A stretch of DNA of 64,000 nucleotides, taken from a virus. The notes under the pieces were generated by a model. It was not told the origin of the DNA. It saw nothing but the letters and a program-made list of their open reading frames with translations, and ran no database searches. The position numbers and the translations under genes were made by a program. Positions within the stretch are counted from its first letter, which is position 1, and the number at the start of each line of letters is the position of its first letter. The DNA is taken from the IMG/VR virus record IMGVR_UViG_3300005613_000020, positions 32,885-96,884 of that record; one strand, 5' to 3'. Of this stretch, positions 1-64,000 are shown piece by piece.

Positions 1-35
1 TTTCTTTTCTTCGGTAGCGTCTGAAGTAACCCTTC

Positions 36-281
36 TTAGGTTGTCCTATGCTTCTTACAGCTGGACCTATTTCTGTAGCTACTCTTCCTACCTATATTAT
101 ACGGCTTTCCTCTTTTTGAGTCAAGCACGTCATAATCGTGACATGTCAGAACTATTGGATTACTTTCTAACAAAACAGCGCTATCAAATCCTAGCTCACA
201 TACATCACAGTCTTTTAAGTTCTTACACCAGCTGCAATCAAACGTATAGATGTAGTTGCAAACCTGGTGATATACGCTCAT
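36..281 (-). CDS. Small cysteine-rich protein, unknown function
   Basis: An 81-residue protein with four cysteines in one short stretch (CSWCKNLKDCDVC) near residues 17-29, which looks like a metal-binding knuckle, and a basic C-terminal tail. Its ATG overlaps the stop of the upstream gene (278-517) by four bases, which suggests translational coupling. I do not recognise the family. Small Cys-pair proteins of this kind are common in this window. Confidence 0.6.
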   Translation of the reverse strand: MSVYHQVCNYIYTFDCSWCKNLKDCDVCELGFDSAVLLESNPIVLTCHDYDVLDSKRGKPYNIGRKSSYRNRSSCKKHRTT

Positions 282-517
282 CCCCTGTACCCCGCTTTGT
301 CAGAAATGCCATTGTACGCCTTAACACAATGAGGGCACATCACATTACCCATCATCTCGATACTACCACTGTCAGCTCTGAAAAATACCCTAGCGTTGTC
401 TTCTGTGATTCCACAAAGCGTTTTATACTTCTTCCCCTTAAATTGAATATGTACCTTACAGCTATCTAGTACAAGACAAAGACCGAAACGATAGTTAGTT
501 ACAAATACGTCTTCCAT
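278..517 (-). CDS. Small protein with CxxC pair, unknown function
   Basis: A 79-residue protein. It has a CPHC pair near residue 61 and further cysteines at about 14, 20 and 35, so a small zinc-binding fold is possible. The start is an ATG with an upstream GAGGAGA ribosome binding site. It is the first gene after the hairpins at 545-602 and is coupled to the next gene by an ATGA overlap. Family not recognised. Confidence 0.6.
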   Translation of the reverse strand: MEDVFVTNYRFGLCLVLDSCKVHIQFKGKKYKTLCGITEDNARVFFRADSGSIEMMGNVMCPHCVKAYNGISDKAGYRG

Positions 518-544
518 ACTATCTCCTCACTTAAGGGCCTGTCA

Positions 545-602
545 GGGGGTAGAGATTGTAACTCTACCCCCAGTTATATAACATTCCCTGAGTGGTACTC
601 AG
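545..602 (-). terminator. Two adjacent hairpins between genes
   Basis: Bases 545-554 and 562-571 form a perfect 10-bp stem (GGGGGTAGAG with CTCTACCCCC) around a 7-base loop. A second hairpin, CTGAGT-ACC-ACTCAG, occupies 588-602 immediately after the stop codon of the 603-764 gene. Neither is followed by a clear T-tract on the minus strand, so they may be processing or mRNA-stability elements rather than intrinsic terminators. Confidence 0.5.
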
Positions 603-764
603 CTATTTTGTAGGATCAATACTGAATGTATAGGTTTGTGGTACACAAGTCATGTCTTCCGTAGATCCACATTGAGGACAATTGAGATCCGTTCTAATAT
701 TGAATCCTTCTTTCAACTCAAGTATTGCTCCACACGATTTACACTGATACACATGAATAGGCAT
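603..764 (-). CDS. FmdB-like zinc ribbon protein, 53 aa
   Basis: A 53-residue protein starting MPIHVYQCKSCGAILEL. It carries two CxxC pairs (CKSC at residues 8-11 and CPQC at 29-32), the arrangement of FmdB/rubredoxin-like zinc ribbons, in which a short beta ribbon binds one zinc ion. The ATG lies directly after the stop of the 766-1260 gene, so the two are probably co-translated. The role is unknown; such ribbons usually mediate nucleic-acid or protein contacts. Confidence 0.7.
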   Translation of the reverse strand: MPIHVYQCKSCGAILELKEGFNIRTDLNCPQCGSTEDMTCVPQTYTFSIDPTK

Positions 765-765
765 A

Positions 766-1260
766 TTAGACCCTCATACCATTTATTTCAATATCGTATG
801 TTCCTGGCTTCACATCGTTTGGAGCAACAACATCTAGGTAAAAATCTTCTGCTCTATTATCCGCCACGGTACATGTTACGCTCGTATCTGTGAACACTGA
901 CCCTGCGGGACCTGGTTCTCTCCACGATACGTCTAGATTCGATCCGTCTATCGCTCCCCCCGTATACGTTAGAGTGTACGTAAGACGGACTTCGATAGGG
1001 TTTGCATAATTGTTATCCACCTCGAAACTAAATTCCATTACATCATTCGGAGAAATGTCTGTCAAAACGAAATCAGTTAGGGGTCCGTCACCTCGGTTCA
1101 AGTCTGTAATGACGAAGTTTGATTCGTCTACTACCATAGAACCGCTAGTGTTGAACGTGTTGTAACTAGCATAAGCTGCCGTTGTGAAGCACGCTAGAAA
1201 CACCACTACAACTATGAGTGTGCTTATTGAGACCTTGTTGATATTGAACGATACTTGCAT
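766..1260 (-). CDS. Membrane-anchored or exported beta-rich protein
   Basis: A 164-residue protein. Residues about 13-31 are strongly hydrophobic (STLIVVVVFLACFTTAAYA), ending in an AYA-like signal peptidase site, so it is probably exported or anchored. The remainder is polar and beta-rich (NPIEVRLTYTLTYTGG, PGTYDIEINGMRV) and looks like a single Ig-like or TasA/camelysin-like domain. The start is supported by a GAGGAG site. It could be a moron-type cell-surface protein; nothing identifies a function. Confidence 0.65.
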   Translation of the reverse strand: MQVSFNINKVSISTLIVVVVFLACFTTAAYASYNTFNTSGSMVVDESNFVITDLNRGDGPLTDFVLTDISPNDVMEFSFEVDNNYANPIEVRLTYTLTYTGGAIDGSNLDVSWREPGPAGSVFTDTSVTCTVADNRAEDFYLDVVAPNDVKPGTYDIEINGMRV

Positions 1261-1277
1261 TTTCCTTTACTCCTCTT

Positions 1278-1421
1278 TTATTCCTTTACTTTTCCACATA
1301 CAGCACATCGATATGCTTGTTTTCCTCCGACTCCAGGAGCCATTGGATTATGAACCCTGAGTCCTTGTCCATATCTCTTGTCCTGCCATGTATTCTTGCA
1401 GTCGCATCTCTTAATTGCCAT
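1278..1421 (-). CDS. Small zinc-binding protein, 47 aa
   Basis: A 47-residue basic protein beginning MAIKRCDCKNTWQDKRYG. It has two Cys pairs, CDC (residues 6-8) and CAVC (about 40-43), separated by a glycine-rich loop, which is consistent with a single zinc site. The type (CxC ... WQD..YG.G.RVHN ... YRCxVC) is familiar from phage genomes as an uncharacterised small protein. It fits between its neighbours with no overlap and has a taa stop at 1278-1280. Confidence 0.7.
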   Translation of the reverse strand: MAIKRCDCKNTWQDKRYGQGLRVHNPMAPGVGGKQAYRCAVCGKVKE

Positions 1422-1433
1422 ATCTACTACTTA

Positions 1434-1706
1434 CTATCCCTCCCTTTCTTCTGCTTCTAAGTCAATCTGAATAGCCTTGAGTACTTCTTCTGCCTTGATG
1501 ACTAATTCCGTCTTTCCCCACCTATTTTCTTCCGCACTAGAAATTGCCTTTCTAGCAGTTACCAAAAGGTTCTCCCATCTTGTTTCGTCTAAAGGTATTC
1601 GCTCTAGGACATGGCTATTACCCGTATATATAACTAGATAGATTTTACCCTGTGATTTGTTGTATTCGAATCTAATATTCTTTTGATATCCGTCATAACA
1701 AGCCAT
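1434..1706 (-). CDS. Hypothetical protein, paralogue of upstream neighbour
   Basis: A 90-residue charged protein. Its C-terminal half (IPLDETRWENL, then RWGKTELVIKAEEVLKAIQ) lines up with the neighbour encoded at 1693-1968 (IDLDETSWDEA, then NWGKCETVLKAEQTLLDIQ), so the pair is a tandem duplication that has diverged. The N-terminus is beta-like (IYLVIYTGNSHVL) and the C-terminus is helical. The start overlaps the upstream stop by 14 bases. Function unknown. Confidence 0.65.
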   Translation of the reverse strand: MACYDGYQKNIRFEYNKSQGKIYLVIYTGNSHVLERIPLDETRWENLLVTARKAISSAEENRWGKTELVIKAEEVLKAIQIDLEAEEREG

Positions 1707-1968
1707 CTTCTTTCCTATTATTAATCCCCTTTTGGATGTCTAACAGTGTTTGCTCTGCCTTAAGAACCGTCTCACATTTACCCCAATTGGCTTGACGTGC
1801 CTTAAACTGAGCTATTTGGTGGGTCTTCTGAGCTTCGTCCCAACTAGTCTCGTCTAAATCAATAGAGTCTATTACTGTGTTGTGGGCTACATCGTATACC
1901 ATAAGGGTAATAACCCTAGATATTGGATTATAGGCATAAGCAATGCGCCGTTTTGGTTTTCCTGTCAT
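1693..1968 (-). CDS. Hypothetical protein, tandem paralogue; possible leaderless start
   Basis: About 91 residues from MTGKPKRRIAYAYNP. It shares the LDET.W ... WGK.E.V.KAE pattern with the 1434-1706 product. The frame is open upstream to 2028, but that part crosses a terminator and a -10 element, so I place the start at the ATG at 1966-1968. The TATAAT at 1975-1980 lies only six bases upstream and no ribosome binding site fits between, so a leaderless message is possible. Function unknown. Confidence 0.6.
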   Translation of the reverse strand: MTGKPKRRIAYAYNPISRVITLMVYDVAHNTVIDSIDLDETSWDEAQKTHQIAQFKARQANWGKCETVLKAEQTLLDIQKGINNRKEDGLL

Positions 1969-1974
1969 ACTTAT

Positions 1975-1998
1975 ATTATACTCTGTTTTACAAAAAAA
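1975..1998 (-). promoter_or_regulatory. Promoter-like element, TTTTGTA-N8-TATAATATA class
   Basis: The minus strand reads TTTTTTTGTA, eight bases, then TATAATATAAG. The -10 hexamer is at 1975-1980. No TTGACA-like hexamer sits 17 bases upstream; instead the T-tract plus GTA is at a fixed distance that recurs at 12295 and 43413. It may be read by a phage-modified polymerase. The T-tract also serves the terminator at 1992-2022. Confidence 0.6.
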
Positions 1999-2022
1999 TG
2001 CACCTCTTACTTGGTGAGGTAC
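1992..2022 (-). terminator. Intrinsic terminator after the DUF932 gene
   Basis: The minus strand shows a 7-pair stem (GTACCTC with GAGGTGC, one G-U pair) around a 9-base loop that contains the DUF932 stop codon, then AT and a run of seven T (1992-1998). This is a standard rho-independent terminator. The same T-run is the upstream part of the promoter at 1975-1998. Confidence 0.7.
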
Positions 2023-2735
2023 TTCCAAGCTCTAGCCTTAACCATATTGCCAGAACCTAGCATTGAACCGTTTACTCTACTATCTGGTCTTTCTGGATGG
2101 TTGTAGGATTTATGATGATCAACATACTCTACAACACCATTGTATGCAGCCCATCGACTACCCTTTATTGATTGATTATCTAGTCCGACACCATTCTCTA
2201 TGACAGAAGCCATTTCCTCCATTTGATTCCTTGCTCTGGTTGAGATTAGATCAAAGCTCAGCTCTAATGGAACTCCTAGCGCTGCTTTGAGAAGAAGGGG
2301 AGTCTCCCCTGATGGAAGCTGTAGGGTAGAGAGTCTATCAGCAGTCTCCTTGAATTCCTCATACCAGTTATTAGTAAGTCCAAGAATCTCCTTAGCTACA
2401 TCTATTCTAGCTAAAGCATTAGTTGTATGTCGAGTGTAGAATCTTTCTACTGTATCATTTGCTAGTGCCATTGCTAACGTGTTAGCACATACTACTCTAA
2501 CAGGAGTAAAGAACATCTGACAAGCAAGTGTTCCGTTATGTGAATTGGTAAGCAATAGGTACTTCTTGTGATCTTCCCCTGCGATTGTGATATCACCAGC
2601 ATTCGCAAGGATAAATATTTGAGCCCCGTCTCTTAGAGCACCAACAACTTCGTAAACTGCCTTGCCTTCTCCTACAACAGCGTCGAAGAATCCAAAAGCA
2701 TCCTTATTCTGGATTGGTTGATATCTCTTTCCCAC
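2007..2735 (-). CDS. DUF932 family protein, N-terminally truncated
   Basis: About 242 residues with clear DUF932 (phage/plasmid-like protein) signatures: GKRYQPIQNKDAFGFFD, LLLTNSHNGTLA, FFTPVRVVCANTLAMAL and YTRHTTN. The family is found on phages and plasmids; its biochemical role is not established. Full-length members normally have 60 or more further N-terminal residues including a PWHGLG-like segment. Here the first usable codon is a GTG at 2735, yet the same frame upstream still encodes family-like sequence (VPDQYAVVRDTDRRVYTVV) as far as a TAA at 2829-2831, with no start codon between. The 5' part of the gene therefore appears lost or frameshifted. The gene ends in the terminator at 1992-2022. 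Confidence 0.8.
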   Translation of the reverse strand: MGKRYQPIQNKDAFGFFDAVVGEGKAVYEVVGALRDGAQIFILANAGDITIAGEDHKKYLLLTNSHNGTLACQMFFTPVRVVCANTLAMALANDTVERFYTRHTTNALARIDVAKEILGLTNNWYEEFKETADRLSTLQLPSGETPLLLKAALGVPLELSFDLISTRARNQMEEMASVIENGVGLDNQSIKGSRWAAYNGVVEYVDHHKSYNHPERPDSRVNGSMLGSGNMVKARAWKYLTK

Positions 2736-2896
2736 GACTGTATAAACTCTTCTGTCTGTATCCCTTACTACTGCATATTGATCAGGAACTACAGTTCCGT
2801 CGGATACAAGTAGTATACCATGACATGGTTAACATACAGGTTAACAAATGGTGAATGGATAGTAAAAAATATAGCCTTTTCTGTGAAGAATTACAA

Positions 2897-3064
2897 TTAA
2901 TCCATAGTAACTCTAAGACCGGATTCCGTAAGTAGTTCTTTGAGAAGTGATCGGTACTCATTGAGAGCCTTAGAACGTTTAGCCCTCTCATTCTTATTTC
3001 TCGGCGTCTTGTCAACCAGCTTCTCTAACTGACCGATCCTTCTCATCATTTCTCTATGTGTCAT
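2897..3064 (-). CDS. Small basic helical protein, unknown
   Basis: About 55 residues from MTHREMMRRIGQLEKLVDK, rich in Lys, Arg, Glu and Leu and probably a helical hairpin or coiled coil. The ATG at 3062-3064 overlaps the upstream stop in an ATGA, which favours this start over the upstream one at 3079. Function not recognised. The following 160 bases (2736-2896) hold only the degenerate 5' end of the DUF932 gene and a GTTAAC repeat. Confidence 0.55.
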   Translation of the reverse strand: MTHREMMRRIGQLEKLVDKTPRNKNERAKRSKALNEYRSLLKELLTESGLRVTMD

Positions 3065-3276
3065 ACGAATATCCCCCAATCAAGGGTTTCAATAAGCATC
3101 GGTAGGTTTATATATTCACCTGGTTCATATATGTGCTCTTCACCATCGGAAGTAACAGCAGATATTACTCCTGTTCCGGTCCAAGTTCTATTTACTGTTC
3201 CACGCTTAAAGTGTCCTTTACTTAGAAGCAGAACGTTTTGGTTTTCCTTCTTTTCTTGCTTTTTTGGCAATGTCAT
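3061..3276 (-). CDS. Hypothetical protein
   Basis: A 71-residue protein with a lysine-rich N-terminus followed by a beta-rich segment (GHFKRGTVNRTWTGTGVISAVTSDGEEH). It overlaps the upstream gene by 59 bases if the ATG at 3276 is used, which is unusually long, so the true start may be internal. Function unknown. Confidence 0.5.
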   Translation of the reverse strand: MTLPKKQEKKENQNVLLLSKGHFKRGTVNRTWTGTGVISAVTSDGEEHIYEPGEYINLPMLIETLDWGIFV

Positions 3277-3460
3277 TTTCAGCGTTCTCCACGTTAGCTT
3301 CTCCAGCCTGCTTTTCGCGCTCTGCCTGTAGCATGGCTTTTACCTTCTGTTCTGTCGAGATCCTTGTAAGTAATTGAATAATTGCATCCACAGTAACGTT
3401 TTCGTTACAAGTATACTCCGCACTTCCGCTTTCCTTGTCATAATACACTGAAAAAATCAT
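3218..3460 (-). CDS. Hypothetical protein with charged C-terminal tail
   Basis: An 80-residue protein starting MIFSVYYDKESGSAEYTCNENVT. The first part looks beta-rich and the last 40 residues are an alanine, lysine and glutamate-rich helix. The start has a GGGAGGGA ribosome binding site. It directly follows the tail-hub gene. I do not recognise it; a small tail accessory protein is possible from position alone. Confidence 0.55.
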   Translation of the reverse strand: MIFSVYYDKESGSAEYTCNENVTVDAIIQLLTRISTEQKVKAMLQAEREKQAGEANVENAENDIAKKARKEGKPKRSASK

Positions 3461-3480
3461 ATCTCTTCCCTCCCTATTAT

Positions 3481-6111
3481 TTACGTATACTTATTCATAT
3501 CACTCGTATACCTATCTCCATCCTCGTCTTTATAGATTAATTCACAATCTTCAGAATCAGAATCCTCCCAAATTACAAGCTCTCCAGTACCAACCTGTCC
3601 GCTTGTGGGTCTACTAGATTGCCTGATATGTCTAATTTTGAACTTAGTATCGTAATAATGAAGATCAAAATCTGTTGCATCTACATAGCAATCTCCTGAA
3701 TCAACTTGCAGCCACATGTAATCCTCTGCATCAATCTTTACATAGCCGTTGCTTCCTATCAAAGTTAAGTTGTCATACGCTTCTATTTCTATATCCCCAG
3801 CTGTAGAATCAATAGTCATCAGGCCAGAGCAGTATTGCACAATGGTAGTACCGTGCATCTCCAATTCCCATCTAGCATAAAGGTCTATTGTTCCTCCTGT
3901 TCCACCTACCCAACCTATAGATTGCAATAATAAATTGTCTTTTGCTTTCACCTCAACATCATCATATTCAGAATATACTTGGATTCTTCCTGAACTATAC
4001 GGAGAGGCTGTAGTCGGACAAACTATATCGATATTTGCATCATCACGTCCATAAAGATATATCCCTCCGCTGCTTCCGTAAGCATCAAACCACAAATCCT
4101 TATCTGTCTCTCCCTTAAATCTAAGCTCACTAGCTGCTAATCCAGAGGTATATACGGAAGCTACTTTTGTGCTATCTTTGTAGAATTCTAGCCCTTCATC
4201 GTAACATCTAGCTTTTCCTGTGGAAGATATTAGTTCAAAGTATTTATCCGTAGCATTCTCGTAGCACTCAATTCCGCTAGAATCTAACTGTATTCTAGCT
4301 CCACCCGCAGTACCACAAACAATGGTTGTAGCAAGAACTAGACTACTTTCCAGATGATCAGCTTCAATGTTTCCTGCCTTAATATGTTCAGCTAAGACCA
4401 TATTGGCAGTCATGATTATTGCGTTTAGTATGGGATGTTTACCGTTTGATGGCAATACAAGTGCTTGCTCTGTAGCTGAAGGGGCCTGTTCGCATACTGC
4501 TAGTAGTACATGATCTGTTCCAATTGCTACAGCAAAATCTGAAGTTTGGCTTATTGTTACCTGGTCTCCATCAACCTTGCCTGAAATGTCTGTATAGAAA
4601 TACGAAATTGCAGTAGCTATAGCTGTTTCTCCATCCGATATCCAAAACTTGTCTCCGTCTGTAAAGACTATTGCATATCCGTCTCCTATTGTCCCATCTT
4701 GCCATTGAACAATATCGTTATTTGGTGCTCCAGTTCCTTTTATGTTAAATGTAAGCTGACATTGGTGAGGCTGAACAGCTTTATGAAGAACTCCTGTAGG
4801 AACCCCATCCGATCCGTAAGTATTGGCTATTTCTGTGATATCATCGGTAGTATCAACCATCTCCATAAATTTAGATGTAAGGTCTTGATTATCGCCGTCA
4901 AATCCGTAATCCTTCTCAACTAGAGAAATTGTTGATTGGAAACTCGGCTCAGAGTATATAATCTGAGTTACAATCATATCTGTGTTATCTACGCTAGAGA
5001 TAAGAGGAGAACCGCCTTGCTGTAGATGTATATGCACTAAACTCCCAGCAGTAAGAAAATAATCTACTGCGGATTTAGTGTAGACTGGATATCCATTTAC
5101 AGAAACCTTACCCTTCTGTGGAGCAGTTGTTTGTTCATATTGAGCAATCCATGAATCAGCAATTTCCTCTGCTTCGGTTGCATTTTGTGCCCCAGTTCCA
5201 GATAAATACTTGTGTCTCACAAATGCTATAGTATCTTCTAAGTCTCCTCCACCATCAGGGACCTTCTTTGAGAAGTCGTGATACATAGCGTCTTCTACGT
5301 ATGGTACATGAACTTCTGTGAATATTTCTTTCTGGTAAGTGGGAAACTGGTATCCCCCAATCATAGGCTTTTTCTGATCTGTTTCAGTCTCATTAAAAGC
5401 TATTGTCATACCATTTGTAGCTGCATCTCCAGAAGAAGCGTCTAAGGATTCATCGCTACACTTAGACCCACAATACTTTGTTCGATAGTAATAAACAGCC
5501 TCAGCAACATTCCCAGCTATTTGAGTGCCATTATTTACACGAAATACCCATCCGTATTTACCGCTTGCTGGGGTTCTCTCATCTTCGTTAGCTAGCATGT
5601 TTATTGCCTTCAATGCAGCTGTGCGTTTGCTTTCAAAACTAGGTGCTCCTCCTATGCTAGTTGTAGAGGACTCAATTTTAGTTACTCTAACGTTCCCTGT
5701 TTTTCCTCCATATACAAAATCGTCGATTATCTCTTCTATTACATCGGATATATCCACAGCCCCAGATCCAAGATCAGCAGTATAATCTACATTGCAAGAC
5801 TGTTCGCTCAACTCCATGGACATATCAAAACATTCAATTTCGATAATCTGACCAAGGGTGTCATCATGCTTGGGGTTAACGTATTGAATACGACCGAAGA
5901 AGAGGATTTCTTCAGTCTGTCGTTCGGTTAGACGAACGAAATACATTTCCTTATAACCAACTGTATCCTGACGTGTATTCCACGGATCACTTATCTTTAC
6001 AGTTAGCTGTCTTGGAGCATCAATAGGATCTCTATACTCAAGACCTATTATGTTGGTTTCTTCGTTCCAACTACCGTCGTAATATTCGAAGCGCGAAATA
6101 GGCAGTGACAT
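3481..6111 (-). CDS. Large tail-tip/hub-like structural protein with beta-solenoid C-terminus
   Basis: An 876-residue protein encoded two genes after the tape measure gene, with a free-standing HNH gene also between, where siphoviruses encode distal-tail and hub proteins. The first 400 residues look like a hub domain (RQLTVKISDPWNTRQDTVGY, FFGRIQYVNPKHDDTLGQ). The last 300 residues are made of short repetitive strands (GDIEIEAYDNLTLIG, VKIDAEDYMWLQVDSG, DVEVKAKDNLLLQS), typical of beta-solenoid or fibre shafts. It is probably a trimeric tail-tip protein contacting the host. The ATG at 6111 abuts the HNH gene stop. The family assignment is by position and pattern, not by a diagnostic motif. 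Confidence 0.65.
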   Translation of the reverse strand: MSLPISRFEYYDGSWNEETNIIGLEYRDPIDAPRQLTVKISDPWNTRQDTVGYKEMYFVRLTERQTEEILFFGRIQYVNPKHDDTLGQIIEIECFDMSMELSEQSCNVDYTADLGSGAVDISDVIEEIIDDFVYGGKTGNVRVTKIESSTTSIGGAPSFESKRTAALKAINMLANEDERTPASGKYGWVFRVNNGTQIAGNVAEAVYYYRTKYCGSKCSDESLDASSGDAATNGMTIAFNETETDQKKPMIGGYQFPTYQKEIFTEVHVPYVEDAMYHDFSKKVPDGGGDLEDTIAFVRHKYLSGTGAQNATEAEEIADSWIAQYEQTTAPQKGKVSVNGYPVYTKSAVDYFLTAGSLVHIHLQQGGSPLISSVDNTDMIVTQIIYSEPSFQSTISLVEKDYGFDGDNQDLTSKFMEMVDTTDDITEIANTYGSDGVPTGVLHKAVQPHQCQLTFNIKGTGAPNNDIVQWQDGTIGDGYAIVFTDGDKFWISDGETAIATAISYFYTDISGKVDGDQVTISQTSDFAVAIGTDHVLLAVCEQAPSATEQALVLPSNGKHPILNAIIMTANMVLAEHIKAGNIEADHLESSLVLATTIVCGTAGGARIQLDSSGIECYENATDKYFELISSTGKARCYDEGLEFYKDSTKVASVYTSGLAASELRFKGETDKDLWFDAYGSSGGIYLYGRDDANIDIVCPTTASPYSSGRIQVYSEYDDVEVKAKDNLLLQSIGWVGGTGGTIDLYARWELEMHGTTIVQYCSGLMTIDSTAGDIEIEAYDNLTLIGSNGYVKIDAEDYMWLQVDSGDCYVDATDFDLHYYDTKFKIRHIRQSSRPTSGQVGTGELVIWEDSDSEDCELIYKDEDGDRYTSDMNKYT

Positions 6112-6623
6112 TACTCTAAACTCCCGCTATGTAGTAACATATGGCATGATCTACACATCGTTACTAAATTATCTGTTTCTGAATTTAGCTTATTTCCATC
6201 TATGTGGTGAGCTACAATATATCTGTTCCAACCGCACAAAACACACTCAAATCCATCTCTCTCATAGACTTCTCTTTTAAGCTGCTTTGTAAATGTGTCC
6301 TTATAAGGATTCTTTGATATTCCGCCTTGCCAATTTGAATTCCTATTTCCCTTATGTGTTTCAGAAAGCCTTTTTCTAACTTCTGGTGTGTGAGTCTTTC
6401 CTAACATACCTCTTGGATGACCGTGCTCTTTCCAGTATTTAGATACCCTCTTTTTGAATGTTTCGGGATCAGCTACTTTCCTGTTCTTATATCCGCAAGC
6501 TTTACTGCAACATACGTTTCTTTTCCACTTTCGGCATACAAAAACCTTAGCACATATAGGGCAAATTCTAGCTTCTGTAGGATGTGCTCTCTTCTTATTA
6601 GCTATGGTTCTACCATCTACCAT
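6111..6623 (-). CDS. Free-standing HNH homing endonuclease
   Basis: A 170-residue protein. The N-terminus has a zinc-finger-like Cys cluster (CPICAKVFVCR, then CCSKACGYKNR). The middle (THTPEVRKRLSETHKG, then NSNWQGG) resembles a NUMOD3 DNA-binding module. The C-terminus is an HNH nuclease: ERDGFECVLCG, VAHHIDGNK, NLVTMCRSCH. It is inserted between two tail genes and shares a base with the start of the next gene. It resembles the 14583-15251 product and the nuclease inside the prohead-protease intein. Such enzymes cleave intron- or gene-less alleles and spread themselves; they are not needed for virion assembly. Confidence 0.9.
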   Translation of the reverse strand: MVDGRTIANKKRAHPTEARICPICAKVFVCRKWKRNVCCSKACGYKNRKVADPETFKKRVSKYWKEHGHPRGMLGKTHTPEVRKRLSETHKGNRNSNWQGGISKNPYKDTFTKQLKREVYERDGFECVLCGWNRYIVAHHIDGNKLNSETDNLVTMCRSCHMLLHSGSLE

Positions 6624-6635
6624 TGCTCTCCTACA

Positions 6636-7097
6636 CTATGTCCACGTTGTATCTGAATGCCAAGATCCGCTGTAATACGTATACGCTTTCTGGACAGTAA
6701 GCTCTAAGGTAAAATTACAGTGCTCATGAAATGGCTGGCGCTTTATATCTGCTCTAGAAATCTTGCCTTCTATATAGTTAACGTCGTCTAGATACAAGTA
6801 AATAGTCTCATCCCACCAATTCTTAAACTTAAGTACATCAATCCTATCAGCAATATACCCAGTACCTAAATGACCTGTATATGTAGTCGTATCTCTATCG
6901 AAATCACATACACCTACAAACTGGAATAACTGTATTGTTCTCCCCATATCTAGCTGAAAGACTTCTCCACCAGGGAGAGCAGTATTAATTACAGGCCTAG
7001 ATTGTCCCCAAGTATAGTCCTCCGCTTTAAGGTAATACCTTTCTGGAGTACCTGTTGGATCTTTTACAAGGCATACGCTAAGATCAGTATTGGCCAA
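6636..7097 (-). CDS. Tail component, probably distal-tail protein
   Basis: A 153-residue beta-rich protein (YYLKAEDYTWGQSRPVINTA, FVGVCDFDRDTTTY, WDETIYLYLDDVNYIEG). It lies directly after the tape measure gene and overlaps it by 14 bases, the usual position of a Dit-like tail-tip protein. The start is a TTG at 7097 with an AAGGAAGG site upstream. No diagnostic motif was seen, so the Dit role is inferred from position. Confidence 0.6.
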   Translation of the reverse strand: MANTDLSVCLVKDPTGTPERYYLKAEDYTWGQSRPVINTALPGGEVFQLDMGRTIQLFQFVGVCDFDRDTTTYTGHLGTGYIADRIDVLKFKNWWDETIYLYLDDVNYIEGKISRADIKRQPFHEHCNFTLELTVQKAYTYYSGSWHSDTTWT

Positions 7098-8319
7098 AAC
7101 GTACCTTCCTTAGATCAACTGCTAATTCTCTCTTAATTCCCTCAGAAATCCTAGAACCAACCTGATCAAGATCAATCATAGTATGTGCTGTAACAGTAAC
7201 AGGAGCTTGTATCAGCATGTTTCCAAGCTCACCCTTCATCATCTTTGCGTTTTCCGCTGCTGGAATAATCCTTTCTCCCTTGTGTACCATAGCAGGTCCT
7301 GTGTTTGGTACATACGGAGTACCCTTCTGGAACCAGTTACCTGGCCAAGCTTTCTTAAGTCCGCTAGTTACAGCTCCTCCTATATTCTTTCCTATATTTC
7401 CTACCTTACCTACAACGTTCTTTACAGAATTGAATATTTTTACTATGAAATTCTTAACTGTGGTAATCACAGTTTTGATTTTATTCATAGTATTTTTTAT
7501 GGTTCCCTTAAGGAAGTTCCATATTGATGTCATTACACCTTTGAGTTTTTCAAATACCTTACCGAATACTCCAAGAATGCGTTTGAGAACTCCCCCTATA
7601 AAATTCCATACTTTCTTCTGAATATCCCACAAGAAACCTAGAACTTTACCAACAAAGCTTAATGCCTCAAATATCTTTCCAACTATCCACTCAAATATCT
7701 TTCCTAAAAATCCACTTACTGCTTCTATTACTGGTCTAACAAACTCAAGGAACTTGCCAAGAACATTGCTCCAGAATTCAATAGCATATTCAATAAATGG
7801 CTGAACAAACTCAACAAATGCGTTAAGTAACCCCTCCATGGGTTTGTATAGCAAATTCAATAACTCTACGGCGAAATTCAAAAACGGCATAAGTACAGTA
7901 AGAAGCATACCAATGAGCTTCCCAAGAGGTGTTGCCCATGCCCTAAAGTTTTTAGTTAATATTTCTATTAATGGCCACAGCATTTGGAGGAGCGGTATTA
8001 ATATGGGGATAAGTGGCATTAGTAGAAGATCAACAGCAGCTGATAGTATATCGGTAAGAACCTTGAATGTAGTGGAAAATATAACTGATCCATGCAATGC
8101 TTTCATCACTGTACCGATGATTCCAGCAATCCCGAGAAACTTACCAGCCATCTTAGCGATTCCGCCGATACCCTTCTTCATGGATTTGGCGTCTTTCCTA
8201 GTCTCAGATCCGCCTATTCCAGAAATTCCTGCTCCTTGACCTGCTCCTACACCTTCAGCTCCCCCAGCTGACTGCATTAGAACATCAATACTTATAGTTC
8301 CGCTTACTTCATCTGCCAT
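7084..8319 (-). CDS. Tape measure protein (short)
   Basis: A 411-residue protein with long hydrophobic and amphipathic helices through residues 60-330 (GIAGIIGTVMKALHG, LLMPLIPILIPLLQML, many FxKxFxxxKG repeats). Near the C-terminus is the conserved tape-measure segment GTPYVPNTGPAMVHKGERI. It follows the tail assembly chaperone pair, as is standard. Tape measure proteins span the tail tube lumen and set its length, so this one predicts a short tail by comparison with typical proteins of 600 or more residues. Confidence 0.85.
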   Translation of the reverse strand: MADEVSGTISIDVLMQSAGGAEGVGAGQGAGISGIGGSETRKDAKSMKKGIGGIAKMAGKFLGIAGIIGTVMKALHGSVIFSTTFKVLTDILSAAVDLLLMPLIPILIPLLQMLWPLIEILTKNFRAWATPLGKLIGMLLTVLMPFLNFAVELLNLLYKPMEGLLNAFVEFVQPFIEYAIEFWSNVLGKFLEFVRPVIEAVSGFLGKIFEWIVGKIFEALSFVGKVLGFLWDIQKKVWNFIGGVLKRILGVFGKVFEKLKGVMTSIWNFLKGTIKNTMNKIKTVITTVKNFIVKIFNSVKNVVGKVGNIGKNIGGAVTSGLKKAWPGNWFQKGTPYVPNTGPAMVHKGERIIPAAENAKMMKGELGNMLIQAPVTVTAHTMIDLDQVGSRISEGIKRELAVDLRKVRFGQY

Positions 8320-8321
8320 AA

Positions 8322-8869
8322 CTAGCTATCTTCAGGCATTTCAGCCTTTCTTATTTCGTCTAAGATCGTCTTAAAACGAAGTATTCTCTTTGTCGTCATT
8401 CGGTCAAACATGTCTAAAGGAAATCCATTACGGATCAAGTCAACCTGGATTATCTCCATTATTGCTTGCGCGTCTTCCGTGTTGACGACTTTGCCTTTGA
8501 TGACCCTGTTGACCTGCTTTCGAAAAAATCTTGCTCCTCCTCAGAACCAAACATGGAAGATGGGTGAGGAATATGCTCTTCTAGAAGTTGCCCAAACTCT
8601 GGCTTTATCTGCTTCAATACCACGCCAGTATCAGCTAAATTCCAAGGAGTTTCCGTGAGTAATGCCTTAAGAGTCAATTCGTTATATTTCTCAACATTGA
8701 ACTTCACTTTCCCATTGTTAGAAGGATCAATTTCCATTACTTCACTAAGTATGCTGTTAATCTTTGACCATGTTAGTTCCCTTTTCTTGAATTTCCATGT
8801 CTGTCCGCCAAAATCAATGGAAAACTCCTCATCTTCACCGCCTACACAAATCGATGCTATATCTTGCAT
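8322..8869 (-). CDS. Tail assembly chaperone, -1 frameshift fusion product (G-T type)
   Basis: Joining 8869-8522 to the -1 frame running to the stop at 8322-8324 gives a longer protein. Zero-frame translation reaches EEQDFF at the slippery site; after a -1 shift it continues RKQVNRVIKGKVV and later IQVDLIRNGFPLDMFDRM, ending EMPEDS. The -1 frame stays open and protein-like through the region where the zero frame is a low-complexity Ser/Lys/Arg tail. Chaperone pairs of this form, placed directly before the tape measure gene, coat that protein during tail assembly. Confidence 0.8.
8459..8869 (-). CDS. Tail assembly chaperone, short (G-type) product
   Basis: A 136-residue protein starting MQDIASICVGGEDEEFSIDFGG. 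The central part (LTWSKINSILSEVMEIDP, FNVEKYNELTLKALLTETPW) resembles gp13/G-like chaperones of Gram-positive siphoviruses. It ends in a low-complexity tail, KAKSSTRKTRKQ, typical of the short member of a frameshift pair. The start has an AAGGAGGGA site. Confidence 0.75.
   Translation of the reverse strand: MQDIASICVGGEDEEFSIDFGGQTWKFKKRELTWSKINSILSEVMEIDPSNNGKVKFNVEKYNELTLKALLTETPWNLADTGVVLKQIKPEFGQLLEEHIPHPSSMFGSEEEQDFFESRSTGSSKAKSSTRKTRKQ
8522..8528 (-). promoter_or_regulatory. -1 ribosomal frameshift slippery heptamer TTTTTTC
   Basis: On the minus strand the zero-frame codons are gaT TTT TTC, the canonical X XXY YYZ slippery arrangement. A -1 shift re-pairs both tRNAs as TTT TTT and enters the frame that ends at 8322. 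Confidence 0.8.
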
Positions 8870-8920
8870 TCTATCCCTCCTTAAACTTTACTTGTTCTAT
8901 TCCCGCAGCCCATTCTTTAT

Positions 8921-10231
8921 CTATGCATATACCCCAACGGAATCTACTACCACGATTTCTGTACTCCTACAAATTATATCTAGAGGAATATTAACCAATG
9001 GAGAATCCGCAATCGCATGAGGAGCATTTCGTATCAAACATCCCATAGCGTCTCCTCCTATAGCGGGAGCACTAGGGGGAGTTGTAATAGTAATAGTATC
9101 ATTTGCCCCTCTTGTCAGAACTAGTTGTACTTGGAATCCCTTGTACACGCTAGTATAATCACCCTGTCTCAAAAGATCCAAAAATAGGCTAGCGTCTTCT
9201 ATATCAATACTAACCGATAAACCATATTCTTTCCTTCCAGGAATTAGCTCATAAGGAACTCTATGAGATCCTACATCATCTGTAACGTAGTATTTAGGCT
9301 CTACCGCGTTGCTGATATCTAGCTTAAACTCAGTTACTCTAGCAAATTCTGTTCCTGCAAGAGTAAGAACCCCGTAGGAAAAGTAGTAAGGTTCTGTAGT
9401 AGGACAATCAATTGTAGGCTTTACGATATCCGACGTGTACCATGGGGAAACATCGGTAGCATCCTTATCCTTATAACGCATGTCTCTAGCCTGTAAATCG
9501 TCAATACCAAAAGTTACAATTTCTCCCTGTCCAGCTGTAATTGAAGCCCTACTAACTTTGCACCCAACATATCGTCTCTGCAAACTAGAATTTCCGTCTG
9601 TATCAACATATGTTGTGTCAATTTGGATTGGTTTTAGATGTACTGACTCAATTGCAGTATGGGTAAATGGGGCTTCAACTTCGTTGCAAGTTTCCCCTGT
9701 TAGATGATCATTAGATAATGGATAATTTAGAACTAAAGTAGTAGTACCCCCACCAGAACTAATCTGTCTAACCTCTGCATTATCACCAGTGCCAATCTGA
9801 ATATAGTCATCATCAGCGTAATCAGTACCAGAAACAACTGTAATTGATGCGACCCCTCTCGCATGGGCTCCGTTTAGAGTTGATCCACCTCCTCCAACAA
9901 CATCAGTTCCTACAGATTTAAGTGAACCTATTGGAAGATACAAAGGCATACCATTAAGTAGTGTAATATCTCCAATAGAACCACTAAATGCAACCTTTCC
10001 TTTATGGGTAATAAACCAATTTCTCTTGGAATTTTCACCATAAGCCCACTTTGATGTAAAATCAAACTCTGGGTCTGGTAATGTAGCTGACTCAAAAATA
10101 CCAAAAATCCTAGTCATATAGTCTTCGTCAACTACTCTGTCTGCTGTCTCTACTCCGCTATGAAGTGAACCATCATCAAAAAATTGCTGTCCGTACGACA
10201 GGCTCCACATTTCTCCACGTATCAACGCCAT
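8921..10231 (-). CDS. Major tail tube protein
   Basis: A 436-residue beta-rich protein encoded directly upstream of the tail chaperone. The C-terminal third has the tube-protein pattern (TEFKLDISNAVEPKYYVTDD, YELIPGRKEYGLSVSIDIED, LLRQGDYTSVYKGFQVQLVL), recalling TTP families in which LSISNNLEP-like segments precede the polymerising sheet. Residues 100-200 may form an inserted surface domain (GGGGSTLNGAHARG, DYADDDYIQIGTGDNAEV). It should form stacked hexameric rings around the tape measure. Confidence 0.8.
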   Translation of the reverse strand: MALIRGEMWSLSYGQQFFDDGSLHSGVETADRVVDEDYMTRIFGIFESATLPDPEFDFTSKWAYGENSKRNWFITHKGKVAFSGSIGDITLLNGMPLYLPIGSLKSVGTDVVGGGGSTLNGAHARGVASITVVSGTDYADDDYIQIGTGDNAEVRQISSGGGTTTLVLNYPLSNDHLTGETCNEVEAPFTHTAIESVHLKPIQIDTTYVDTDGNSSLQRRYVGCKVSRASITAGQGEIVTFGIDDLQARDMRYKDKDATDVSPWYTSDIVKPTIDCPTTEPYYFSYGVLTLAGTEFARVTEFKLDISNAVEPKYYVTDDVGSHRVPYELIPGRKEYGLSVSIDIEDASLFLDLLRQGDYTSVYKGFQVQLVLTRGANDTITITTPPSAPAIGGDAMGCLIRNAPHAIADSPLVNIPLDIICRSTEIVVVDSVGVYA

Positions 10232-10350
10232 TCTTGTTTCCTCCTACGTCTTTTATCAGACTTTGGTTTATTTTCTTTGTGAATCTTATGCTTATATCCT
10301 TCCTCTTTATCCCTTTTACGTTCCCTCTTTTGCCACTTATCTATCCTCAT
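10222..10350 (-). CDS. Small, highly basic protein, 42 aa
   Basis: A 42-residue protein, MRIDKWQKRERKRDKEEG through KRRRRKQEWR, almost entirely charged. The ATG at 10348-10350 follows a perfect GGAGG site and the stop lies ten bases inside the tail tube gene. It could be a nucleic-acid-binding peptide or an upstream cistron that couples translation of the abundant tube protein. Function unknown. Confidence 0.6.
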   Translation of the reverse strand: MRIDKWQKRERKRDKEEGYKHKIHKENKPKSDKRRRRKQEWR

Positions 10351-10366
10351 AATCCTCCAAATTTAT

Positions 10367-10834
10367 TTAGGCTCCTCCAGTACACTCAACATATACTCCA
10401 TTAGATTCTAGTGAAACTCTAATATCTCCCTCCCAAACGCGGGCGGTATCGTCTGTAGATTCCATAAAACTAACCATTCTTACAAGCTGAAATTCGTCCA
10501 TATCGTGCTTGAAGTGATAACATATTCTAGTTATCTCCTGCTTCAAATCCCATAATCTTTGGCGACTTTTCATAGTATATATAGTTATCAAAACTGGAAT
10601 CTTTACATCCTTATAAGTCCAATTTCCTCTTTGTGTATCCTGCAATCCGGGAGTTTCAACTCTAACAGCACAAACATCTCCCATCTTGAGATTCATCTTA
10701 ATCTCTTCGTTTGGAGCTACAAATTGTGGCTTGGGGACTTCATTATTCAACCTTTCATCCCAATTCTCTTCGAGAAAATCCTTGAACGCCTCTTGTGCCC
10801 TTGCTTCCGCTGAATACGTTTCTTTATATGCCAT
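10367..10834 (-). CDS. Tail terminator/completion-like protein
   Basis: A 155-residue protein between the connector and the tail tube genes, where the tail terminator is usually encoded. It has an N-terminal helix (ARAQEAFKDFLEENWDERLNN) followed by alternating strands and helices (VKIPVLITIYTMKSRQRLWD, ARVWEGDIRVSLESNGVYVE), which is compatible with the U/gp17-like terminator fold. The assignment is positional. Confidence 0.5.
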   Translation of the reverse strand: MAYKETYSAEARAQEAFKDFLEENWDERLNNEVPKPQFVAPNEEIKMNLKMGDVCAVRVETPGLQDTQRGNWTYKDVKIPVLITIYTMKSRQRLWDLKQEITRICYHFKHDMDEFQLVRMVSFMESTDDTARVWEGDIRVSLESNGVYVECTGGA

Positions 10835-10855
10835 TTTTCTAAATGCTCAATCCCA

Positions 10856-11965
10856 TCAAATTACGGTAAAGCTCTTCAACAACTCAAGCTTCTCCTCCAC
10901 CTCTTTGTTAAGCTGCTCAACCTTAGAACTCATATCCATATGCTCTACACCAGAACTCAGAAGTACAGTATAGTCATTAGAAGTTAATATGTCAATTGCA
11001 GCTAGCTTTGTAGCTATTTCTCTAACTAACCCACCCTGATAATCAGTATCTAAGTTTCTTCCGTAAATATAACTAACCCTGACAGGAAAGGTAAACTCTC
11101 CATAACCCCATCTCCACAAAGGCCCTGATACTGCTAATCTTGCTGGAAGAATGAAGAACCTTGAAAAATAGATCATTCCTAGTTCGTCAATATCAAATAC
11201 CTCTTCGTTTCTCCCTACATCATAAACCTCGTACGAGTTTCCATTCCATATCTCAAATGATGTTAGACTCACTATTGGATAGTGTAGAGTCCTAATTCCA
11301 TATCTATCAAATTGATGGTCCTCATGCTCCGCATAGCCATACTTCCACGTCTTGTGAGAATCATAATCAATCCTAGATTCAGCTCTGTTAATTATCTCCT
11401 GAACTTGTTCTCTTGAAGGCGAAGATGTTGCATCAAAATCGATATCGAATTGCAGGTAATTTTTGACTATCGTAGGAGTAGTATACCTACAAATTGGATT
11501 AACATATATCTCAGTAATAGATGCTACTGTTGTTACTGATGCTGTGCTAACTCTTGTCCAATATCTATATTCCTCGTCTGGTGGAGTTGCTGAATGAGGG
11601 GATGTATCAGAGAAACTTAGACTACTCCAATCTGCTAGGTACTGGAATCGCTCTCCTCCATTAGTGGAAAAATCATACTCCTCTGGAACCACAAACTCTG
11701 TCCAAGATCCTCCATTAGAGTATTCCCAAGTCATATCTCCATAATTTCCGTTGATAGCTAGCAAGAAAACTGCTAACTCGTATCTTGAAGAATGCCCAAA
11801 ATACCAATAATCATCAGCATCATCTAAGAAACTAACATCTGTACCAGTCTTCATGATACTCTTTGTATGGTTAACGTAGGCTCCTCCACTATCGTCCCAC
11901 TGCCAAACAGCGGAAAAATGCGGGTAATTTTCCATTTCTACTTGAATTCCATCTACTCTAGGCAT
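10856..11965 (-). CDS. Head-tail connector (gp6-like) with an N-terminal extension
   Basis: A 369-residue protein. Residues about 165-369 look like a gp6/gp15-like head-tail adaptor: an N-terminal helix pair (SREQVQEIINRAESRIDYDSH), a beta segment describing a surface (RTLHYPIVSLTSFEIWNG), and a C-terminal helix bundle (GLVREIATKLAAIDILTS). Adaptors usually have 100-150 residues, so the first 160 (Trp/Tyr-rich, DDADDYWYFGHSSRYE) form an extra domain, probably a surface beta-sandwich. It should dock under the portal ring. Confidence 0.65.
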   Translation of the reverse strand: MPRVDGIQVEMENYPHFSAVWQWDDSGGAYVNHTKSIMKTGTDVSFLDDADDYWYFGHSSRYELAVFLLAINGNYGDMTWEYSNGGSWTEFVVPEEYDFSTNGGERFQYLADWSSLSFSDTSPHSATPPDEEYRYWTRVSTASVTTVASITEIYVNPICRYTTPTIVKNYLQFDIDFDATSSPSREQVQEIINRAESRIDYDSHKTWKYGYAEHEDHQFDRYGIRTLHYPIVSLTSFEIWNGNSYEVYDVGRNEEVFDIDELGMIYFSRFFILPARLAVSGPLWRWGYGEFTFPVRVSYIYGRNLDTDYQGGLVREIATKLAAIDILTSNDYTVLLSSGVEHMDMSSKVEQLNKEVEEKLELLKSFTVI

Positions 11966-11967
11966 AT

Positions 11968-12273
11968 CTACTCTCCATATGTACCTGTAACCATAAAATC
12001 ATCTTTCTTGATAACGGTATTACTGCCATCAACACAGGTAGCTGTTGCATGATATTTTCCTAGCACACTATTCTTAACTGTCGTATACAAATATCGGTAA
12101 CTTCCTGTGGCAAACCATGTGAATGAATCCCCATCTACTACTTTGACTCCCCTTGGATCAACTATTGTGATAGTAGGTTCTGAAGCAATGTCAACAAGAT
12201 TTCCGCTTAAGCTCTTTGTATATACGATTATCTTTGCAGTTTCCTCTCGTTCATACTCAACTAACGTTGCCAT
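11968..12273 (-). CDS. Small beta-sandwich structural protein
   Basis: A 101-residue protein with Ig-like features (AKIIVYTKSLSGNLVDI, PTITIVDPRGVKVVDG, VLGKYHATATC). It is the first gene after the promoter at 12295 and directly precedes the connector gene. It could be a minor neck or decoration protein; no specific family is recognised. Confidence 0.55.
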   Translation of the reverse strand: MATLVEYEREETAKIIVYTKSLSGNLVDIASEPTITIVDPRGVKVVDGDSFTWFATGSYRYLYTTVKNSVLGKYHATATCVDGSNTVIKKDDFMVTGTYGE

Positions 12274-12294
12274 TGTCTTTTCCCTCTATTATAT

Positions 12295-12323
12295 ATTATA
12301 CTCGATTTTACAAAATTTCACAA
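12295..12323 (-). promoter_or_regulatory. Promoter, TTGTGA-N17-TATAAT
   Basis: The -10 TATAAT is at 12295-12300 and TTGTGA is at 12318-12323, with a 17-base spacer on the minus strand. The spacer also contains TTTTGTA exactly eight bases before the -10, as at 1975 and 43413. It would drive the 11968-12273 gene and the tail operon; that gene has an AGGGAAAAG site about 20 bases after the -10. Confidence 0.65.
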
Positions 12324-12333
12324 GTTTTTGTTT

Positions 12334-14595
12334 CTACTCCGTTCTGTGGAACTCTAATATAGCTAGAAATTCACTGCTGAATAGTAGCTCCATAGCAAGA
12401 TACCTATAGAAATCAAGGACTTCTGTAATGGATTCTGTGTCTGATAAAATCTTAGTAAAGTCCTTATTAACAACCTCGATTAGCGGTAATTCCTCTGCAA
12501 TTCCCTTTCCTATTCCTAACACGTTATTATCAGAAAGTGTTATTGAATCAGAAAATACGCTTACCTGTTCCTTTGATATCAACTCTGATATTGATTCATA
12601 ATCAGATAATTCTCTGACAATATCCCAAATAATTACTATCGAGTCTGATAAACTAGTTTGATCGTCTAAGTTAGAGTAGTAGTTCCTAGAACTAGATTCA
12701 GATACAGGCATACCTTCGCTAATATATAGCTTCTTGTTTGATCCATCTACAGCAAATATCTTTGTAAACTCTGCGATATTAAGAATGTCTGACAATGTCT
12801 TATACCTAGCAATTCCAGTTAGACTTACTAATAACTCTGCTATTGATACTGTATCTGATAATGATTTAGTGTGTGGTACACCTGATCCTTCTGGCCAATC
12901 TATGTCGCTAGAGCTATAAAACCAAATTCCTGCTGGTGAACCTTTTTTTATGTCAGTAAACACAAAAGCATATCCAACATCTGGAATGTTAGGTGAAGGT
13001 GATGTTTGAGGATAATTACTGTACATAGCAACCGGAACCCAAGGAAGTGATTCTTCATAAACCAAAACTTCTAGTAATTCAGCTGGAGCAGTCCACCATG
13101 AAGTGTAAGTAGATGAATAGATAGAAGTATACCCTGGTTCTTCGTCATCGGATCTATTGTAAAACACATATAGGTTTCCTGCTCTATCTATAGATGTAGA
13201 TACCGCAAAGATTCCTTCGTGCAGATCACATTCTAAAGCAGCATCAATAAATGCTGTCAAAGCCCATACTCCTTCGTATGGTTTTTTGTTGTGTACTAAT
13301 ATGGTCCCTCCACTAATATCATACATCCCCCAGACAATATGAATAGTATCATCAGCATCCACTATAACGGAAATTGAAGCAGGAATGTACTCTGTGTCTG
13401 CTGGGTTGAAGACTAGTTCCCCGCTGTCCCAAGAACCATCCCATGTATAATGATATAGCACTTGGAACCCTAATGCTTCCTCTCCTGTTATCAGATGCAA
13501 ATCTCCTGATGAATCAAATGCTATAGCAGGTATTGTTGAATCGCTAATATTTATTAGTGGTCTCGTAACTCCCGCTATTTCCGACGAGATAGCTCCCCAA
13601 ACACCAGCTGCTGATCTTACTCTATGCCAAACACATAGATCCATAGACGCATTTTCCTGAAACCAAACAACATGTAAGTTATCTGAGTCATCAACAGCTA
13701 TAGTAGATTCGTAACTAAAAGTATATGTATCATTATTTACCTCTTCAACGGAATCTAATGATCCTCCTACCTGTCTACGCCGATAATATATAATATCCTC
13801 GTCTTCGTCATACCATGTTAAATGAAGATTCCTAGAACTATCAATCGCCAATCCAGCAGGGGTTAAATCACCTACAGTGCTAGTAACCATCAAGGAAGAA
13901 TCCCAAGTACTTCCGCCATCATCAGACCAAGCAAGGTAGATATCCATAGGGCTATTTCTTCCAAACAACGAATATATTCTCCCATCAACAATATCGTAAA
14001 CTAATTGTCTGCCTGTTACTTCGTAGCTTACAGCAGAGGGGTCTTCGTCATTAATATTAACCGCATCATCCCATGTAGGTATGCTATATTCAATAGTTAG
14101 TTTTGCTCCATAGCTATTATCAAGATAATCCCAAGTTCTAAACTCTCTATAATGACCAGCTACAGCATTCTGGATACTAAACCATAGGATTATACCTCCT
14201 CCCGACGAATAATCGTGTTCAGAATACAACTCACTTATTATAGATTTAACATCCTTTGAAACCCATCCGTTATCCTCGTGACTGCTAAAATTAGACTGTG
14301 CGTCTGTCCTGGTTTCGTTTACGTCAAAAGAAGGATTTACGTCATCGTCTTGACCTTCTATTTTTATGAGTGGATTTCCAGTCTCTGATGACTGGTATAC
14401 CTGCAAGGTTGCGGAATCTATCACTACACCAGCTGGTATAGTTACATCGAATTTTACCCCCATCGCGTAGGCATCAGCATATAGGGGGGTTCTTCCCATT
14501 CTAGCATCAGTTATTGTATAGTCATAAGAAGGTGTAGAAACATAACATTCTACATCATCGTTACTCTCGTTTACTTGATAATTTAACGTAGGCAT
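12334..14595 (-). CDS. Beta-propeller fibre/adhesin with LSD repeats
   Basis: A 753-residue virion-type protein. Residues 1-170 resemble a DNRLRE/carbohydrate-binding sandwich (VTIPAGVVIDSATLQVYQ). Residues 190-570 have repeating blades (IAVDDSDNLHVVWFQE, IAFDSSGDLHLITGEE, VIVDADDTIHIVWGMY) and an Asp-box (SDDGGSTWD) as in sialidase-like propellers. The last 150 residues contain about six LSDxxxIxE repeats (SLSDTVSIAE, TLSDILNIAE, ELSDYESISE). It is probably a receptor-binding or glycan-binding appendage. Its start overlaps the HNH gene stop by 13 bases. Confidence 0.7.
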   Translation of the reverse strand: MPTLNYQVNESNDDVECYVSTPSYDYTITDARMGRTPLYADAYAMGVKFDVTIPAGVVIDSATLQVYQSSETGNPLIKIEGQDDDVNPSFDVNETRTDAQSNFSSHEDNGWVSKDVKSIISELYSEHDYSSGGGIILWFSIQNAVAGHYREFRTWDYLDNSYGAKLTIEYSIPTWDDAVNINDEDPSAVSYEVTGRQLVYDIVDGRIYSLFGRNSPMDIYLAWSDDGGSTWDSSLMVTSTVGDLTPAGLAIDSSRNLHLTWYDEDEDIIYYRRRQVGGSLDSVEEVNNDTYTFSYESTIAVDDSDNLHVVWFQENASMDLCVWHRVRSAAGVWGAISSEIAGVTRPLINISDSTIPAIAFDSSGDLHLITGEEALGFQVLYHYTWDGSWDSGELVFNPADTEYIPASISVIVDADDTIHIVWGMYDISGGTILVHNKKPYEGVWALTAFIDAALECDLHEGIFAVSTSIDRAGNLYVFYNRSDDEEPGYTSIYSSTYTSWWTAPAELLEVLVYEESLPWVPVAMYSNYPQTSPSPNIPDVGYAFVFTDIKKGSPAGIWFYSSSDIDWPEGSGVPHTKSLSDTVSIAELLVSLTGIARYKTLSDILNIAEFTKIFAVDGSNKKLYISEGMPVSESSSRNYYSNLDDQTSLSDSIVIIWDIVRELSDYESISELISKEQVSVFSDSITLSDNNVLGIGKGIAEELPLIEVVNKDFTKILSDTESITEVLDFYRYLAMELLFSSEFLAILEFHRTE

Positions 14596-15251
14596 AATAA
14601 GTCCTTAATTTCATCCAAATTACCAACGTGCAAGCTTGCGTGACAAGAACGGCACATGGTAACTAGGTTATGCTCCATGCAATTTTTCTTATTTTCGTCC
14701 TTATGGTGGACGCATAGTTGGTGGTTCCTTCCACAAACACTGCACTTATACCCGTCTCGACTCAAAATTGATTTCTTAAGCTCGTTGTTCCATTCATCTG
14801 GGTATTCATTACTGCTAATTCCGCCCTTCCAATTCCAATGATTTTCCCCTCTTTGCAACTCTAGATCAATTCGATTTCCCTTCATAACCTCAACCAAATC
14901 TGGCCTAGGCTTTCCATTTGCTACATGTCCAATAGCATATTTCTTTTCCCTGCCTCGATTGTCATATCTGCGAATTAAAGTTCCGCAACCACATTCGCAT
15001 TTCTTTTCCTCGTTGCTATGCCGATTGGGATTGTGATCTGGCCTTCTTGTCACATCTCTATTTGCATTATAACATTTGAAGGAACAATATTTAGGTTTAC
15101 CACCAAATCTAGTATTACGATTAAACGCCTTACTGCAACCAGCACAAATTACTTCTACTGGACGCTTTAACAAACCCTTATTAGCACAGGCTTTGGAACA
15201 ATAGGTCAAACCGTACCATTCCAAAGCGTTACCACATGTCTTGCAAACCAT
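14583..15251 (-). CDS. Free-standing HNH homing endonuclease
   Basis: A 222-residue protein. Several Cys pairs form N-terminal zinc knuckles (CKTCG, CSKACANKG, CAGCSKAFNR, CSFKC, CECGCG). A NUMOD-like GENHWNWKGG follows, then the HNH domain: SRDGYKCSVCG, CVHHKDENK, NLVTMCRSCH. It is clearly related to the 6111-6623 enzyme. The gene sits between two virion genes and overlaps the start of the downstream fibre gene, which is typical of intronless homing of a nuclease gene into a junction. Confidence 0.9.
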   Translation of the reverse strand: MVCKTCGNALEWYGLTYCSKACANKGLLKRPVEVICAGCSKAFNRNTRFGGKPKYCSFKCYNANRDVTRRPDHNPNRHSNEEKKCECGCGTLIRRYDNRGREKKYAIGHVANGKPRPDLVEVMKGNRIDLELQRGENHWNWKGGISSNEYPDEWNNELKKSILSRDGYKCSVCGRNHQLCVHHKDENKKNCMEHNLVTMCRSCHASLHVGNLDEIKDLLCLR

Positions 15252-15272
15252 AATTAAGTCATCTACGTAGGT

Positions 15273-15734
15273 CTACGACGAACCTGCGGAGAGGGTCCAC
15301 GTAATCTGCAAAGTATCTCCAGCTGCCTTATTGATAACTGCAAACGTAGAGTAAAGTAGTATAGTCCCAGCTGAAGGATCGTTGAAAATTCCTGCTTCTG
15401 TAATAGCTCCAGTACCATCACCAGCCGCCCAGTCAGCAATGTAAATTACATCGTTGTCGTCAGCTCCAGCTCCTTGATTAAAGCTAGTAAGTGCATTTCT
15501 ATCAAGTTCTGTAGCTAGAGCCGTAACTGCTGTACCGAGACCTGAATTGTCTCCCGTTCCAATGGCCATATGGCTCATAGGAGATTCATCAGGGACTTCT
15601 GACAACTGATCAGCAATATGAGCATCTCCAACAGCAGCTACTGTATTATGAAGCTCCCTTACTTCTTTTATCTTTCCGTCTGGACCCCTTAGTACGATCT
15701 TAACATTGTCCTTAACCTTCGCTCCATCCTTCAT
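15273..15734 (-). CDS. Virion protein, beta-rich
   Basis: A 153-residue protein with features of a widespread phage structural family: HIADQLSEVPDESPMSHMAIGTGDNSG, then TALATELDRNALTS, then AGIFNDPSAGTILLYSTF. Members accompany fibre genes. It is probably a surface or fibre-associated protein. The start has a GAGGTAATA site and overlaps the upstream membrane protein gene. Confidence 0.65.
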   Translation of the reverse strand: MKDGAKVKDNVKIVLRGPDGKIKEVRELHNTVAAVGDAHIADQLSEVPDESPMSHMAIGTGDNSGLGTAVTALATELDRNALTSFNQGAGADDNDVIYIADWAAGDGTGAITEAGIFNDPSAGTILLYSTFAVINKAAGDTLQITWTLSAGSS

Positions 15735-16260
15735 TATTACCTCCCTTATGTACTAGGCTCGTTATTTTGCCTAGTTTTTCCGACACTAATTTCCTAATAA
15801 CCATAACTGCTTTATCTTCTACTGGCTTAACAATTTTATCGGTTTGCTTCCTCGGTACAAACAGGAATATAAATAGGAAAGCGAATATAACTAATTGCAT
15901 AATTAATCCCCATTCGGTTGCAAACCACGTTGGCCAAAACCATTTATGGTGCAGCCCTTGGGTACAATTCCATCCGGTTATAAAGAATAGTGCCCACTCA
16001 AAATCTGGTAACACCCCAAATAACATTCCCAACCAATATTTCTTTGCTTTTATTGCTAGGAATATTGACAATATAATACTAATAGAGATTACTGCTCCTG
16101 TTAACTCGGCGTCCATAGGGCCATGGAACAGTGTATATTTTCCATAGTTAAAAGAATCAAGGAAAAAATGCGACGCAAAAGCAAACGGTATTGTTAGATA
16201 CCATCTACGGCTAGCCTTATCAATTATGGCCCCAGCCATCATATGAACTGGCATAAACAT
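15712..16260 (-). CDS. Polytopic membrane protein, YdjM-like
   Basis: A 182-residue protein with about four hydrophobic segments (WYLTIPFAFASHFFLDSF, AVISISIILSIFLAIKA, LGMLFGVLPDFEWALFFI, LIMQLVIFAFLFIFLFVP) and a basic tail. HMMAGAIIDK near the start and SHFFLD in the first segment resemble the His/Asp pattern of YdjM/DUF457 membrane hydrolase-like proteins. It is out of place among virion genes and might act in lysis or in remodelling the host envelope. That role is inference. Confidence 0.6.
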   Translation of the reverse strand: MFMPVHMMAGAIIDKASRRWYLTIPFAFASHFFLDSFNYGKYTLFHGPMDAELTGAVISISIILSIFLAIKAKKYWLGMLFGVLPDFEWALFFITGWNCTQGLHHKWFWPTWFATEWGLIMQLVIFAFLFIFLFVPRKQTDKIVKPVEDKAVMVIRKLVSEKLGKITSLVHKGGNNEGWSEG

Positions 16261-16263
16261 AAT

Positions 16264-16389
16264 TCAGTCTTCAACCCTCGCATAAATAATATCAGAAGAT
16301 GTCTGGTTAATCATTCTCACAAATGAACTACTTCCAATATTTTGTTTCTTGTCTTTATCTATCCTCTTGGTCTTCTTCTGTTTTGCCAT
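16264..16389 (-). CDS. Small basic protein, 41 aa
   Basis: A 41-residue frame, MAKQKKTKRIDKDKKQN with NQTSSDIIYARVED at the end. It overlaps the end of the 16355-16588 gene by 35 bases in another frame and fills the gap to the next gene. The ribosome binding site is weak, so this is a moderate call. Confidence 0.4.
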   Translation of the reverse strand: MAKQKKTKRIDKDKKQNIGSSSFVRMINQTSSDIIYARVED

Positions 16390-16588
16390 ATACTATATCC
16401 ATCTTATTTGAAAACATAATCTCAATAGCTGTCTCTTCTTTTATATTCGTTTTTTCTGATCTCTTAAAGAAAGCAAGAAATCTTTTACCTAACCGAGTAT
16501 GGGAAGCCCTTGTATAGAAAGCTAATAGTACCAAACCACCGGCTATTCCCAAAACAGTTATTAAATCGTTCATTTCTGCTTCGTGCAT
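16355..16588 (-). CDS. Small single-span membrane protein
   Basis: A 77-residue protein with one N-terminal membrane segment (LITVLGIAGGLVLLAFYT, residues 9-26) followed by a basic, then an acidic tail. Its stop codon lies inside the 16264-16389 frame. A holin-like or spanin-like accessory is possible by size but not shown. Confidence 0.55.
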   Translation of the reverse strand: MHEAEMNDLITVLGIAGGLVLLAFYTRASHTRLGKRFLAFFKRSEKTNIKEETAIEIMFSNKMDIVYGKTEEDQEDR

Positions 16589-17076
16589 TATATCAATCCC
16601 GTTACTACGACCTTTGCTGCGGATGACCCCGGTTGTCCTGTTGGCGGGGTAGCCCCAGATCCATATATACTTATTGTATCACCACTGTAAAATACATAAG
16701 AATGTGTTCCAGTGAACAAATCACCTGCTGCATTGTAAGCGCCAGCAGATCCCACTTTAGCCATCTCTAGGTTGCCGGAACTGTGGTAACAACCCAAAAG
16801 ATCGCCGACAGTAACTGAGATACTTAATCCTGTGAATGTTCTAACTGCCCCCGCTGCAACCGTACCTAATACCGCAAAAGACCTACACGTATAAGAACCG
16901 GAAGATCCATAAAAAGTACCTGTTTTAAGCCCGCCTGCATCAGCAAATGCATAAACCTGTATTGTACTGATAATTCCTGTTTCATTCGCCGGGTTATCCA
17001 CCAATACAGATGTTCCTCCAGGAAAAGTATAGCTCGCTCTATTTATAGCTGGTGACCCAATATCAATAGAAGACAT
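16588..17076 (-). CDS. Virion surface protein, beta-rich
   Basis: A 162-residue Gly/Ser/Thr-rich protein (ASYTFPGGTSVLVDNPANE, GDLLGCYHSSGNLEMAKVG, YVFYSGDTISIYGSGATPP). It looks like a beta-sandwich adhesin or decoration domain. It is coupled to the upstream gene by a TAATG overlap. No exact family is recognised. Confidence 0.6.
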   Translation of the reverse strand: MSSIDIGSPAINRASYTFPGGTSVLVDNPANETGIISTIQVYAFADAGGLKTGTFYGSSGSYTCRSFAVLGTVAAGAVRTFTGLSISVTVGDLLGCYHSSGNLEMAKVGSAGAYNAAGDLFTGTHSYVFYSGDTISIYGSGATPPTGQPGSSAAKVVVTGLI

Positions 17077-17381
17077 TATATTTTCTTAGTTTCTGCCTTT
17101 TTCTCTATTTTGTCTTGTACCTCAATTCCAACCCAATCTGATTGCTTCTCATCAAGATACTCCCAAGATGATTTTACCTTGGATAGATGGCTTAGCATTA
17201 TTTTTTGCAAGTCGTTTAAAGTTGATGTCGGAGTAACTTTTACAAAATGTGTGTTACATGGCGTATCCTCGCCATCGACTACATAATCCTCATAGTGGGG
17301 CTCACCGATTTCCAAATAAACATCAAATCTTACCTGTAGTTTATCCGCGAGAAAGTCAACATCTGTAATAACAGCTCTCAT
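17076..17381 (-). CDS. Hypothetical protein in the fibre block
   Basis: A 101-residue protein with a beta N-terminus (LQVRFDVYLEIGEPHYEDYVV) and a charged helical C-terminus (KIEKKAETKKI). It has an AGGAGG site. It is co-transcribed with surface-protein genes; function unknown. Confidence 0.55.
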   Translation of the reverse strand: MRAVITDVDFLADKLQVRFDVYLEIGEPHYEDYVVDGEDTPCNTHFVKVTPTSTLNDLQKIMLSHLSKVKSSWEYLDEKQSDWVGIEVQDKIEKKAETKKI

Positions 17382-17391
17382 TTATTACCTC

Positions 17392-17865
17392 CTATTCTGT
17401 CCACTCAACTACTAATCCAACTTGAACACTATAGAATACTAAACTATCACTATCTACGCTGGCTTCATCCCATTGTAGATCATAAGTTCCATTGCCAGTT
17501 ACCTCGCCCTTCACATCCACATTCCCCATTACAACATCCCCCCCATCGGTTGTTGATCCGTCAACTTGGATATCGTCGTCAAGAAAATTGATAGCATCGG
17601 TCCAAGATCCTGCTACGGTTTCTTTTACCTGTATTTCTTGAGCCCCATTAAGTTTATTGCCGGCGGCATTGGTATTCTCAACCTTCCTGTACTTAAATAT
17701 TGCTCTTACTCTATCAATATTAGCATAGCTCGGCAATCCAGAAACTGTAACACTCAATAAAGCAACATCTGATGCAGCATTGTTTACAGTTATACTAGCT
17801 TGTGATCCGGTACACCAAAATGGTTTTGATTTAGGTATCCTCTTACGCGGTCTTGAAACTGGCAT
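17392..17865 (-). CDS. Virion surface protein, beta-rich
   Basis: A 157-residue protein: a basic N-terminus (PVSRPRKRIPKSKP), then a jelly-roll-like region (ASDVALLSVTVSGLPSYANI, GAQEIQVKETVAGSWTDAIN, GTYDLQWDEASVDSDSLVFY). The alternation resembles carbohydrate-binding modules seen in its large upstream neighbour. It has an AAAGGAAGG site. Confidence 0.6.
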   Translation of the reverse strand: MPVSRPRKRIPKSKPFWCTGSQASITVNNAASDVALLSVTVSGLPSYANIDRVRAIFKYRKVENTNAAGNKLNGAQEIQVKETVAGSWTDAINFLDDDIQVDGSTTDGGDVVMGNVDVKGEVTGNGTYDLQWDEASVDSDSLVFYSVQVGLVVEWTE

Positions 17866-17881
17866 AATTCACCTTCCTTTA

Positions 17882-20800
17882 TTAATATAGATCCTTAGTA
17901 ACCGCTCTGAAGTCCACCGTTCTTGTGGCGGTAACATCGGAGCTACATTGTATTGTAAATTTAAGAGCATGGCTTATCATGTTAAATTCAAAGTTTGGAT
18001 TTACATCACCAGCTCCTACGACATATTCAACCTTATCAATCAACCTATAATTACTACTATCAATCCTATTATATGCTTTTAGCGTTATAGTTCCGCCTTC
18101 TCCAGCAGTTTCCAGTTCTTCTAAATCAAAGTATATACTATAAGCATATTGGTCAGTCCTTGTAGCCGAAGTCGTGCTAATATCAGTTTCTGACGTATCG
18201 TTAGCCGTTGTCACACTATGAGTACTTATCTGAGTTACAACCGAAAGTCTATCTTTAAGATCTTCTAGTCTTTCTAGAACAGAGCCATCATCATCAGACG
18301 AAATTCCGCTAGAATCATATCCTGTAACAATAGTATCATACAAGTCGGGGGTTCCGTCAAACTCTACTCCTAACGCTGTACCAATAGCCGACATGGCCGA
18401 CTCTAGCGTAGTTTGGCTTCCGCCGAACATTGCCGGATCAAAAGTATTTGCTCCATCACATCCAAGAACGGCACAAACCGCTTGTACTGCCCCATCAAGG
18501 CTAGTTATTGCACCATTGCTAATATTAGTCCAGCCATCATAATCGTCCCCACCAACCAATGAGGTTAGGATTGCTCTAATCACCTCTGCTAAACTTACAC
18601 CGTTAGCCGGGTCAGCAGCTGCCGGGAATGAAGCAATACCATTTGTACCCCTAAGGTCCTCAATTATACTTTCAAGTCTTTCTGGAATGGAACCATCATC
18701 ATTCCTAGTAATATGGGAACTAGTCCATCCCTTGTTTAGTTTGCCATTTAACCAATCAAGTAGTGGTTGCTCGTAGATTAAAACAACATTATCAAAATGG
18801 AAATCCGTATTGGCATCAAGGCTTCCAAAGTTTAATCTGTCGATAAGGGCTGGATTCCACCCACCGCCGGTTCCATCTGGGGTACTTCTGAAATCAACGG
18901 AATAATAAGCTGATATAGCGCTTAGTTGAACATCCCAATATTTGTAATTGGTTGCATCGCTAACATCCTCCAATCTAACCTGGATGGTCGGAGTTCCCGT
19001 CGATGCCTTAGCTTGGAATACTACCGCGCTTATTTGGCCAAGTTCATAGGCATATCCAAATAGGTTTACATCAATACCTTTTCTAGCTTCACCGTCCCCC
19101 CCTGCTCCGACAGCAACCTTCATTGAGGTTGTACCGTATAGTGGAGAACCCTGTTCTCTAGTTATTGCGGAATTTCCAGTGCCGTCTGTCCATACCGCCT
19201 GCAACGCGGCATCGTTAATATATGATTCGAAAGCATCAAAAACTAGTATATTTCTTGTCGGCATCGAATCTGGATATCTACGCAATTCACTATGAGACCC
19301 AAACATAGTTGGAATTTGGAATGTCTGTCCGGCAATAGTCACCACAGCGCTTTCAAGTTTATACCTAACCAGATCACCCTGCTCCCAACTTGCTGATGGG
19401 AATGTATAGCTATAATGAGCATATCCATTGGCGACTGTCATGGCCTGCGACGATACAATGGCGTTCCAATCGGTATCAACACCCCTTCTGTATCTTTCAA
19501 TGGTTATTGTTGCGCTGGTAATTTCTCCTGATTGAACAACATCGCTATCTGGCCTCATGTTTAGAACAGATAGTGTTGCAATCTGCATGCTCGAACCGTC
19601 AACATTGGGGGAAGGATAACCAATAAATTCTGCCTTTATATAGGGCATGTCAAGAAGACTTCTTTGAGCAGTTGATCCATCAGCCCAAGTTTCCGCTGAT
19701 CCATCACCAACAAGAGCCTTGTATAGGGTTGTTCCAGTTCCGTCTGCTTCAAACCCAGTTCCCCCACCAGCAACAATTTGCATCGCAGCCTTTTCAGCCT
19801 CGTCCCTTTCAAGCATTGAACCATCAATATTCCCTACAACTGCACTTGAGTCATAAGCATTGTTGGCATTGTTATCCCCAATTATCCTCGCAACATCAAA
19901 AAGATTAAGGATTATATAAGAAACCCCTGATGCAACCGCATTTGGGAATCCGGGTTCAAATGTTAGCATGTCCGTTCCGTCATCAAAGTCACATATAGGT
20001 CTGGCTAGACCAGCATTTGCCCCATCAAGACAAACAAATACCGCGCCATTCCAATAATCATCTGCTTCCGTTCTTGAGGAATCAATAGCTGTGGTCGTAG
20101 TTCCTGCTCCATCAGTAGTTCCAGGAGTACCAAGAATTGATAGTATTCCCTCAAGTCGCTCTAGTACACTTCCATCATTGTTTGATACCACAGAACTTGA
20201 ATCCATGGCGTTATTAGCATTGTTAGCACCAATTGCACCTAAAACGGATGCTGCCAAATCGGTAACATTTGCACCATCTGTACCAAGAGCCGTAACCAAA
20301 CTTGGACTCCCATCATCTTCTAAACCAGTTCCAGTACCAGCTGGAGTAGCCCCCAAAGCTCCTTGAAGACCCCTTAAGAGATTAACTATAGTTGTAGTAG
20401 CAGCTGTTAGGTCAGAACTGTCATCTCGTTGTCCTACAACCGTATGTAAAGAATCATCAGGATCAGCAGGAGTCTGTCCAACGGTCTCCCTAATTGCCTT
20501 AAGATGTTCAACTAATGTATCCGTAGATGCTGGAGCAGTATCCATTGCTGGAGCAGCATCATCCCTCTGGCCTGAAATTGTATGCAGTGAATCATCCGGG
20601 TCAGATGGTGTTGCGCCAACTCTCTCAAGGATTGCCTTTGCAATGGATTCTAGGGACCAGCTACCAGGAGCTTGGTCCATTGCCGGGATTGCATCGGTCT
20701 TATTTCCAATTACATCCTTAGCTGTATAATTTCTTGTACTGTCAGCATTAGGTGGTCCCCCAACTTCAAGAAATACTGCAATATCTGGTATCTCTTGTTC

Positions 20801-22417
20801 ATGTAGAGTAGTTGCATCAGTTACCTTGATATCTGAAACAACAACTTTGCAAAAGTCGCCTGGCAACCATTCTGCATTAGGGAAATCATAAGTTCCGATT
20901 ACACATCCGTCAACATCACTCATAGTAACATCTGAAATTCCTACATTTGTCCAATCAGAATCAGTACCTTCCCTAAATCTAAGAGTATCAACGGAATAAT
21001 TAGTTATTTCAGCCGCCGTTGGTTCTACGTCCCTGAGATTGGTCAAAGAAATTCTAAATACCTCAATCCCTGTTCCAGCATTCATATCAACGCGGGGATT
21101 TTCGCACTTAGAAACTAGTGGTATAACCTCTTGCTCGTCAGCTTCAGTTGTCATCCTAGTAAAAAATACCGCAGTGCTTATGTCGGTTCTAACAGCTTCA
21201 CAAATCGTATCAGCAATATTGAAAGTATTAGAAAGATTGTTAGTTAATTGAATTGTTGTGGGATCTATAATCGATGCAATAGTATCCCACTCATCAGTAC
21301 CAGCACCATCGCTTAGATGGACGAGATTTCCTACAGTCCACTCACTTGAATCGTTAACCGTTACCAATTTTTGGCCTGATGCAGCTTGTACCGTAAACGC
21401 TTCAGAAGGTGTTCCATCTGCTCTAATATATCCACCAGAGAATGTAATTTTCATTAAATCCCCAGCATCAAGGTTCGCAGGGGTTGGAGTATAAGAAGCA
21501 TAAATAGTTCCTACTGATTCGCTAGCAGCACTAGAACCAACAAGGCTTGAAGAAGTTCCATCCTTTTGTATCCTATCTATAGTGTAATTGCCAGGCTCAA
21601 TCTCAACCGTAGTTGGAGGAGCGAAATCTGACAAAAGTTCTAATGCCCATGTGCATGGTTGATCATATCCAGCACTTGGCATTCCTTGCTTTACGTACTG
21701 CATAGTCTGGAATTCTAGTGACTTAACATCATCAATCAAACCATTTAACTTCGCATGAACAGAACCAACCTGTCCTACTCCTATTGCAGCTTCAGATCCG
21801 AAACCAACCATATCAACTAGTGAATGTTCATACACAAATATGATGTCATCAACATAGAATGTTGTTGCATCTGCCAAGTTTTCAAATGCAATTGTATCTA
21901 TTAGACTTGCATCAAACGATGCTCCCTTAGTTATTGCTGGAAAACTTTCCGTGTTATCCGTATCTAAATCTATTACATAGTCAGTATACTTGCCAGTACC
22001 TACTGTAAGATCTATATAAGCATAGTTATTTGATGAATCAGAAGCATCATATAATTTGAACCTGACTGTTTCATTTCCACTTGATCCTCCATGCATCATC
22101 TTAAGTGACACATATCTAAAAGACGGACGATCCCCGTCGCTTGGAAACATATGGCCAAATGTAGCAAAATCTATAGACCTATAAAGATCATCGCTTGCAG
22201 CTCCAGTAACTAGTTTAAGCGACTTTCCTCCACGCATGGGGGAAGTTGTCTCTAAAGTTACAGTTCCAGCCGTACTAGACCACACAGCCTGAATAGCTGT
22301 ATTATCAGCATATCCTTCCATATTGTCAAAGAGTCTTCCACTAACACCTTGATTGATTGCCCTGATACCTCCCGGACGGTCGGTTGGCTGAAAAGCATAG
22401 CTCCATGTAAATTTCAT
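17882..22417 (-). CDS. Giant multi-domain fibre/adhesin protein
   Basis: A 1511-residue protein, the largest here. It contains two homologous jelly-roll domains: residues about 30-205 (LFDNMEGYADNTAIQAVW, SPMRGGKSLKLV, TTFYVDDIIFVYEHSL) and a second after residue 1050 (VFDAFESYINDAALQAVW, SPLYGTTSMKVA, DFHFDNVVLIYEQPLL). The middle has Ig-like strands and at least four short repeats of NxDGSxxERxE (DGSVLERLE, DGSMLERDE, DGSIPERLE, DGSVLERLE), plus a GQRDD repeat near residue 620. It is probably a modular glycan-binding fibre; both jelly-rolls look like carbohydrate-binding modules. Confidence 0.7.
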   Translation of the reverse strand: MKFTWSYAFQPTDRPGGIRAINQGVSGRLFDNMEGYADNTAIQAVWSSTAGTVTLETTSPMRGGKSLKLVTGAASDDLYRSIDFATFGHMFPSDGDRPSFRYVSLKMMHGGSSGNETVRFKLYDASDSSNNYAYIDLTVGTGKYTDYVIDLDTDNTESFPAITKGASFDASLIDTIAFENLADATTFYVDDIIFVYEHSLVDMVGFGSEAAIGVGQVGSVHAKLNGLIDDVKSLEFQTMQYVKQGMPSAGYDQPCTWALELLSDFAPPTTVEIEPGNYTIDRIQKDGTSSSLVGSSAASESVGTIYASYTPTPANLDAGDLMKITFSGGYIRADGTPSEAFTVQAASGQKLVTVNDSSEWTVGNLVHLSDGAGTDEWDTIASIIDPTTIQLTNNLSNTFNIADTICEAVRTDISTAVFFTRMTTEADEQEVIPLVSKCENPRVDMNAGTGIEVFRISLTNLRDVEPTAAEITNYSVDTLRFREGTDSDWTNVGISDVTMSDVDGCVIGTYDFPNAEWLPGDFCKVVVSDIKVTDATTLHEQEIPDIAVFLEVGGPPNADSTRNYTAKDVIGNKTDAIPAMDQAPGSWSLESIAKAILERVGATPSDPDDSLHTISGQRDDAAPAMDTAPASTDTLVEHLKAIRETVGQTPADPDDSLHTVVGQRDDSSDLTAATTTIVNLLRGLQGALGATPAGTGTGLEDDGSPSLVTALGTDGANVTDLAASVLGAIGANNANNAMDSSSVVSNNDGSVLERLEGILSILGTPGTTDGAGTTTTAIDSSRTEADDYWNGAVFVCLDGANAGLARPICDFDDGTDMLTFEPGFPNAVASGVSYIILNLFDVARIIGDNNANNAYDSSAVVGNIDGSMLERDEAEKAAMQIVAGGGTGFEADGTGTTLYKALVGDGSAETWADGSTAQRSLLDMPYIKAEFIGYPSPNVDGSSMQIATLSVLNMRPDSDVVQSGEITSATITIERYRRGVDTDWNAIVSSQAMTVANGYAHYSYTFPSASWEQGDLVRYKLESAVVTIAGQTFQIPTMFGSHSELRRYPDSMPTRNILVFDAFESYINDAALQAVWTDGTGNSAITREQGSPLYGTTSMKVAVGAGGDGEARKGIDVNLFGYAYELGQISAVVFQAKASTGTPTIQVRLEDVSDATNYKYWDVQLSAISAYYSVDFRSTPDGTGGGWNPALIDRLNFGSLDANTDFHFDNVVLIYEQPLLDWLNGKLNKGWTSSHITRNDDGSIPERLESIIEDLRGTNGIASFPAAADPANGVSLAEVIRAILTSLVGGDDYDGWTNISNGAITSLDGAVQAVCAVLGCDGANTFDPAMFGGSQTTLESAMSAIGTALGVEFDGTPDLYDTIVTGYDSSGISSDDDGSVLERLEDLKDRLSVVTQISTHSVTTANDTSETDISTTSATRTDQYAYSIYFDLEELETAGEGGTITLKAYNRIDSSNYRLIDKVEYVVGAGDVNPNFEFNMISHALKFTIQCSSDVTATRTVDFRAVTKDLY

Positions 22418-22452
22418 TGTTTCCTCCTACTTTATAGGATCTTCTACTATTA

Positions 22453-23055
22453 TTATCCTAGTTTTGTTACACTTGCAATAGTATGTTCATTTCCAGAATC
22501 TATATCTCTGTCACTACCGTGATCATGCCTTACATAAAACGACACGTATTGAGAACTTGTTAAATAGCACACCATTGATGCCTGTACAGTTGGTGCATAT
22601 GTACCAGGAACCATCAGAGTTGATCTTACAAGAACTGCACTACCTGCTTTTATTATAGCTTGACATTCATCTCCATCAGATAGAGTTTCCGCAAACCTCA
22701 CTATAAGCTGAACAAGATAATACCCATTCTCTGGTACATCAAATGTATTAGAAGCAAAATCGTTACCTACATCATAAAACTCTGTATCAAATGGTATTTG
22801 GCGATCTGATCCAGAAACAGCCGTAAAATCTGTGGATAAATATACTCTACATCCAACACCTAAACTAGGAGATACAGATGACCATGTGCCGTCATCCTTC
22901 AGATAATTTCCTACGTTAGTTCCCTTTGGAACAAGGCCATGGAGAGAAGTAGAAAAATCTAAATCCGTAGTATCATCAGGAGCGGCTAAATTATCTAATT
23001 TTACATCTTCAATCTTCTGCTGAGAATCACTTCTTACTGGATATTCAACTGCCAT
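22453..23055 (-). CDS. C1q/TNF-like trimeric surface protein
   Basis: A 200-residue protein. Residues 12-55 repeat a module found in the next gene (KLDNLAAPDDTTDLDFSTS, HGLVPKGTNVGNYLKDDG). Residues 70-200 look like a C1q-like jelly roll (GCRVYLSTDFTAVSGSDRQ, NGYYLVQLIVRFAETL, YVSFYVRHDHGSDRD). C1q-like domains form trimers and serve as fibre tips in many phages. The gene is coupled to the upstream fibre gene by TAATG. Confidence 0.7.
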   Translation of the reverse strand: MAVEYPVRSDSQQKIEDVKLDNLAAPDDTTDLDFSTSLHGLVPKGTNVGNYLKDDGTWSSVSPSLGVGCRVYLSTDFTAVSGSDRQIPFDTEFYDVGNDFASNTFDVPENGYYLVQLIVRFAETLSDGDECQAIIKAGSAVLVRSTLMVPGTYAPTVQASMVCYLTSSQYVSFYVRHDHGSDRDIDSGNEHTIASVTKLG

Positions 23056-26000
23056 TATCCTTTCACCTCCGTCATTTCAACCCTGGCAACCCATCTAATA
23101 GTCTTTCCTACTTCGCCAGTTACCTTTATCTCAAGCCTATCATTCGCATCACTAACTGTTACATTAGCATCCCATGCTGCTGTATCCTCTGCTACAACAT
23201 CTTTAACTACATCTCCAACTAATGCGCTTGTTCCAGCATTGTTATCTGCACAACATCGGAAATAATACATAGCACTCTCATTATCGGAATCAGTTCTTCT
23301 AGCTACAATAGTTATTACAAATGCGTAACTTACATCACTCTGTAAATCAATATATTGACTTTCTCCTGCTCCATTTAGTGCAAGTTCCTTTACATCTGCA
23401 TTAGTTGTCTGAATACGGGCAATGCATACCGAAGTCTGTGCATCACCAGCTTCCGAGAAGTACCCAGAAGCTCGTGCATTCTGTCCGTACACGCTAGTCT
23501 TTGCTCTACTTCCAATCGCAGAAGCGTATGAATCCAAAGCAGAACATTGATAACCAGCTGCAAAAGACCCAGACCCAGAAGCCGTATTTTCTGTTCCAAG
23601 AACAGCTGCACCCGTAGCTGATGCTGTATTTTGGTTTCCAGCTGCAAAACAGCTATCTCCAGTTGCTTGCAGATTTTGTCCTAGTGCAACTGACCCGTTA
23701 TTAGTTGCATCGCTATCTACTCCTATCGCTAAACTGTATGAACCGCTTGCTTTAACGTTCCACCCAAAAGCATTCGAGTAGTCCCCCATATTGGCGTTAT
23801 CCCAATCAGTACCAGATACCTTACCAGCCCTAAAAGCTGCCTTTCCTTCATCAAACAAAAATCTTGAATCGTGGTCTGCATCCCCATCGTCGTCTAGTTG
23901 GGGAGAGCCAAATACAAAATCCTCATCGTATCCTGCTGTTCCTGTATCCTGTTGCACAACTGAACTTGACTCTTCAAAAGCCCCTCCACCAGCTACTGGG
24001 GTATCCCATGTACCATCGTCTTTAAGGAACTTGCCTGTATTAGTCCCCTTTGGGCATAGCCCATGGGCTGATGTACTAAAGTCCAAATCTGTATTATCAT
24101 CTGGAGTAGCAAGATCGTCAAGTTTTATTGCATCTCCGCCGCCAGATTGGTGGCTCGTATTATGAGCCTGCGGAGCATTAGAACCTGTAACATCGGCTCC
24201 GTCTGCTACGTTTATATCTGATCTTACTTGTGCCGCAGTTCTTCCTTCAATACCGTTGGCCGTAAACCTAGCATATTCATCATCAGCCGCCGCAGAGTCA
24301 TCTACTGTAACTAAGTGATTATCCGTAATTCCATGTTGTATTTGATGGGCATGATCGGCGCGAGCTAACGAATGTGATGATCCTTCACCAGCCGCTTGTA
24401 CTCCTGCAATTTCAGAAGCCGCAGCACAGTCAAGTGCATCACCTCCATCCTCTGGATCATGAGAATCCTTATGGGATTGCGGAGCATGATTTTGCACTTG
24501 GGCTTTCGTAGATCCTTCGAGAAGATCAGAATCATCAGCCATATCACATTGCCCATTATCACCTGTGTCGTAGGTTGATTTTAACATATCACCAGCACCA
24601 GAAGCCGCCCAAGTACCGTCGTCCTTCAGGAAGTTTCCAACATTTGTACCCTTTGGAACTAATCCATGCTTTGTTGTGCTAAAATCTAGGTCTGTATTAT
24701 CATCAGGTTCAGCTAGATCATCAAGTTTTATTGAGTCTCCTCCTCCAGACTGATGGCTAGTATTATGGGATTGAGGAGCATTATCTCCGGTAACGTCTGC
24801 ACCGTCAGCAACATTTATGTCTAACCTAACTTGAGCCGCTGTTCTTCCCTCAAGACCGTTAGCTGTAAATCTAGCATATTCATCGTCTGCTGCTGAAGCA
24901 TCGTCTACAGTTACTATATGGTTATCAGTAATTCCGTGCTGAATTTGGTGTGCATGGTCAGCTCTTGCTAGTGAGTGGGATGTACCTATACCAGCTGACT
25001 GAACACCGGCAATTTCAGACGCAGCTGCTGTATCAAGAGCATCTCCACCGTCTTCTGGATCATGGCTATCTTTATGAGCTTGGGGTGAATTATCTCCAGT
25101 TACGTCAGCTCCAGGATCTATTCCGTCCAATTTTGTTATTTGAGAAGATGTTGCTAATCCTTTTTGGCTATCCGTTGCATCTTGGATATCATCTGTACCA
25201 TCAGTGTGATTTGACGCATGATTATCTGGTGGCCTTGAATCACCGCTGTCGTCAAGAGTAGCATCTGAAATTATAGCGTTTATGTCTGCCAAGGTATCAG
25301 ATCCATGAGCACCCAAAACATGCGATTTCGGCGTATGGTCCTGAACCTGAGCCTTTGTCGAACCTTCTAAAAGATCAGAGTCATCGGCATTATCGCATTG
25401 ACCGTTATCTCCTGTATCATAGACTGATTTCAACATATCACCAGCACCAGAAGCACCCCAAGTTCCATCATCTTTTAAGAAATTTCCAATATTAGTTCCT
25501 TTTGGGACCAAACCGTGCTTTGTTGTACTGAAATCCAAATCTGTGTTATCATCTGGTTCAGCTAGGTCGTCAAGTTTTATGGAATCTGCTCCTCCTGATT
25601 GGTGAGAAGATGCGTGCGATTTTGGATCATTGTCCGCAGTAACATCGGCACCAGGATCTATTCCGTCCAATTTTGTTATTTGTGCCGCCGTAGCTAACCC
25701 CTTCTGGCTATCTGATGCATCCTGTATATCATCGGTTCCATCCGTATGGTCCGAAGCATGCGCAGTAGGTGGTCTTGAATCTCCACTATCATCAAGAGTA
25801 GCATCCGAAACAATTGTATTCAAATCTGCCAAAGTATCAGCCCCGTGAGAACCTAAAACATGCGATTTTGGAGTATGGTCTTGAACTTGGGCTTTTGTTG
25901 ATCCATCTAGCAACGCGGAATCATCAGCCCCGTCAACAACTCCATCATCATTGGTATCATATGCCGCTTTTGTCATATCTCCAACGCCAGCAGGGCTTGA

Positions 26001-26243
26001 CTCAAATTTATTTGCACTTGAGTTATAAATTATACCTTCACCGTCGGAAATACCAGTAAGATCTAAGTCATATCCTCCCAATTGACCATCAGATGAAACT
26101 CCTGTCATAGCTTTTAACTGAGCACCAGATTCCATCCAAAATTGCAAGCAGTGTGGACATTGATAGTATCTTCCCCCTCTATCGTCTTCTTGCAAAACTA
26201 GCGTGTTGTTTACGGTGTTTGGGCATATTTTACATTTTGGCAT
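23055..26243 (-). CDS. Long repeat-rich tail fibre with N-terminal zinc ribbon
   Basis: A 1062-residue protein. Residues 1-35 form a zinc ribbon (CKICPNTVNN, then YYQCPHCLQFW). Residues 60-780 consist of three to four long tandem modules containing LLEGSTKAQVQDH, SHQSGGGDSIKLDDLAEPDD, HGLVPKGTN, SHSLARADHAHQIQHGITD and EYARFTANGLEGRTAAQVR. Residues 800-960 are YadA-like head repeats (GSYSLAIGVDSDATNNG, SGSFAAGYQCSALDSYASA). A beta-sandwich tip follows. The repeated SHxxSHxxGG resembles His motifs that line metal-binding trimeric fibres. It is a probable long tail fibre. Confidence 0.8.
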   Translation of the reverse strand: MPKCKICPNTVNNTLVLQEDDRGGRYYQCPHCLQFWMESGAQLKAMTGVSSDGQLGGYDLDLTGISDGEGIIYNSSANKFESSPAGVGDMTKAAYDTNDDGVVDGADDSALLDGSTKAQVQDHTPKSHVLGSHGADTLADLNTIVSDATLDDSGDSRPPTAHASDHTDGTDDIQDASDSQKGLATAAQITKLDGIDPGADVTADNDPKSHASSHQSGGADSIKLDDLAEPDDNTDLDFSTTKHGLVPKGTNIGNFLKDDGTWGASGAGDMLKSVYDTGDNGQCDNADDSDLLEGSTKAQVQDHTPKSHVLGAHGSDTLADINAIISDATLDDSGDSRPPDNHASNHTDGTDDIQDATDSQKGLATSSQITKLDGIDPGADVTGDNSPQAHKDSHDPEDGGDALDTAAASEIAGVQSAGIGTSHSLARADHAHQIQHGITDNHIVTVDDASAADDEYARFTANGLEGRTAAQVRLDINVADGADVTGDNAPQSHNTSHQSGGGDSIKLDDLAEPDDNTDLDFSTTKHGLVPKGTNVGNFLKDDGTWAASGAGDMLKSTYDTGDNGQCDMADDSDLLEGSTKAQVQNHAPQSHKDSHDPEDGGDALDCAAASEIAGVQAAGEGSSHSLARADHAHQIQHGITDNHLVTVDDSAAADDEYARFTANGIEGRTAAQVRSDINVADGADVTGSNAPQAHNTSHQSGGGDAIKLDDLATPDDNTDLDFSTSAHGLCPKGTNTGKFLKDDGTWDTPVAGGGAFEESSSVVQQDTGTAGYDEDFVFGSPQLDDDGDADHDSRFLFDEGKAAFRAGKVSGTDWDNANMGDYSNAFGWNVKASGSYSLAIGVDSDATNNGSVALGQNLQATGDSCFAAGNQNTASATGAAVLGTENTASGSGSFAAGYQCSALDSYASAIGSRAKTSVYGQNARASGYFSEAGDAQTSVCIARIQTTNADVKELALNGAGESQYIDLQSDVSYAFVITIVARRTDSDNESAMYYFRCCADNNAGTSALVGDVVKDVVAEDTAAWDANVTVSDANDRLEIKVTGEVGKTIRWVARVEMTEVKG

Positions 26244-26255
26244 AATTAACCTCCA

Positions 26256-26462
26256 CTAAATAATAAGTGATGCTACAATAGCTATAACTAAAGGTACCAT
26301 TACATACATAACTCCCTTAGTCCAAGCTCTAGCTGAGCTTACTTCCTCATATACAGTCTCTAATCCACCCATAACATCTTGGACATCATCCTTCAAATGC
26401 TCAAAATGATTTCCTAGAAAATTATCAAATTCTTCCTTTGTCAAAAACTCCTTATCATCCAT
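26256..26462 (-). CDS. Small tail-anchored membrane protein, XhlA-like
   Basis: A 68-residue protein: an acidic N-terminal helix (FLTKEEFDNFLGNHFEHLKDD, VYEEVSSARAW) and a C-terminal membrane span (GVMYVMVPLVIAIVASLII). This layout matches XhlA-like haemolysin accessory proteins that work with holins. The similarity is topological, so the lysis role is tentative. Confidence 0.55.
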   Translation of the reverse strand: MDDKEFLTKEEFDNFLGNHFEHLKDDVQDVMGGLETVYEEVSSARAWTKGVMYVMVPLVIAIVASLII

Positions 26463-26470
26463 TCTATCAC

Positions 26471-28234
26471 CTACTTCTTCTTATTTACTAAAACCTTTGT
26501 AGGAGTCGGTGCAGGACTTGTCACCTCGGAAAATCCCTTCGGTGTCTTTAGTTTTTCCCTGTAAACTCTTTCATCTATAGTTGGCTTAGGCGCTGGCTTT
26601 GTGAGCCTTGCATACCCCCCGGGGGTTTTTAATTGTTCTGTGGTTTTGTTTTTGTGTTCCGGTGTTACCCATCTATGCGTAAGTTCACACCATACCAATC
26701 CTTGTCTTGGTGGTGAACCCGGAGCCTGCTTTTCAAGCTCTTCCTTAGCTATCTTTACGTATTTTTCAATATTCTTTTCATTCTCATCATTCATACGCTG
26801 CAATGGAGATCCCATTGCAGTTCTAAGTTTTCCTTGCATTGGAGCATTATAAGTTCTTCTCGTACGAGGAACCTGCATTCTTGGCTTTACCCCCATTCTA
26901 GGCATTGCACCAGGCATTTTTTGGCGATATCCACCTGGAGGACCTTGCTTTTTCATTCCAATAACTCTCTTCAATTCATCAAGAGAACTCTCGTTTTCTT
27001 TACACTCAGCTTTACTTGTACTAGGACTAGCTTTTGTTAGACGTTGAATAATTTCTCTAGCCTCTTTCTTACTAGGCCCTCCCATTACTAATGCCCCAGC
27101 ATCGGAATAACTTAGGGTCTTTCTAGCAACATTTAGTTGATGTCTTTCTGGAACTGAAAGCTTCTTACTTGGCCTTGCAGCCATAAGCTTACTATCAATA
27201 TTATCTTGCGTACTATCTGCTAATTTACTGTGTCTCCATCTTCTTGTCTCCTCATGCCACTCCGCACCAGCAAAGGGGGGAGGTCCAGGAGGACCCGACT
27301 TCTTTATGTCTTCCGTTCGATACTTAATTGATCCACAATACGCTTTAGGGTCTCTCTTATCCCTACTTCGTCTAACGCACTCGTCAAAGTCTTGATAGCC
27401 TGCAAATGGCTTCTTTATTTCAAGTTCTTTATTTTCCTTCTTAATTTTCCTGTAGGAATTCATCAAAGAACCAATTGCCAATGCAGCCAATGGACCAATC
27501 TTTTCAACCTCTTTCTTATCTGGAATGCAATTTTTATTTTTGTCCTCATTCTCAACTCGCTCAATTCTATGAATATTCATCCACTGAGGACGCTTTCTAA
27601 TTCCACCTTCCCCCTCTTCCTTCGGCATATGACCAACCGTTACTGTTTTGTCTGCGTCATACATCTTATTTGCCATTTTTCTTACCTCGCTAGTATCTCT
27701 CCTCCCTTTACTCGGAGTATGACTTGAATCATGTCTAGATATGCTATTGTCTAGATCTCTTTTTGCGTCTATTAGCCATCTCATCAAACTACCTTGTGCA
27801 TGAGGAAATTTTGGATTTATTTCTCTAGGAACTAAACCTATCTTCGTTCCTAAATGATTAGCAAGCTTTTTAGCTTCATCTAAGTCATCGTATGAAGCTC
27901 TCCCAGGTTTTGAGCTATTAAGCTTAGTAACGTGTTTCTTAGCTCCACTTACACTTTGGTGAATTACCTCATGATTAAGCTGTTCGCTAGGATTCAGTTT
28001 GCTATAATCCCGATGTCTCCACCTTCTTGTTTCTTCATGCCACTCGGCACCAGCAAAGGGGGGAGGTCCAGGAGGACCCGACTTACTAAATTCCTTATAT
28101 CTCCTAAGAATCTTATCCTTTGATAATCCAGTTCCTCTTGGAGGAAGATCTGAAGTTCCAAATTTACTTTTGTGTCGTTCTGATCTTTCTTCTTCAGTTC
28201 TAGGATTTCTAAATCTAGGAATATTATCGTTCAT
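26471..28234 (-). CDS. Modular basic virion-region protein with GPPGPPP motifs
   Basis: About 587 residues, starting at the ATG at 28234, one base after the upstream stop. It is Lys/Arg-rich and modular. A short motif, SGPPGPPPFAGAEWHEETRR plus WRH, occurs at about residues 51-73 and again, identically, at 311-333. A third relative (APGSPPRQGLVW, then THRWVTP) is near residue 500, and a fourth copy is in the prohead protease at 34325-38023. Between copies are a region with YDADKTVTVGHMP and a DFDECVRRSRDKRDPKAYCG module of a type often attached to phage head proteins. I infer a polyprotein or scaffold-associated protein; no enzyme motif was found. Confidence 0.6.
   Translation of the reverse strand: MNDNIPRFRNPRTEEERSERHKSKFGTSDLPPRGTGLSKDKILRRYKEFSKSGPPGPPPFAGAEWHEETRRWRHRDYSKLNPSEQLNHEVIHQSVSGAKKHVTKLNSSKPGRASYDDLDEAKKLANHLGTKIGLVPREINPKFPHAQGSLMRWLIDAKRDLDNSISRHDSSHTPSKGRRDTSEVRKMANKMYDADKTVTVGHMPKEEGEGGIRKRPQWMNIHRIERVENEDKNKNCIPDKKEVEKIGPLAALAIGSLMNSYRKIKKENKELEIKKPFAGYQDFDECVRRSRDKRDPKAYCGSIKYRTEDIKKSGPPGPPPFAGAEWHEETRRWRHSKLADSTQDNIDSKLMAARPSKKLSVPERHQLNVARKTLSYSDAGALVMGGPSKKEAREIIQRLTKASPSTSKAECKENESSLDELKRVIGMKKQGPPGGYRQKMPGAMPRMGVKPRMQVPRTRRTYNAPMQGKLRTAMGSPLQRMNDENEKNIEKYVKIAKEELEKQAPGSPPRQGLVWCELTHRWVTPEHKNKTTEQLKTPGGYARLTKPAPKPTIDERVYREKLKTPKGFSEVTSPAPTPTKVLVNKKK
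27234..27301 (-). repeat. 68-bp direct repeat, copy 1
   Basis: It encodes the second GPPGPPP motif. It matches 28017-28084 at all but about four of 68 positions, far closer than the surrounding sequence, so the duplication is recent or under gene conversion. Confidence 0.85.
28017..28084 (-). repeat. 68-bp direct repeat, copy 2
   Basis: It encodes the first GPPGPPP motif of the same protein and is the partner of 27234-27301. Most differences between the copies fall at third codon positions, leaving the peptide unchanged. Confidence 0.85.
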
Positions 28235-28235
28235 C

Positions 28236-29183
28236 TTAACACCCCCAGAAGTTTCCATAAACCCTAGGTTGTTCTCCTGCTACTGCATTTACAATTGAAA
28301 TTTTGTTTGTAATCAAAACTGCTCTATCAAAGTTGTAGTCCGTTCCTGCCTTTACGAACTCTCCTCGATCTTCAGCATCTGTAGCACTTGAATCTGCATC
28401 CCTATCAAAGGCTATGTACGTATCCCTAGTGAAAAATAGATGTCCATTTCTAAGTTCTGTTACGTGACGATATCTCCTCGAAGGTGAAGCATTAGCAGTT
28501 TCTAACCATTCATTATCAAGTCCCTGCTCTCCGTCACAATAAACAGATGCGGTTTCAAGAGACTCTGCTTGTAAGCCATCCGCATAAAATACCGTTCCGT
28601 GCTGGGAACCTGTAACAACATAAGCTCTTAGATTGGTATTTTCGATCATCTCGTCCTTTCCTATCTGTGCAACCGATCTCTGCCATGATGTAGAAAGGGT
28701 TACTGTATTTCCAGTAGCGATTGTATTACCAGAATCATCCTTAATTATTACTAGTGCCTCATCTCCACCAGCAGCGGCATCTCTCAGATATACGCTAACG
28801 CAAAGCGGTACTTTAGCCGGATATGATCCAAGATCCCAATATCCACCTTCATTATCCGCTGCATTATCTGGAGTAACTTCCATTGAAGTTGCACCATAAA
28901 GAAACGTAGTCCCATCGGTATCAAGGGTTGCTTCACTAGCAACCATACCAGTTGGAGGATTCCCAGCTCCAGGTAACGCAAAACTAGGATTTGTAATCAT
29001 GTTGATTGTCTGTTGACCAGCATCAACCGTAATAAGATCTTCCGCAGTTCCTGGAGTTGCTAACGTTAAATCAACGGGAAAGTTCTTTGACATTGGCCTT
29101 AGAGATTCCCTAGTAGATGGGTCCCTTTCCCTAGGCCATTGGGCATAAACCCTAGCGTCTAACTTTGTTTGATATGCTCCCAT
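28236..29183 (-). CDS. Virion surface protein with a jelly-roll carbohydrate-binding-like domain
   Basis: A 315-residue protein. Residues 60-215 match the CBM-like pattern seen in many phage structural proteins (NMITNPSFALPGAGNPPTGM, STSWQRSVAQIGKDEM, VFYADGLQAESLETASVYCDG). The ending QAESLETASVYCDG is typical of such modules in fibre proteins. The C-terminus (GHLFFTRDTYIAFDRDADSS) is another beta domain. It is probably an exposed decoration or fibre component. Confidence 0.65.
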   Translation of the reverse strand: MGAYQTKLDARVYAQWPRERDPSTRESLRPMSKNFPVDLTLATPGTAEDLITVDAGQQTINMITNPSFALPGAGNPPTGMVASEATLDTDGTTFLYGATSMEVTPDNAADNEGGYWDLGSYPAKVPLCVSVYLRDAAAGGDEALVIIKDDSGNTIATGNTVTLSTSWQRSVAQIGKDEMIENTNLRAYVVTGSQHGTVFYADGLQAESLETASVYCDGEQGLDNEWLETANASPSRRYRHVTELRNGHLFFTRDTYIAFDRDADSSATDAEDRGEFVKAGTDYNFDRAVLITNKISIVNAVAGEQPRVYGNFWGC

Positions 29184-29193
29184 AATTCACCTC

Positions 29194-29565
29194 TTACATC
29201 TGGATTTCGCCGGTTGCTAAGCATACTTGATACATTACCCCGCATTGCTTGCAGCGGAATCTTGCAATCTCATCACTATATTCCCAAGGTCTAGATTCTT
29301 GTGAGTCTCCAACACATCCACAAACTGGACAGGATTGTTCGATTTCTTCTTGCTCTTTATTTCTGAGCTTGTGGATGAATTCAACCTTCTCCTCAACCTT
29401 TGGAGTTGCATCCAACTTATCTACCAATTTCTCATGTGATTCATGCACTTCTTGCACAACCACAGGTTCTTCCCTTTGTACTGCATCAACTTTTCGTTCC
29501 TTCCGCACAGGTCGCAACATTCCCTTCTTTTTTCCTGTTTTATACCTTTTACTGTGTGGTTTCAT
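29194..29565 (-). CDS. Zinc-ribbon protein with a coiled charged N-terminus
   Basis: A 123-residue protein. It has a basic N-terminus (HSKRYKTGKKKGM), an acidic helical middle, and a C-terminal zinc ribbon (CPVCGCVGDS, then RFRCKQCG). The start has an AGGAGG site. It lies in the capsid-fibre operon; function unknown. Confidence 0.6.
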   Translation of the reverse strand: MKPHSKRYKTGKKKGMLRPVRKERKVDAVQREEPVVVQEVHESHEKLVDKLDATPKVEEKVEFIHKLRNKEQEEIEQSCPVCGCVGDSQESRPWEYSDEIARFRCKQCGVMYQVCLATGEIQM

Positions 29566-29785
29566 TGCTTTCCTCCTTCTGCCTTAACTCCTGCATTCTA
29601 GGACCTTGCCACCTTCTTCGATGTCCACATGCCCAACAAGAACACATTTGCGGAGTCTTTGAGGTCATTCCAATTCTCTTGTCGTCAATCCAATCTTCAT
29701 CCAATTTCCAAACGTTTCTAAGCCAACCTCTTACCATTCTTCTCTTTCTATGTTCGCGATGCCTTCTCTCCGCTCGGTTTATCAT
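29549..29785 (-). CDS. Small CSCWxCG protein
   Basis: A 78-residue very basic protein. The segment MCSCWACGHRRRWQGPRMQE near residues 47-66 matches a widespread small bacterial and prophage protein with the form CSCWMCGNxRK, of unknown function. It overlaps the 29194-29565 gene by 17 bases. The Cys cluster suggests metal binding. Confidence 0.65.
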   Translation of the reverse strand: MINRAERRHREHRKRRMVRGWLRNVWKLDEDWIDDKRIGMTSKTPQMCSCWACGHRRRWQGPRMQELRQKEESNETTQ

Positions 29786-29834
29786 TTTTCTCGCTAATGG
29801 CTTATTAACCCATTATCCCAAAATATCGTGAATG

Positions 29835-29856
29835 GGGGAGGGATTAAACCCTCCCC
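29835..29856 (-). terminator. G/C-rich hairpin downstream of the 29866-30258 gene
   Basis: GGGGAGGG (29835-29842) pairs perfectly with CCCTCCCC (29849-29856) around a six-base loop. No T-tract follows on the minus strand. It is similar in form to 30290-30311 and 38707-38729. Confidence 0.55.
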
Positions 29857-29865
29857 ACAATCATC

Positions 29866-30258
29866 TTAACCCTCGTCGTAAAATTCGCCGCAAGGCTGGA
29901 AGAATACAACTGCACAAATATTTACTGCACCAGCATTATCACACTCTAGCTGAATCGTGATGTCGGTATCAGCTGCAAACTGTTGGCTACCAGCTACCGA
30001 ACTGCAAACTTCAGCATTTGTATCACCTTGGGCTGTCTCGGTATCTGTACCATCGGTTACAATAACTGACATATCGCCGGTTACGGTATCTGCCGAAGTT
30101 CCATATATCCTTCTAGCTATCACTGGAAACGGAAACTGAAGTATTAGAGCATCTACCGTTGTAGCATTTACCGATGCTTTGCAGCAAACCGGAATCAACG
30201 GCATATGGCCCTTACCACAGAGGTCCACCATCCTTTTGGCTCCCTTCTTATAGCTCAT
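29866..30258 (-). CDS. Capsid-proximal small structural protein, possible decoration protein
   Basis: About 130 residues from the ATG at 30258, which has GGAGG five bases upstream. The frame is open to a TTG at 30270, but that would place the ribosome binding site inside the gene. It is the first gene after the capsid gene and is enclosed between two G/C-rich hairpins. The protein is beta-rich (VDALILQFPFPVIARRIYG, GDMSVIVTDGTDTETAQG, ITIQLECDNAGAVNICAVVF) with several Cys. Position and size fit a capsid decoration or cement protein. Confidence 0.6.
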   Translation of the reverse strand: MSYKKGAKRMVDLCGKGHMPLIPVCCKASVNATTVDALILQFPFPVIARRIYGTSADTVTGDMSVIVTDGTDTETAQGDTNAEVCSSVAGSQQFAADTDITIQLECDNAGAVNICAVVFFQPCGEFYDEG

Positions 30259-30289
30259 TCGAACCTCCAAAAATAAAATTTGTGGGATT

Positions 30290-30311
30290 GGGGGGGAAAT
30301 TAATCCCCCCC
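30290..30311 (-). terminator. G7/C7 hairpin after the major capsid gene
   Basis: Seven G (30290-30296) and seven C (30305-30311) form a very stable stem around an 8-base A/T loop. It lies between the capsid stop and the ribosome binding site of the next gene. It may act as a partial terminator or an mRNA-stability element that sets the capsid-to-decoration ratio. Confidence 0.55.
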
Positions 30312-30327
30312 GAAGTCCCTGAGTTAA

Positions 30328-31653
30328 TTACGCATTGAGGTCAGAGATTCTACCCTGAACGTCGATCCTAAGAGCGCGAAGTTCAGCCATCATATACAGA
30401 AGGCCACGGACCACCAAAGCGTCCGCATGGAAGTAATCCCTATTCTCGTAGTACTGAGTGGGAAGCGCAACCGCGATCTCAAGATAGTCAGTATCGAGAA
30501 CCATAATATCGGAACCAAGAACCGTACCAGAGTCATCAACGGACTTCATCTGGTCTGGGTCGGGAAGAATCGGAATGCCCATATAGGTTGAGAGAACAAG
30601 TCCAGTTCGGGTTCCAGGAAGGGTTCGCTCGTCGCCAACGCCAACCTGATACTCTTCGGTACCCATATAACGCTGTTGAGCCGACAGAAGTCGCTCCATC
30701 CTAAAATATTGATCCCAGCCCATTGTAATGAGCTTGGGTTCGCCACCAGCTTCGCGGATCTTCTGAATCTGAGTATCGATCATCGTGAGGGTAAGGTCTC
30801 TACCAGTTCCATCATTCCCATCGTAGTTTGCCAGAGCGGCATACCCACCAGCGGTTCTAGTTGTCAAATTGTAGCAATCGGGATTTACGGCATTGCCAGA
30901 TCCGCCAACAATCATCCCATCCTCGCAACAAATGTCGCCAAGGGAGGTTAGAGCGGCACGGGACCGTACAAAGACGGTATCGCCAGCGGCAATGGCCGTT
31001 CCAGTTGCAATGGTCACGGTTGTACCGGACACGTTGGACACGGCACGAGCGGTTCCATCAATTGCACCACCAGTCTCATCCCAAAAATCGACGGTATCGC
31101 CGATATGGAACTGGGAAGCGATTGCGGCCGAAGCGCATACAAACGTAGTTGTAGACCCGCCAGTTGCGTAGCATGCTGGGGTTGAAACCAGCTGCTGGTT
31201 AATATTCTTTACAAAGTCCCTCTCGCAAGCCTCTTGCTCGGTGGCGAGGATGTCCCCCATTCCGCCCGCAAGAGAATTAACAAAGATCGACTTCACCGGG
31301 ACGCCAAACGTTGCCGCAGGAATCTTTGGCAGCGAATAAACGCCCTCGTAGTTCGACACGTCAATGGTCGGAAGACTTCCGGTCTCTGTGACGGGGCGAA
31401 CCCTTTGGTCTCCACGGTCGGTTCTAAGAACCCAACCCGCGGTATTCCCCCACGGAACCTTCTTAATGGCATTGTAGGTGACCTTCTTATTATTAAGTGC
31501 GTCCCATACCTTGCGTCCGTAGGTCTGATTGAACGTCGAAGCTGCGGTTGTTAGGTAGGTCTGCTTTTTCAAGTAGTCCTCTCCAAAAACCTTGGTCTGT
31601 AGACCACGCTGACTTGACGCGATAAATTCAGCAATTCCTATTTCGTCAGACAT
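30328..31653 (-). CDS. Major capsid protein, HK97-like fold
   Basis: A 441-residue protein. It has an N-arm (YLKKQTYLTTAASTFNQTYG), then E-loop and spine-like segments (AIKKVPWGNTAGWVLRTDRGDQ, GVYSLPKIPAATFGVPVK). A domain with beta-rich insertion occupies residues about 165-235 (TDTVDFWDE-like, VSGTTVTIATGTAIAAGDTV). The A-domain and P-loop C-terminal part follow (PKLITMGWDQYFRMERLL, GIPILPDPDQM, DIMVLDTDYLEIAVALPT). It follows scaffold and protease genes, as expected. Third codon positions are visibly more G/C-rich than in neighbouring genes, which fits high expression. It should form the icosahedral shell. The start has an AAGGAGA site. Confidence 0.88.
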   Translation of the reverse strand: MSDEIGIAEFIASSQRGLQTKVFGEDYLKKQTYLTTAASTFNQTYGRKVWDALNNKKVTYNAIKKVPWGNTAGWVLRTDRGDQRVRPVTETGSLPTIDVSNYEGVYSLPKIPAATFGVPVKSIFVNSLAGGMGDILATEQEACERDFVKNINQQLVSTPACYATGGSTTTFVCASAAIASQFHIGDTVDFWDETGGAIDGTARAVSNVSGTTVTIATGTAIAAGDTVFVRSRAALTSLGDICCEDGMIVGGSGNAVNPDCYNLTTRTAGGYAALANYDGNDGTGRDLTLTMIDTQIQKIREAGGEPKLITMGWDQYFRMERLLSAQQRYMGTEEYQVGVGDERTLPGTRTGLVLSTYMGIPILPDPDQMKSVDDSGTVLGSDIMVLDTDYLEIAVALPTQYYENRDYFHADALVVRGLLYMMAELRALRIDVQGRISDLNA

Positions 31654-31678
31654 GTTTCATATCTCCTTATTCTTATTT

Positions 31679-31722
31679 GGAGTCTTTTATCTCATTTTCT
31701 GAGACGTTACGCATCCGACTCC
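31679..31722 (-). other. Nested hairpin just upstream of the capsid start, repeat copy 1
   Basis: Outer stem GGAGTC (31717-31722) with GACTCC (31679-31684), inner stem TCTCA with TGAGA and an A-rich loop. The 5' internal segment GGATGCGTAACG matches the copy at 31789-31839. It could sequester or expose the capsid ribosome binding site. Confidence 0.5.
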
Positions 31723-31788
31723 CTTATGCGTTTTTTCTCCCAAATTTTTTCTCTCCATCTAGCATTATGCCGATTTCGATTTCCCTAT

Positions 31789-31839
31789 GTCGATCCTTCT
31801 TATGGGAGACGCTCCTTTCGGAGACCTTACGGATACGAC
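31789..31839 (-). other. Nested hairpin, repeat copy 2
   Basis: Outer pairs GTCG with CGAC (31836-31839 and 31789-31792), inner stem CTCC-GAAA-GGAG with a GNRA tetraloop (31812-31823). The segment GTCGTATCCGTAAGGTCTC aligns with copy 1 at most positions. Confidence 0.5.
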
Positions 31840-31913
31840 CTACATATATTCAATTGTTGTTCTCATTGGGCTCTTAGAGCTTTTACACACCTACCTACAT
31901 ATTAATAGGTACT

Positions 31914-31973
31914 CTATGCCCAAATGACGTTCCCCGCAATCCGAGTTACAAGCCCTTTCATTATCCTTATCAT
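31914..31973 (-). CDS. Possible 19-residue leader peptide
   Basis: ATG at 31971-31973 preceded by TAAGGAGA, reading MIRIMKGLVTRIAGNVIWA then TAG at 31914-31916. The good ribosome binding site is the only evidence. It may be a leader peptide that couples translation to leader folding, or chance. Confidence 0.35.
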   Translation of the reverse strand: MIRIMKGLVTRIAGNVIWA

Positions 31974-32026
31974 GTTTCTCCTTACCTAAGTCTAGGATAT
32001 TATCTGACTCTTTTACTCTAGTGCCC

Positions 32027-32055
32027 TTATCATTTACCATACTTTATTATGTCAA
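32027..32055 (-). promoter_or_regulatory. Candidate promoter for the capsid gene
   Basis: A perfect TTGACA at 32050-32055 with, after 17 bases, a weak -10 TGATAA at 32027-32032. It would give a capsid transcript with a leader of about 370 bases. Confidence 0.45.
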
Positions 32056-32147
32056 GCCTTTTCTTTCTTTCGGCCGATCCAGCTATAACACTTTACATAA
32101 TAGGGTACACAAAACTGCACTTTTGCGAACCGTCCTAGCTAAACTCC

Positions 32148-32882
32148 TTAGTCAAAATTCCATACTCCGCCGGGCATCTGAGTGTTTGAATCTTGGTTCA
32201 TCTTCTCTTGCATCCTACGGAGTTCCTTATAGCTTAAGTCTTTCATCTTCTCAACAGTCTCGGACTCGGACTCGTCGCCCTTTAGGATTGGCATGTCACC
32301 AGTTCCCAGGTCTCGACTCGTTGGACTATTAAGTCCCTTGGACTCCTTAAACCCTGCTTTGCGTAGTCTTTCCTCGACAGCCTTCTGAATCATATTCTCC
32401 ATGTCTTCCTTATCTTCTTCCTTTTCCTCTTCTTGCTTCTCCTTCTCCTCATCAGAGCCTTCCTTTTCAACCTTTTCCTCTTCCTTCTCATCCTCTTGCT
32501 TTTCTACCTTATCAGTTACATTACCATCATCAATAGGCTTTTGACTCTCTTCAGGCTTAGTATCTACCTTTTCTGAACCCTCTTCACTATCCGCGCCGGT
32601 ATTCGTCATTTCTGCGGGTACATCGGGACCAGCTTCCTTGAATAGATTAGGGTAGGTAATCTCTAGTGCCTTAATGAGATTCTTGACCATCTTCTCTTCC
32701 TTCTCTTCCTCTTCTTGTTCCTTCAACTCTTCTTCTTTCTTCTCTTCATCCGCTTCCTGCTTCTGGATTAGTCGCCCAAGATAACTATTCATAGTCTCAA
32801 GGGTTTCAGCAGTTGCAGACAAGGCCAATGTGTTGCCTTCAAGCTTCTTCTCTATTGCATCCACTCTCTCATCAATATCCAT
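32148..32882 (-). CDS. Capsid scaffolding protein
   Basis: A 244-residue, extremely charged protein: a coiled coil at the N-terminus (MDIDERVDAIEKKLEGNT), long Glu/Lys runs through residues 50-165, and a basic, conserved-looking C-terminus (LSYKELRRMQEKMNQDSNT). Location directly before the capsid gene and composition fit an assembly scaffold, removed by the prohead protease during maturation. Its start overlaps the upstream gene by 11 bases and has a GGAGGT site. Confidence 0.7.
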   Translation of the reverse strand: MDIDERVDAIEKKLEGNTLALSATAETLETMNSYLGRLIQKQEADEEKKEEELKEQEEEEKEEKMVKNLIKALEITYPNLFKEAGPDVPAEMTNTGADSEEGSEKVDTKPEESQKPIDDGNVTDKVEKQEDEKEEEKVEKEGSDEEKEKQEEEKEEDKEDMENMIQKAVEERLRKAGFKESKGLNSPTSRDLGTGDMPILKGDESESETVEKMKDLSYKELRRMQEKMNQDSNTQMPGGVWNFD

Positions 32883-33159
32883 TAGATTTGACCTCCGTCT
32901 TTTTTTTGTTCTTCAACCAGGTTGGTCTTAGCCATCCGACCTGGTGATCTACTGCAATCTTTGCCATTGTTTCCGCGTCGCTTTTTCCTAGTGATTCTGC
33001 ATGTTCTAGTTCGTGATTCATTCCCATATGAAGTTGATGCTGATTTATCTTTGACCAGTCAACATCCAATTTGTCTCCAGTCTTTCTCGCGTCTTCTATA
33101 GAGAACTTTTCTTCCTTCTTCAGGCTTTTATACAACCTTAAAATGTTCTCTACATTCAT
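32872..33159 (-). CDS. DUF5661-like protein
   Basis: About 95 residues from MNVENILRLYKSLKKEEKFS, with the pattern DVDWSKINQHQLHMGMNHELEH, KIAVDHQ and a C-terminal WLRPTWL. This resembles small phage proteins annotated as DUF5661, in which a helix carries GMxxELEH. The ATG at 33159 has an AAAGGAGAA site. The frame runs up to 33207, but that extension contains the terminator hairpin. It is the first cistron after the 33289 promoter. Confidence 0.6.
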   Translation of the reverse strand: MNVENILRLYKSLKKEEKFSIEDARKTGDKLDVDWSKINQHQLHMGMNHELEHAESLGKSDAETMAKIAVDHQVGWLRPTWLKNKKKTEVKSNGY

Positions 33160-33184
33160 TCCTAATTTCTCCTTTATTACACGC

Positions 33185-33231
33185 AAAAAAGTAGGACTCG
33201 CAGGCACCCTCCTATATAGAGTATTCCTACT
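33185..33231 (-). terminator. Leader terminator/attenuator before the scaffold-capsid operon
   Basis: The minus strand has AGTAGG and ACTC (3-base bulge between) pairing with GAGT and CCTACT, giving ten pairs, followed by a T-run at 33185-33190. It lies between the promoter at 33289 and the first start codon at 33159. It would therefore stop leader transcripts unless bypassed. Confidence 0.6.
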
Positions 33232-33288
33232 ATCCTACTCTTTACTTTTCTACTGTACCGCTATGCTTAGCTTTAACCCACTATACCA

Positions 33289-33317
33289 AGTATATCATAC
33301 TTTTTTTAGCGCGTCAA
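33289..33317 (-). promoter_or_regulatory. Strong sigma70-like promoter TTGACG-N17-TATACT
   Basis: The -35 TTGACG is at 33312-33317 and the -10 TATACT at 33289-33294, separated by 17 A-rich bases. It drives the operon for DUF5661-like protein, scaffold and capsid, with a leader of about 120 bases. Confidence 0.75.
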
Positions 33318-33335
33318 CTTTTTTTCGTAGCTAAA

Positions 33336-33494
33336 TTACTCTAAATTCTCGGCTATTTCTCTCAATCTACTAGCTATTATTCTTGCTGTTGGATCGAGTA
33401 TAATAACGCACTCTATATCTCCGGTAAAAGTAGATCTTTTTAGATTATCTAATCCTTCTGCTAGCTCTAAAATATACTCTTTATCAGTCTTCAT
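33336..33494 (-). CDS. Small hypothetical protein, 52 aa
   Basis: MKTDKEYILELAEGLDNLKR through ASRLREIAENLE, a mostly helical peptide with a short beta core (GDIECVIILDPTARI). The ATG at 33494 is preceded by AAGGAG. The stop lies 19 bases before the -35 element of the next promoter. Function unknown; a regulatory protein is possible from its position beside repeats and a promoter. Confidence 0.55.
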   Translation of the reverse strand: MKTDKEYILELAEGLDNLKRSTFTGDIECVIILDPTARIIASRLREIAENLE

Positions 33495-33538
33495 TAAGCT
33501 CCTTTTCTGTCCTTAAAGAAGACCCTATTTGTTCGTAA

Positions 33539-33576
33539 GTCTTCACTTGTCTTCATCAGTCTTCAATGCTGTCTTC
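33539..33576 (-). repeat. Iterated GTCTTCA direct repeats
   Basis: GTCTTCA, GTCTTCA, GTCTTCA and GTCTTCT begin at 33539, 33549, 33559 and 33571, spaced 10, 10 and 12 bases. A further GTCTTCA is at 33487 within the next gene's first codons. Helical-turn spacing suggests an operator or iteron array. Confidence 0.5.
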
Positions 33577-33577
33577 T

Positions 33578-33898
33578 TTAATGATTCTGTCCATACGGAG
33601 TTATAGCTGAGTCACAATTTGTATGAAAGTTGCTAGTCTCTACCAAGCTACACGATGTAAAAGTATTGATAGACTTATGTATGCATGCAACAGTTACTTC
33701 TACGTTTTCGGGGAAACACCTTTTTTCTATGTCCTCATAAATCTCTGCGAATCTCTCCTTTATATCTGGAGAACATACATTGTAGTGAACACAGTCACGA
33801 CAATATTCCCTATTTATTTTACGTGGCCTATTTTCCAATTCCTCAGCAGCTTTATTTATGGCCTTCTGTTCTAGATCTATCCTATCCCATTGCAACAT
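33578..33898 (-). CDS. Cysteine-rich hypothetical protein
   Basis: A 106-residue protein: a helical N-terminus (LEQKAINKAAEELENRPRK) and a Cys cluster, YCRDCVHYNVCSPD plus RCFPENVEVTVAC, likely to bind zinc or an iron-sulfur group. It has a TAGGAGAT site. Family unknown. Confidence 0.6.
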   Translation of the reverse strand: MLQWDRIDLEQKAINKAAEELENRPRKINREYCRDCVHYNVCSPDIKERFAEIYEDIEKRCFPENVEVTVACIHKSINTFTSCSLVETSNFHTNCDSAITPYGQNH

Positions 33899-33907
33899 AT
33901 TTATCTC

Positions 33908-34105
33908 CTAGTACTCATCCTTAAATGGTTGGTCTCCTTCGTATTCTCTTAACATATCTAGCTTAGTCGGTATTGTGCAGTATACAGTACCCCTTTCCTG
34001 TATCTTCCTCTGAGATATCAAGTTACAGCTAGTGAATCTTCTAAATCTAGGCATTCTGAATGAGACCATCACCTCAATTTCTCCCACGGGAGTCCTAAGC
34101 TTCAT
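33908..34105 (-). CDS. Small hypothetical protein, 65 aa
   Basis: A basic protein (MVSFRMPRFRRFTSCNLISQ) with an acidic C-terminus (YEGDQPFKDEY). It overlaps the upstream membrane-protein gene by 11 bases and has a GGAGAGAG site. Function unknown. Confidence 0.55.
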   Translation of the reverse strand: MKLRTPVGEIEVMVSFRMPRFRRFTSCNLISQRKIQERGTVYCTIPTKLDMLREYEGDQPFKDEY

Positions 34106-34313
34106 CTTTCTCTCTCCTCCTTCTCTTTATGGAATTAACCGCTTTTGCTCCTCCGGCTACCCCAGCTATACTTCCGATAGTTCCTGTGATAATTATTATA
34201 GTTTGCCATTCAACATCACTCTGAGTGATGAGACAGGCCAATGCGATGATTGTAAGACAAGTTATCGCTACGATGCTAATTATCCACCTTTTCCTCTGGG
34301 GTATCTGGTTCAT
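34095..34313 (-). CDS. Small two-span membrane protein, holin-like
   Basis: About 72 residues with two membrane segments (RWIISIVAITCLTIIALACL and TIIIITGTIGSIAGVAGGAK) and a very basic C-terminus (KRRRREKDEA). Size and topology fit a class II holin, but no endolysin gene is adjacent, so another membrane role is equally possible. Confidence 0.55.
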   Translation of the reverse strand: MNQIPQRKRWIISIVAITCLTIIALACLITQSDVEWQTIIIITGTIGSIAGVAGGAKAVNSIKRRRREKDEA

Positions 34314-34324
34314 CACTCTCTGTT

Positions 34325-37300
34325 TTAGCTTAGTTTCTTTTTTATCTCTTCAGATATAGTGTTTCCTATCTCTTCAAGATCTAAGTCATCAGGAATTTCA
34401 ACATGTATAGGTGGTAAATCTAAGTCTTTACCTGTTTCATCCTCTTCCCTTAGAATATCATCTATTTGTGGTCTAGTAGTAGATGCAGTAGCATCCTTCT
34501 CTACCTTGTCTCCCCACTTCTTTGGAACTTCTCCGTCCTTTACCTTATGCGTAGCAACAACATCATTATCGCCTTCCTTGAATTCCTCTGCATGTTTATC
34601 GCAGAACCAGGCTCTTCCTCTTCCATCGGCCCAAAGTAATTCCTTTGTAGGAGGTTCGTCACAATGCATACATTTCGATCTTGAGTATTGTTTCTCTAAA
34701 TCCTCATCTTCAGATTCCTCTTGTATTTCCGCAAGAGCATTCCATGCTTTTACTCCCTCTTCTCTAATCCTAGCTCCTCTAAATTGTTCTGCTAAATCAT
34801 CTGCTTGGTCATGGTTATTTGATTCCTTTAATACTGCATAAGCTATTTCCATATCGTCGAAGCCCATGCTAATAAGTTTATCAAAGGTTTCTTTGTCAAT
34901 ATATACTATATCAACATTCTTTCCCTTATTCTTAGCGTGTAAAGCCCTATTATGACCATCAACTATATTAATTTCATTATCACCCACATATCCGACAATT
35001 GGAGGCATATCTTCCGCGTCAGGCCACGACTCTTCAACGAACTCTAAATTGTGCTGATCAGATTCTCTGAAAACTAGATTATTCGGATTTACGTAGTTTT
35101 CCCGCACTTCTCCTCTCGAAATATACGTTTTCCTATCAGGACTTCTCGTAATTTCACCTCTATTATATTCTACATTTCTCTTCTTTGGTCTTATCCACCT
35201 CCTTGTTTCCTCCTTCCATTCAAGTCCAGTTCTTGGTGGGGGTCCAGGAGGACCGGCTCTCACTACTAAATCCTCCTCTTCCGATGTTGTTGGAACATAT
35301 TCAGGACTCTTTATTATCTTTTCTCTATCTGTGTCGGGAGTTGGTTTATCTAATCCCTCTTCATCTTGTTTACGCTCTAGCTCATACTCTTCTGGAACTA
35401 GTTCTATCTTCTCTATTTCTTCTTCCTGCGACTTTTCTGGAGTGGGTAGTGCAGGCCCTACAAAATCAGTTTGTAGTTTCTTCAATCTCAAATCACCCTT
35501 AACGATATCAAGATATGTCTTGCTTCTTTCTTTTCTGTCGCCTTTATAGATAATTGCATTGTTGTCAGATCCTTGGATCTTTCTTACATTCCATCCAGGA
35601 AACTCCGCAGCAAGGTCTACTATACTATCCCAATGATGTCTGTGATCTCCTTGAAGTCTTTTGCCTAGTGGAACGATATGTGCTACATTTTGTCCTGCTA
35701 CTCTTTCGCTTTCATCCAATGCCTTTTGTATGTCCTCGATATGTTCTAATACATGCATTGAAATAATCGTGTCAAATTCATCATCTTCGTATGGAAGTCC
35801 CTTACTGATATCACAATGATCTACAACGATACCATCTTCCTCTACATCCTTTGTTACCATCTCATCAATATCAACTCCGCGAACCCAATAATGAGAATTC
35901 CGTAAAATCTGTAGTAAGCTACCGTTTCCACAACCAAGCTCTAGAACCTTATCGCCTACAATACTTTTCATCAACTCTGCCATGTCAATTATAAGGGGTT
36001 CAGTTGTTGAACCATATCCCCTATCAACCTTCTGTATTACTTCTTCTCCATTCACTTGTTTCAGCATACCAAACTTCTCGCAAGGAACTAACTCAAGCTT
36101 ATATAACGGTATGTGCTCTTTGTTTTTGTCTAGGGAGCTAATATAATTTAGCCTGTTCTTCTGTTCTGGAGATATCTCTCTAGCTAGCCTGACCTTTACG
36201 GCTTCCGACAGCCATGACTTGTCATCTGAACGAATTAATATATCTATCTTACCGTTCTTCCCCTTCTCTATCATGTCGCCAACCATTGATACAGTACAAT
36301 CTGACAACTCTAAAGTCTTTTTAGGAAATACATTGACTGCATCATCTAGAGAAATTATCTCAAGATCTGTAACCTTTTCTTCTTCCTCTGCCTTATCTCC
36401 CTTTATAAGGTTGAAATGAGCCTTTTGGTTTGCTGGATTCTGGACAAAAGAAATCTCAGAAAGTTCTAGTGCTGTAACCTTAAGGTAGCTTCCTCCCCCT
36501 GCTTTCTTAACATCCTCTTTCTCTGTGGCTATTCCAGCAATTGAATAAGATCTAATGCTACCATTCTTGATCTCTTCCCTTACCTTCTCTGGTATCCTTC
36601 CGCTACTATTTATCTCAGAAACCACAAACAATCCTTTGTCTGATATACCTGACCTATAGATATTTCCTTCTTTATTAATGAATAGGGGAATTATCCATCC
36701 TACCTGAGCATCGCTATTATGAAATACAATACCCTTTCCACAATATGTGTGATCTTTGTCTACATTTAGATCATATACATATCCATCATAATGATTTTTT
36801 CTTACAGACAATATCTTGGTTCCATTAGAAACTTGTAGACTATCTTTGGATAACAACAACTCAGTTAAATATGCCTTCCATTTATCCCTATTAAAATTCG
36901 TTTTTCCATGACATTTATCACAAAGAGTTATTAAATTAGATGAAGTAGAATTTTCTTTATCATAATCAATATGATGTACATATAATGATGAATCAACAGA
37001 ATTATTACTAGCACCACATATCATACACCTATTATTATCCCGATTTCGTGTTTCTTTTTTTACCTCTTCGGTAAATCCTATATAAGTAAAATCGATAGAA
37101 TGGCCATCTATATAAGAAGGATTATTCTTTCCTGAGAATGCTAAAGACCTACATTCTTTAGAGCAAAATACTTGGTAGCTCCGTTTCCTTGAAATTTGGA
37201 ATTCCTTCCTGCAATATTTACAGACTAATACCTTAGGTCCTTTATATCTTGGATTCTTAATTCCTGAGACTGAAAATGACAGTCTATTTTTTATCTGTAA

Positions 37301-38023
37301 TGCTTTATCTTTACCGTATATTTCAAATAATGATTTTCCCTTTCTTATATTTGCTGTTATTTTGCTGGGATTTTCTCCTCCTTCTTTATTATCCCACCAA
37401 GGTGTGTGTCCTATAGCATATTCTCTACTCATCTTTAAAATAACATCATTTTGTCTTATATCTTTAGCGTATATCCATCCCCTTTTAGTCAATACCCTAT
37501 GCCTATCGCTAATCCTAATAGTTTCTCCATTATCTAGTTCTAATAAGTTAATGTCTGACACATACCTATATTTATATACATCAAGAACCTCGCATCTTCT
37601 TCCCTCAGAAGAAATGACAAAATCTCCTATTTTGATATCCCCTATTTCCTTATATTTATTATCAAAGCTTCTATCTCCGCGTACTTTAATTTTGGTTTCT
37701 GGGGCAAGGCAATGCATTACAATACCATTTCTAGTTCTGAAGTTCTTCATGAACTTAGAAAACGCTTCCTTCAAAGCGTCTGTTGTAATCAAATGACCTT
37801 GCTTGTCAATAACTTCAACTGAAGCATATCCACCTACGATTAGTGGCTCTCCCTCAAATCCTCTCTCTTTAGCCATATCTAAATACTTTTTGTTGTTAAA
37901 GTATCTATTCAATGTCAATAACTCAGCGTGGGAAATAATATCAACATCAGGAGCAAGCTTTTGTGCTTCGTATAGTGCTAGATATTCTTCAATGTGTTTT
38001 CCTATATCTTTCTTCTCTGCCAT
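34325..38023 (-). CDS. Prohead protease polyprotein (XkdF-like) with intein, methyltransferase and ParB-like modules
   Basis: About 1232 residues from the ATG at 38023 (ribosome binding site TTGGAG). An XkdF-like protease domain (residues 55-535) is split by an intein at 105-436. Visible protease features are VGGYASVEVIDKQGHLITTD, NGIVMH (likely catalytic His), IRSYSIAGIA (likely catalytic Ser) and LSEISFVQNPAN. Then come a class I SAM methyltransferase (motif I VLELGCGNGS, then DDEFDTIISMHVLEHI, residues about 685-825), the motif AGPPGPPPRTGLEWKEETRR at about 923, a ParB-like segment (PPIVGYVGDNEINIVDGHN) and a Cys/His module (CMHCDEPPTKEL, then FCDKHAEEF). Typical prohead proteases have 200-300 residues, so this is an unusual polyprotein, perhaps self-processed. 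Confidence 0.82.
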   Translation of the reverse strand: MAEKKDIGKHIEEYLALYEAQKLAPDVDIISHAELLTLNRYFNNKKYLDMAKERGFEGEPLIVGGYASVEVIDKQGHLITTDALKEAFSKFMKNFRTRNGIVMHCLAPETKIKVRGDRSFDNKYKEIGDIKIGDFVISSEGRRCEVLDVYKYRYVSDINLLELDNGETIRISDRHRVLTKRGWIYAKDIRQNDVILKMSREYAIGHTPWWDNKEGGENPSKITANIRKGKSLFEIYGKDKALQIKNRLSFSVSGIKNPRYKGPKVLVCKYCRKEFQISRKRSYQVFCSKECRSLAFSGKNNPSYIDGHSIDFTYIGFTEEVKKETRNRDNNRCMICGASNNSVDSSLYVHHIDYDKENSTSSNLITLCDKCHGKTNFNRDKWKAYLTELLLSKDSLQVSNGTKILSVRKNHYDGYVYDLNVDKDHTYCGKGIVFHNSDAQVGWIIPLFINKEGNIYRSGISDKGLFVVSEINSSGRIPEKVREEIKNGSIRSYSIAGIATEKEDVKKAGGGSYLKVTALELSEISFVQNPANQKAHFNLIKGDKAEEEEKVTDLEIISLDDAVNVFPKKTLELSDCTVSMVGDMIEKGKNGKIDILIRSDDKSWLSEAVKVRLAREISPEQKNRLNYISSLDKNKEHIPLYKLELVPCEKFGMLKQVNGEEVIQKVDRGYGSTTEPLIIDMAELMKSIVGDKVLELGCGNGSLLQILRNSHYWVRGVDIDEMVTKDVEEDGIVVDHCDISKGLPYEDDEFDTIISMHVLEHIEDIQKALDESERVAGQNVAHIVPLGKRLQGDHRHHWDSIVDLAAEFPGWNVRKIQGSDNNAIIYKGDRKERSKTYLDIVKGDLRLKKLQTDFVGPALPTPEKSQEEEIEKIELVPEEYELERKQDEEGLDKPTPDTDREKIIKSPEYVPTTSEEEDLVVRAGPPGPPPRTGLEWKEETRRWIRPKKRNVEYNRGEITRSPDRKTYISRGEVRENYVNPNNLVFRESDQHNLEFVEESWPDAEDMPPIVGYVGDNEINIVDGHNRALHAKNKGKNVDIVYIDKETFDKLISMGFDDMEIAYAVLKESNNHDQADDLAEQFRGARIREEGVKAWNALAEIQEESEDEDLEKQYSRSKCMHCDEPPTKELLWADGRGRAWFCDKHAEEFKEGDNDVVATHKVKDGEVPKKWGDKVEKDATASTTRPQIDDILREEDETGKDLDLPPIHVEIPDDLDLEEIGNTISEEIKKKLS
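36716..37711 (-). mobile_element. Intein with HNH endonuclease in the prohead protease
   Basis: 332 residues starting CLAPETKIKVRGD and ending GKGIVFHN, followed by Ser. Block A has Cys1, block B is RISDRHRVLTKRGW, block F/G is VYDLNVDKDHTYCGKGIVFHN-like with the canonical His-Asn end. The middle carries zinc-knuckle Cys pairs (CKYCRKEF, CSKEC) and an HNH nuclease (CMICG, VHHIDYDKE, NLITLCDKCH). Splicing would restore NGIVMH-SDAQVGW. Confidence 0.88.
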
Positions 38024-38025
38024 GA

Positions 38026-38256
38026 CTACAACTCCAATTCCCGAAGGTCTAACCAATATAGGTCTTTAATCATATCCCAGCGGGTTCCTTTCAATTCCTC
38101 TCCCTTATGATACGGGAATACCGGCATTCCGCTACTAGTAGCTAGAATTACTCCGTTAACTCTAACAGAATTAAATGGATCTTCAACTTTTTCATAGTAA
38201 TTCCAGTCCAAGACTAGAAAATCAACCTCTCCGTTTTCCTTACTCCTATAACGCAT
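38026..38256 (-). CDS. Small hypothetical protein, 76 aa
   Basis: Residues such as VDFLVLDWNYYEKVEDPF and VNGVILATSSGMPVF suggest a small alpha/beta fold. The ATG overlaps the upstream stop. Its last codons contain the ribosome binding site of the prohead protease gene. Function unknown. Confidence 0.55.
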   Translation of the reverse strand: MRYRSKENGEVDFLVLDWNYYEKVEDPFNSVRVNGVILATSSGMPVFPYHKGEELKGTRWDMIKDLYWLDLRELEL

Positions 38257-38684
38257 TAAAGCATCTCAAAATCATCGTCTGATTTTATAGTTGAAAAAAA
38301 TCCTCTTGACTCTCTCCTTACATCTGATTCATCTTCCATACCAGAAAGAGTATTCAATTCCTTTGTTATGTATCCTATATCGCATGATCCGAATATCGTC
38401 TGTGCGTAACTAGGAGTTCTATGTATAGCAGCTGCAACAGCATCAATTGCTAAAGCCTGATCTACCCTACTTTTTGCTATTGCAAATTGATTTTCAAACT
38501 GAGTTCCTTCTACATTCTTCTTTAGCATTGTAAACGCTCTTTCTACTTGATCATCAGAAGCTCTGTTATTGGCTATGTCCTTATAAATAGCCAAAAAAGC
38601 AGAAGCAGACATACCATCATTTCCAGACCGTGGCCTTCTAACTACTTCTGGATTCCATTTCTTTAAATCGTCTAATGCTCCCAT
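38256..38684 (-). CDS. Helical hypothetical protein of the head operon
   Basis: About 142 residues from MGALDDLKKWNPEVVRR, with GGAGG upstream; the TTG twelve bases earlier would overlap that site. It is mostly alpha-helical (ASAFLAIYKDIANNRASDDQ, FAIAKSRVDQALAIDAVAAA) with an acidic tail. It might be a minor head or scaffold-associated protein; not recognised. Confidence 0.55.
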   Translation of the reverse strand: MGALDDLKKWNPEVVRRPRSGNDGMSASAFLAIYKDIANNRASDDQVERAFTMLKKNVEGTQFENQFAIAKSRVDQALAIDAVAAAIHRTPSYAQTIFGSCDIGYITKELNTLSGMEDESDVRRESRGFFSTIKSDDDFEML

Positions 38685-38706
38685 TATTTCCTCCAACCTA
38701 TGATGA

Positions 38707-38729
38707 GGAGAGGGTTTTACACCCTCTCC
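38707..38729 (-). terminator. G/C-rich hairpin
   Basis: GGAGAGGGT pairs perfectly with ACCCTCTCC around five bases. It is in the gap after the 38748-38954 gene. It lacks a T-tract, like the hairpins near the capsid gene. Confidence 0.5.
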
Positions 38730-38747
38730 CCATTCCTTAAGGATTTA

Positions 38748-38954
38748 TTAGTTTTCCTCTTCTCGTAGCTCTGCTAATCTACGGCATATCAAATTTCTTG
38801 CATCATAGATATCCTGCTCTACGATCTTTTTGAAGCTTTCTCGCTGTGTTTCCTCTGAAAAAGCAGCTTCAATCTTAGTAAGTACTTTTCCAACTAAATG
38901 TGATACTTCTTCCCAAACAATTTCCTGCCATTCTGGTATTCTTGGTTCAGACAT
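38748..38954 (-). CDS. Small helical hypothetical protein, 68 aa
   Basis: MSEPRIPEWQEIVWEEVSHL followed by an amphipathic helix (IEAAFSEETQRESFKKIVEQ) and a charged end. The start has AAGGAGGGAGG. It could be a small assembly factor; function unknown. Confidence 0.55.
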   Translation of the reverse strand: MSEPRIPEWQEIVWEEVSHLVGKVLTKIEAAFSEETQRESFKKIVEQDIYDARNLICRRLAELREEEN

Positions 38955-38967
38955 ACCTCCCTCCTTA

Positions 38968-40929
38968 TTACTCTTCTTCCGGTACGCCTCCGTACTGATT
39001 AAATAACTCTGATGGAACTGCTAGTGCGTCGTCATCGTCTTCTTTGACGAGTTCGAACATCGACCTTTTCTGTCTCTTATTACGTCTCTTTTGTCCAGCC
39101 TCATATGAATCATTTGAGTCATAAAGGAATTGGAACTCTTGCTCATCTAGAAACCTATAAATTCTAGGAATAGGAACAAAAAATCCCATCCAAGTTACAA
39201 CGTCTGTTCCAAACCCAAGCTGCTTAACTGTTACTCTTGCTGGAACACCAATAAATTTACCACCTTCCTTAGTATAAACAGATCCACCTGAATTATGTAC
39301 CAACACGCCATCAGCAAAGAAGTTATGAACTCCTTCTATTTCTAGATCATATACATATTCCTCCTCGCATTCTTCCACACTGTTAACCTTCTTATACACT
39401 AAATCCGCTGGCAAACCTGAGTGGTCTCCTCCTACATAGCAATTCTTGCTTTTAGTCTTATTAGGATAAGCAGAAAATGCATATGTAGTTGTATTGTAGC
39501 TGCACCCATTCACCTCGACATCCCTAGTTCTAGTACTAATATTTGATACATCCACTCCAAGATGTATAAACAACATTCTTATCTTTTTGATCATTGTGTC
39601 GTTTACAGCCTCAAAAACCATATCTTGATTCTTGTTCAAGTGACCATCAGCTGTCAAATAGCCATCAATAAATTCCCGCATATCGTTATCAGGCAAAGAC
39701 ATCACCCAGTCTGGAATATCCTTTGTTCTGGAAGCTCCTGTAAGACCAGCCTCTACCAATATTTCGTAGGCATCCTTTCTGTATATTGATAGAGTTCCTC
39801 CCTTTTCCGAAGCACTATTAAATGAGGGCTTGTAACCAAATACATTCTCGAAAATGCTCTCTAATCTACTTCTTGGATCATCGCTATAACATGCCACAGA
39901 AATTTCATATCCATCACCGTCTCTATTCCTAGACCAACCATCCCCAAGATAATACCCACAAAACCATATGAAATCTTTTATATTATCGTTGTCTTGTGTT
40001 CCGAGAAGCTGGAATAGATTTATCCCTTTCCTAGTTGTTCTTTCTGGTAGCCTGTCCAAGCAAGCTATGGTATCTCCGTTAACAATCTCATTGGCTGGAA
40101 CCCATTTTACTACATTGTGTTTTTTACCAGACCAATCACTAAAAGACTCTACTTTTGCTAGTGGGTGATTTTCAGAACATCTTATAGTTCTTCCCATCGT
40201 CTTTATATCCAAAATCTTCTTCTTGCCCGAGTTTATTGCGCGTTTTACTGTGTGTTTGCTCATCCCAGCACTATGTCCGTATGACCAAACGGTATCCCCT
40301 TCTACCACTTCGTCTATTCGCTTAACCCTACCATCTGCCATAGAAACAAGGGATTCTCCTGGCAAACAATTACCAAAGATCATGGAAGCATTACACATCC
40401 AATATATTTCTTCTTCAATGTATTCCTGCAAATACGTTACATGCCCAGGATTAGCAAATGGTTCATGGAGTAGTGATGCTCCGCATGTGAATATTTCAGT
40501 AAACATCTTAATCTCGTCTTCTGCATCCTTCGGCCACAAATCAGCCACATAAGGATACTTTCTAGGGGTATCGAGCTTAAGTAAAGCCAAATCATGATTC
40601 TTATCATAAGCAATAATATCAGCCATGTGGGTATTGGTTGAAACAACTCTACTAAGATCAATGTAATCAAAAATATCAACACTGACCCTAGATTTTACTT
40701 CTTTCTTGACCTTCTTCTTTATAATTGAATCCCAATCCTCAACCGCCTTTACAGCATCTGCAATAACGTGATGGTTGGTAAGAACAAAAGTCTGGTATTC
40801 ATTTGGGTCTCCTGGATCCTTTGACTTTCTAGCTTCTGAATAAATAATAGTACCACTTCCTCCAGAACTTTCTAGCCTTACTCTACATGTGGGGTACAAA
40901 ACCTTCTCGTGCAATTCCTTCAAATCCAT
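38968..40929 (-). CDS. Trypsin-like serine protease interrupted by an intein
   Basis: 653 residues, about 294 after removal of the intein. The protease has the chymotrypsin-fold triad: His in FVLTNHHVIADAV (about residue 53), Asp in NHDLALLKLD (about 113) and Ser in GNSGGSVY, where an intein at 188-546 separates GN from SGG. After the catalytic Ser come FIGVPARVTVKQLGFGTDVV and a charged tail. It belongs to the HtrA/trypsin-like class and is encoded among head genes, between a gp10-like protein and the prohead protease. It may take part in virion maturation or attack a host target. Finding two different proteases in one head operon is unusual. Confidence 0.85.
   Translation of the reverse strand: MDLKELHEKVLYPTCRVRLESSGGSGTIIYSEARKSKDPGDPNEYQTFVLTNHHVIADAVKAVEDWDSIIKKKVKKEVKSRVSVDIFDYIDLSRVVSTNTHMADIIAYDKNHDLALLKLDTPRKYPYVADLWPKDAEDEIKMFTEIFTCGASLLHEPFANPGHVTYLQEYIEEEIYWMCNASMIFGNCLPGESLVSMADGRVKRIDEVVEGDTVWSYGHSAGMSKHTVKRAINSGKKKILDIKTMGRTIRCSENHPLAKVESFSDWSGKKHNVVKWVPANEIVNGDTIACLDRLPERTTRKGINLFQLLGTQDNDNIKDFIWFCGYYLGDGWSRNRDGDGYEISVACYSDDPRSRLESIFENVFGYKPSFNSASEKGGTLSIYRKDAYEILVEAGLTGASRTKDIPDWVMSLPDNDMREFIDGYLTADGHLNKNQDMVFEAVNDTMIKKIRMLFIHLGVDVSNISTRTRDVEVNGCSYNTTTYAFSAYPNKTKSKNCYVGGDHSGLPADLVYKKVNSVEECEEEYVYDLEIEGVHNFFADGVLVHNSGGSVYTKEGGKFIGVPARVTVKQLGFGTDVVTWMGFFVPIPRIYRFLDEQEFQFLYDSNDSYEAGQKRRNKRQKRSMFELVKEDDDDALAVPSELFNQYGGVPEEE
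39292..40368 (-). mobile_element. LAGLIDADG intein in the serine protease active site
   Basis: 359 residues. Block A is CLPGESLVSMADGRVKRIDE, block B is RCSENHPLAK, the two dodecapeptide motifs are FCGYYLGDGWS and FIDGYLTADGHL, block F is YVYDLEIEGVHNFFADG and block G is VLVHN, followed by Ser. All residues for class 1 splicing are present (Cys1, block B His, terminal His-Asn, +1 Ser). The +1 Ser is the protease nucleophile. Confidence 0.92.
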
Positions 40930-40974
40930 ACTTTTACCTCCTCTTTCTTTTTCTATTTTTTGACTGCATTTCTG

Positions 40975-41199
40975 CTAATCTACCCACTCATCATTTACTT
41001 TGTCCCAATATCGAAACTTTCTAGTTTCCTTGTTACTTTCTATAGCCTCTTCTAAATCAGTACCGTATTCTGCTATTTGAGAAAGAATATTATGACAAGT
41101 TGCTTCAATAGCTTCTAGATTTTTATAGCTATCTATAGCACCCATACTCAGAGCATCTACTACTCTTTTTCCCTCTTCCAAAAACGGCTTTACATTCAC
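40975..41199 (-). CDS. Small helical hypothetical protein, 74 aa
   Basis: MNVKPFLEEGKRVVDALSMG, then an amphipathic helix (LEAIEATCHNILSQIAEYGT). It overlaps the gp10-like gene by four bases. Function unknown. Confidence 0.55.
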   Translation of the reverse strand: MNVKPFLEEGKRVVDALSMGAIDSYKNLEAIEATCHNILSQIAEYGTDLEEAIESNKETRKFRYWDKVNDEWVD

Positions 41200-41792
41200 T
41201 TCTGTACCCCTTTTATCCTCTTTAGATAAAACGATATGTCTTCTGTTAGATGGACTATCTCTTGCTTAGTTGCTTCAAGTAAGAACGGTCTTGCTCTCAA
41301 CTTAGGCCACTTGCTTATTACTCTGTATATTCCCTTTCTTGCATCAATTGGAACTAATCTTCTATCTTTATATTGCCTCTTATGCGCCCTTACCGTGATA
41401 TACTTTGTAGTCCTTTTCCTCCCGACAAACTTATATGGATTAAGTTGTTCCCCCTTATGCGTTCCTAGTGAAGATCCCCCAAGTCTTTCTGTGGAACTAA
41501 TCTCATTCGCAACTCCGGTTACTTTTCTTTTGTGTTGGCTTATATATACTGTCTGAGTCCCATCTATCGCCTTTTCTTCAGAACCATTGTGTACTCTAGA
41601 CGAATAATTTGCTCTATAAGATATCCTAGTTCCTTTGCTTAGATCCTCTTTTACACCCGTGTTCTTAAGATATCCGGTTCTAACCGGACACTTGATTTGA
41701 CTAGTCGCGAATATTCGATCCCCGTTTCTCTGTATCCCTTTCACAATCGCATTTAGGATATTCTTTTTCAATTCCTTCTGTGTTTTCGCCAT
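41196..41792 (-). CDS. HK97 gp10-like neck/tail completion protein
   Basis: A 198-residue basic protein. The motif CPVRTGYLKNTGVKEDLSKG, then RISYRANYSSRVHNG, and the C-terminal RARPFLLEATKQEIVHL are typical of HK97-gp10 (tail-component) proteins, where VxTGxLRxS and RPFLxxA are diagnostic. These proteins join neck and tail. It is unusual for the gene to be over 30 kb away from the other tail genes. Confidence 0.75.
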   Translation of the reverse strand: MAKTQKELKKNILNAIVKGIQRNGDRIFATSQIKCPVRTGYLKNTGVKEDLSKGTRISYRANYSSRVHNGSEEKAIDGTQTVYISQHKRKVTGVANEISSTERLGGSSLGTHKGEQLNPYKFVGRKRTTKYITVRAHKRQYKDRRLVPIDARKGIYRVISKWPKLRARPFLLEATKQEIVHLTEDISFYLKRIKGVQK

Positions 41793-42093
41793 CTCGTAAC
41801 CACCCTACTACCTGATCAAATACCCCTGCTCGTTTGATAAATGCTAGCGTTAATTCACTGCATACCCGGCAATCAGTTTCCGATATCTGTTCGTCAGAAA
41901 ATAAATAACTTCCCTTGTGAAATGCTTCATGAAGCACGTTTACAATTAAGTCATCGTTAGTTCCTTTACCATCTACATAAATCTTATTCATGGTAGGCGG
42001 AGCTTGCCCTTGCAAACCATGCCTTTCCATAATATCGTAGTCAAGAATTATCTCTACTTCTCTACCACCAAACGGAAAATATTTCCTTGGCAT
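41701..42093 (-). CDS. HExxH-type metallopeptidase-like protein
   Basis: A 130-residue protein. VNVLHEAFHKGSYLFSDEQI contains an HEAFH zinc-binding motif, with a possible third ligand in SETDCR downstream. The start of the protein (EVEIILDYDIMERHGLQGQ) resembles small phage and ImmA-like metallopeptidases. It overlaps the gp10-like gene by 92 bases, and its last 30 residues (KCDCERDTEKRG) lie in that overlap. Confidence 0.6.
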   Translation of the reverse strand: MPRKYFPFGGREVEIILDYDIMERHGLQGQAPPTMNKIYVDGKGTNDDLIVNVLHEAFHKGSYLFSDEQISETDCRVCSELTLAFIKRAGVFDQVVGWLRDGENTEGIEKEYPKCDCERDTEKRGSNIRD

Positions 42094-42114
42094 AATTGTA
42101 CTCCTATTCTGATC

Positions 42115-43182
42115 TTATGTCCAACCGTTACGTTGGGATATGACCTCTGGATTATACTTCTGTGCTGGAAGTACATACTCCCTACTATTTTCTATATCTG
42201 ACTTTCCACCCGACTGAATCACAACTCCATATCCTGCTACCTGTGGCCTACCATATGCCTTCTCAACAGGATACGATAGAGGCTTACATAGACAACCTGT
42301 TTCCATTATCTTACATGTTCCAGCTCTTTCATAACTCACGTTAACTTGATGGGTATGCCCCTGAGCAATTATATTAAAGTCATTCAGTCCTAAAGCATAC
42401 TTCCAATCAGTGAAAAATGCAAACGCCTTTGTAACACTTCCTGATCTAGTAAGATATGCATTAGAGACTCTTTCACAATGACAAAATATTGCATCATTAA
42501 TCTGTACAAACCATTGATCAACAGGGATAATATTAGGGAAAGGTCTACTCAAAACTCTATTGATGTCTGAATTTACTAGGAATCTAAGTGACTCATGTAT
42601 GTCCGATGCTTTCTTACTTACCCTATTACTGTGATTTGTATTCAACAGAATTATTACGGAATTAGGAAATTTCTCCGATAAATATTCATACAATCTAACA
42701 GTCCTGTCAAGCTCTATCTCAAACGGGATATTCTCAGACTTAGTAAATCTAGATAAAGCATAGCAATCCATAACTTCGTCCATTACTATTACATCAGCTG
42801 TAAGGTTCCTATTAACTGCGGTTTGAATGAAATCCTGGTTCTCGAACGGTATATGAAAATCCCCAACCTTAAGTATCTTTATTGGATCATCAGTCTCGTA
42901 TTTGACTCCCTCTAGATCAATTACTTTTGGCTCTGCAATCTTTCGATCCTCAAAATACTCTATGTATTTAGTGTAGTATGGCAAGTATAGAGGAATAGGT
43001 TTTTCAGATTCTAATGACTCTAAGTTTACCCCTCCTCCCATAAGCTTTCCATGCACTTGATTTCTTGAGACTACTACTCCTCTCTCCTCCGACAAAATAC
43101 CAGCTATTTCAGCTTCGGTATGCTTTTCAGGGGCCGTTTTTAGCTCAATCAGTCGTCTTGTCAAGGCATCATCCCATATCAT
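42115..43182 (-). CDS. Calcineurin-like phosphoesterase with N-terminal HTH
   Basis: About 355 residues from MIWDDALTRRLIELK, ATG at 43182 with GGAGGAAA. Residues 1-50 form a GcrA/HTH-like domain (HTEAEIAGILSEERGVVVSR). The rest has metallophosphoesterase motifs: KVGDFHIPF, DVIVMDEVMDCY, ILLNTNHSNR in place of GNHE, FCHCER and IAQGHTHQ. Similar phosphoesterases next to packaging genes occur in several phages; the substrate is unknown but could be nucleic acid. Confidence 0.8.
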   Translation of the reverse strand: MIWDDALTRRLIELKTAPEKHTEAEIAGILSEERGVVVSRNQVHGKLMGGGVNLESLESEKPIPLYLPYYTKYIEYFEDRKIAEPKVIDLEGVKYETDDPIKILKVGDFHIPFENQDFIQTAVNRNLTADVIVMDEVMDCYALSRFTKSENIPFEIELDRTVRLYEYLSEKFPNSVIILLNTNHSNRVSKKASDIHESLRFLVNSDINRVLSRPFPNIIPVDQWFVQINDAIFCHCERVSNAYLTRSGSVTKAFAFFTDWKYALGLNDFNIIAQGHTHQVNVSYERAGTCKIMETGCLCKPLSYPVEKAYGRPQVAGYGVVIQSGGKSDIENSREYVLPAQKYNPEVISQRNGWT

Positions 43183-43196
43183 ATATTTCCTCCCTA

Positions 43197-43385
43197 TTAG
43201 TAAAAGTTGGCACAAGACCTGTACTCAACTTCGTCTACCATCCACTTATGTCCTACTTTTAATCCTTTACGACAGCCTTCAAATGCGCAAAACTGGCAAC
43301 ATTCAGGCCATGAGTAGTAGGTAATAGTCTCCTGTGGTATGTCTTCGATAGTCTTTTCTTTATCTCGGGACTTACTAGAAATCAC
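43197..43385 (-). CDS. Small cysteine-rich protein, 62 aa
   Basis: YSWPECCQFCAFEGCRKGLK plus a late Cys (YRSCANFY) gives five or six clustered cysteines, probably binding a metal. The start is a GTG at 43385, downstream of a TATAATATAAG promoter and an AGGAGAGGAG site. Function unknown. Confidence 0.6.
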   Translation of the reverse strand: MISSKSRDKEKTIEDIPQETITYYSWPECCQFCAFEGCRKGLKVGHKWMVDEVEYRSCANFY

Positions 43386-43412
43386 TTTTCTCTAATCTCC
43401 TCTCCTACTTAT

Positions 43413-43436
43413 ATTATAGTCAATCCTACAAAAAAA
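43413..43436 (-). promoter_or_regulatory. Promoter-like element, TTTTGTA-N8-TATAATATA class
   Basis: TTTTTTTGTA, eight bases, TATAATATAAG on the minus strand, with the -10 at 43413-43418. It has the same spacing as the elements at 1975 and 12295. It precedes the Cys-rich and phosphoesterase genes. Confidence 0.6.
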
Positions 43437-43454
43437 CGTAATTCATGGTTACGT
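43430..43454 (-). terminator. Intrinsic terminator after the minor head gene
   Basis: ACGTAA (reverse strand of 43449-43454) pairs with TTACGT around seven bases, followed by a run of seven T (43430-43436). The stop codon of the minor head gene is in the stem. The T-run is shared with the adjacent promoter. Confidence 0.65.
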
Positions 43455-44507
43455 AAAACCTAAGTCAGTTGTATGTATGAAAGAATTATCCCCTGCAAAT
43501 CTGTTTCCCTTCCACTCGTTATCAATTGGCCTTCTCGCCAAAGAGCATCTTTGATTGTAAAAGTCTAAATAAATCTTTCCTTCTATATTCTGCCCTTGTC
43601 GCTCCCACAAAAAGACAGCTTCATCGTATGTATAGGGTCCATTCAATACCCTCCACTTACTAATAGGCTTTGATCTATCGTCCATGGGATTTATCCATAG
43701 GTATTCATAGTAGTATTTGTCTGGGTCTTTACTCCATCCTAACAATCTTCCAATGCCAGAAACTCCAGCTACCTCTGTTCTTACTATCCTCTCCAACTTG
43801 TATCGTTCTGTCTCTACTAATTCTGACATTCTATTTCTAAGCTCTGGTACGCTGTATGCTCCTTCTGGGCCAAAAGATTCCGCTATTATGCCCCGGAATT
43901 GATCTACTAGCTCTGACCCAAACGTTGTTATACTAGCTCCAATTCTGTTAGGGTTTCTTGCTATCCACTCAAGGGCAAGTTTATCTGCTACCTTCATTGC
44001 TGTCTTAACTCCAGATGCGGCTGTACCAGCTATGAACCCTTGTTCATGTAGTTGTCGAAATACTCCATCCAACTTCTCTTGTTGCTTTTTTGTCCAGTCT
44101 CTTACCAGATCCTCCACTCCTGCGATGATTTGAGTCTGTGTCATACCAGGATTAAGATTGTCTAGATACTTGGTAACTACCTTTTCTAGACCTTTGTATA
44201 GATCGGATTCTATTTGTGATCCTAGTTGTTTTGACTTCTTGGGATGTTTTCCAGGAATCTTGAGACCCTTGATCTTGAATCCCTTTTGAATTTCTTCCTC
44301 AATCCATTTGTAGATCTCTTCAGAATAAGGATCAACGATTGGGTCTATCAGGCCATCTCGATTGTTTTTGTACTCGCGAGATTTCTTTATGCACTTCTTA
44401 GTAGACAACAACCAGTTTTTTAACTCACGTAATTTACCTAATCCTTTTCGTTTTCCGTGAGTAGGAGAGAATGTTGTACTAGTAGTCCCTAAATAGGACT
44501 TATTCAC
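43449..44507 (-). CDS. Minor head protein, Mu F/SPP1 gp7-like
   Basis: A 352-residue protein encoded immediately after the portal gene. It has the family signature RIVRTEVAGVSGIGRLLGWS (residues about 235-255) and a C-terminal WINPMDDRSKPISKWRVLNG, NQRCSLARRPIDNEW. The N-terminus is basic. In SPP1, gp7 binds the portal and aids DNA delivery. The start is a GTG at 44507 overlapping nothing but abutting the portal stop, with GAGGAAG as ribosome binding site. Confidence 0.82.
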   Translation of the reverse strand: MNKSYLGTTSTTFSPTHGKRKGLGKLRELKNWLLSTKKCIKKSREYKNNRDGLIDPIVDPYSEEIYKWIEEEIQKGFKIKGLKIPGKHPKKSKQLGSQIESDLYKGLEKVVTKYLDNLNPGMTQTQIIAGVEDLVRDWTKKQQEKLDGVFRQLHEQGFIAGTAASGVKTAMKVADKLALEWIARNPNRIGASITTFGSELVDQFRGIIAESFGPEGAYSVPELRNRMSELVETERYKLERIVRTEVAGVSGIGRLLGWSKDPDKYYYEYLWINPMDDRSKPISKWRVLNGPYTYDEAVFLWERQGQNIEGKIYLDFYNQRCSLARRPIDNEWKGNRFAGDNSFIHTTDLGFT

Positions 44508-47264
44508 TTAATCTTCCTCCCTTTGGTTCTTCTTGTCTGCGTTGAAGTCCCTAAAAGCATCCTCCTCTAGCGGTTGTTTTGATGTACTTGTTTCATGTGG
44601 CATATTAGCAGGATGAGGCGGATGTCCGTCATGTGAATGGTATGTTACTCCTTTCTCAGTATGTGAGTTTTCCTCCCCACTTCCCGGTGGTGCATATTCT
44701 AATCCTTGCTCTCCACCTTCTCCTTCATATTCCTCATACCCTCCTCCTAGTCCTCCCATCATTCCACCCATTTGAGACATCTGCTGTTGCTGTTTTTCTT
44801 CTTCTGTCATTTCAGATACCTTAAAATCAATATCTTCAATTCCAGAGCTTTCAACCAACTCAACCTTGAACCCCATTTGCTGTAGCTGCATTGCTGTCAT
44901 TGTCTTTTGTTGCATGAATTGGGCTCTAGCCTGTTCAGACTTCTCTTCAGGATTCTTAAGAAGTAACTTCCATTCATTAATACCAAAATGATCTAACAAC
45001 CAAGGAAATATCTTATCATTGAATCTCTTTTGGTCTGATTCCACAACACGACTAGTCACAACTAATTGCTGGGTATTGCTAACCACTAAATCACCAGTAG
45101 CAATAACAAATGTATGATCTGATGTTTCAATATCATATACCCAAACCTTGTCAGAATCATCTCTTACAACAATCTTCTTAATTTCGTTTCTTGGTATTAC
45201 TCTTCTACTTGGTCTAGTAAGGATATAAACTGGGTTTTGTTTTTCACTTTCTGGTATATCGTATGCTAGGGATGTCTCGTAACCAAGAGAATTGCATAAA
45301 TACCTTACTCCAGCTATAAGAACAGAATCAACACTCTTCACTTCCCAAGCGTTTTCTTTTCTGCCATCTCCTGCGTAATAACCGTCAATAAAAGCTCTCT
45401 TTACTTCGTCAGTACCATTCAATACCTCCATAGGTACCTTCTTAATATTATACGAAATCTTCTTCTTTCCACCACGCCCGTATTTCTGATCATATTCGCT
45501 CAAGCACATTCTGCGGAGTTCGTTTACAATAGATTTTCCATATATAGTAAGCCTAGAAATTCCCCTGTACTTCTTTATAGTAGTTTTCTTCAAAAATCTA
45601 TCTTCCACTGCTTTTTTCGCTCTCTCAAGGAGGGAAACGTCTATATTAGTCCAATTTGCTCCTGCCTTATTGGAATAAATGTCTCCTTCAGCACACCACA
45701 GCCCTAGCGACCATGCAAATTCCTCTGATATATCGCTGGAAGAATCAACTGTACTAAGCCTGTTTGTTTTGATCCTTGTACCAACTTCAAAATCCCTAGC
45801 GTCTAACCATAAACCGTCTTCGGTTTTCATAGCATGATTTCCTGTGATGTTTACAATACCGTCTCCAGATATAATTGATCTTATTTCGTTTATGTTTCTG
45901 TGCCTATACGCTCCGTTTATATCTGACCAACCGCCTTCAGTCCATACCTCAAGATTTTTTGGTGTTTTCCTATACCAAGTATCCGAATGCTCCTTATACA
46001 ATGATGCAATAGGTATAATGTCTAAATATTTGCCGTCTACTCTAACATAGATAGGAGTTTCTCCTGTAACAGACTGAGTTGCAATACCACCTGAAGTTTC
46101 TTGTGCTGACATCCAAATCGGAGATACACCCCACATAGCAGCAATTCTATCCCGAACATCATTCTTGATCGGAAGATAATCCGTCTCTAGTAGATTGTGA
46201 AATAGCTTAACGAAATCAACACGACCTCTTGATCCTTGTCTTGCTGAATAAGCAATCATAGGCATGTAATCAGGATCAACACGCATCTTTGCTTCTATGT
46301 TTGCTCTCTCCCTTCTAAGACCTTCGGGATCATCAGTAGCTACAAGAAGCATCCCAGCAGGCAACTTACGTTCAAAGAAATATCGGTAAATAGTCTTGTC
46401 CATACCCACTAGTGATAATATCTTGTCATACAATGTAATTAAAGGGGAAACTCCAAATGTCTCCATAACAGAAAACTTGCTTAGATGTAAAACCTCTTCC
46501 TCAAGAAGGTATATTGGATCGGTTCCCTGGTGATAGTATATCCACATAACAGGAACTAAATCCGCTTTACATTTCTTGCATTTGCCTTTTTTTGGTTCCT
46601 TCTCATCTCTATGAAAGTAACATGTAAATGTCTTATTCTTTGGAAGTCCCTTATCATCCAAATCTAAATCCATCATTGCAGGATGAAGAACACGAATTTC
46701 TTTTGGCTTGCTCATTACTTTGTTTCCTGCATTAATATATTCCTTTCTAACATAAAGGAACGCATCATCTGCCCAGTTTAAGCAATCCTCGTACGATCCG
46801 AATAATTCGTTTAGGGATTGTCCAAATATGTTCGCATCTTCCATAAAGGGGGTAAGCTTGTCTTTCTGCTTTTCATCGGGTTTTCTAAATTCTTTTTCTC
46901 CACATTTTTCGCATTCCTCAACCACTTTCTGGTATTCAGACCCACACTTCTCGCACTTAAGTTCAAATTTAGGAGACCAAATATACCCTCTCCTAAATAC
47001 CTCATTTCTAATAATCGAAATTGGGCTACGAACTTCAGCTACAGTTAGATATAAACTCCATAAGTCTAATAGAAGATGTCTTCTATATCCAACTCTTTGC
47101 TGAATCCACGCATTAGTGAATCTATCAGATCCTAACGCCTTCGGAGTATACTTACTACCTTCCTGCTTAGACATTTGATCAAAAAAATCTACAAACTGAT
47201 CTAGTTTGTGCATCTCTGAATATTTGTGTGTAACTCCAGGAACAAAGTCTGATAATTTAGCCAT
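44508..47264 (-). CDS. Portal protein with intein
   Basis: About 918 residues, 585 after removal of an intein at 398-730. The portal has a stem/wing region (LLLDLWSLYLTVAEVRSPIS), an extra zinc knuckle pair (CEKCGSEYQKVVEECEKC, and CKKCKADL), the portal core (EEEVLHLSKFSVMETFGVSP, DRIAAMWGVSPIWMSAQETS) and a Met/Gly/Glu-rich C-terminus ending in a His-rich segment. It forms the dodecameric DNA channel. The start ATG at 47264 has AAGGAG. The intein sits in the helix before TQQLVVTSRVVESDQKRF, the crown/tunnel region. Confidence 0.85.
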   Translation of the reverse strand: MAKLSDFVPGVTHKYSEMHKLDQFVDFFDQMSKQEGSKYTPKALGSDRFTNAWIQQRVGYRRHLLLDLWSLYLTVAEVRSPISIIRNEVFRRGYIWSPKFELKCEKCGSEYQKVVEECEKCGEKEFRKPDEKQKDKLTPFMEDANIFGQSLNELFGSYEDCLNWADDAFLYVRKEYINAGNKVMSKPKEIRVLHPAMMDLDLDDKGLPKNKTFTCYFHRDEKEPKKGKCKKCKADLVPVMWIYYHQGTDPIYLLEEEVLHLSKFSVMETFGVSPLITLYDKILSLVGMDKTIYRYFFERKLPAGMLLVATDDPEGLRRERANIEAKMRVDPDYMPMIAYSARQGSRGRVDFVKLFHNLLETDYLPIKNDVRDRIAAMWGVSPIWMSAQETSGGIATQSVTGETPIYVRVDGKYLDIIPIASLYKEHSDTWYRKTPKNLEVWTEGGWSDINGAYRHRNINEIRSIISGDGIVNITGNHAMKTEDGLWLDARDFEVGTRIKTNRLSTVDSSSDISEEFAWSLGLWCAEGDIYSNKAGANWTNIDVSLLERAKKAVEDRFLKKTTIKKYRGISRLTIYGKSIVNELRRMCLSEYDQKYGRGGKKKISYNIKKVPMEVLNGTDEVKRAFIDGYYAGDGRKENAWEVKSVDSVLIAGVRYLCNSLGYETSLAYDIPESEKQNPVYILTRPSRRVIPRNEIKKIVVRDDSDKVWVYDIETSDHTFVIATGDLVVSNTQQLVVTSRVVESDQKRFNDKIFPWLLDHFGINEWKLLLKNPEEKSEQARAQFMQQKTMTAMQLQQMGFKVELVESSGIEDIDFKVSEMTEEEKQQQQMSQMGGMMGGLGGGYEEYEGEGGEQGLEYAPPGSGEENSHTEKGVTYHSHDGHPPHPANMPHETSTSKQPLEEDAFRDFNADKKNQREED
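45075..46073 (-). mobile_element. LAGLIDADG intein in the portal protein, Ser1/+1 Thr type
   Basis: 333 residues, from SVTGETPIYVRVDGKYL to TGDLVVSN, followed by Thr. Block B is ITGNHAMK, dodecapeptides are LGLWCAEGDIY and FIDGYYAGDGRK, block F is VYDIETSDHTFVIATG. It differs from the canonical form in two ways: Ser instead of Cys1 and Ser-Asn instead of His-Asn at the end. Confidence 0.88.
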
Positions 47265-47278
47265 ATCCAACTCCTTAG

Positions 47279-47662
47279 CTATCGTCCTAGTTTTCTAACT
47301 TGCCGAGTTCCTACAATCTTCACCACGGCATCGATAGCGTATCTCTCTAGATCTTCTGTAGATTGTTCCTCATAGAGTTCCTCATCAACAACGTTTTCCA
47401 CGGAAGACTCTTTATTTGTTTCTATACTCTTCTTACCAATACCTAATCTATTCCTCTCATCTAGAAGAGCCATAACTGCTAACCCAGGTAATATAGTAAC
47501 CGCAGGGTGATCATCTGGAATCTCGTCGTCCAAATTTGAGATAGTTACTATAGCTTCATGTTGTAAGTCTAAAATTCTCCAAACATCTGTCAGTTCATTA
47601 TATAGGACTGCATATCTACCGTCCATTCCACCTAACTCTGGAATCATACTAAATCTTGACAT
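47279..47662 (-). CDS. Hypothetical protein between terminase and portal
   Basis: A 127-residue protein. The first 75 residues (GRYAVLYNELTDVWRILDLQ, PAVTILPGLAVMALLDERN) look alpha/beta; the rest is acidic, ending in a short basic helix (RYAIDAVVKIVGTRQVRK). The start has GGAGGAATAG. It could be a packaging accessory; not recognised. Confidence 0.6.
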   Translation of the reverse strand: MSRFSMIPELGGMDGRYAVLYNELTDVWRILDLQHEAIVTISNLDDEIPDDHPAVTILPGLAVMALLDERNRLGIGKKSIETNKESSVENVVDEELYEEQSTEDLERYAIDAVVKIVGTRQVRKLGR

Positions 47663-47665
47663 TTT

Positions 47666-50482
47666 CTATTCCTCCTTCCATTCTCCTTCTTTTTTTACCC
47701 ACTTGGAACCACACATAAGACACTTTCTCTTCTCTGCTTCGTCTGGGGTAACTCTAAGAGCACCATTACGATATATGTATTCTCCATTCTCACATCGGCA
47801 ACATACTTCGATTGGTGGTTCTTTCTTATATGTCAGCTTGTCCTTCATTATCTTTTGGACATCTATACTATTATACCCCATTCCAAAATGTTTCTCAAGT
47901 AATGATGCTTCTTTGGTGGGTCCATATTCATCCGATGGTGCTGTTTGCAAATTCCCTATTTCAGTAAACTTGTTTGAAGAACCTTCATAGAAACAAAGAG
48001 CTAGAGAGTCTCCTTTGTCGGGAGATTTAAGACCCCTCTTCTTCATATCTGACTTACTCTCAATAGCTAGCTGACCCCTTGGATTGTAAACATATTTTAT
48101 CCTGGTAATCTGCTCTATCAAATCTGTGTCATTAGGAATTCTTATCTCTTTGTTTTTGAACTTTAGCCGAAGATTCCAAAATATTTCCGCCCTAAGATTT
48201 GCAAAATGCTCTGAATCAAATGCTCTCTCAGCAACATTTACACCACACACATCTAGTTCTAATTGGTTTAGCCTATCTACTACACCAGCACCTATTCCAA
48301 TAATATCTATATTCTTGTGAGTAGGGTTATAATCACTTATAGCACTCATCATACGACCAACGGTATACATAGTGTCCTCTTGTGACCATTCCTGTATTTC
48401 TGTGACTACTTCGTCTCTTCTAGCTGTTAATACACTGCTATCGTCACCAAAACGGGCTATATCAAGACCTAGCCCTACTACAGGATCTTCTGGGGGAGTA
48501 AACTCATCTAGGCTACTGTATACGGCCCTTTCCGCCCAAGCCAATGGTATCAGTGTGTCTACTGTATTAGTTGGAAATTCTCCTTTTACACGAACTTGGT
48601 AAAGAGGGCTCTCAATTCCCCAATCATAAGCCATCTGAGCAGCCCATTTAGGAGATACCAAATATGGTCTAGGCAATACTGAATCCCCTAGAAGATTCTC
48701 CCAAGAACCATCTAGTATGTTCTCCTCTGTAATTCCAAATTTAGCAAAATTAGGTGTATCATAAGCACTTACATGATATGTTTTGTACGCTTTGCTCTTG
48801 AAACTATCTCCAAACTTTGTAGCCTCATCCGTAGGATTTCCAATTAAAAGAAGCTTAGATGTTTCTCCAGCAGCTATGATACCTTCGATAGCCTCATAAA
48901 TAGGAACTTCAACACCAGAATTTCCAGACCACATGCAATATCCATTTCTTCTAGTTAATATAAGATGATACGGAGGTACATTAACGCAATACACATTTCC
49001 TTCATAGTGTATAATATCTATTTCTTCTTTCTTAACTACAAAATTTTTCTTTCCTTTCAGCCTGAGTACTTGGTAATGGTCTTTCGATGCTTTGGTTTCT
49101 TTTCCCCGAATATTCTTCTTCGTACCTTTTTTCACTGCTACTCTATAGCTTGAATCATAACCTAATTTCAATAGCATTTCTTGTATATCGTCCCTCATCT
49201 TGCTAGAAGAAGTACAATAGACAATAACCCCGTTACCATTGTCATAACCATCACCCATAGCAAAACTATTGAGAAAAGCTTCTATTATATCTGGTGTTGC
49301 GTTTTTTATTTCTTCAGGAACATATTTATCAATTGATCTTCCATACTTACTTAATTCCAAAACTAATTGTTTAGAACCTATGGTTATCTTATTGTGTTTC
49401 TTACGCTCATTAGGATAAAATCCTATGTTATTTATAGAGTCAACTATTCTATCCCAATTAGATCTATTTTTGGTATAACTCTGATTTATAAACGCTGTAT
49501 AACCGTCACTAGAACAACACCCCTCGGATAAATACCATCCCATAAATACAGCCCAATTTTTCATGGAAATCTTTTTTTCTGTATAGTCGATTCCTCTTGT
49601 TCTTGCTAACTCTTTCAACACTTTAGTATCCTGTCTCGTTCCAATCCAAGAGCATTTCTTATCTATCTTAAATTGAGGACTACTTATATCCTTCATGGGC
49701 TTTAATTCCCATTTTTCTTTCTTTGTTAATGGATTTGAAATCCACATCTTATGACTAGGAGTAACGCAAAAATTACGACCCGGCTTTTTACATTCATACA
49801 TATCACCGTTATACGGATATATATAATACTCTTCGGGTTTCTTAAAAAATGCCACATTAGTTATCGGATTCTTTGTCAATACTTCATCTTCTTCTGTTAA
49901 ATCACCAAATAATTTCCATCCGTGATTAGTTAATATCTCTGTGTCGCAGCTATGACAGGCTTCGTCCACGATTACGAGAACATTGGTATTATGAAATCCT
50001 TGAAAGGCCACCAAATTATGCTCATCTGTTGAAAACCCTATTCCAAACCACTTCTCCTTATCACTCATATCAAGTCGTGTAGTAAGTAGTCTACCTCCTA
50101 AAGGTTTCCTTGCTTTATGATAAAGCGAAGCTATTTCATTCCATAGGATCTCTCTAACCTGTCTTCCTGTTGGAGCAGTAGTTACTACAGTTGATGGCCT
50201 ATACGTATGAAGGAAATAGAGAACTACACAAGCTGCTAGGTTTGTCTTACCAATAGCATTACATGACTTTACCGATACTCGTTCTTCTTTGTCAATTGCT
50301 CTAACTATTTTCTTTTGCTCTTCCCAAAGGCTTATACCTAGAACTTCTTCAACAAACTCTACAGGTCGTCCTCTATAACTAGAATAGTCAACATCAGATA
50401 CCTCTCCAAGCTCTAAAAAGTCAGCTAACTTCTCAAATCCAGTAGATACTGATACAAGACTACTTTTCTTCACATACGTCAC
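47666..50482 (-). CDS. Terminase large subunit with intein
   Basis: 938 residues, about 592 after removal of an intein at 176-521. ATPase: Walker A-like SCNAIGKTNLA (residues 73-83), Walker B VLVIVDEA (168-175), coupling-type motif KLLLIGNPTD. Nuclease (RNase H fold): GLGLDIARFGDDSSVLTARR, then IIGIGAGVVDRLNQL and GDSLALCFYE with acidic residues. A C-terminal zinc pair follows (CCRCENG, CLMCGSKW). It pumps DNA into the prohead and cuts concatemers. The intein lies directly after the Walker B DEA. The start is a GTG overlapping the TerS stop. Confidence 0.9.
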   Translation of the reverse strand: MTYVKKSSLVSVSTGFEKLADFLELGEVSDVDYSSYRGRPVEFVEEVLGISLWEEQKKIVRAIDKEERVSVKSCNAIGKTNLAACVVLYFLHTYRPSTVVTTAPTGRQVREILWNEIASLYHKARKPLGGRLLTTRLDMSDKEKWFGIGFSTDEHNLVAFQGFHNTNVLVIVDEACHSCDTEILTNHGWKLFGDLTEEDEVLTKNPITNVAFFKKPEEYYIYPYNGDMYECKKPGRNFCVTPSHKMWISNPLTKKEKWELKPMKDISSPQFKIDKKCSWIGTRQDTKVLKELARTRGIDYTEKKISMKNWAVFMGWYLSEGCCSSDGYTAFINQSYTKNRSNWDRIVDSINNIGFYPNERKKHNKITIGSKQLVLELSKYGRSIDKYVPEEIKNATPDIIEAFLNSFAMGDGYDNGNGVIVYCTSSSKMRDDIQEMLLKLGYDSSYRVAVKKGTKKNIRGKETKASKDHYQVLRLKGKKNFVVKKEEIDIIHYEGNVYCVNVPPYHLILTRRNGYCMWSGNSGVEVPIYEAIEGIIAAGETSKLLLIGNPTDEATKFGDSFKSKAYKTYHVSAYDTPNFAKFGITEENILDGSWENLLGDSVLPRPYLVSPKWAAQMAYDWGIESPLYQVRVKGEFPTNTVDTLIPLAWAERAVYSSLDEFTPPEDPVVGLGLDIARFGDDSSVLTARRDEVVTEIQEWSQEDTMYTVGRMMSAISDYNPTHKNIDIIGIGAGVVDRLNQLELDVCGVNVAERAFDSEHFANLRAEIFWNLRLKFKNKEIRIPNDTDLIEQITRIKYVYNPRGQLAIESKSDMKKRGLKSPDKGDSLALCFYEGSSNKFTEIGNLQTAPSDEYGPTKEASLLEKHFGMGYNSIDVQKIMKDKLTYKKEPPIEVCCRCENGEYIYRNGALRVTPDEAEKRKCLMCGSKWVKKEGEWKEE
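48920..49957 (-). mobile_element. LAGLIDADG intein in the terminase ATPase
   Basis: 346 residues, from CHSCDTEILTNHGWKLFGDL to YCMWSGN, followed by Ser. Block B is CVTPSHKMW, dodecapeptides are FMGWYLSEGCC and FLNSFAMGDGYD, the C-terminal blocks are VYCVNVPPYHLILTRRNG and WSGN. The penultimate residue is Gly, not His. Removal restores VDEA-SGVEVPIYEAIEG. Confidence 0.9.
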
Positions 50483-51051
50483 TAAGCACCTCTAGTTTGC
50501 CACTTTGCAGCAAGTTCTCTCAACTTTCTAACTACTCTCTCCCTGTCATCAGGATCATTTATCTCTGTGTCCAAAACCTCAACTACTTCCGATATAAACT
50601 GCATTGCAACTAAACCCATAACAACTTGACGCTCACCTTTTATCCCAACGTCAATCATCTCAGCAATATCCTTACCTGATTTAACAATTACACTATCAAG
50701 GTTATCGTATGCTTTCTCGTGTAATTTCTTATACGTTTGAACATGTTGCTTAGTCTGTTCCGCTATGTCGTAAGCTTCCTCTTCTATTAGCTCCGCTGAA
50801 GTCATTAAAACTACACCCTTCTCAGCTTGCCAATTGTACCTCCTAGACCAACGCAAAACAGTTACGTCTGTAGTCTTGGTATCCCACTTCTCTCTAATTT
50901 CCCTAGCAATAACCTGGTTAGGTATGTTTTCTAAATATCTCCTATGAGCGTATTCTACAATCTCGTTGGAATATCTCCTACGCTTGTTTCCTTCGGGCTT
51001 TCCTAGTACTTGTCTATTCTTCTTAGATACCCTAGCTTTCTTCTTAGTCAT
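50482..51051 (-). CDS. Terminase small subunit
   Basis: About 189 residues from MTKKKARVSKKNRQVLG; the ATG at 51051 overlaps the upstream TGA and has an AAGGGGGA site. A basic N-terminus precedes an HTH (YLENIPNQVIAREIREKWDT, TVLRWSRRYNW), then long helices likely to oligomerise (ELIEEEAYDIAEQTKQHVQT, ERVVRKLRELAAKWQ). Its position before the large subunit and the HTH fit DNA recognition in packaging. Confidence 0.75.
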   Translation of the reverse strand: MTKKKARVSKKNRQVLGKPEGNKRRRYSNEIVEYAHRRYLENIPNQVIAREIREKWDTKTTDVTVLRWSRRYNWQAEKGVVLMTSAELIEEEAYDIAEQTKQHVQTYKKLHEKAYDNLDSVIVKSGKDIAEMIDVGIKGERQVVMGLVAMQFISEVVEVLDTEINDPDDRERVVRKLRELAAKWQTRGA

Positions 51052-51314
51052 CCTATATTTCCCCCTTGGGGATATTTTGCCCAATCCATATGACCTTTTC
51101 TCTTTCGTGCGCTGTAGTTCATGCATTCTGGTATTTCATGCTCAATACATCCTTGAGTTATCTTTCGTAATCTTATATACAAATTCTCACAACTACACAT
51201 CCCTCTAATAACATCATCTTCAAACGGGGTTACCATCCTCTTGTCTTCCCCAAACCAATGGTCCTCGTCAGTAGGTTCATTGAACAAGCAATCGTATCTG
51301 TTACAAAAAATCAT
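51048..51314 (-). CDS. Cysteine-rich hypothetical protein
   Basis: About 88 residues from MIFCNRYDCLFNEPTDEDHW (ATG at 51314 with AAGGAGGA). Cys pattern CNRYDC, CSC, GC, EC resembles small DUF1540-type metal proteins. The frame is open to 51347, but the ribosome binding site is inside that extension. It is coupled to TerS by ATGA. Confidence 0.6.
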   Translation of the reverse strand: MIFCNRYDCLFNEPTDEDHWFGEDKRMVTPFEDDVIRGMCSCENLYIRLRKITQGCIEHEIPECMNYSARKRKGHMDWAKYPQGGNIG

Positions 51315-51358
51315 TTTTTCCTCCTTTTCAAATTCTATTAGATTCAACTAACTCATTT

Positions 51359-51991
51359 TCATTTAACCAAATTTCCCCATTGAAAAGCCATTGCCTTTGC
51401 TACTCTAGGAAAAGTCTTGCTTCTTAGTTTAGCTCTTTCGTCCTTTGGCAGTTTCCAAGCATCGGCATACCAAGCAGGCATAGTTTTACCGCTCTTAAAT
51501 TCTTTTCTTGGTGCAGGTTCTACTATATTCGTAGGAGTTAAGTTAGGAAGACCCTTGAGCCAAAGGCATGTCTTCTTTTCAAAGGGGTCACCAAATTGAT
51601 AGGGTTGTATTATTTGGTCTGGCTTTCTCCACTCGCTTGACATAATACCAACAGGGTTTTCGATTGCTATTTTTTTACAATTCGCATTAGCAAAAAGCAT
51701 AAAAAATCTTATTGCTTCTTTTCTGTCCTCGTGTCGTTTTATTGCTTTATCCCCGTAACGTTCAACATTAAACCACCTGTTTCCAGTAACAGTTAAATAT
51801 GTGCATGGAGGAAATGCAATAATCATGTCCCACTGTTCTTTCAAAAGTTCTGTTACATCTTGTTGTAAATGCCATTCTGGATGACCACCACTACATGACA
51901 ATATATCGCAAGAGTATGCTTTAATACCTAACACTCGCATCTCTTTTGTTACGGCTTGTGATTCCTCACAAGCGATCAGAACTTTGCTCAT
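51359..51991 (-). CDS. C5-cytosine methyltransferase-like protein
   Basis: A 210-residue protein beginning KVLIACEESQAVTKEMRVLG, with AYSCDILSCSGGHPEWHLQQ, the motif IIAFPPCTYLTV (motif IV-like PPC with the catalytic Cys position) and IAIENPVGIMSSEW (motif VI-like ENP). It is shorter than a full Dcm and lacks a clear target recognition domain. This type is common in phages and annotated as DNA cytosine methyltransferase. It may modify phage DNA; activity is unproven. The start overlaps the upstream small gene (ATGA). Confidence 0.72.
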   Translation of the reverse strand: MSKVLIACEESQAVTKEMRVLGIKAYSCDILSCSGGHPEWHLQQDVTELLKEQWDMIIAFPPCTYLTVTGNRWFNVERYGDKAIKRHEDRKEAIRFFMLFANANCKKIAIENPVGIMSSEWRKPDQIIQPYQFGDPFEKKTCLWLKGLPNLTPTNIVEPAPRKEFKSGKTMPAWYADAWKLPKDERAKLRSKTFPRVAKAMAFQWGNLVK

Positions 51992-52140
51992 CTTTCAACT
52001 CCTTGACTAATTTCTCGCTTGCATCCACTTTTCGGTAAATAATGAATCATATCCTGGAATGACTTTGTTGTTCCCCCCTCTTTTTCTGTTCTATACTCTA
52101 GTAACTCGTGTATGATTTCAACTAATTTACTACTATTCAT
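51988..52140 (-). CDS. Small hypothetical protein, 50 aa
   Basis: MNSSKLVEIIHELLEYRTEK through GCKREISQGVER. The ATG at 52140 has a perfect AGGAGGAG site, and the stop overlaps the next ATG in an ATGA. It is helical and charged; function unknown. Confidence 0.6.
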   Translation of the reverse strand: MNSSKLVEIIHELLEYRTEKEGGTTKSFQDMIHYLPKSGCKREISQGVER

Positions 52141-52150
52141 TTTTCTCCTC

Positions 52151-53722
52151 CTAGATGAAACACTCGTCTAAGGAACAACTAGGTTGAACTGGTGTTTCCT
52201 CTAGTGAACCCTCTCTGTAAAACGTTATGCTCTTCAATCCTATCCTTTGCGCTACATAAACCAACCCTGTTATTTGGTCTCTTGACGCACTGTTTGGCAG
52301 ATTAACCGTCTTCGCAACCCCTTGATCGACATATTTCTGAAATACAGAAGCCATCAATAGATGATTTCTTGGTGTTATATCATAAGCAGTCTTCACTGAG
52401 CTATCTATATTATACTCAACACTATATCCATCTGCTATGTTCCTACTGTATGTGCTATGAAAATGTGGCTCTATTCCTGTAGATACTCCCCCAGCTATTA
52501 TACTCAAAGATCCTGTTGGAGCTATTGACAACAAACTAACATTTCTTCTATTGAATCCTAATACAGTACCTTTTTCCTTTCCTAACTTCCCTGACATAGC
52601 AAAGGCCCTTCTTCTGATAAAATTCATAAGAACCTCAGCAAAAGCCAAAGATTCTGGACTACCATAATCCATATGAGACATTATAAGAACATCAGCCCAT
52701 CCCATTACGCCTAATCCTATTTTCCTTGACTGTTGTGTCTTTGTCTTTATTCTGGGTAAAGGATATGGCGTAATATCTATCACGTCGTCAAGAAATCTAA
52801 TGGCTAAATCAACTACTAATCCTAACTTATCCCAATTGAAATCTCCCTTATCCGCGTCAAAAAACTTAGGTAGATTAAGAGAGCCTAAAACACAGGATTC
52901 GTAAGGATGCAAAATCGCTTCCGAGCAAGGATTTGTTGCTGAAATTCTGCCAAACTGAGGTGTTAGATTGTACTTGTTAATCGTATCCTCAAATAAGATT
53001 CCAGGATCTCCTACTGACCATTGACAATCAATGATTTGGTCAAGAATGTCTCTTGCATTTACTTTTCTCTCAAATCCAGATGCATTATGTCTCAATACAA
53101 TGGAATTGCCAGCCTTTGCCTTCTTAAGAAAATCCATATCAATCATTACTGATAAATTGAAGTTCTGAAATCTATCATCACTAGTTCTCTTGCAGTTTAT
53201 AAAATCTTCAATATCTGGGTGATGACAGCTTAGAACTCCCATATTTGCCCCTCGTCTTACTCCTCCCTGCTTAACTACATCAGTCATCGTATCATAAAGA
53301 TGCATAAAACTGACTGGACCTGAAGCAGATCCTCCAGATGATATTGTAGATCCAGTAGGCCTAATCTTATCAAATGAAAACCCTGTTCCTCCACCCTCTT
53401 GGTGTATTATAGCAGCATGTTTCAAAGTACCAAATATACTACTCATCTTATCTTCGATAGGTAGCAAAAAACAAGCCGCGCAACACCCTTTTCCGTTACC
53501 TGCATTGAATAGCGTAGGACTATTAGGTAGCCATTCAAGATCGCTCATCATCCTGAAGAATTCCTTCTTATACTTGTTTCTCTTTGATTTCTTTTCAGCC
53601 ATTGACACCGCTTCAGCAACACGATAAAACATAGTTTCTGGAAGCTCTACCACATTTCCATCAACATCTCTCTTAAGATATCTGTATTCTAATAGATACT
53701 TAGCATCGTCTGTTAGTTCCAT
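52151..53722 (-). CDS. nrdJ: Ribonucleotide reductase, class II (B12-dependent)
   Basis: A 523-residue protein. N-terminus YLLEYRYLKRDVDGNVVELP matches class II NrdJ. Other motifs are NSPTLFNAGN, the Cys-containing FFLLP-like loop, QGGVRRGANMGVLSCHHPDI, ATNPCSEAILHPYESCVLGS (the NPCSE catalytic loop with Glu and Cys) and SIAPTGSLSIIAGGVSTGIEP. It reduces ribonucleotides using adenosylcobalamin, without oxygen or a small subunit. It ends with a CSLDEC pair that may be the redox-active C-terminus. No nrdB-like gene is nearby, consistent with class II. Confidence 0.88.
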   Translation of the reverse strand: MELTDDAKYLLEYRYLKRDVDGNVVELPETMFYRVAEAVSMAEKKSKRNKYKKEFFRMMSDLEWLPNSPTLFNAGNGKGCCAACFLLPIEDKMSSIFGTLKHAAIIHQEGGGTGFSFDKIRPTGSTISSGGSASGPVSFMHLYDTMTDVVKQGGVRRGANMGVLSCHHPDIEDFINCKRTSDDRFQNFNLSVMIDMDFLKKAKAGNSIVLRHNASGFERKVNARDILDQIIDCQWSVGDPGILFEDTINKYNLTPQFGRISATNPCSEAILHPYESCVLGSLNLPKFFDADKGDFNWDKLGLVVDLAIRFLDDVIDITPYPLPRIKTKTQQSRKIGLGVMGWADVLIMSHMDYGSPESLAFAEVLMNFIRRRAFAMSGKLGKEKGTVLGFNRRNVSLLSIAPTGSLSIIAGGVSTGIEPHFHSTYSRNIADGYSVEYNIDSSVKTAYDITPRNHLLMASVFQKYVDQGVAKTVNLPNSASRDQITGLVYVAQRIGLKSITFYREGSLEETPVQPSCSLDECFI

Positions 53723-53724
53723 GT

Positions 53725-54219
53725 CTAGTAACTCCTATCGACCAAACTTCTCATGTACTCAGCTAAGCACAAAGCATCAAAACAATGTTGACTTTGTTTC
53801 TTTAGCAATATTTCCCAATCCAAATCATATTTCGTAATAGCATATCTTTTGATTATGTCTTTGTCAACTCTAGCTGTACCTAAAATAGCTTTCTTCCATA
53901 CCAGATTCTGAACTGATTCATACTGTATTTTGCTGTCATGCAGATGCTTACAAACAAGCGCGTCAACTTCGCTCAACATCATAGTTGTCTTAGGATTCTG
54001 TATCATGACCGGAGCTTCTACTCCTATCAAACCAAGCTCTCCGTACTGTTTTACGAATGCTGGAAGACAAGCAATCCACTCATCAATCATCTTGAATATC
54101 CTCATTTGCCAATATTTCTCTTTCTTATCTCCTACAATCTGAAGGAAATGGGGGATCTCTCCGTCTAGCACTACAAGAGATAGCTGTTTTGAATCTACGT
54201 CAATACCACCATGTAGCAT
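53725..54219 (-). CDS. RuvC-like Holliday junction resolvase
   Basis: A 164-residue RNase H-fold protein. The first strand GGIDVDSKQLSLVVLDG holds the first Asp, LGLIGVEAPVMIQN the Glu, and QHCFDALCLAEYMRSL the last Asp. The middle DKDIIKRYAITKYDLD fits the RuvC helix. It probably resolves branched DNA before packaging. The gene overlaps the P-loop gene by 20 bases. Confidence 0.72.
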   Translation of the reverse strand: MLHGGIDVDSKQLSLVVLDGEIPHFLQIVGDKKEKYWQMRIFKMIDEWIACLPAFVKQYGELGLIGVEAPVMIQNPKTTMMLSEVDALVCKHLHDSKIQYESVQNLVWKKAILGTARVDKDIIKRYAITKYDLDWEILLKKQSQHCFDALCLAEYMRSLVDRSY

Positions 54220-54748
54220 CTTCGATTACTCTCCTTACAGCTTCCCCTGCTTCTTTGTACCTTTCCTCTGGCGAACCTCTCAAGATGACCACTTCATCTT
54301 CTACATTTGCGACATACTCTTCTATCGCGCACTCTACTATCAACCTCTCTACTTCATCTAGTCTCCTAGCTCCGTTATCTATCATAGGTATATCTTCTAT
54401 CATAGTCCATAGAGCTAAGTTATATCGGTAACTTCCTAGTACTTTCTCTACGTCTTCTAATAAGTCTGGTCTGTTCAGCTTTGTGTAAATGATGGAATGA
54501 TATAAATGAGAATCAGTAACTAGACCAATATTTCCGGATGCTCCAGCCATATTAGATGTATAATCTTCATAAAACTTCTGTCTCTTTGTGATTTCTAATT
54601 GGTCTATATCTTTTCCTATTTCCATCCCACGGGCTATACAATCAGCGGCATACTCATGAACATACCTTAAAGGAAAATCCTCTACTAATAGCTTCGCTAT
54701 TGTTGTCTTCCCTGTACACGGGGCTCCTATCATTGCTATTCTAATCAC
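54200..54748 (-). CDS. P-loop NTPase, NadR/AAA_28-like nucleoside or nucleotide kinase
   Basis: About 182 residues from the GTG at 54748, which puts VIRIAMIGAPCTGKTTIAKL at the N-terminus with the Walker A close to the start as expected. The frame runs to a TTG at 54802 but crosses a palindrome. Later motifs include VTDSHLYHSIIYTK and LRGSPEERYKEA. It resembles NadR-like and AAA_28 kinases. With the reductase and dCMP deaminase it could supply dNTPs. Start uncertain. Confidence 0.65.
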   Translation of the reverse strand: MIRIAMIGAPCTGKTTIAKLLVEDFPLRYVHEYAADCIARGMEIGKDIDQLEITKRQKFYEDYTSNMAGASGNIGLVTDSHLYHSIIYTKLNRPDLLEDVEKVLGSYRYNLALWTMIEDIPMIDNGARRLDEVERLIVECAIEEYVANVEDEVVILRGSPEERYKEAGEAVRRVIEDATWWY

Positions 54749-54757
54749 TTTATCTCT

Positions 54758-54780
54758 ATTATACCGGCTGAAGTCAGCCG
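54758..54780 (-). promoter_or_regulatory. 16-bp palindrome next to a -10-like TATAAT
   Basis: CGGCTGA and TCAGCCG (54765-54780) are separated by two bases, and TATAAT follows at 54758-54763, nine bases before the GTG. It could be an operator overlapping a promoter, or coding sequence with chance symmetry if the TTG start is used. Confidence 0.35.
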
Positions 54781-54831
54781 CTTTGCTACCTTTCTCCTGC
54801 AAATTCGTAGTGGAATGATTTGTTATATAAA

Positions 54832-55047
54832 TTACTCCTTTTCAGCCAGATCTAGTATATCAAAATATTTGAGTTCACCAGACTGGTCTATACGATATAG
54901 CGCCGCTTCACTAGGATGTGTATCAAGGTATTTTGATACCTTCCAGTGGTCACGGACAGCTTGGCGAAACTTGTCATCCGTACCTCCTAGGCGAACTGCG
55001 TCACATATAGAAAGACCCCATCTTTCCCACTCTGGTGGATTATTCAT
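54832..55047 (-). CDS. Small hypothetical protein, 71 aa
   Basis: MNNPPEWERWGLSICDAVRL, then DHWKVSKYLDTHPSEAALYR and LKYFDILDLAEKE. Probably a small alpha/beta protein. The start has AGAGGTG. It lies directly downstream of the structured RNA. Function unknown. Confidence 0.6.
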   Translation of the reverse strand: MNNPPEWERWGLSICDAVRLGGTDDKFRQAVRDHWKVSKYLDTHPSEAALYRIDQSGELKYFDILDLAEKE

Positions 55048-55113
55048 TCAACACCTCTAAAGCCACATAAGGTCAAATTAACCCTCCGCTTGCGGTCGGA
55101 CTTCAATTAGTTT

Positions 55114-55313
55114 TTATGGAAAAGGGGCAATTGTGAGCTTCGCCTTTACATAAGTCTGGTCTTACATATCCCTAGCCAATTTGGGATGACAGCCTATACT
55201 GTCTAGGATTTTCCCCTCGCTCAGTATCACAGGCGGATACAACTTTCTCTAGACATCACCCTATCGATGTTGGCATCCTGTGATCTCCTCATCCTATGCC
55301 CCTTTCTCCATAA
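55114..55313 (-). ncRNA. Structured RNA candidate, about 200 nt, family unassigned
   Basis: The ends (55297-55313 and 55114-55129) form a 16-pair closing stem with one bulged G. Inside are ATCACAGG/CCTGTGAT (55277-55284 with 55226-55233), ATACTG/CAGTAT (55222-55227 with 55196-55201), ATCCC/GGGAT and GTAAG/CTTAT hairpins. The first two stems compete for two bases. A TATAAT at 55346-55351 lies about 33 bases upstream. No long open frame exists. A second hairpin (CCGC-AA-GCGG) follows at about 55086-55095. It does not match RNase P, tmRNA, 6S, a hammerhead or a group I core that I can recognise. Confidence 0.6.
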
Positions 55314-55345
55314 CGTTTAAGTTCAGCCGCCATTCTTATTGTTAT

Positions 55346-55380
55346 ATTATACCTTATTTTCAATTACATATCCTAAAAAA
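55346..55380 (-). promoter_or_regulatory. -10 element for the structured RNA, with preceding T-tract
   Basis: TATAATATAAC on the minus strand (hexamer 55346-55351) overlaps the stop codon of the 55347-55583 gene. A six-T tract (55375-55380) preceded by AAATCT/AGATTT pairing lies upstream. No clear -35 was found. The expected start is near 55338, about 25 bases before the RNA closing stem. Confidence 0.5.
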
Positions 55381-55583
55381 TCTGCTATCCCATACCCAGA
55401 TTTACAACTGGAATGGGGTTCTATTATTCTTGGTGGCATTCCAATATTAAGTCTTGCTAATTTATTCTCTGACCCAAGGGAAATATATACCAAACACGTT
55501 TTAGCTATATCCTCGCATGTTTCTCCGCTTGTATATACTTCTCCGCATAACCTACATTTATATTTAAATTTAGCTATTTTCAT
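55347..55583 (-). CDS. Zinc-finger-like protein, 78 aa
   Basis: MKIAKFKYKCRLCGEVYTSG with CRLC and later Cys (ETCEDIAKTC, SSCKSGYG). It resembles a small zinc ribbon followed by a globular segment. The start has AGGAATATG. Function unknown; it lies in the replication region. Confidence 0.6.
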   Translation of the reverse strand: MKIAKFKYKCRLCGEVYTSGETCEDIAKTCLVYISLGSENKLARLNIGMPPRIIEPHSSCKSGYGIADFLGYVIENKV

Positions 55584-56054
55584 CTACATATTCCTCTCTT
55601 CTACTACTACCTGTCTTCTAGACAACTCTCTAGATAGTGCTACTATTTGTAATTCGTATATCTTAGAAAATCTATCCATCATTGAAACTTCAGCTCCCAT
55701 CCTATCCATCAACGATTTAAGAGTAAATAAGTCTGGATTTGCCGCATAAGCTTCGGATAACAACGCATTTTGGGTCTTTGACTTCTTCTCTAGTGGAACT
55801 GATGTCTTTCTCAACTCGTCTTCATATAAAGACTTTACTCCAGTATATCTTGTCTCTGCTATTGCTAGCTGGTACATAACATATCCTCTATACGCTGTTA
55901 ACTTCATCATGTATTTTCCAAGATCATCAATACTAAGAATAGTAGGATCTGTCGGAAAATCTATCTCTTCCCCAAATTCCTTTGGTCGCTTAAGGTTAAT
56001 TGCTGATTTATGAGCTTCTATAATATCATCAAATGGATATCCTACATCAGACAT
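55584..56054 (-). CDS. Helical hypothetical protein of the replication region
   Basis: A 156-residue, almost wholly helical protein (DDLGKYMMKLTAYRGYVMYQ, LFTLKSLMDRMGAEVSMMDR, YELQIVALSRELSRRQVVVE). It overlaps the Cas4-like nuclease gene by eight bases. It may be a recombination accessory factor; not recognised. Confidence 0.55.
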   Translation of the reverse strand: MSDVGYPFDDIIEAHKSAINLKRPKEFGEEIDFPTDPTILSIDDLGKYMMKLTAYRGYVMYQLAIAETRYTGVKSLYEDELRKTSVPLEKKSKTQNALLSEAYAANPDLFTLKSLMDRMGAEVSMMDRFSKIYELQIVALSRELSRRQVVVEERNM

Positions 56055-56916
56055 TCGGCATTACCACCTTTCCAATACTAGCCCTCTCACAAGCACTTGA
56101 ATAGTAACATCTGCTTATTGTACATGGACTACACTTTGTTGGAATTTGACCAGACTTTATGCACTTCAGTACATAATTCATCTTCTTGAATATCTTGTCT
56201 AACAACTTCTTACTTTCGTATCTACCCCCCTCTGAAGACTCTGAAATAACATTTCCTTCATCGTCAAGTGTAACCAAAAAATATAAGTCGCCCTGATTAT
56301 CCTTACACTCATAAATCAACCATCCTTCTTTCATCTCTAGTGCATACATATACAAAACTAGTTGTTCTAAGTGCTCTTGTTTTGGACCGTCTTTTCTGAT
56401 AGATCTGTATCCATTTGCGTTTATTGATTTGATTTCTCCTACATATAGAATCCCATCTATATCAATAATTGAATCAAGTCTTCCTTTCATAGGTGGATTG
56501 TCTATTGAAACCTGCTTCTCTGATGATGTTTGTAAACCAGCTTCTTCCATCTCTGTCTGTAACCTCTCATGAACATAATCACCGTTTTCCATCCTAGTAA
56601 GTCCTAGAACATCTGGGGGTCCAGTAAGATTCAGAGACATCAAATAGAGTACCCTAGCCTGATACCCACAAGCACTAGCTGCAAAGTACTTGAATTCGCT
56701 AGCCTTTCTAACTGGTCTTGTCCTTTTCTTTATCTTCTTCTCTCTATACTTGTGAATTGCATCTTTCAAAATAGTTGCTCTTCCTACTATCTCTTTATCA
56801 TCTATTTCTTTTTTTACGCCCTTTGGCTTTGATTTCTTTCTCATGATAGACGGTTTTATTTTCATTGTAGTAGGCTTTTTCTTGTACGTCTGTAGCAATC
56901 CAGTCAACTCGTTCAT
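56047..56916 (-). CDS. Cas4/RecB-like PD-(D/E)XK exonuclease
   Basis: A 289-residue protein. After a basic N-terminus comes a first Cys (ASACGYQARVLYL), then GDYVHERLQ, the nuclease core MKGRLDSIIDIDGILYVGEIKS (Asp and Glu-x-Lys), QHLEQL-like QEHLEQLVLYMYAL, and a C-terminal Cys cluster (CSPCTISRCYYSSAC). The four-Cys arrangement is typical of the iron-sulfur cluster in Cas4/AddB-type nucleases. There is no CRISPR array or Cas1 here, so a role in phage recombination with the RecA-like protein is more likely. Confidence 0.82.
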   Translation of the reverse strand: MNELTGLLQTYKKKPTTMKIKPSIMRKKSKPKGVKKEIDDKEIVGRATILKDAIHKYREKKIKKRTRPVRKASEFKYFAASACGYQARVLYLMSLNLTGPPDVLGLTRMENGDYVHERLQTEMEEAGLQTSSEKQVSIDNPPMKGRLDSIIDIDGILYVGEIKSINANGYRSIRKDGPKQEHLEQLVLYMYALEMKEGWLIYECKDNQGDLYFLVTLDDEGNVISESSEGGRYESKKLLDKIFKKMNYVLKCIKSGQIPTKCSPCTISRCYYSSACERASIGKVVMPNV

Positions 56917-57260
56917 AGTACCCCCTTAGTTCTAGGCATAAATCCGCCTCTTCTTACTTCAGCCGACTCATACCAATGCTCTATAAATCCTAATATCTTC
57001 TGTGTCACTTCTTCCTTGTTCTTCATCTCGGTATCGTATATTCGTAGTATGGGTATGTTGTACTTCTGCATTATGAAATTATCTCTTTTTCTATCTCGAC
57101 CCTTCATATGAGTAACCTTTGAATCAGCTTCAAATCCTATGTGACAATCATACTCATAACAGTCTAGAGAATAGGGCTCTACCTGAACCTCAGTCTCTAC
57201 CATCAATCCTATTTCATTCAGTATCTCTACAAGCTTCTTGTGATTCTTTGATATCATCAT
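56913..57260 (-). CDS. Vsr/DUF559-like endonuclease
   Basis: A 115-residue PD-(D/E)XK-fold protein: VQVEPYSLDCYEYDCHIGFE, then ADSKVTHMKGRDRKRDNFIM, then QKYNIPILRIYDTE. This is the compact very-short-patch-repair fold with an Asp and a Glu-x-Asp-x-Lys set. It may nick DNA or act in recombination. It overlaps both neighbours by four bases. Confidence 0.65.
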   Translation of the reverse strand: MMISKNHKKLVEILNEIGLMVETEVQVEPYSLDCYEYDCHIGFEADSKVTHMKGRDRKRDNFIMQKYNIPILRIYDTEMKNKEEVTQKILGFIEHWYESAEVRRGGFMPRTKGVL

Positions 57261-58228
57261 TCTGATTCGGCTACCTCTTTTGACAATTTCTTGAAACTCT
57301 TTTCGTTGTCTAGAAAGTAATCCTCTACGGCTTGTCTTCCAAGCATCTTTCCGTTTGGAAAATCCTCAAACTGATAGTATGGACCCTTCTGAGTTATGAT
57401 ACCTAGATCAATAGCTCGTAGTATCGTCGATAGTATCAGATCCAACTTACCAGAAAACAGAAATGGTATCTCTGTCATAAGCTGAGGTCTATGAGTCTTA
57501 TTCTTCTCTGTAAACATCCTCATGTGGAATCCTAGCTTGTTCTTGTCTTTGTCCTTGATAAACGGACCCTTACTAACCCACAAAATGATTCCCGCAAAAT
57601 GTCTAAGACCTCTACCTCCAGGTTGGTTCTTTCCAGTCATTCCAGCCCACATTCCTATAGAATCTCTTTGCTGGTTTATCAGAAGTACGATGGTATCTCC
57701 TGTTATTTCTTGGGTTATCTTCCTAAGACCTTGATTTATCAACCTTGCCTGAGTACCTACCTGCTTCTGCTCCATATCAGCATCTTTCTCAGATAGTGGT
57801 AGAAGACCCGCTAAACTATCTACAACAACTAATCCAGTTCGTGCCTTTATCAACTCAACAGCTACATCAATTGCTTCTTCTCCAGATGATGTATCTGAAT
57901 AAATAAGATTTTCTGTATCTACTCCTATATTATTAGCCCACACAGGATCAAATGAATGCTCTACATCTATCAATGCTGTGGTCAATCCTGCTCTCTGAGC
58001 AGATGCTATTACTAACTGTGACAGGAATGACTTTCCTCCTGATTCCTCTCCAGAGAAACACGTTATTCGTCTAAAAGGCAATCCTCCACCAAGTATTTCA
58101 TCAAGAGGAGGAACCTCTGTTCTAAGACGCTTTATGATAAGTTCTTCGTCTGATCCTGCCATCATCCTAGCTGATTTAACAGCCTTAGAAACATGATTCA
58201 TTATGTCTTGCATATCGCTATCTGTCAT
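57257..58228 (-). CDS. RecA/UvsX-like recombinase
   Basis: About 323 residues from MTDSDMQDIMNHVSKAV (ATG at 58228, overlapping the upstream stop). Walker A-like FSGEESGGKSFLSQLV, Walker B LVVVDSLAGLLP, L1/L2-type loop INQQRDSIGMWAGMTGKNQP plus GGRGLRHFA. The C-terminus is short. It would catalyse strand exchange for recombination-dependent replication and repair, working with the SSB, resolvase and nucleases nearby. Confidence 0.88.
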   Translation of the reverse strand: MTDSDMQDIMNHVSKAVKSARMMAGSDEELIIKRLRTEVPPLDEILGGGLPFRRITCFSGEESGGKSFLSQLVIASAQRAGLTTALIDVEHSFDPVWANNIGVDTENLIYSDTSSGEEAIDVAVELIKARTGLVVVDSLAGLLPLSEKDADMEQKQVGTQARLINQGLRKITQEITGDTIVLLINQQRDSIGMWAGMTGKNQPGGRGLRHFAGIILWVSKGPFIKDKDKNKLGFHMRMFTEKNKTHRPQLMTEIPFLFSGKLDLILSTILRAIDLGIITQKGPYYQFEDFPNGKMLGRQAVEDYFLDNEKSFKKLSKEVAESE

Positions 58229-58427
58229 TTGCCATTTCCTCTTTCGCCTTGGCGATAGCTGCGCGAGCAATATGCACCATTCCTTCTGGATTAGTATAGT
58301 CAGGCTTATTTGTTATCTGCTCCAATGCCTTAACCAGCTCATTTATGAGAGATTGCTTCTCTTCACACCATTGGCAATATGGGATACTATCTTGGTCCAT
58401 CATTGAATCAAACATGCTATGTTTCAT
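58218..58427 (-). CDS. Small hypothetical protein, about 69 aa
   Basis: MKHSMFDSMMDQDSIPYCQW, a CxxC pair (CQWC), then a helical part (LINELVKALEQITNKP, HIARAAIAKAKEE). ATG at 58427 with a perfect AGGAGG site. Function unknown. Confidence 0.55.
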   Translation of the reverse strand: MKHSMFDSMMDQDSIPYCQWCEEKQSLINELVKALEQITNKPDYTNPEGMVHIARAAIAKAKEEMANDR

Positions 58428-58435
58428 AAATCCTC

Positions 58436-60832
58436 CTAATCTGCCTTCTTTCCTACCCATCTTTGATCAACCTCTACATCAGGATTAAGCACGAGTCCGT
58501 CCAATTCCTTGATAGGCTTCTTCATTTCAGACAGTATGATCTCTTTTGCTTCCTCTACGCAATCATCTGACACTTCAGCTAAGATAGCATCATGATGTGT
58601 AAACAACACATTAGCGTCCATATTTTTAAACCGATTATCTATATCAATCAACGAAAAATGTAATTTGTCTGAAGTACTTCCTTGAACCCTAGCATTAACT
58701 GCTTGTCTAAGCATTTCCCTAACTTGTGGCATCTTCATATTTGCGTTATCAGGAAAATCAAAATGTCTCCTTCTTCCAAAACAATTCTCTACATACGTAT
58801 TTTGTAAGCAATACATCCTAGTCTCATTAATCCATTGACTGTACTTACGAAACTCCAAAAAGTAGTTCCTTATAATATCCTTAGCCTCTTGTACGCTACA
58901 TTTCAACTCGTCAGATAATCCAAATTCTGTCATACCATACGCGATACCGAAGTTTACTTTCTTTGCTCTTCTTCTATACTCTGGATCTGCTACCTCTCGT
59001 TTCTTCTTTTCATCCCAGTGAGTTGGTGAATTCAAAACTGTTCTAGCAACTACATCATGCAAGTCTTCTGATACAGCTTCCTTGAATACCTCATCATTTG
59101 AGTAATATGCAGCTACCCACAATTCCGCCTGAGAGTAATCAGCAGCTATTATCTTGTATCCAGGAGGTGCAAAAATAAGACCTCTCATAAATTCCGTGTC
59201 AGGCATGTTCTGCAAGGTAGGATCTCCATAAGTAACCCTTCCTGTAGTTGCTCCATTAATACGCGCTATAGGATGAACTCTATTGTTGGAATCTAGAAAC
59301 TGATACAATCCTGTTGTGTCATCTCCTAAGAAGGATAGCTCTTTTTCTTTTTTCTTGAAAGCCTTCAAGTCAACTATCATTAAATGTTCTATACTATCTT
59401 TCTTTGTTCTACTAAGAAGCTCTGTTAGCACATCTGATGTTACCTGCGGAACCCCCTTTGGTGTCTTGCTTATTACTGGAAGACCCATATCTGAAAATAA
59501 CTCCTTACTAAGTTGCGACGTAGACCTAATATTAATATCAGGATCTTCCATACGTTCTTTTATTACAGACTCTAACTCCAAATTTTCCTGTACTGTCATC
59601 TCATATGCTTCTTCTAGCCTATCTGTATCAATCAGTACTCCACGTAGCTCTGCTTCTAGAAACACTCTTATCAATGGTTCAGTAAACTTCCAATAGAACT
59701 TGTCTAAACCTTCTAACGCTACCTGCCTATACATCTCCCTACCAACCCTACTTGTAGCATCTACATCTCTTGCAAGATAACTCCACAATAAATCAGGATC
59801 AACTGTTGAAAATCCAAACTTCTTCTCGTTCCTTGGTATCTTGTCAGTAAAATCATCCTTGTATGGAGTCATGTTCGTGTACTTCTTTGTTGCAAAGTCT
59901 AAACTGTGTGGTTCGTCCTCATGAACCAAGTGATGTAATAGACTCGTATCTAAAATTCTTCCTTTAAGTTCAAACCCAAACTTGTGTTTTAGGAACCTCA
60001 TATCAAACTTTATATTTGCGCCAATCCATGTATACTCATTACTAAATATTCTTTCTAAACCGTCCATTATTGTTTTTGTGTCTTCTTCGTTCCATGTTTG
60101 GCAACAATGCTTACCAAGTAATGGAACTACGTACCCTGTTCTTGGCTTTGGAGAAAATCCAATCGCTAAAACTTCACTAGTAATCCAACTAAATCCTGAT
60201 GTTTCTAAGTCAACAGATACTATCTTTGTGCTATCTAGCTGTTCTTCTATCCATTGAATGTCATCAGGAAATATAACTTTGTAGTCTGTGTCTTCAGCCT
60301 CTCGTTCTCCGTTCACATATACAGCTGCGCTATTAAAATCGTCTAGTGCTTTGCCGTACAACTTCTGATCTCTCAATATTGCCGCCGGGTGTATCGTTGA
60401 AATTAGTGGTACATCAGGAAATTCAGACCAAGACTCTTGTAGTCCGTGCTTCTTTGTTATACCTCCCTCAATTCCAGTAGAAGCATAAAAAGCATAGTTA
60501 CCAAGAGATATTATCACCTTTGGGTTAAGCCCCTCAATCTTCTTCTTGACGTTATCCATGCAGCAATCAACGTATGGGTAATCGGCCTTTTTCGACTTTG
60601 GCCGACACCCCAATACGTTTACTATATAACAATCATCTCGTGAAAGACCAGCCTTCTCTAGTATCTCGTGCAACAAGTGTCCAGCCCTTCCTATGAATGG
60701 AACTCCTTCTTTCTCCTCATTATATCCAGGACTCTCACCAAGTATGAGGATAGGAGCATTTACATCTCCATGTCCAGGCATGTTGTTTATGTTCGATTCA
60801 GTATTAAGCGGACACTTAAAGCACTTTGACAT
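58436..60832 (-). CDS. DNA polymerase, family A, fused to a uracil-DNA glycosylase-like domain
   Basis: 798 residues. Residues 1-175 form a family 4/5 UDG-like domain: Cys pair near the start (CFKCPL), LGESPGYNEEKEGVPFIG, VLGCRPK, ISLGNYAFYAS, ISTIHPAAIL. Residues 190-370 form the 3'-5' exonuclease: VSVDLETSGF, ANIKFDMRFL, YLARDVDAT. The polymerase follows: motif A AADYSQAELWVAAY, motif B RRAKKVNFGIAYGM, motif C LFTHHDAILAEV. It is the replicative polymerase. The Glu that usually follows His-Asp in motif C is Ala. Similar UDG-polymerase fusions are known in some phages, as I recall for SPO1-like ones. Confidence 0.9.
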   Translation of the reverse strand: MSKCFKCPLNTESNINNMPGHGDVNAPILILGESPGYNEEKEGVPFIGRAGHLLHEILEKAGLSRDDCYIVNVLGCRPKSKKADYPYVDCCMDNVKKKIEGLNPKVIISLGNYAFYASTGIEGGITKKHGLQESWSEFPDVPLISTIHPAAILRDQKLYGKALDDFNSAAVYVNGEREAEDTDYKVIFPDDIQWIEEQLDSTKIVSVDLETSGFSWITSEVLAIGFSPKPRTGYVVPLLGKHCCQTWNEEDTKTIMDGLERIFSNEYTWIGANIKFDMRFLKHKFGFELKGRILDTSLLHHLVHEDEPHSLDFATKKYTNMTPYKDDFTDKIPRNEKKFGFSTVDPDLLWSYLARDVDATSRVGREMYRQVALEGLDKFYWKFTEPLIRVFLEAELRGVLIDTDRLEEAYEMTVQENLELESVIKERMEDPDINIRSTSQLSKELFSDMGLPVISKTPKGVPQVTSDVLTELLSRTKKDSIEHLMIVDLKAFKKKEKELSFLGDDTTGLYQFLDSNNRVHPIARINGATTGRVTYGDPTLQNMPDTEFMRGLIFAPPGYKIIAADYSQAELWVAAYYSNDEVFKEAVSEDLHDVVARTVLNSPTHWDEKKKREVADPEYRRRAKKVNFGIAYGMTEFGLSDELKCSVQEAKDIIRNYFLEFRKYSQWINETRMYCLQNTYVENCFGRRRHFDFPDNANMKMPQVREMLRQAVNARVQGSTSDKLHFSLIDIDNRFKNMDANVLFTHHDAILAEVSDDCVEEAKEIILSEMKKPIKELDGLVLNPDVEVDQRWVGKKAD

Positions 60833-60837
60833 ACCAT

Positions 60838-61443
60838 TTATCCTAACTTTGATCCTACCTCATCGTTTCCGTGGCTCTTTCTACATTGGAACACTTCAGA
60901 CATTGTGGGAAATTCTGCACCACAAATCTTACATGTAAACAATCTACCAGCAGCCTTCTTGCTTTCCTCAGCCTTCTTAGTAACCTTCTTGACTTTTTTG
61001 GGTTCTGGCTCTTTGGTTTCCTCCACCTTTTCTGGTTCAGGTTCAACTACCTCTTTCTTATCTACCTTTTTATATGTTTTCTTTGCAGTCTTCTTAGGTT
61101 TTGGTGTCTCTACTACTTGCCCTGGTTGATCAGAATGTTGTTTAAGATGTTGTATCACTACGTCCTTTATGTTTGCCTGTTCCTTCATAAGCTTCTCAAG
61201 CGTCTTATTGAATGATTCTCTCAACTCAGGAACTTCATCAGATATAAGAGTTACAACCTCTTCTTTTAGCTGATTTGATCCAGCCTCAAAGATAACGTGT
61301 ATTGCTTGCCCAGCTTCCTCAAGCTGTTTTCCCACATCTCCGTCTGTGTCGATACCTAATATACCTACCTCTGGCCTAATATATGACCTAGTAGAATCAT
61401 CTATTGGCAACGTCAAACCTATTCTTACGTCTATTTTTGGCAT
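60838..61443 (-). CDS. Zinc-finger protein of the replisome region
   Basis: A 201-residue protein: a folded N-terminus (VRIGLTLPIDDSTRSYIRPE), coiled segment (ELRESFNKTLEKLMKEQ), a Lys/Pro/Glu-rich linker (PEPEKVEETKEPEPKKVKK) and a C2H2-like finger at the end (FTCKICGAEFPTMSEVFQCR). Located between the SSB-like and polymerase genes, so it may bind DNA at the fork. Not recognised. Confidence 0.6.
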   Translation of the reverse strand: MPKIDVRIGLTLPIDDSTRSYIRPEVGILGIDTDGDVGKQLEEAGQAIHVIFEAGSNQLKEEVVTLISDEVPELRESFNKTLEKLMKEQANIKDVVIQHLKQHSDQPGQVVETPKPKKTAKKTYKKVDKKEVVEPEPEKVEETKEPEPKKVKKVTKKAEESKKAAGRLFTCKICGAEFPTMSEVFQCRKSHGNDEVGSKLG

Positions 61444-61449
61444 AATATA

Positions 61450-62301
61450 CTATCCCTCCATTAACTGTTTTAAAAGCTTATCTGTTCCAACAGGAGTATC
61501 TTCAAGTTCTTCCTCTTCATCAACGTCTTCTTTCTCCTCTACAGCAGCTTCTTCTGGTTCTTGGTCATTGTCCTTCTTTGATGAAGCCTCTTTCTTACGC
61601 TTATTCAATTCCTCTTGAGCTTTGGATAATTCACTATCCCAATCTGGGTCCTTCTCTTCCTTGACCTCATCATTTCCAGGAGCTTTAGGCCAAGTCTCAC
61701 ATACATCCTCAAGAGCATAAGGAATTTCAGCTTCAGTATACTCAAAGTCGCTTGGAGCTTCCGGCAATAACTCATAGTTTGTGTTTTCCATCTTTGCACC
61801 CGACCTTATCCAAGTGTAATCCCTGTCCATAAGGCTTCCGTAGGTCTGATACAAAGTCATAAGCTTATTCGTAAGGTACTTGCCCTTACCAGGACCCATA
61901 CGTAGAACACGAACATCGTTAACTGATTGCTTGTAATAAGTCTTTTCGCCTACCTTTACAATTTCAATCTTATCCAAGTCAATATTATCTCCTTCAGGAA
62001 TGCTCGTCTTAAGGATATGGTAAACATAAACCCAAGCGTGCCACTTTAGGTTCTTCTTATTCTGCTGGACGCACAATTCACAATCTTCGCCTAGCATTGA
62101 CCTACAAAAAACTTCTTTTCGATATGTCTTCTCTGGTATAGGAACACTGTGGTATAAAGCCCTTACAACTTCATCCCCTTCAGTCAAAAACCTGATCTTA
62201 GCTCTCTCTCCATCCTTTAGTCTAAGAGATTTAATCCAATTTGATCCCCCATAATCTTCCCCACCTACATTCAACCCGTACATAAAACCCTTTTTCGCCA
62301 T
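61450..62301 (-). CDS. Single-stranded DNA-binding protein, gp32-like type
   Basis: A 283-residue protein with an OB-like core: GERAKIRFLTEGDEVVRAL, zinc-type CRSMLGEDCELC, WHAWVYVYHILKTS, DRDYTWIRSGAKMENTNYEL. The C-terminus is very acidic (EEKEDVDEEEELEDTPVG), as in SSBs that recruit partners through an acidic tail. It is encoded next to recombinase and polymerase genes. Confidence 0.72.
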   Translation of the reverse strand: MAKKGFMYGLNVGGEDYGGSNWIKSLRLKDGERAKIRFLTEGDEVVRALYHSVPIPEKTYRKEVFCRSMLGEDCELCVQQNKKNLKWHAWVYVYHILKTSIPEGDNIDLDKIEIVKVGEKTYYKQSVNDVRVLRMGPGKGKYLTNKLMTLYQTYGSLMDRDYTWIRSGAKMENTNYELLPEAPSDFEYTEAEIPYALEDVCETWPKAPGNDEVKEEKDPDWDSELSKAQEELNKRKKEASSKKDNDQEPEEAAVEEKEDVDEEEELEDTPVGTDKLLKQLMEG

Positions 62302-62317
62302 TACAATACCTCCTATA

Positions 62318-62809
62318 TTATGATCCTTCTAGTAAGAACTTGCACTTTTGTCTAAGATTATCTCTAATATAGTAATATTCTCGTTGTGATAATCCTAGAT
62401 CCTTTTCTATCTCATGTCTGTACCTTCCTTCTACTAACAACTCAGCATATCTAATCTCCGTCTCGCTAAGATTCCCTATAGGTAAAACATGCTCTAAACT
62501 ACTATCATCGTAATCCTCATAACATGATGTAAGATACACTAGTTCAGGTATATCAAAAACAAGCCTATTGAATTTCACTGCTCTACTATCTAATAGATTA
62601 ATTGCTCTATTAACAATAGACCTATGCAAATAGGTGTTAAAAGACACTCCCTTTTTCTCGTCGTACTTTTCCGAAGCATTCAATACAACAATACGCATTT
62701 CCTGATAAATATCCTCAAAGTCCATTCCTGATATGTGGTATTTTCTACACATGTCTCTAATCTTTTTATCCCATTTGTTAAGTATTTCCATCTTCTGATT
62801 CTCTGTCAT
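62318..62809 (-). CDS. Sigma-70-like RNA polymerase sigma factor
   Basis: A 163-residue protein. Region 2: DFEDIYQEMRIVVLNASEKY, then GVSFNTYLHRSIVNRAINLL. Region 4: LSETEIRYAELLVEGRYRHE, then DLGLSQREYYYIRDNLRQKC, an HTH. Region 3 is missing, as in compact phage and ECF-type factors. It may direct host polymerase to phage middle or late promoters, for example the TTTTGTA-N8-TATAATATA class. Confidence 0.75.
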   Translation of the reverse strand: MTENQKMEILNKWDKKIRDMCRKYHISGMDFEDIYQEMRIVVLNASEKYDEKKGVSFNTYLHRSIVNRAINLLDSRAVKFNRLVFDIPELVYLTSCYEDYDDSSLEHVLPIGNLSETEIRYAELLVEGRYRHEIEKDLGLSQREYYYIRDNLRQKCKFLLEGS

Positions 62810-63002
62810 CTTTTCTTTCCTTTTCTTTTGTCTCTTCGACTTTACCTACTACAAACTCATCCCAAAGATTTATGCATCGTTCAACTCTTTCACATTTGTC
62901 ACACCTATCGTTTGCTCGAAAAAAAGAACACTCATCAAGTAATTTGCATAAACGTTCCCACGCTTCAATTGATATTGGAGATAATTTTACTGTTTTCTTC
63001 AT
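62778..63002 (-). CDS. Cysteine-rich hypothetical protein
   Basis: About 74 residues from MKKTVKLSPISIEAWERLCK (ATG at 63002, overlapping the primase stop; site AGCGAGGA). Cys pattern CKLLDECSFFRANDRCDKCE suggests metal binding. The tail is charged and overlaps the sigma gene by 32 bases. Function unknown. Confidence 0.6.
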   Translation of the reverse strand: MKKTVKLSPISIEAWERLCKLLDECSFFRANDRCDKCERVERCINLWDEFVVGKVEETKEKERKDDRESEDGNT

Positions 63003-63796
63003 GTAATCCTCGCTGAAAGATAGGACATACTGTTCGTTAAAACTTTGCACAACTCCTCCTTATTACATTCTTGAACGTCGTTCTTTTCTTTTGGCAAAAC
63101 TACCGTATCCACTCTTGCTCTATCCTTCAATAAATTAAATGCCCTCTTTGCAGCCTTCTTCCCAGCTTCGTCATTATCAAAACATAAAGTAACTTGTCTT
63201 GAAATATTTAGTATCATTGAAGCCTGTTTATCGCTCATATGAGAACCTAAAATTGAAACTGTGGACGTGAATCCATTCTGATGCATCCACACAGCATCTA
63301 AAGCTCCTTCTGTAACGTAAATACACTCTGATGAAATAGGACACTTATGTATACCAAACAAAACCTCCGAGATCTTTAACCCATAACTGTATTTGTATTT
63401 TGGATCTTCATCTATCGTTGTTCTTCCTATTGTTCCCCAAACATGGCCAGACCTATCTATAATCGGAATCATTACCCTATGTTTCTCTGGATCAAAAGAA
63501 ATAAAAAATGAAGCTATTGTTTCTTTTGTATATCCTCTTTTCTTCATGTAATTCATTCCAGGATCATTTACAGCTCTAGCAGATACTGTCTCATCTCCGC
63601 TTCCTACATTTCCACATAATGTAGGTTTTCCGAACCTTGATACCAAATCAGTTGCCCTTCCCCTCTTCTCACAACCAAAGCAATAGTACACATCTTTTTT
63701 CAAATTCATACTTAACGATGGATTTTTGTCTACATGACTAGGAAATGGACATAAGCACAAAAGCTCGTCTCCGCTAATACTTACTACTTCAATCAT
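62999..63796 (-). CDS. DNA primase, CHC2 zinc finger plus TOPRIM
   Basis: A 265-residue DnaG-type primase without helicase. Zinc finger: CLCPFPSHVDKNPSLSMN, then VYYCFGCEKRG. Middle: MNYMKKRGYTKETIASFFIS, VMIPIIDRSGHVWG. TOPRIM: IYVTEGALDAVWMHQNG with the catalytic Glu, then LCFDNDEAGKKAAKRAF with the DxD-type pair. It lays RNA primers. No DnaB-like helicase is seen in the window; it may lie further upstream. It overlaps the dCMP deaminase stop in an ATGA. Confidence 0.88.
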   Translation of the reverse strand: MIEVVSISGDELLCLCPFPSHVDKNPSLSMNLKKDVYYCFGCEKRGRATDLVSRFGKPTLCGNVGSGDETVSARAVNDPGMNYMKKRGYTKETIASFFISFDPEKHRVMIPIIDRSGHVWGTIGRTTIDEDPKYKYSYGLKISEVLFGIHKCPISSECIYVTEGALDAVWMHQNGFTSTVSILGSHMSDKQASMILNISRQVTLCFDNDEAGKKAAKRAFNLLKDRARVDTVVLPKEKNDVQECNKEELCKVLTNSMSYLSARIT

Positions 63797-64000
63797 ATAG
63801 CGGTCCTAACTAGTACTCCTGCATCCCTAAAAAGTTTAGAAGAAGAAATATACTTGTCGTACTCATATAATTGCTTGCAAACTACTTCTATTACTCCTGC
63901 ATTGATTATGTATCCCGCGCATGTTTTGCACGGAATCGGGCAAGAGCAATACAAGGTAGACCCCTCTACTGATACTCCAGCTCTAGATGCTGTAACAATA
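63793..64000 (-). CDS. Deoxycytidylate deaminase, C-terminal part (cut by window edge)
   Basis: The last 68 codons are present, ending with tga at 63793-63795. The segment STLYCSCPIPCKTCAGYIIN contains the zinc-ligand PCxxC of CDA/dCMP deaminases, followed by AGVIEVVCKQLYEYD and ending LFRDAGVLVRTAI. It would convert dCMP to dUMP, the substrate for thymidylate synthesis. The catalytic HAE part is beyond the window. Confidence 0.85.
   Translation of the reverse strand, partial: IVTASRAGVSVEGSTLYCSCPIPCKTCAGYIINAGVIEVVCKQLYEYDKYISSSKLFRDAGVLVRTAI

Follow-up and report, generated by a model that had tools for sequence, protein, structure and literature searches.

Four divergent inteins in the head genes of a metagenomic virus

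Several inteins in one phage genome have been described for mycobacteriophages of cluster C1 (ET08, Gizmo), among which ET08, like the virus studied here, carries at least five (PMC3029335). The five of ET08 are scattered over 155 kb, in a nucleotidyltransferase, the portal protein (gp79) and proteins whose function was not known at the time, whereas the virus described here has four within 16 kb of head genes (PMC3029335). As in our virus, inteins of mycobacteriophages are found in the portal and the terminase and at active centres, including a Walker B site of TerL (TerL1-e) (PMC5050341). Gly, Lys or Ser replaces the penultimate His in mycobacteriophage inteins, and Gly or Ser does so in two of ours. 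However, their first nucleophile is always Cys, in contrast to the Ser1 of our portal intein, and the table of mycobacteriophage inteins lists none in a trypsin-like or S78 protease, unlike here (PMC5050341). Core genes including that for TerL are also heavily invaded in the zeta group of crAss-like phages (PMC7886860) and in Jug phages (PMC12363816). In the zeta phages, group I introns predominate, numbering up to 14, and there are no more than three inteins (PMC7886860), whereas the present virus has inteins only, with no Rfam intron match at the gathering threshold.

In cyanophage Mic1, two inteins are described in TerL, as in a sister virus of ours, but in that one gene only, and a function as packaging sensors is put forward as a proposal (PMC7156551). 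Serine proteases are interrupted elsewhere too, namely by inteins of chloroplast and bacterial ClpP (PMC5784728, citing Wang and Liu 1997). ClpP represents an unrelated protease family and is not a phage maturation protease; the likeness noted here is that the host protein is a serine protease. Our literature search, which was incomplete, returned no description of an intein either in a phage protease of the trypsin-like kind or in a prohead protease of family S78; the two protease insertion sites of the present virus appear to be new.

The DNA analysed here (the window, 64,000 nucleotides) comprises bases 32885-96884 of a 96,884-bp IMG/VR virus record, which is a single metagenomic contig. 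Four of its head genes, encoding TerL, the portal, a trypsin-like protease and the prohead protease, had been predicted from the sequence to carry in-frame inteins, and all four inserts are present with exactly the predicted boundaries and are free of stops (Table 1). As also predicted, three contain LAGLIDADG_3 domains and the fourth an HNH domain. The original prediction further held that they are not one element copied four times. Indeed, when the record's five inteins, these four and one in DnaB, are compared in pairs, identity is 18-26%; together with the presence of two endonuclease types, this rules out a single recently copied element as the source of all inserts. PHROG matches confirm the two free-standing HNH genes that had been claimed, and the window thus encodes six endonuclease domains, in line with the predicted minimum of six homing endonucleases. 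Both free-standing genes are 33-34% identical to the HNH domain of the prohead protease intein. The fifth intein lies outside the window, in the DnaB helicase gene of the same virus (L005:7545-9992; intein L005:8226-9419); it is 398 aa long, of LAGLIDADG type, and interrupts the P-loop (GK/S, the slash marking the insertion point here and below). The same virus encodes, also outside the window, an IscB-like protein of 416 aa with RRXRR/RuvC and HNH domains (L005:16916-18166).

Table 1. Positions of the intein-containing genes and associated features in the window
Feature	Position	Strand	Details
HNH endonuclease gene, free-standing	6111..6623	-	PHROG match; 34% identical to HNH of prohead protease intein
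HNH endonuclease gene, free-standing	14583..15251	-	PHROG match; 43% over 107 aa to the 6111..6623 gene
S78 (HK97-type) prohead protease gene	34325..38056	-	911 aa after splicing, plus intein; family profile matches
Prohead protease intein, 332 aa, HNH	36716..37711	-	Cys1...His-Asn, Ser+1; directly after conserved His (H/S)
Codon of conserved, probable catalytic His	37712..37714	-	Last residue of N-extein; His in 83/83 homologues
Trypsin-like serine protease gene	38968..40929	-	294 aa after splicing, plus intein; triad His54/Asp113/Ser188
Codon of protease catalytic Ser, also +1 splicing nucleophile	39289..39291	-	Ser invariant in 32 homologues
Protease intein, 359 aa, LAGLIDADG	39292..40368	-	Cys1...His-Asn, Ser+1; splits GN/SGG
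Portal gene	44508..47270	-	Exteins 587 aa after splicing, plus intein; homology to intein-free portals L095-L102
Portal intein, 333 aa, LAGLIDADG	45075..46073	-	Ser1...Val-Ser-Asn, Thr+1; site Q/TQQL
TerL gene	47666..50482	-	Spliced exteins 592 aa, plus intein; homologous to TerL including those of vir525 and phiEf11
TerL intein, 346 aa, LAGLIDADG	48920..49957	-	Cys1...Ser-Gly-Asn, Ser+1; site DEA/SG (Walker B)
UDG-PolA DNA polymerase gene	58436..60832	-	Both sites occupied in PolA of sister virus G055 empty here

Searches of Pfam, PHROG and PDB gave matches to known inteins. At every junction the exteins align without a gap to intein-free homologues (32-86 per site), and the terminal splicing residues are present in all four inserts; taken together, these observations exclude chance. 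Group I introns were considered instead of inteins and rejected, given open frames throughout and the negative Rfam result. PI-PkoII, PI-SceI and the TliVMA intein were matched by a profile built from related inteins. In the order TerL, portal, protease and prohead protease, the first residue is Cys, Ser, Cys and Cys, block B reads TPSH, TGNH, SENH and SDRH, the inserts end in GN, SN, HN and HN, and the +1 residue is Ser, Thr, Ser and Ser. Judged by these terminal and block B residues, all four inteins are of the class 1 type, while class 3, which has no nucleophile at position 1 and a WCT triplet, was rejected because each has Cys1 or Ser1. Penultimate His is limited to the two protease inteins. 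The Gly of the TerL intein and the Ser of the portal intein at this position do not exclude them from class 1, since mycobacteriophage inteins vary here and a version with Gly splices (PMC5050341). In those phages the His is often lost; the RDF intein with Gly splices completely and its His mutant slowly, and TerL inteins, one of them at Walker B, splice readily (PMC5050341). Both acidic residues of the LAGLIDADG motifs are retained in the TerL, portal and protease inteins.

The TerL intein interrupts Walker B, an ATPase motif of the protein. Its junction shows zero gap in 86 other, intein-free homologues among the matches listed, and a seven-sequence TerL alignment likewise covers it. The contig of sister virus G055, which has an intein at this site, is not among the matches listed for the TerL alignment scan, and the lack of a Walker B-site intein there is a sampling effect. 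(Single-sequence scans of IMG/VR with TerL and MCP gave no matches, in contrast to alignment-based scans, which did work.) From its first to its last residue, the TerL intein matches the TerL intein of Gordonia phage GMA6 and an intein of Prevotella phage Lak-A1, and its Pfam Intein_splicing match is weak. Its LAGLIDADG motifs are GWYLSEG and FAMGDG; read by eye, the block F Cys is present and no W occurs at B12.

The portal junction is free of gaps against 61 intein-free homologues. By profile the portal intein is the weakest of the four: the splicing domain falls below Pfam Intein_splicing detection, while the terminal motifs are present and LAGLIDADG_3 matches at E 2e-10 (motifs GLWCAEG and YYAGDG). 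The best PDB matches of its structural model are the TliVMA intein and PI-PfuI, with the splicing-domain part modelled poorly (pLDDT < 50). One long portal (L104, 1033 aa) was rejected as an intein carrier, its extra length being a C-terminal fusion. Relatives of the portal include those of archaeal viruses such as halovirus HCTV-5. Four free-standing HNH genes surround the terminase and portal of HCTV-5 (L014:7010-14939), and its head module is therefore a target for homing endonucleases too. DnaB and the UDG-PolA fusion would suggest a bacterial host for the present virus, whereas these portal relatives are from archaeal viruses. The GTDB genomes searched for the protease family contained no relative, hence no host or provirus was found there.

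The trypsin-like protease matches the Trypsin_2 profile at E 1e-7, and His54, Asp113 and the junction Ser are invariant among its homologues. Its junction (IFGN/SGG) is gapless against 32 intein-free homologues, and from family knowledge on trypsin-like proteases we take the junction Ser to be the catalytic one. This +1 Ser would thus serve as splicing nucleophile first and as protease nucleophile afterwards. The intein has LAGLIDADG motifs GYYLGDG and YLTADG. In an AlphaFold model of the full precursor, both halves of the protease were good and the intein part was unusable. In the prohead protease, zero gap was found at the junction in 83 intein-free homologues, in which the conserved His is followed by Ser (82/83) or Thr (1/83); this His is presumably catalytic, by family knowledge on S78 proteases. 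The HNH domain of its intein contains a zinc Cys and the motif HHID...NLITLCxxCH. Both protease inteins have significant Pfam Intein_splicing matches, with splicing regions recognised by Pfam/NCBIfam. GC3 of the prohead protease intein is 21.7, compared to 31.4 in the host gene, suggesting that it arrived recently; the inteins of TerL, the protease, the portal and DnaB have GC3 values near those of their exteins.

Comparison with other IMG/VR viruses revealed both empty and differently occupied sites. Portals 44-45% identical to ours (L095-L102) and proteases 41-54% identical (L096-L099, L122-L148) lack an intein at the respective site, and gene order is similar in some of these relatives. Scanning with the Walker B junction as a pattern returned one contig of 30,431 bp (L239), that of sister virus G055 (IMGVR_UViG_3300035701_000190). 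It is syntenic with the window over primase, PolA, RecA, NrdJ, TerS and TerL and ends before the portal and protease genes. G055 (L239/L241/L242) has four inteins: two in TerL, at Walker A and Walker B, and two in PolA, at motif A (DY/CQIEL, HNH type) and the O-helix (NFGV/CYG), with a LAGLIDADG-like match in one of the PolA pair. The Walker B inteins of the two viruses are 41.9% identical, compared to 43.2% for the exteins, and both retain the LAGLIDADG acids. The three additional sites of G055 are all empty in the window genes, leaving Walker B of TerL as the only site in common. Two members of the lineage therefore carry inteins in numbers of five and four or more, respectively, and are known to share one site. 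The TerL of L122/G027 (L237:705-3167), which belongs to another TerL family, has an intein in the nuclease motif (GHAD/SFW) that is related to our TerL intein (E 4e-30), and the NrdJ ribonucleotide reductase of G037 (L236:4484-7450) has an HNH-like intein adjoining a conserved motif (ISE/C...HN/CSGG). The differing sets of occupied sites in these four viruses indicate an intein-rich lineage with site turnover, in which the intein at Walker B of TerL is probably the most ancient. Pfam intein counts in relatives are lower bounds, as G055 with its four inteins gives one sub-threshold Intein_splicing match, and junction counts were used instead.

Based on these data we interpret the inserts of this tailed virus, itself a member of an intein-rich lineage, as four independent homing inteins, whose splicing is probably fast and constitutive and imposes no checkpoint (probability about 0.85). 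Each intein would be translated as part of its host protein and excised by the class 1 pathway, in which Cys1 or Ser1 undergoes an acyl shift, the +1 Ser or Thr performs the transesterification and Asn cyclises, leaving intact TerL, portal, trypsin-like protease and prohead protease. The endonucleases would cut the empty allele of a related co-infecting virus, with repair copying the intein in. Conserved catalytic motifs would offer targets that persist across relatives and from which an intein could be lost only by precise deletion; splicing would render the insertion harmless, while the endonuclease would spread it. Retained endonuclease motifs are a mark of homing elements, and the persistence of both LAGLIDADG acids in TerL inteins that are 42% identical is an argument for past selection on cutting. 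However, the similar divergence of the TerL intein and extein also fits long vertical inheritance and counts against purely transient homing, which need not produce it.

Since the insertion point lies within a catalytic motif in three cases out of four, active TerL, portal and proteases would require splicing, and it is difficult to see how a precursor could work before its intein is removed. The precursors would then be inactive and head assembly would depend on splicing, and we consider a dependence of packaging and maturation on it, as originally predicted, to be a sound inference. The alternative that the inserts are never removed, and are either additional domains of proteins that function with them or an artefact of the assembly, might draw on the single metagenomic contig that is our source. 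It is most improbable, given that the inserts split GN/SGG, DEA/SG and H/S at catalytic residues and have splicing residues at both ends, and that the TerL insert recurs at the same site in the independent contig L239. There is a lesser but real chance that some inserts have decayed or been domesticated, with splicing kept, the endonuclease inactive and inheritance vertical, a possibility that overlaps with homing and does not exclude it. Co-inheritance predicts the similar identities of the TerL intein and extein to G055, and the GC3 of four inteins near that of their exteins points the same way; in contrast, both LAGLIDADG acids are kept in all three inteins and in the 42% identical G055 copy, and the GC3 of the HNH intein suggests recent arrival.

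The original prediction went on to propose that four separate splicing events could act as a timing or environmental checkpoint. Such a checkpoint would involve slow or conditional splicing (redox, metal, temperature, DNA), restricting the joint onset of packaging and maturation to a late stage or to suitable conditions. Four inteins in one late module, three of them interrupting catalytic motifs, agree with this idea, as does the presence of at least four of the five inteins of the record in this stretch (P ~0.003 post hoc for placement uniform by length; 0.001 with inteins removed), although such clustering is partly expected, head genes being among the conserved hallmark genes. Inteins of DnaB and RadA are documented to splice conditionally (PMC6195587, PMC7360933, PMC5790916), and the sensor role proposed for the Mic1 TerL inteins is of the same kind (PMC7156551). 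However, the chemistry differs between Cys1/Ser+1 in three inteins and Ser1/Thr+1 in the portal, and the penultimate residues are Gly, Ser, His and His, so that a common trigger is not expected. In addition, the homologous genes of relatives do without inteins, the sister virus has a different set with one site in common, the endonucleases look intact, and the phage TerL inteins that have been tested splice readily (PMC5050341). We therefore regard a checkpoint as improbable. Equally doubtful is the idea that the protease and prohead protease inteins are zymogen locks, whose slow splicing would silence the maturation proteases until the procapsid is built, with ex-parasites now timing maturation; here the catalytic Ser, also the +1 nucleophile, and the catalytic His would become available only once the intein leaves.

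Whether active-site inteins are selfish or regulatory is an old question, for which the virus provides a natural test: within a single pathway it has several inteins that differ in chemistry, intein-free homologues exist, and a protease Ser has a dual role. The new inteins, with Ser1/Thr+1 in one case and no penultimate His in two, may prove useful as tools.

Several composite proteins were noted in addition. In the prohead protease ORF, the protease is joined to a class I methyltransferase domain resembling MetW, and then come ParB-like and Cys-rich regions (these two read by eye); the product is an unusual composite maturation protein. A motif GPPGPPP.G.EW.EETRRW occurs once in this ORF and three times, one copy being degenerate, in the ORF at 26471-28258. 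In G055, a RuvC-like resolvase has an N-terminal HNH domain (L239:374-1570), whereas the resolvase of the window (53725-54219) stands alone. A further G055 gene (L241:9385-10560) begins with a DUF4406-like part, as recognised by eye, that continues in frame into a LAGLIDADG domain and may represent a truncated or fused host gene.
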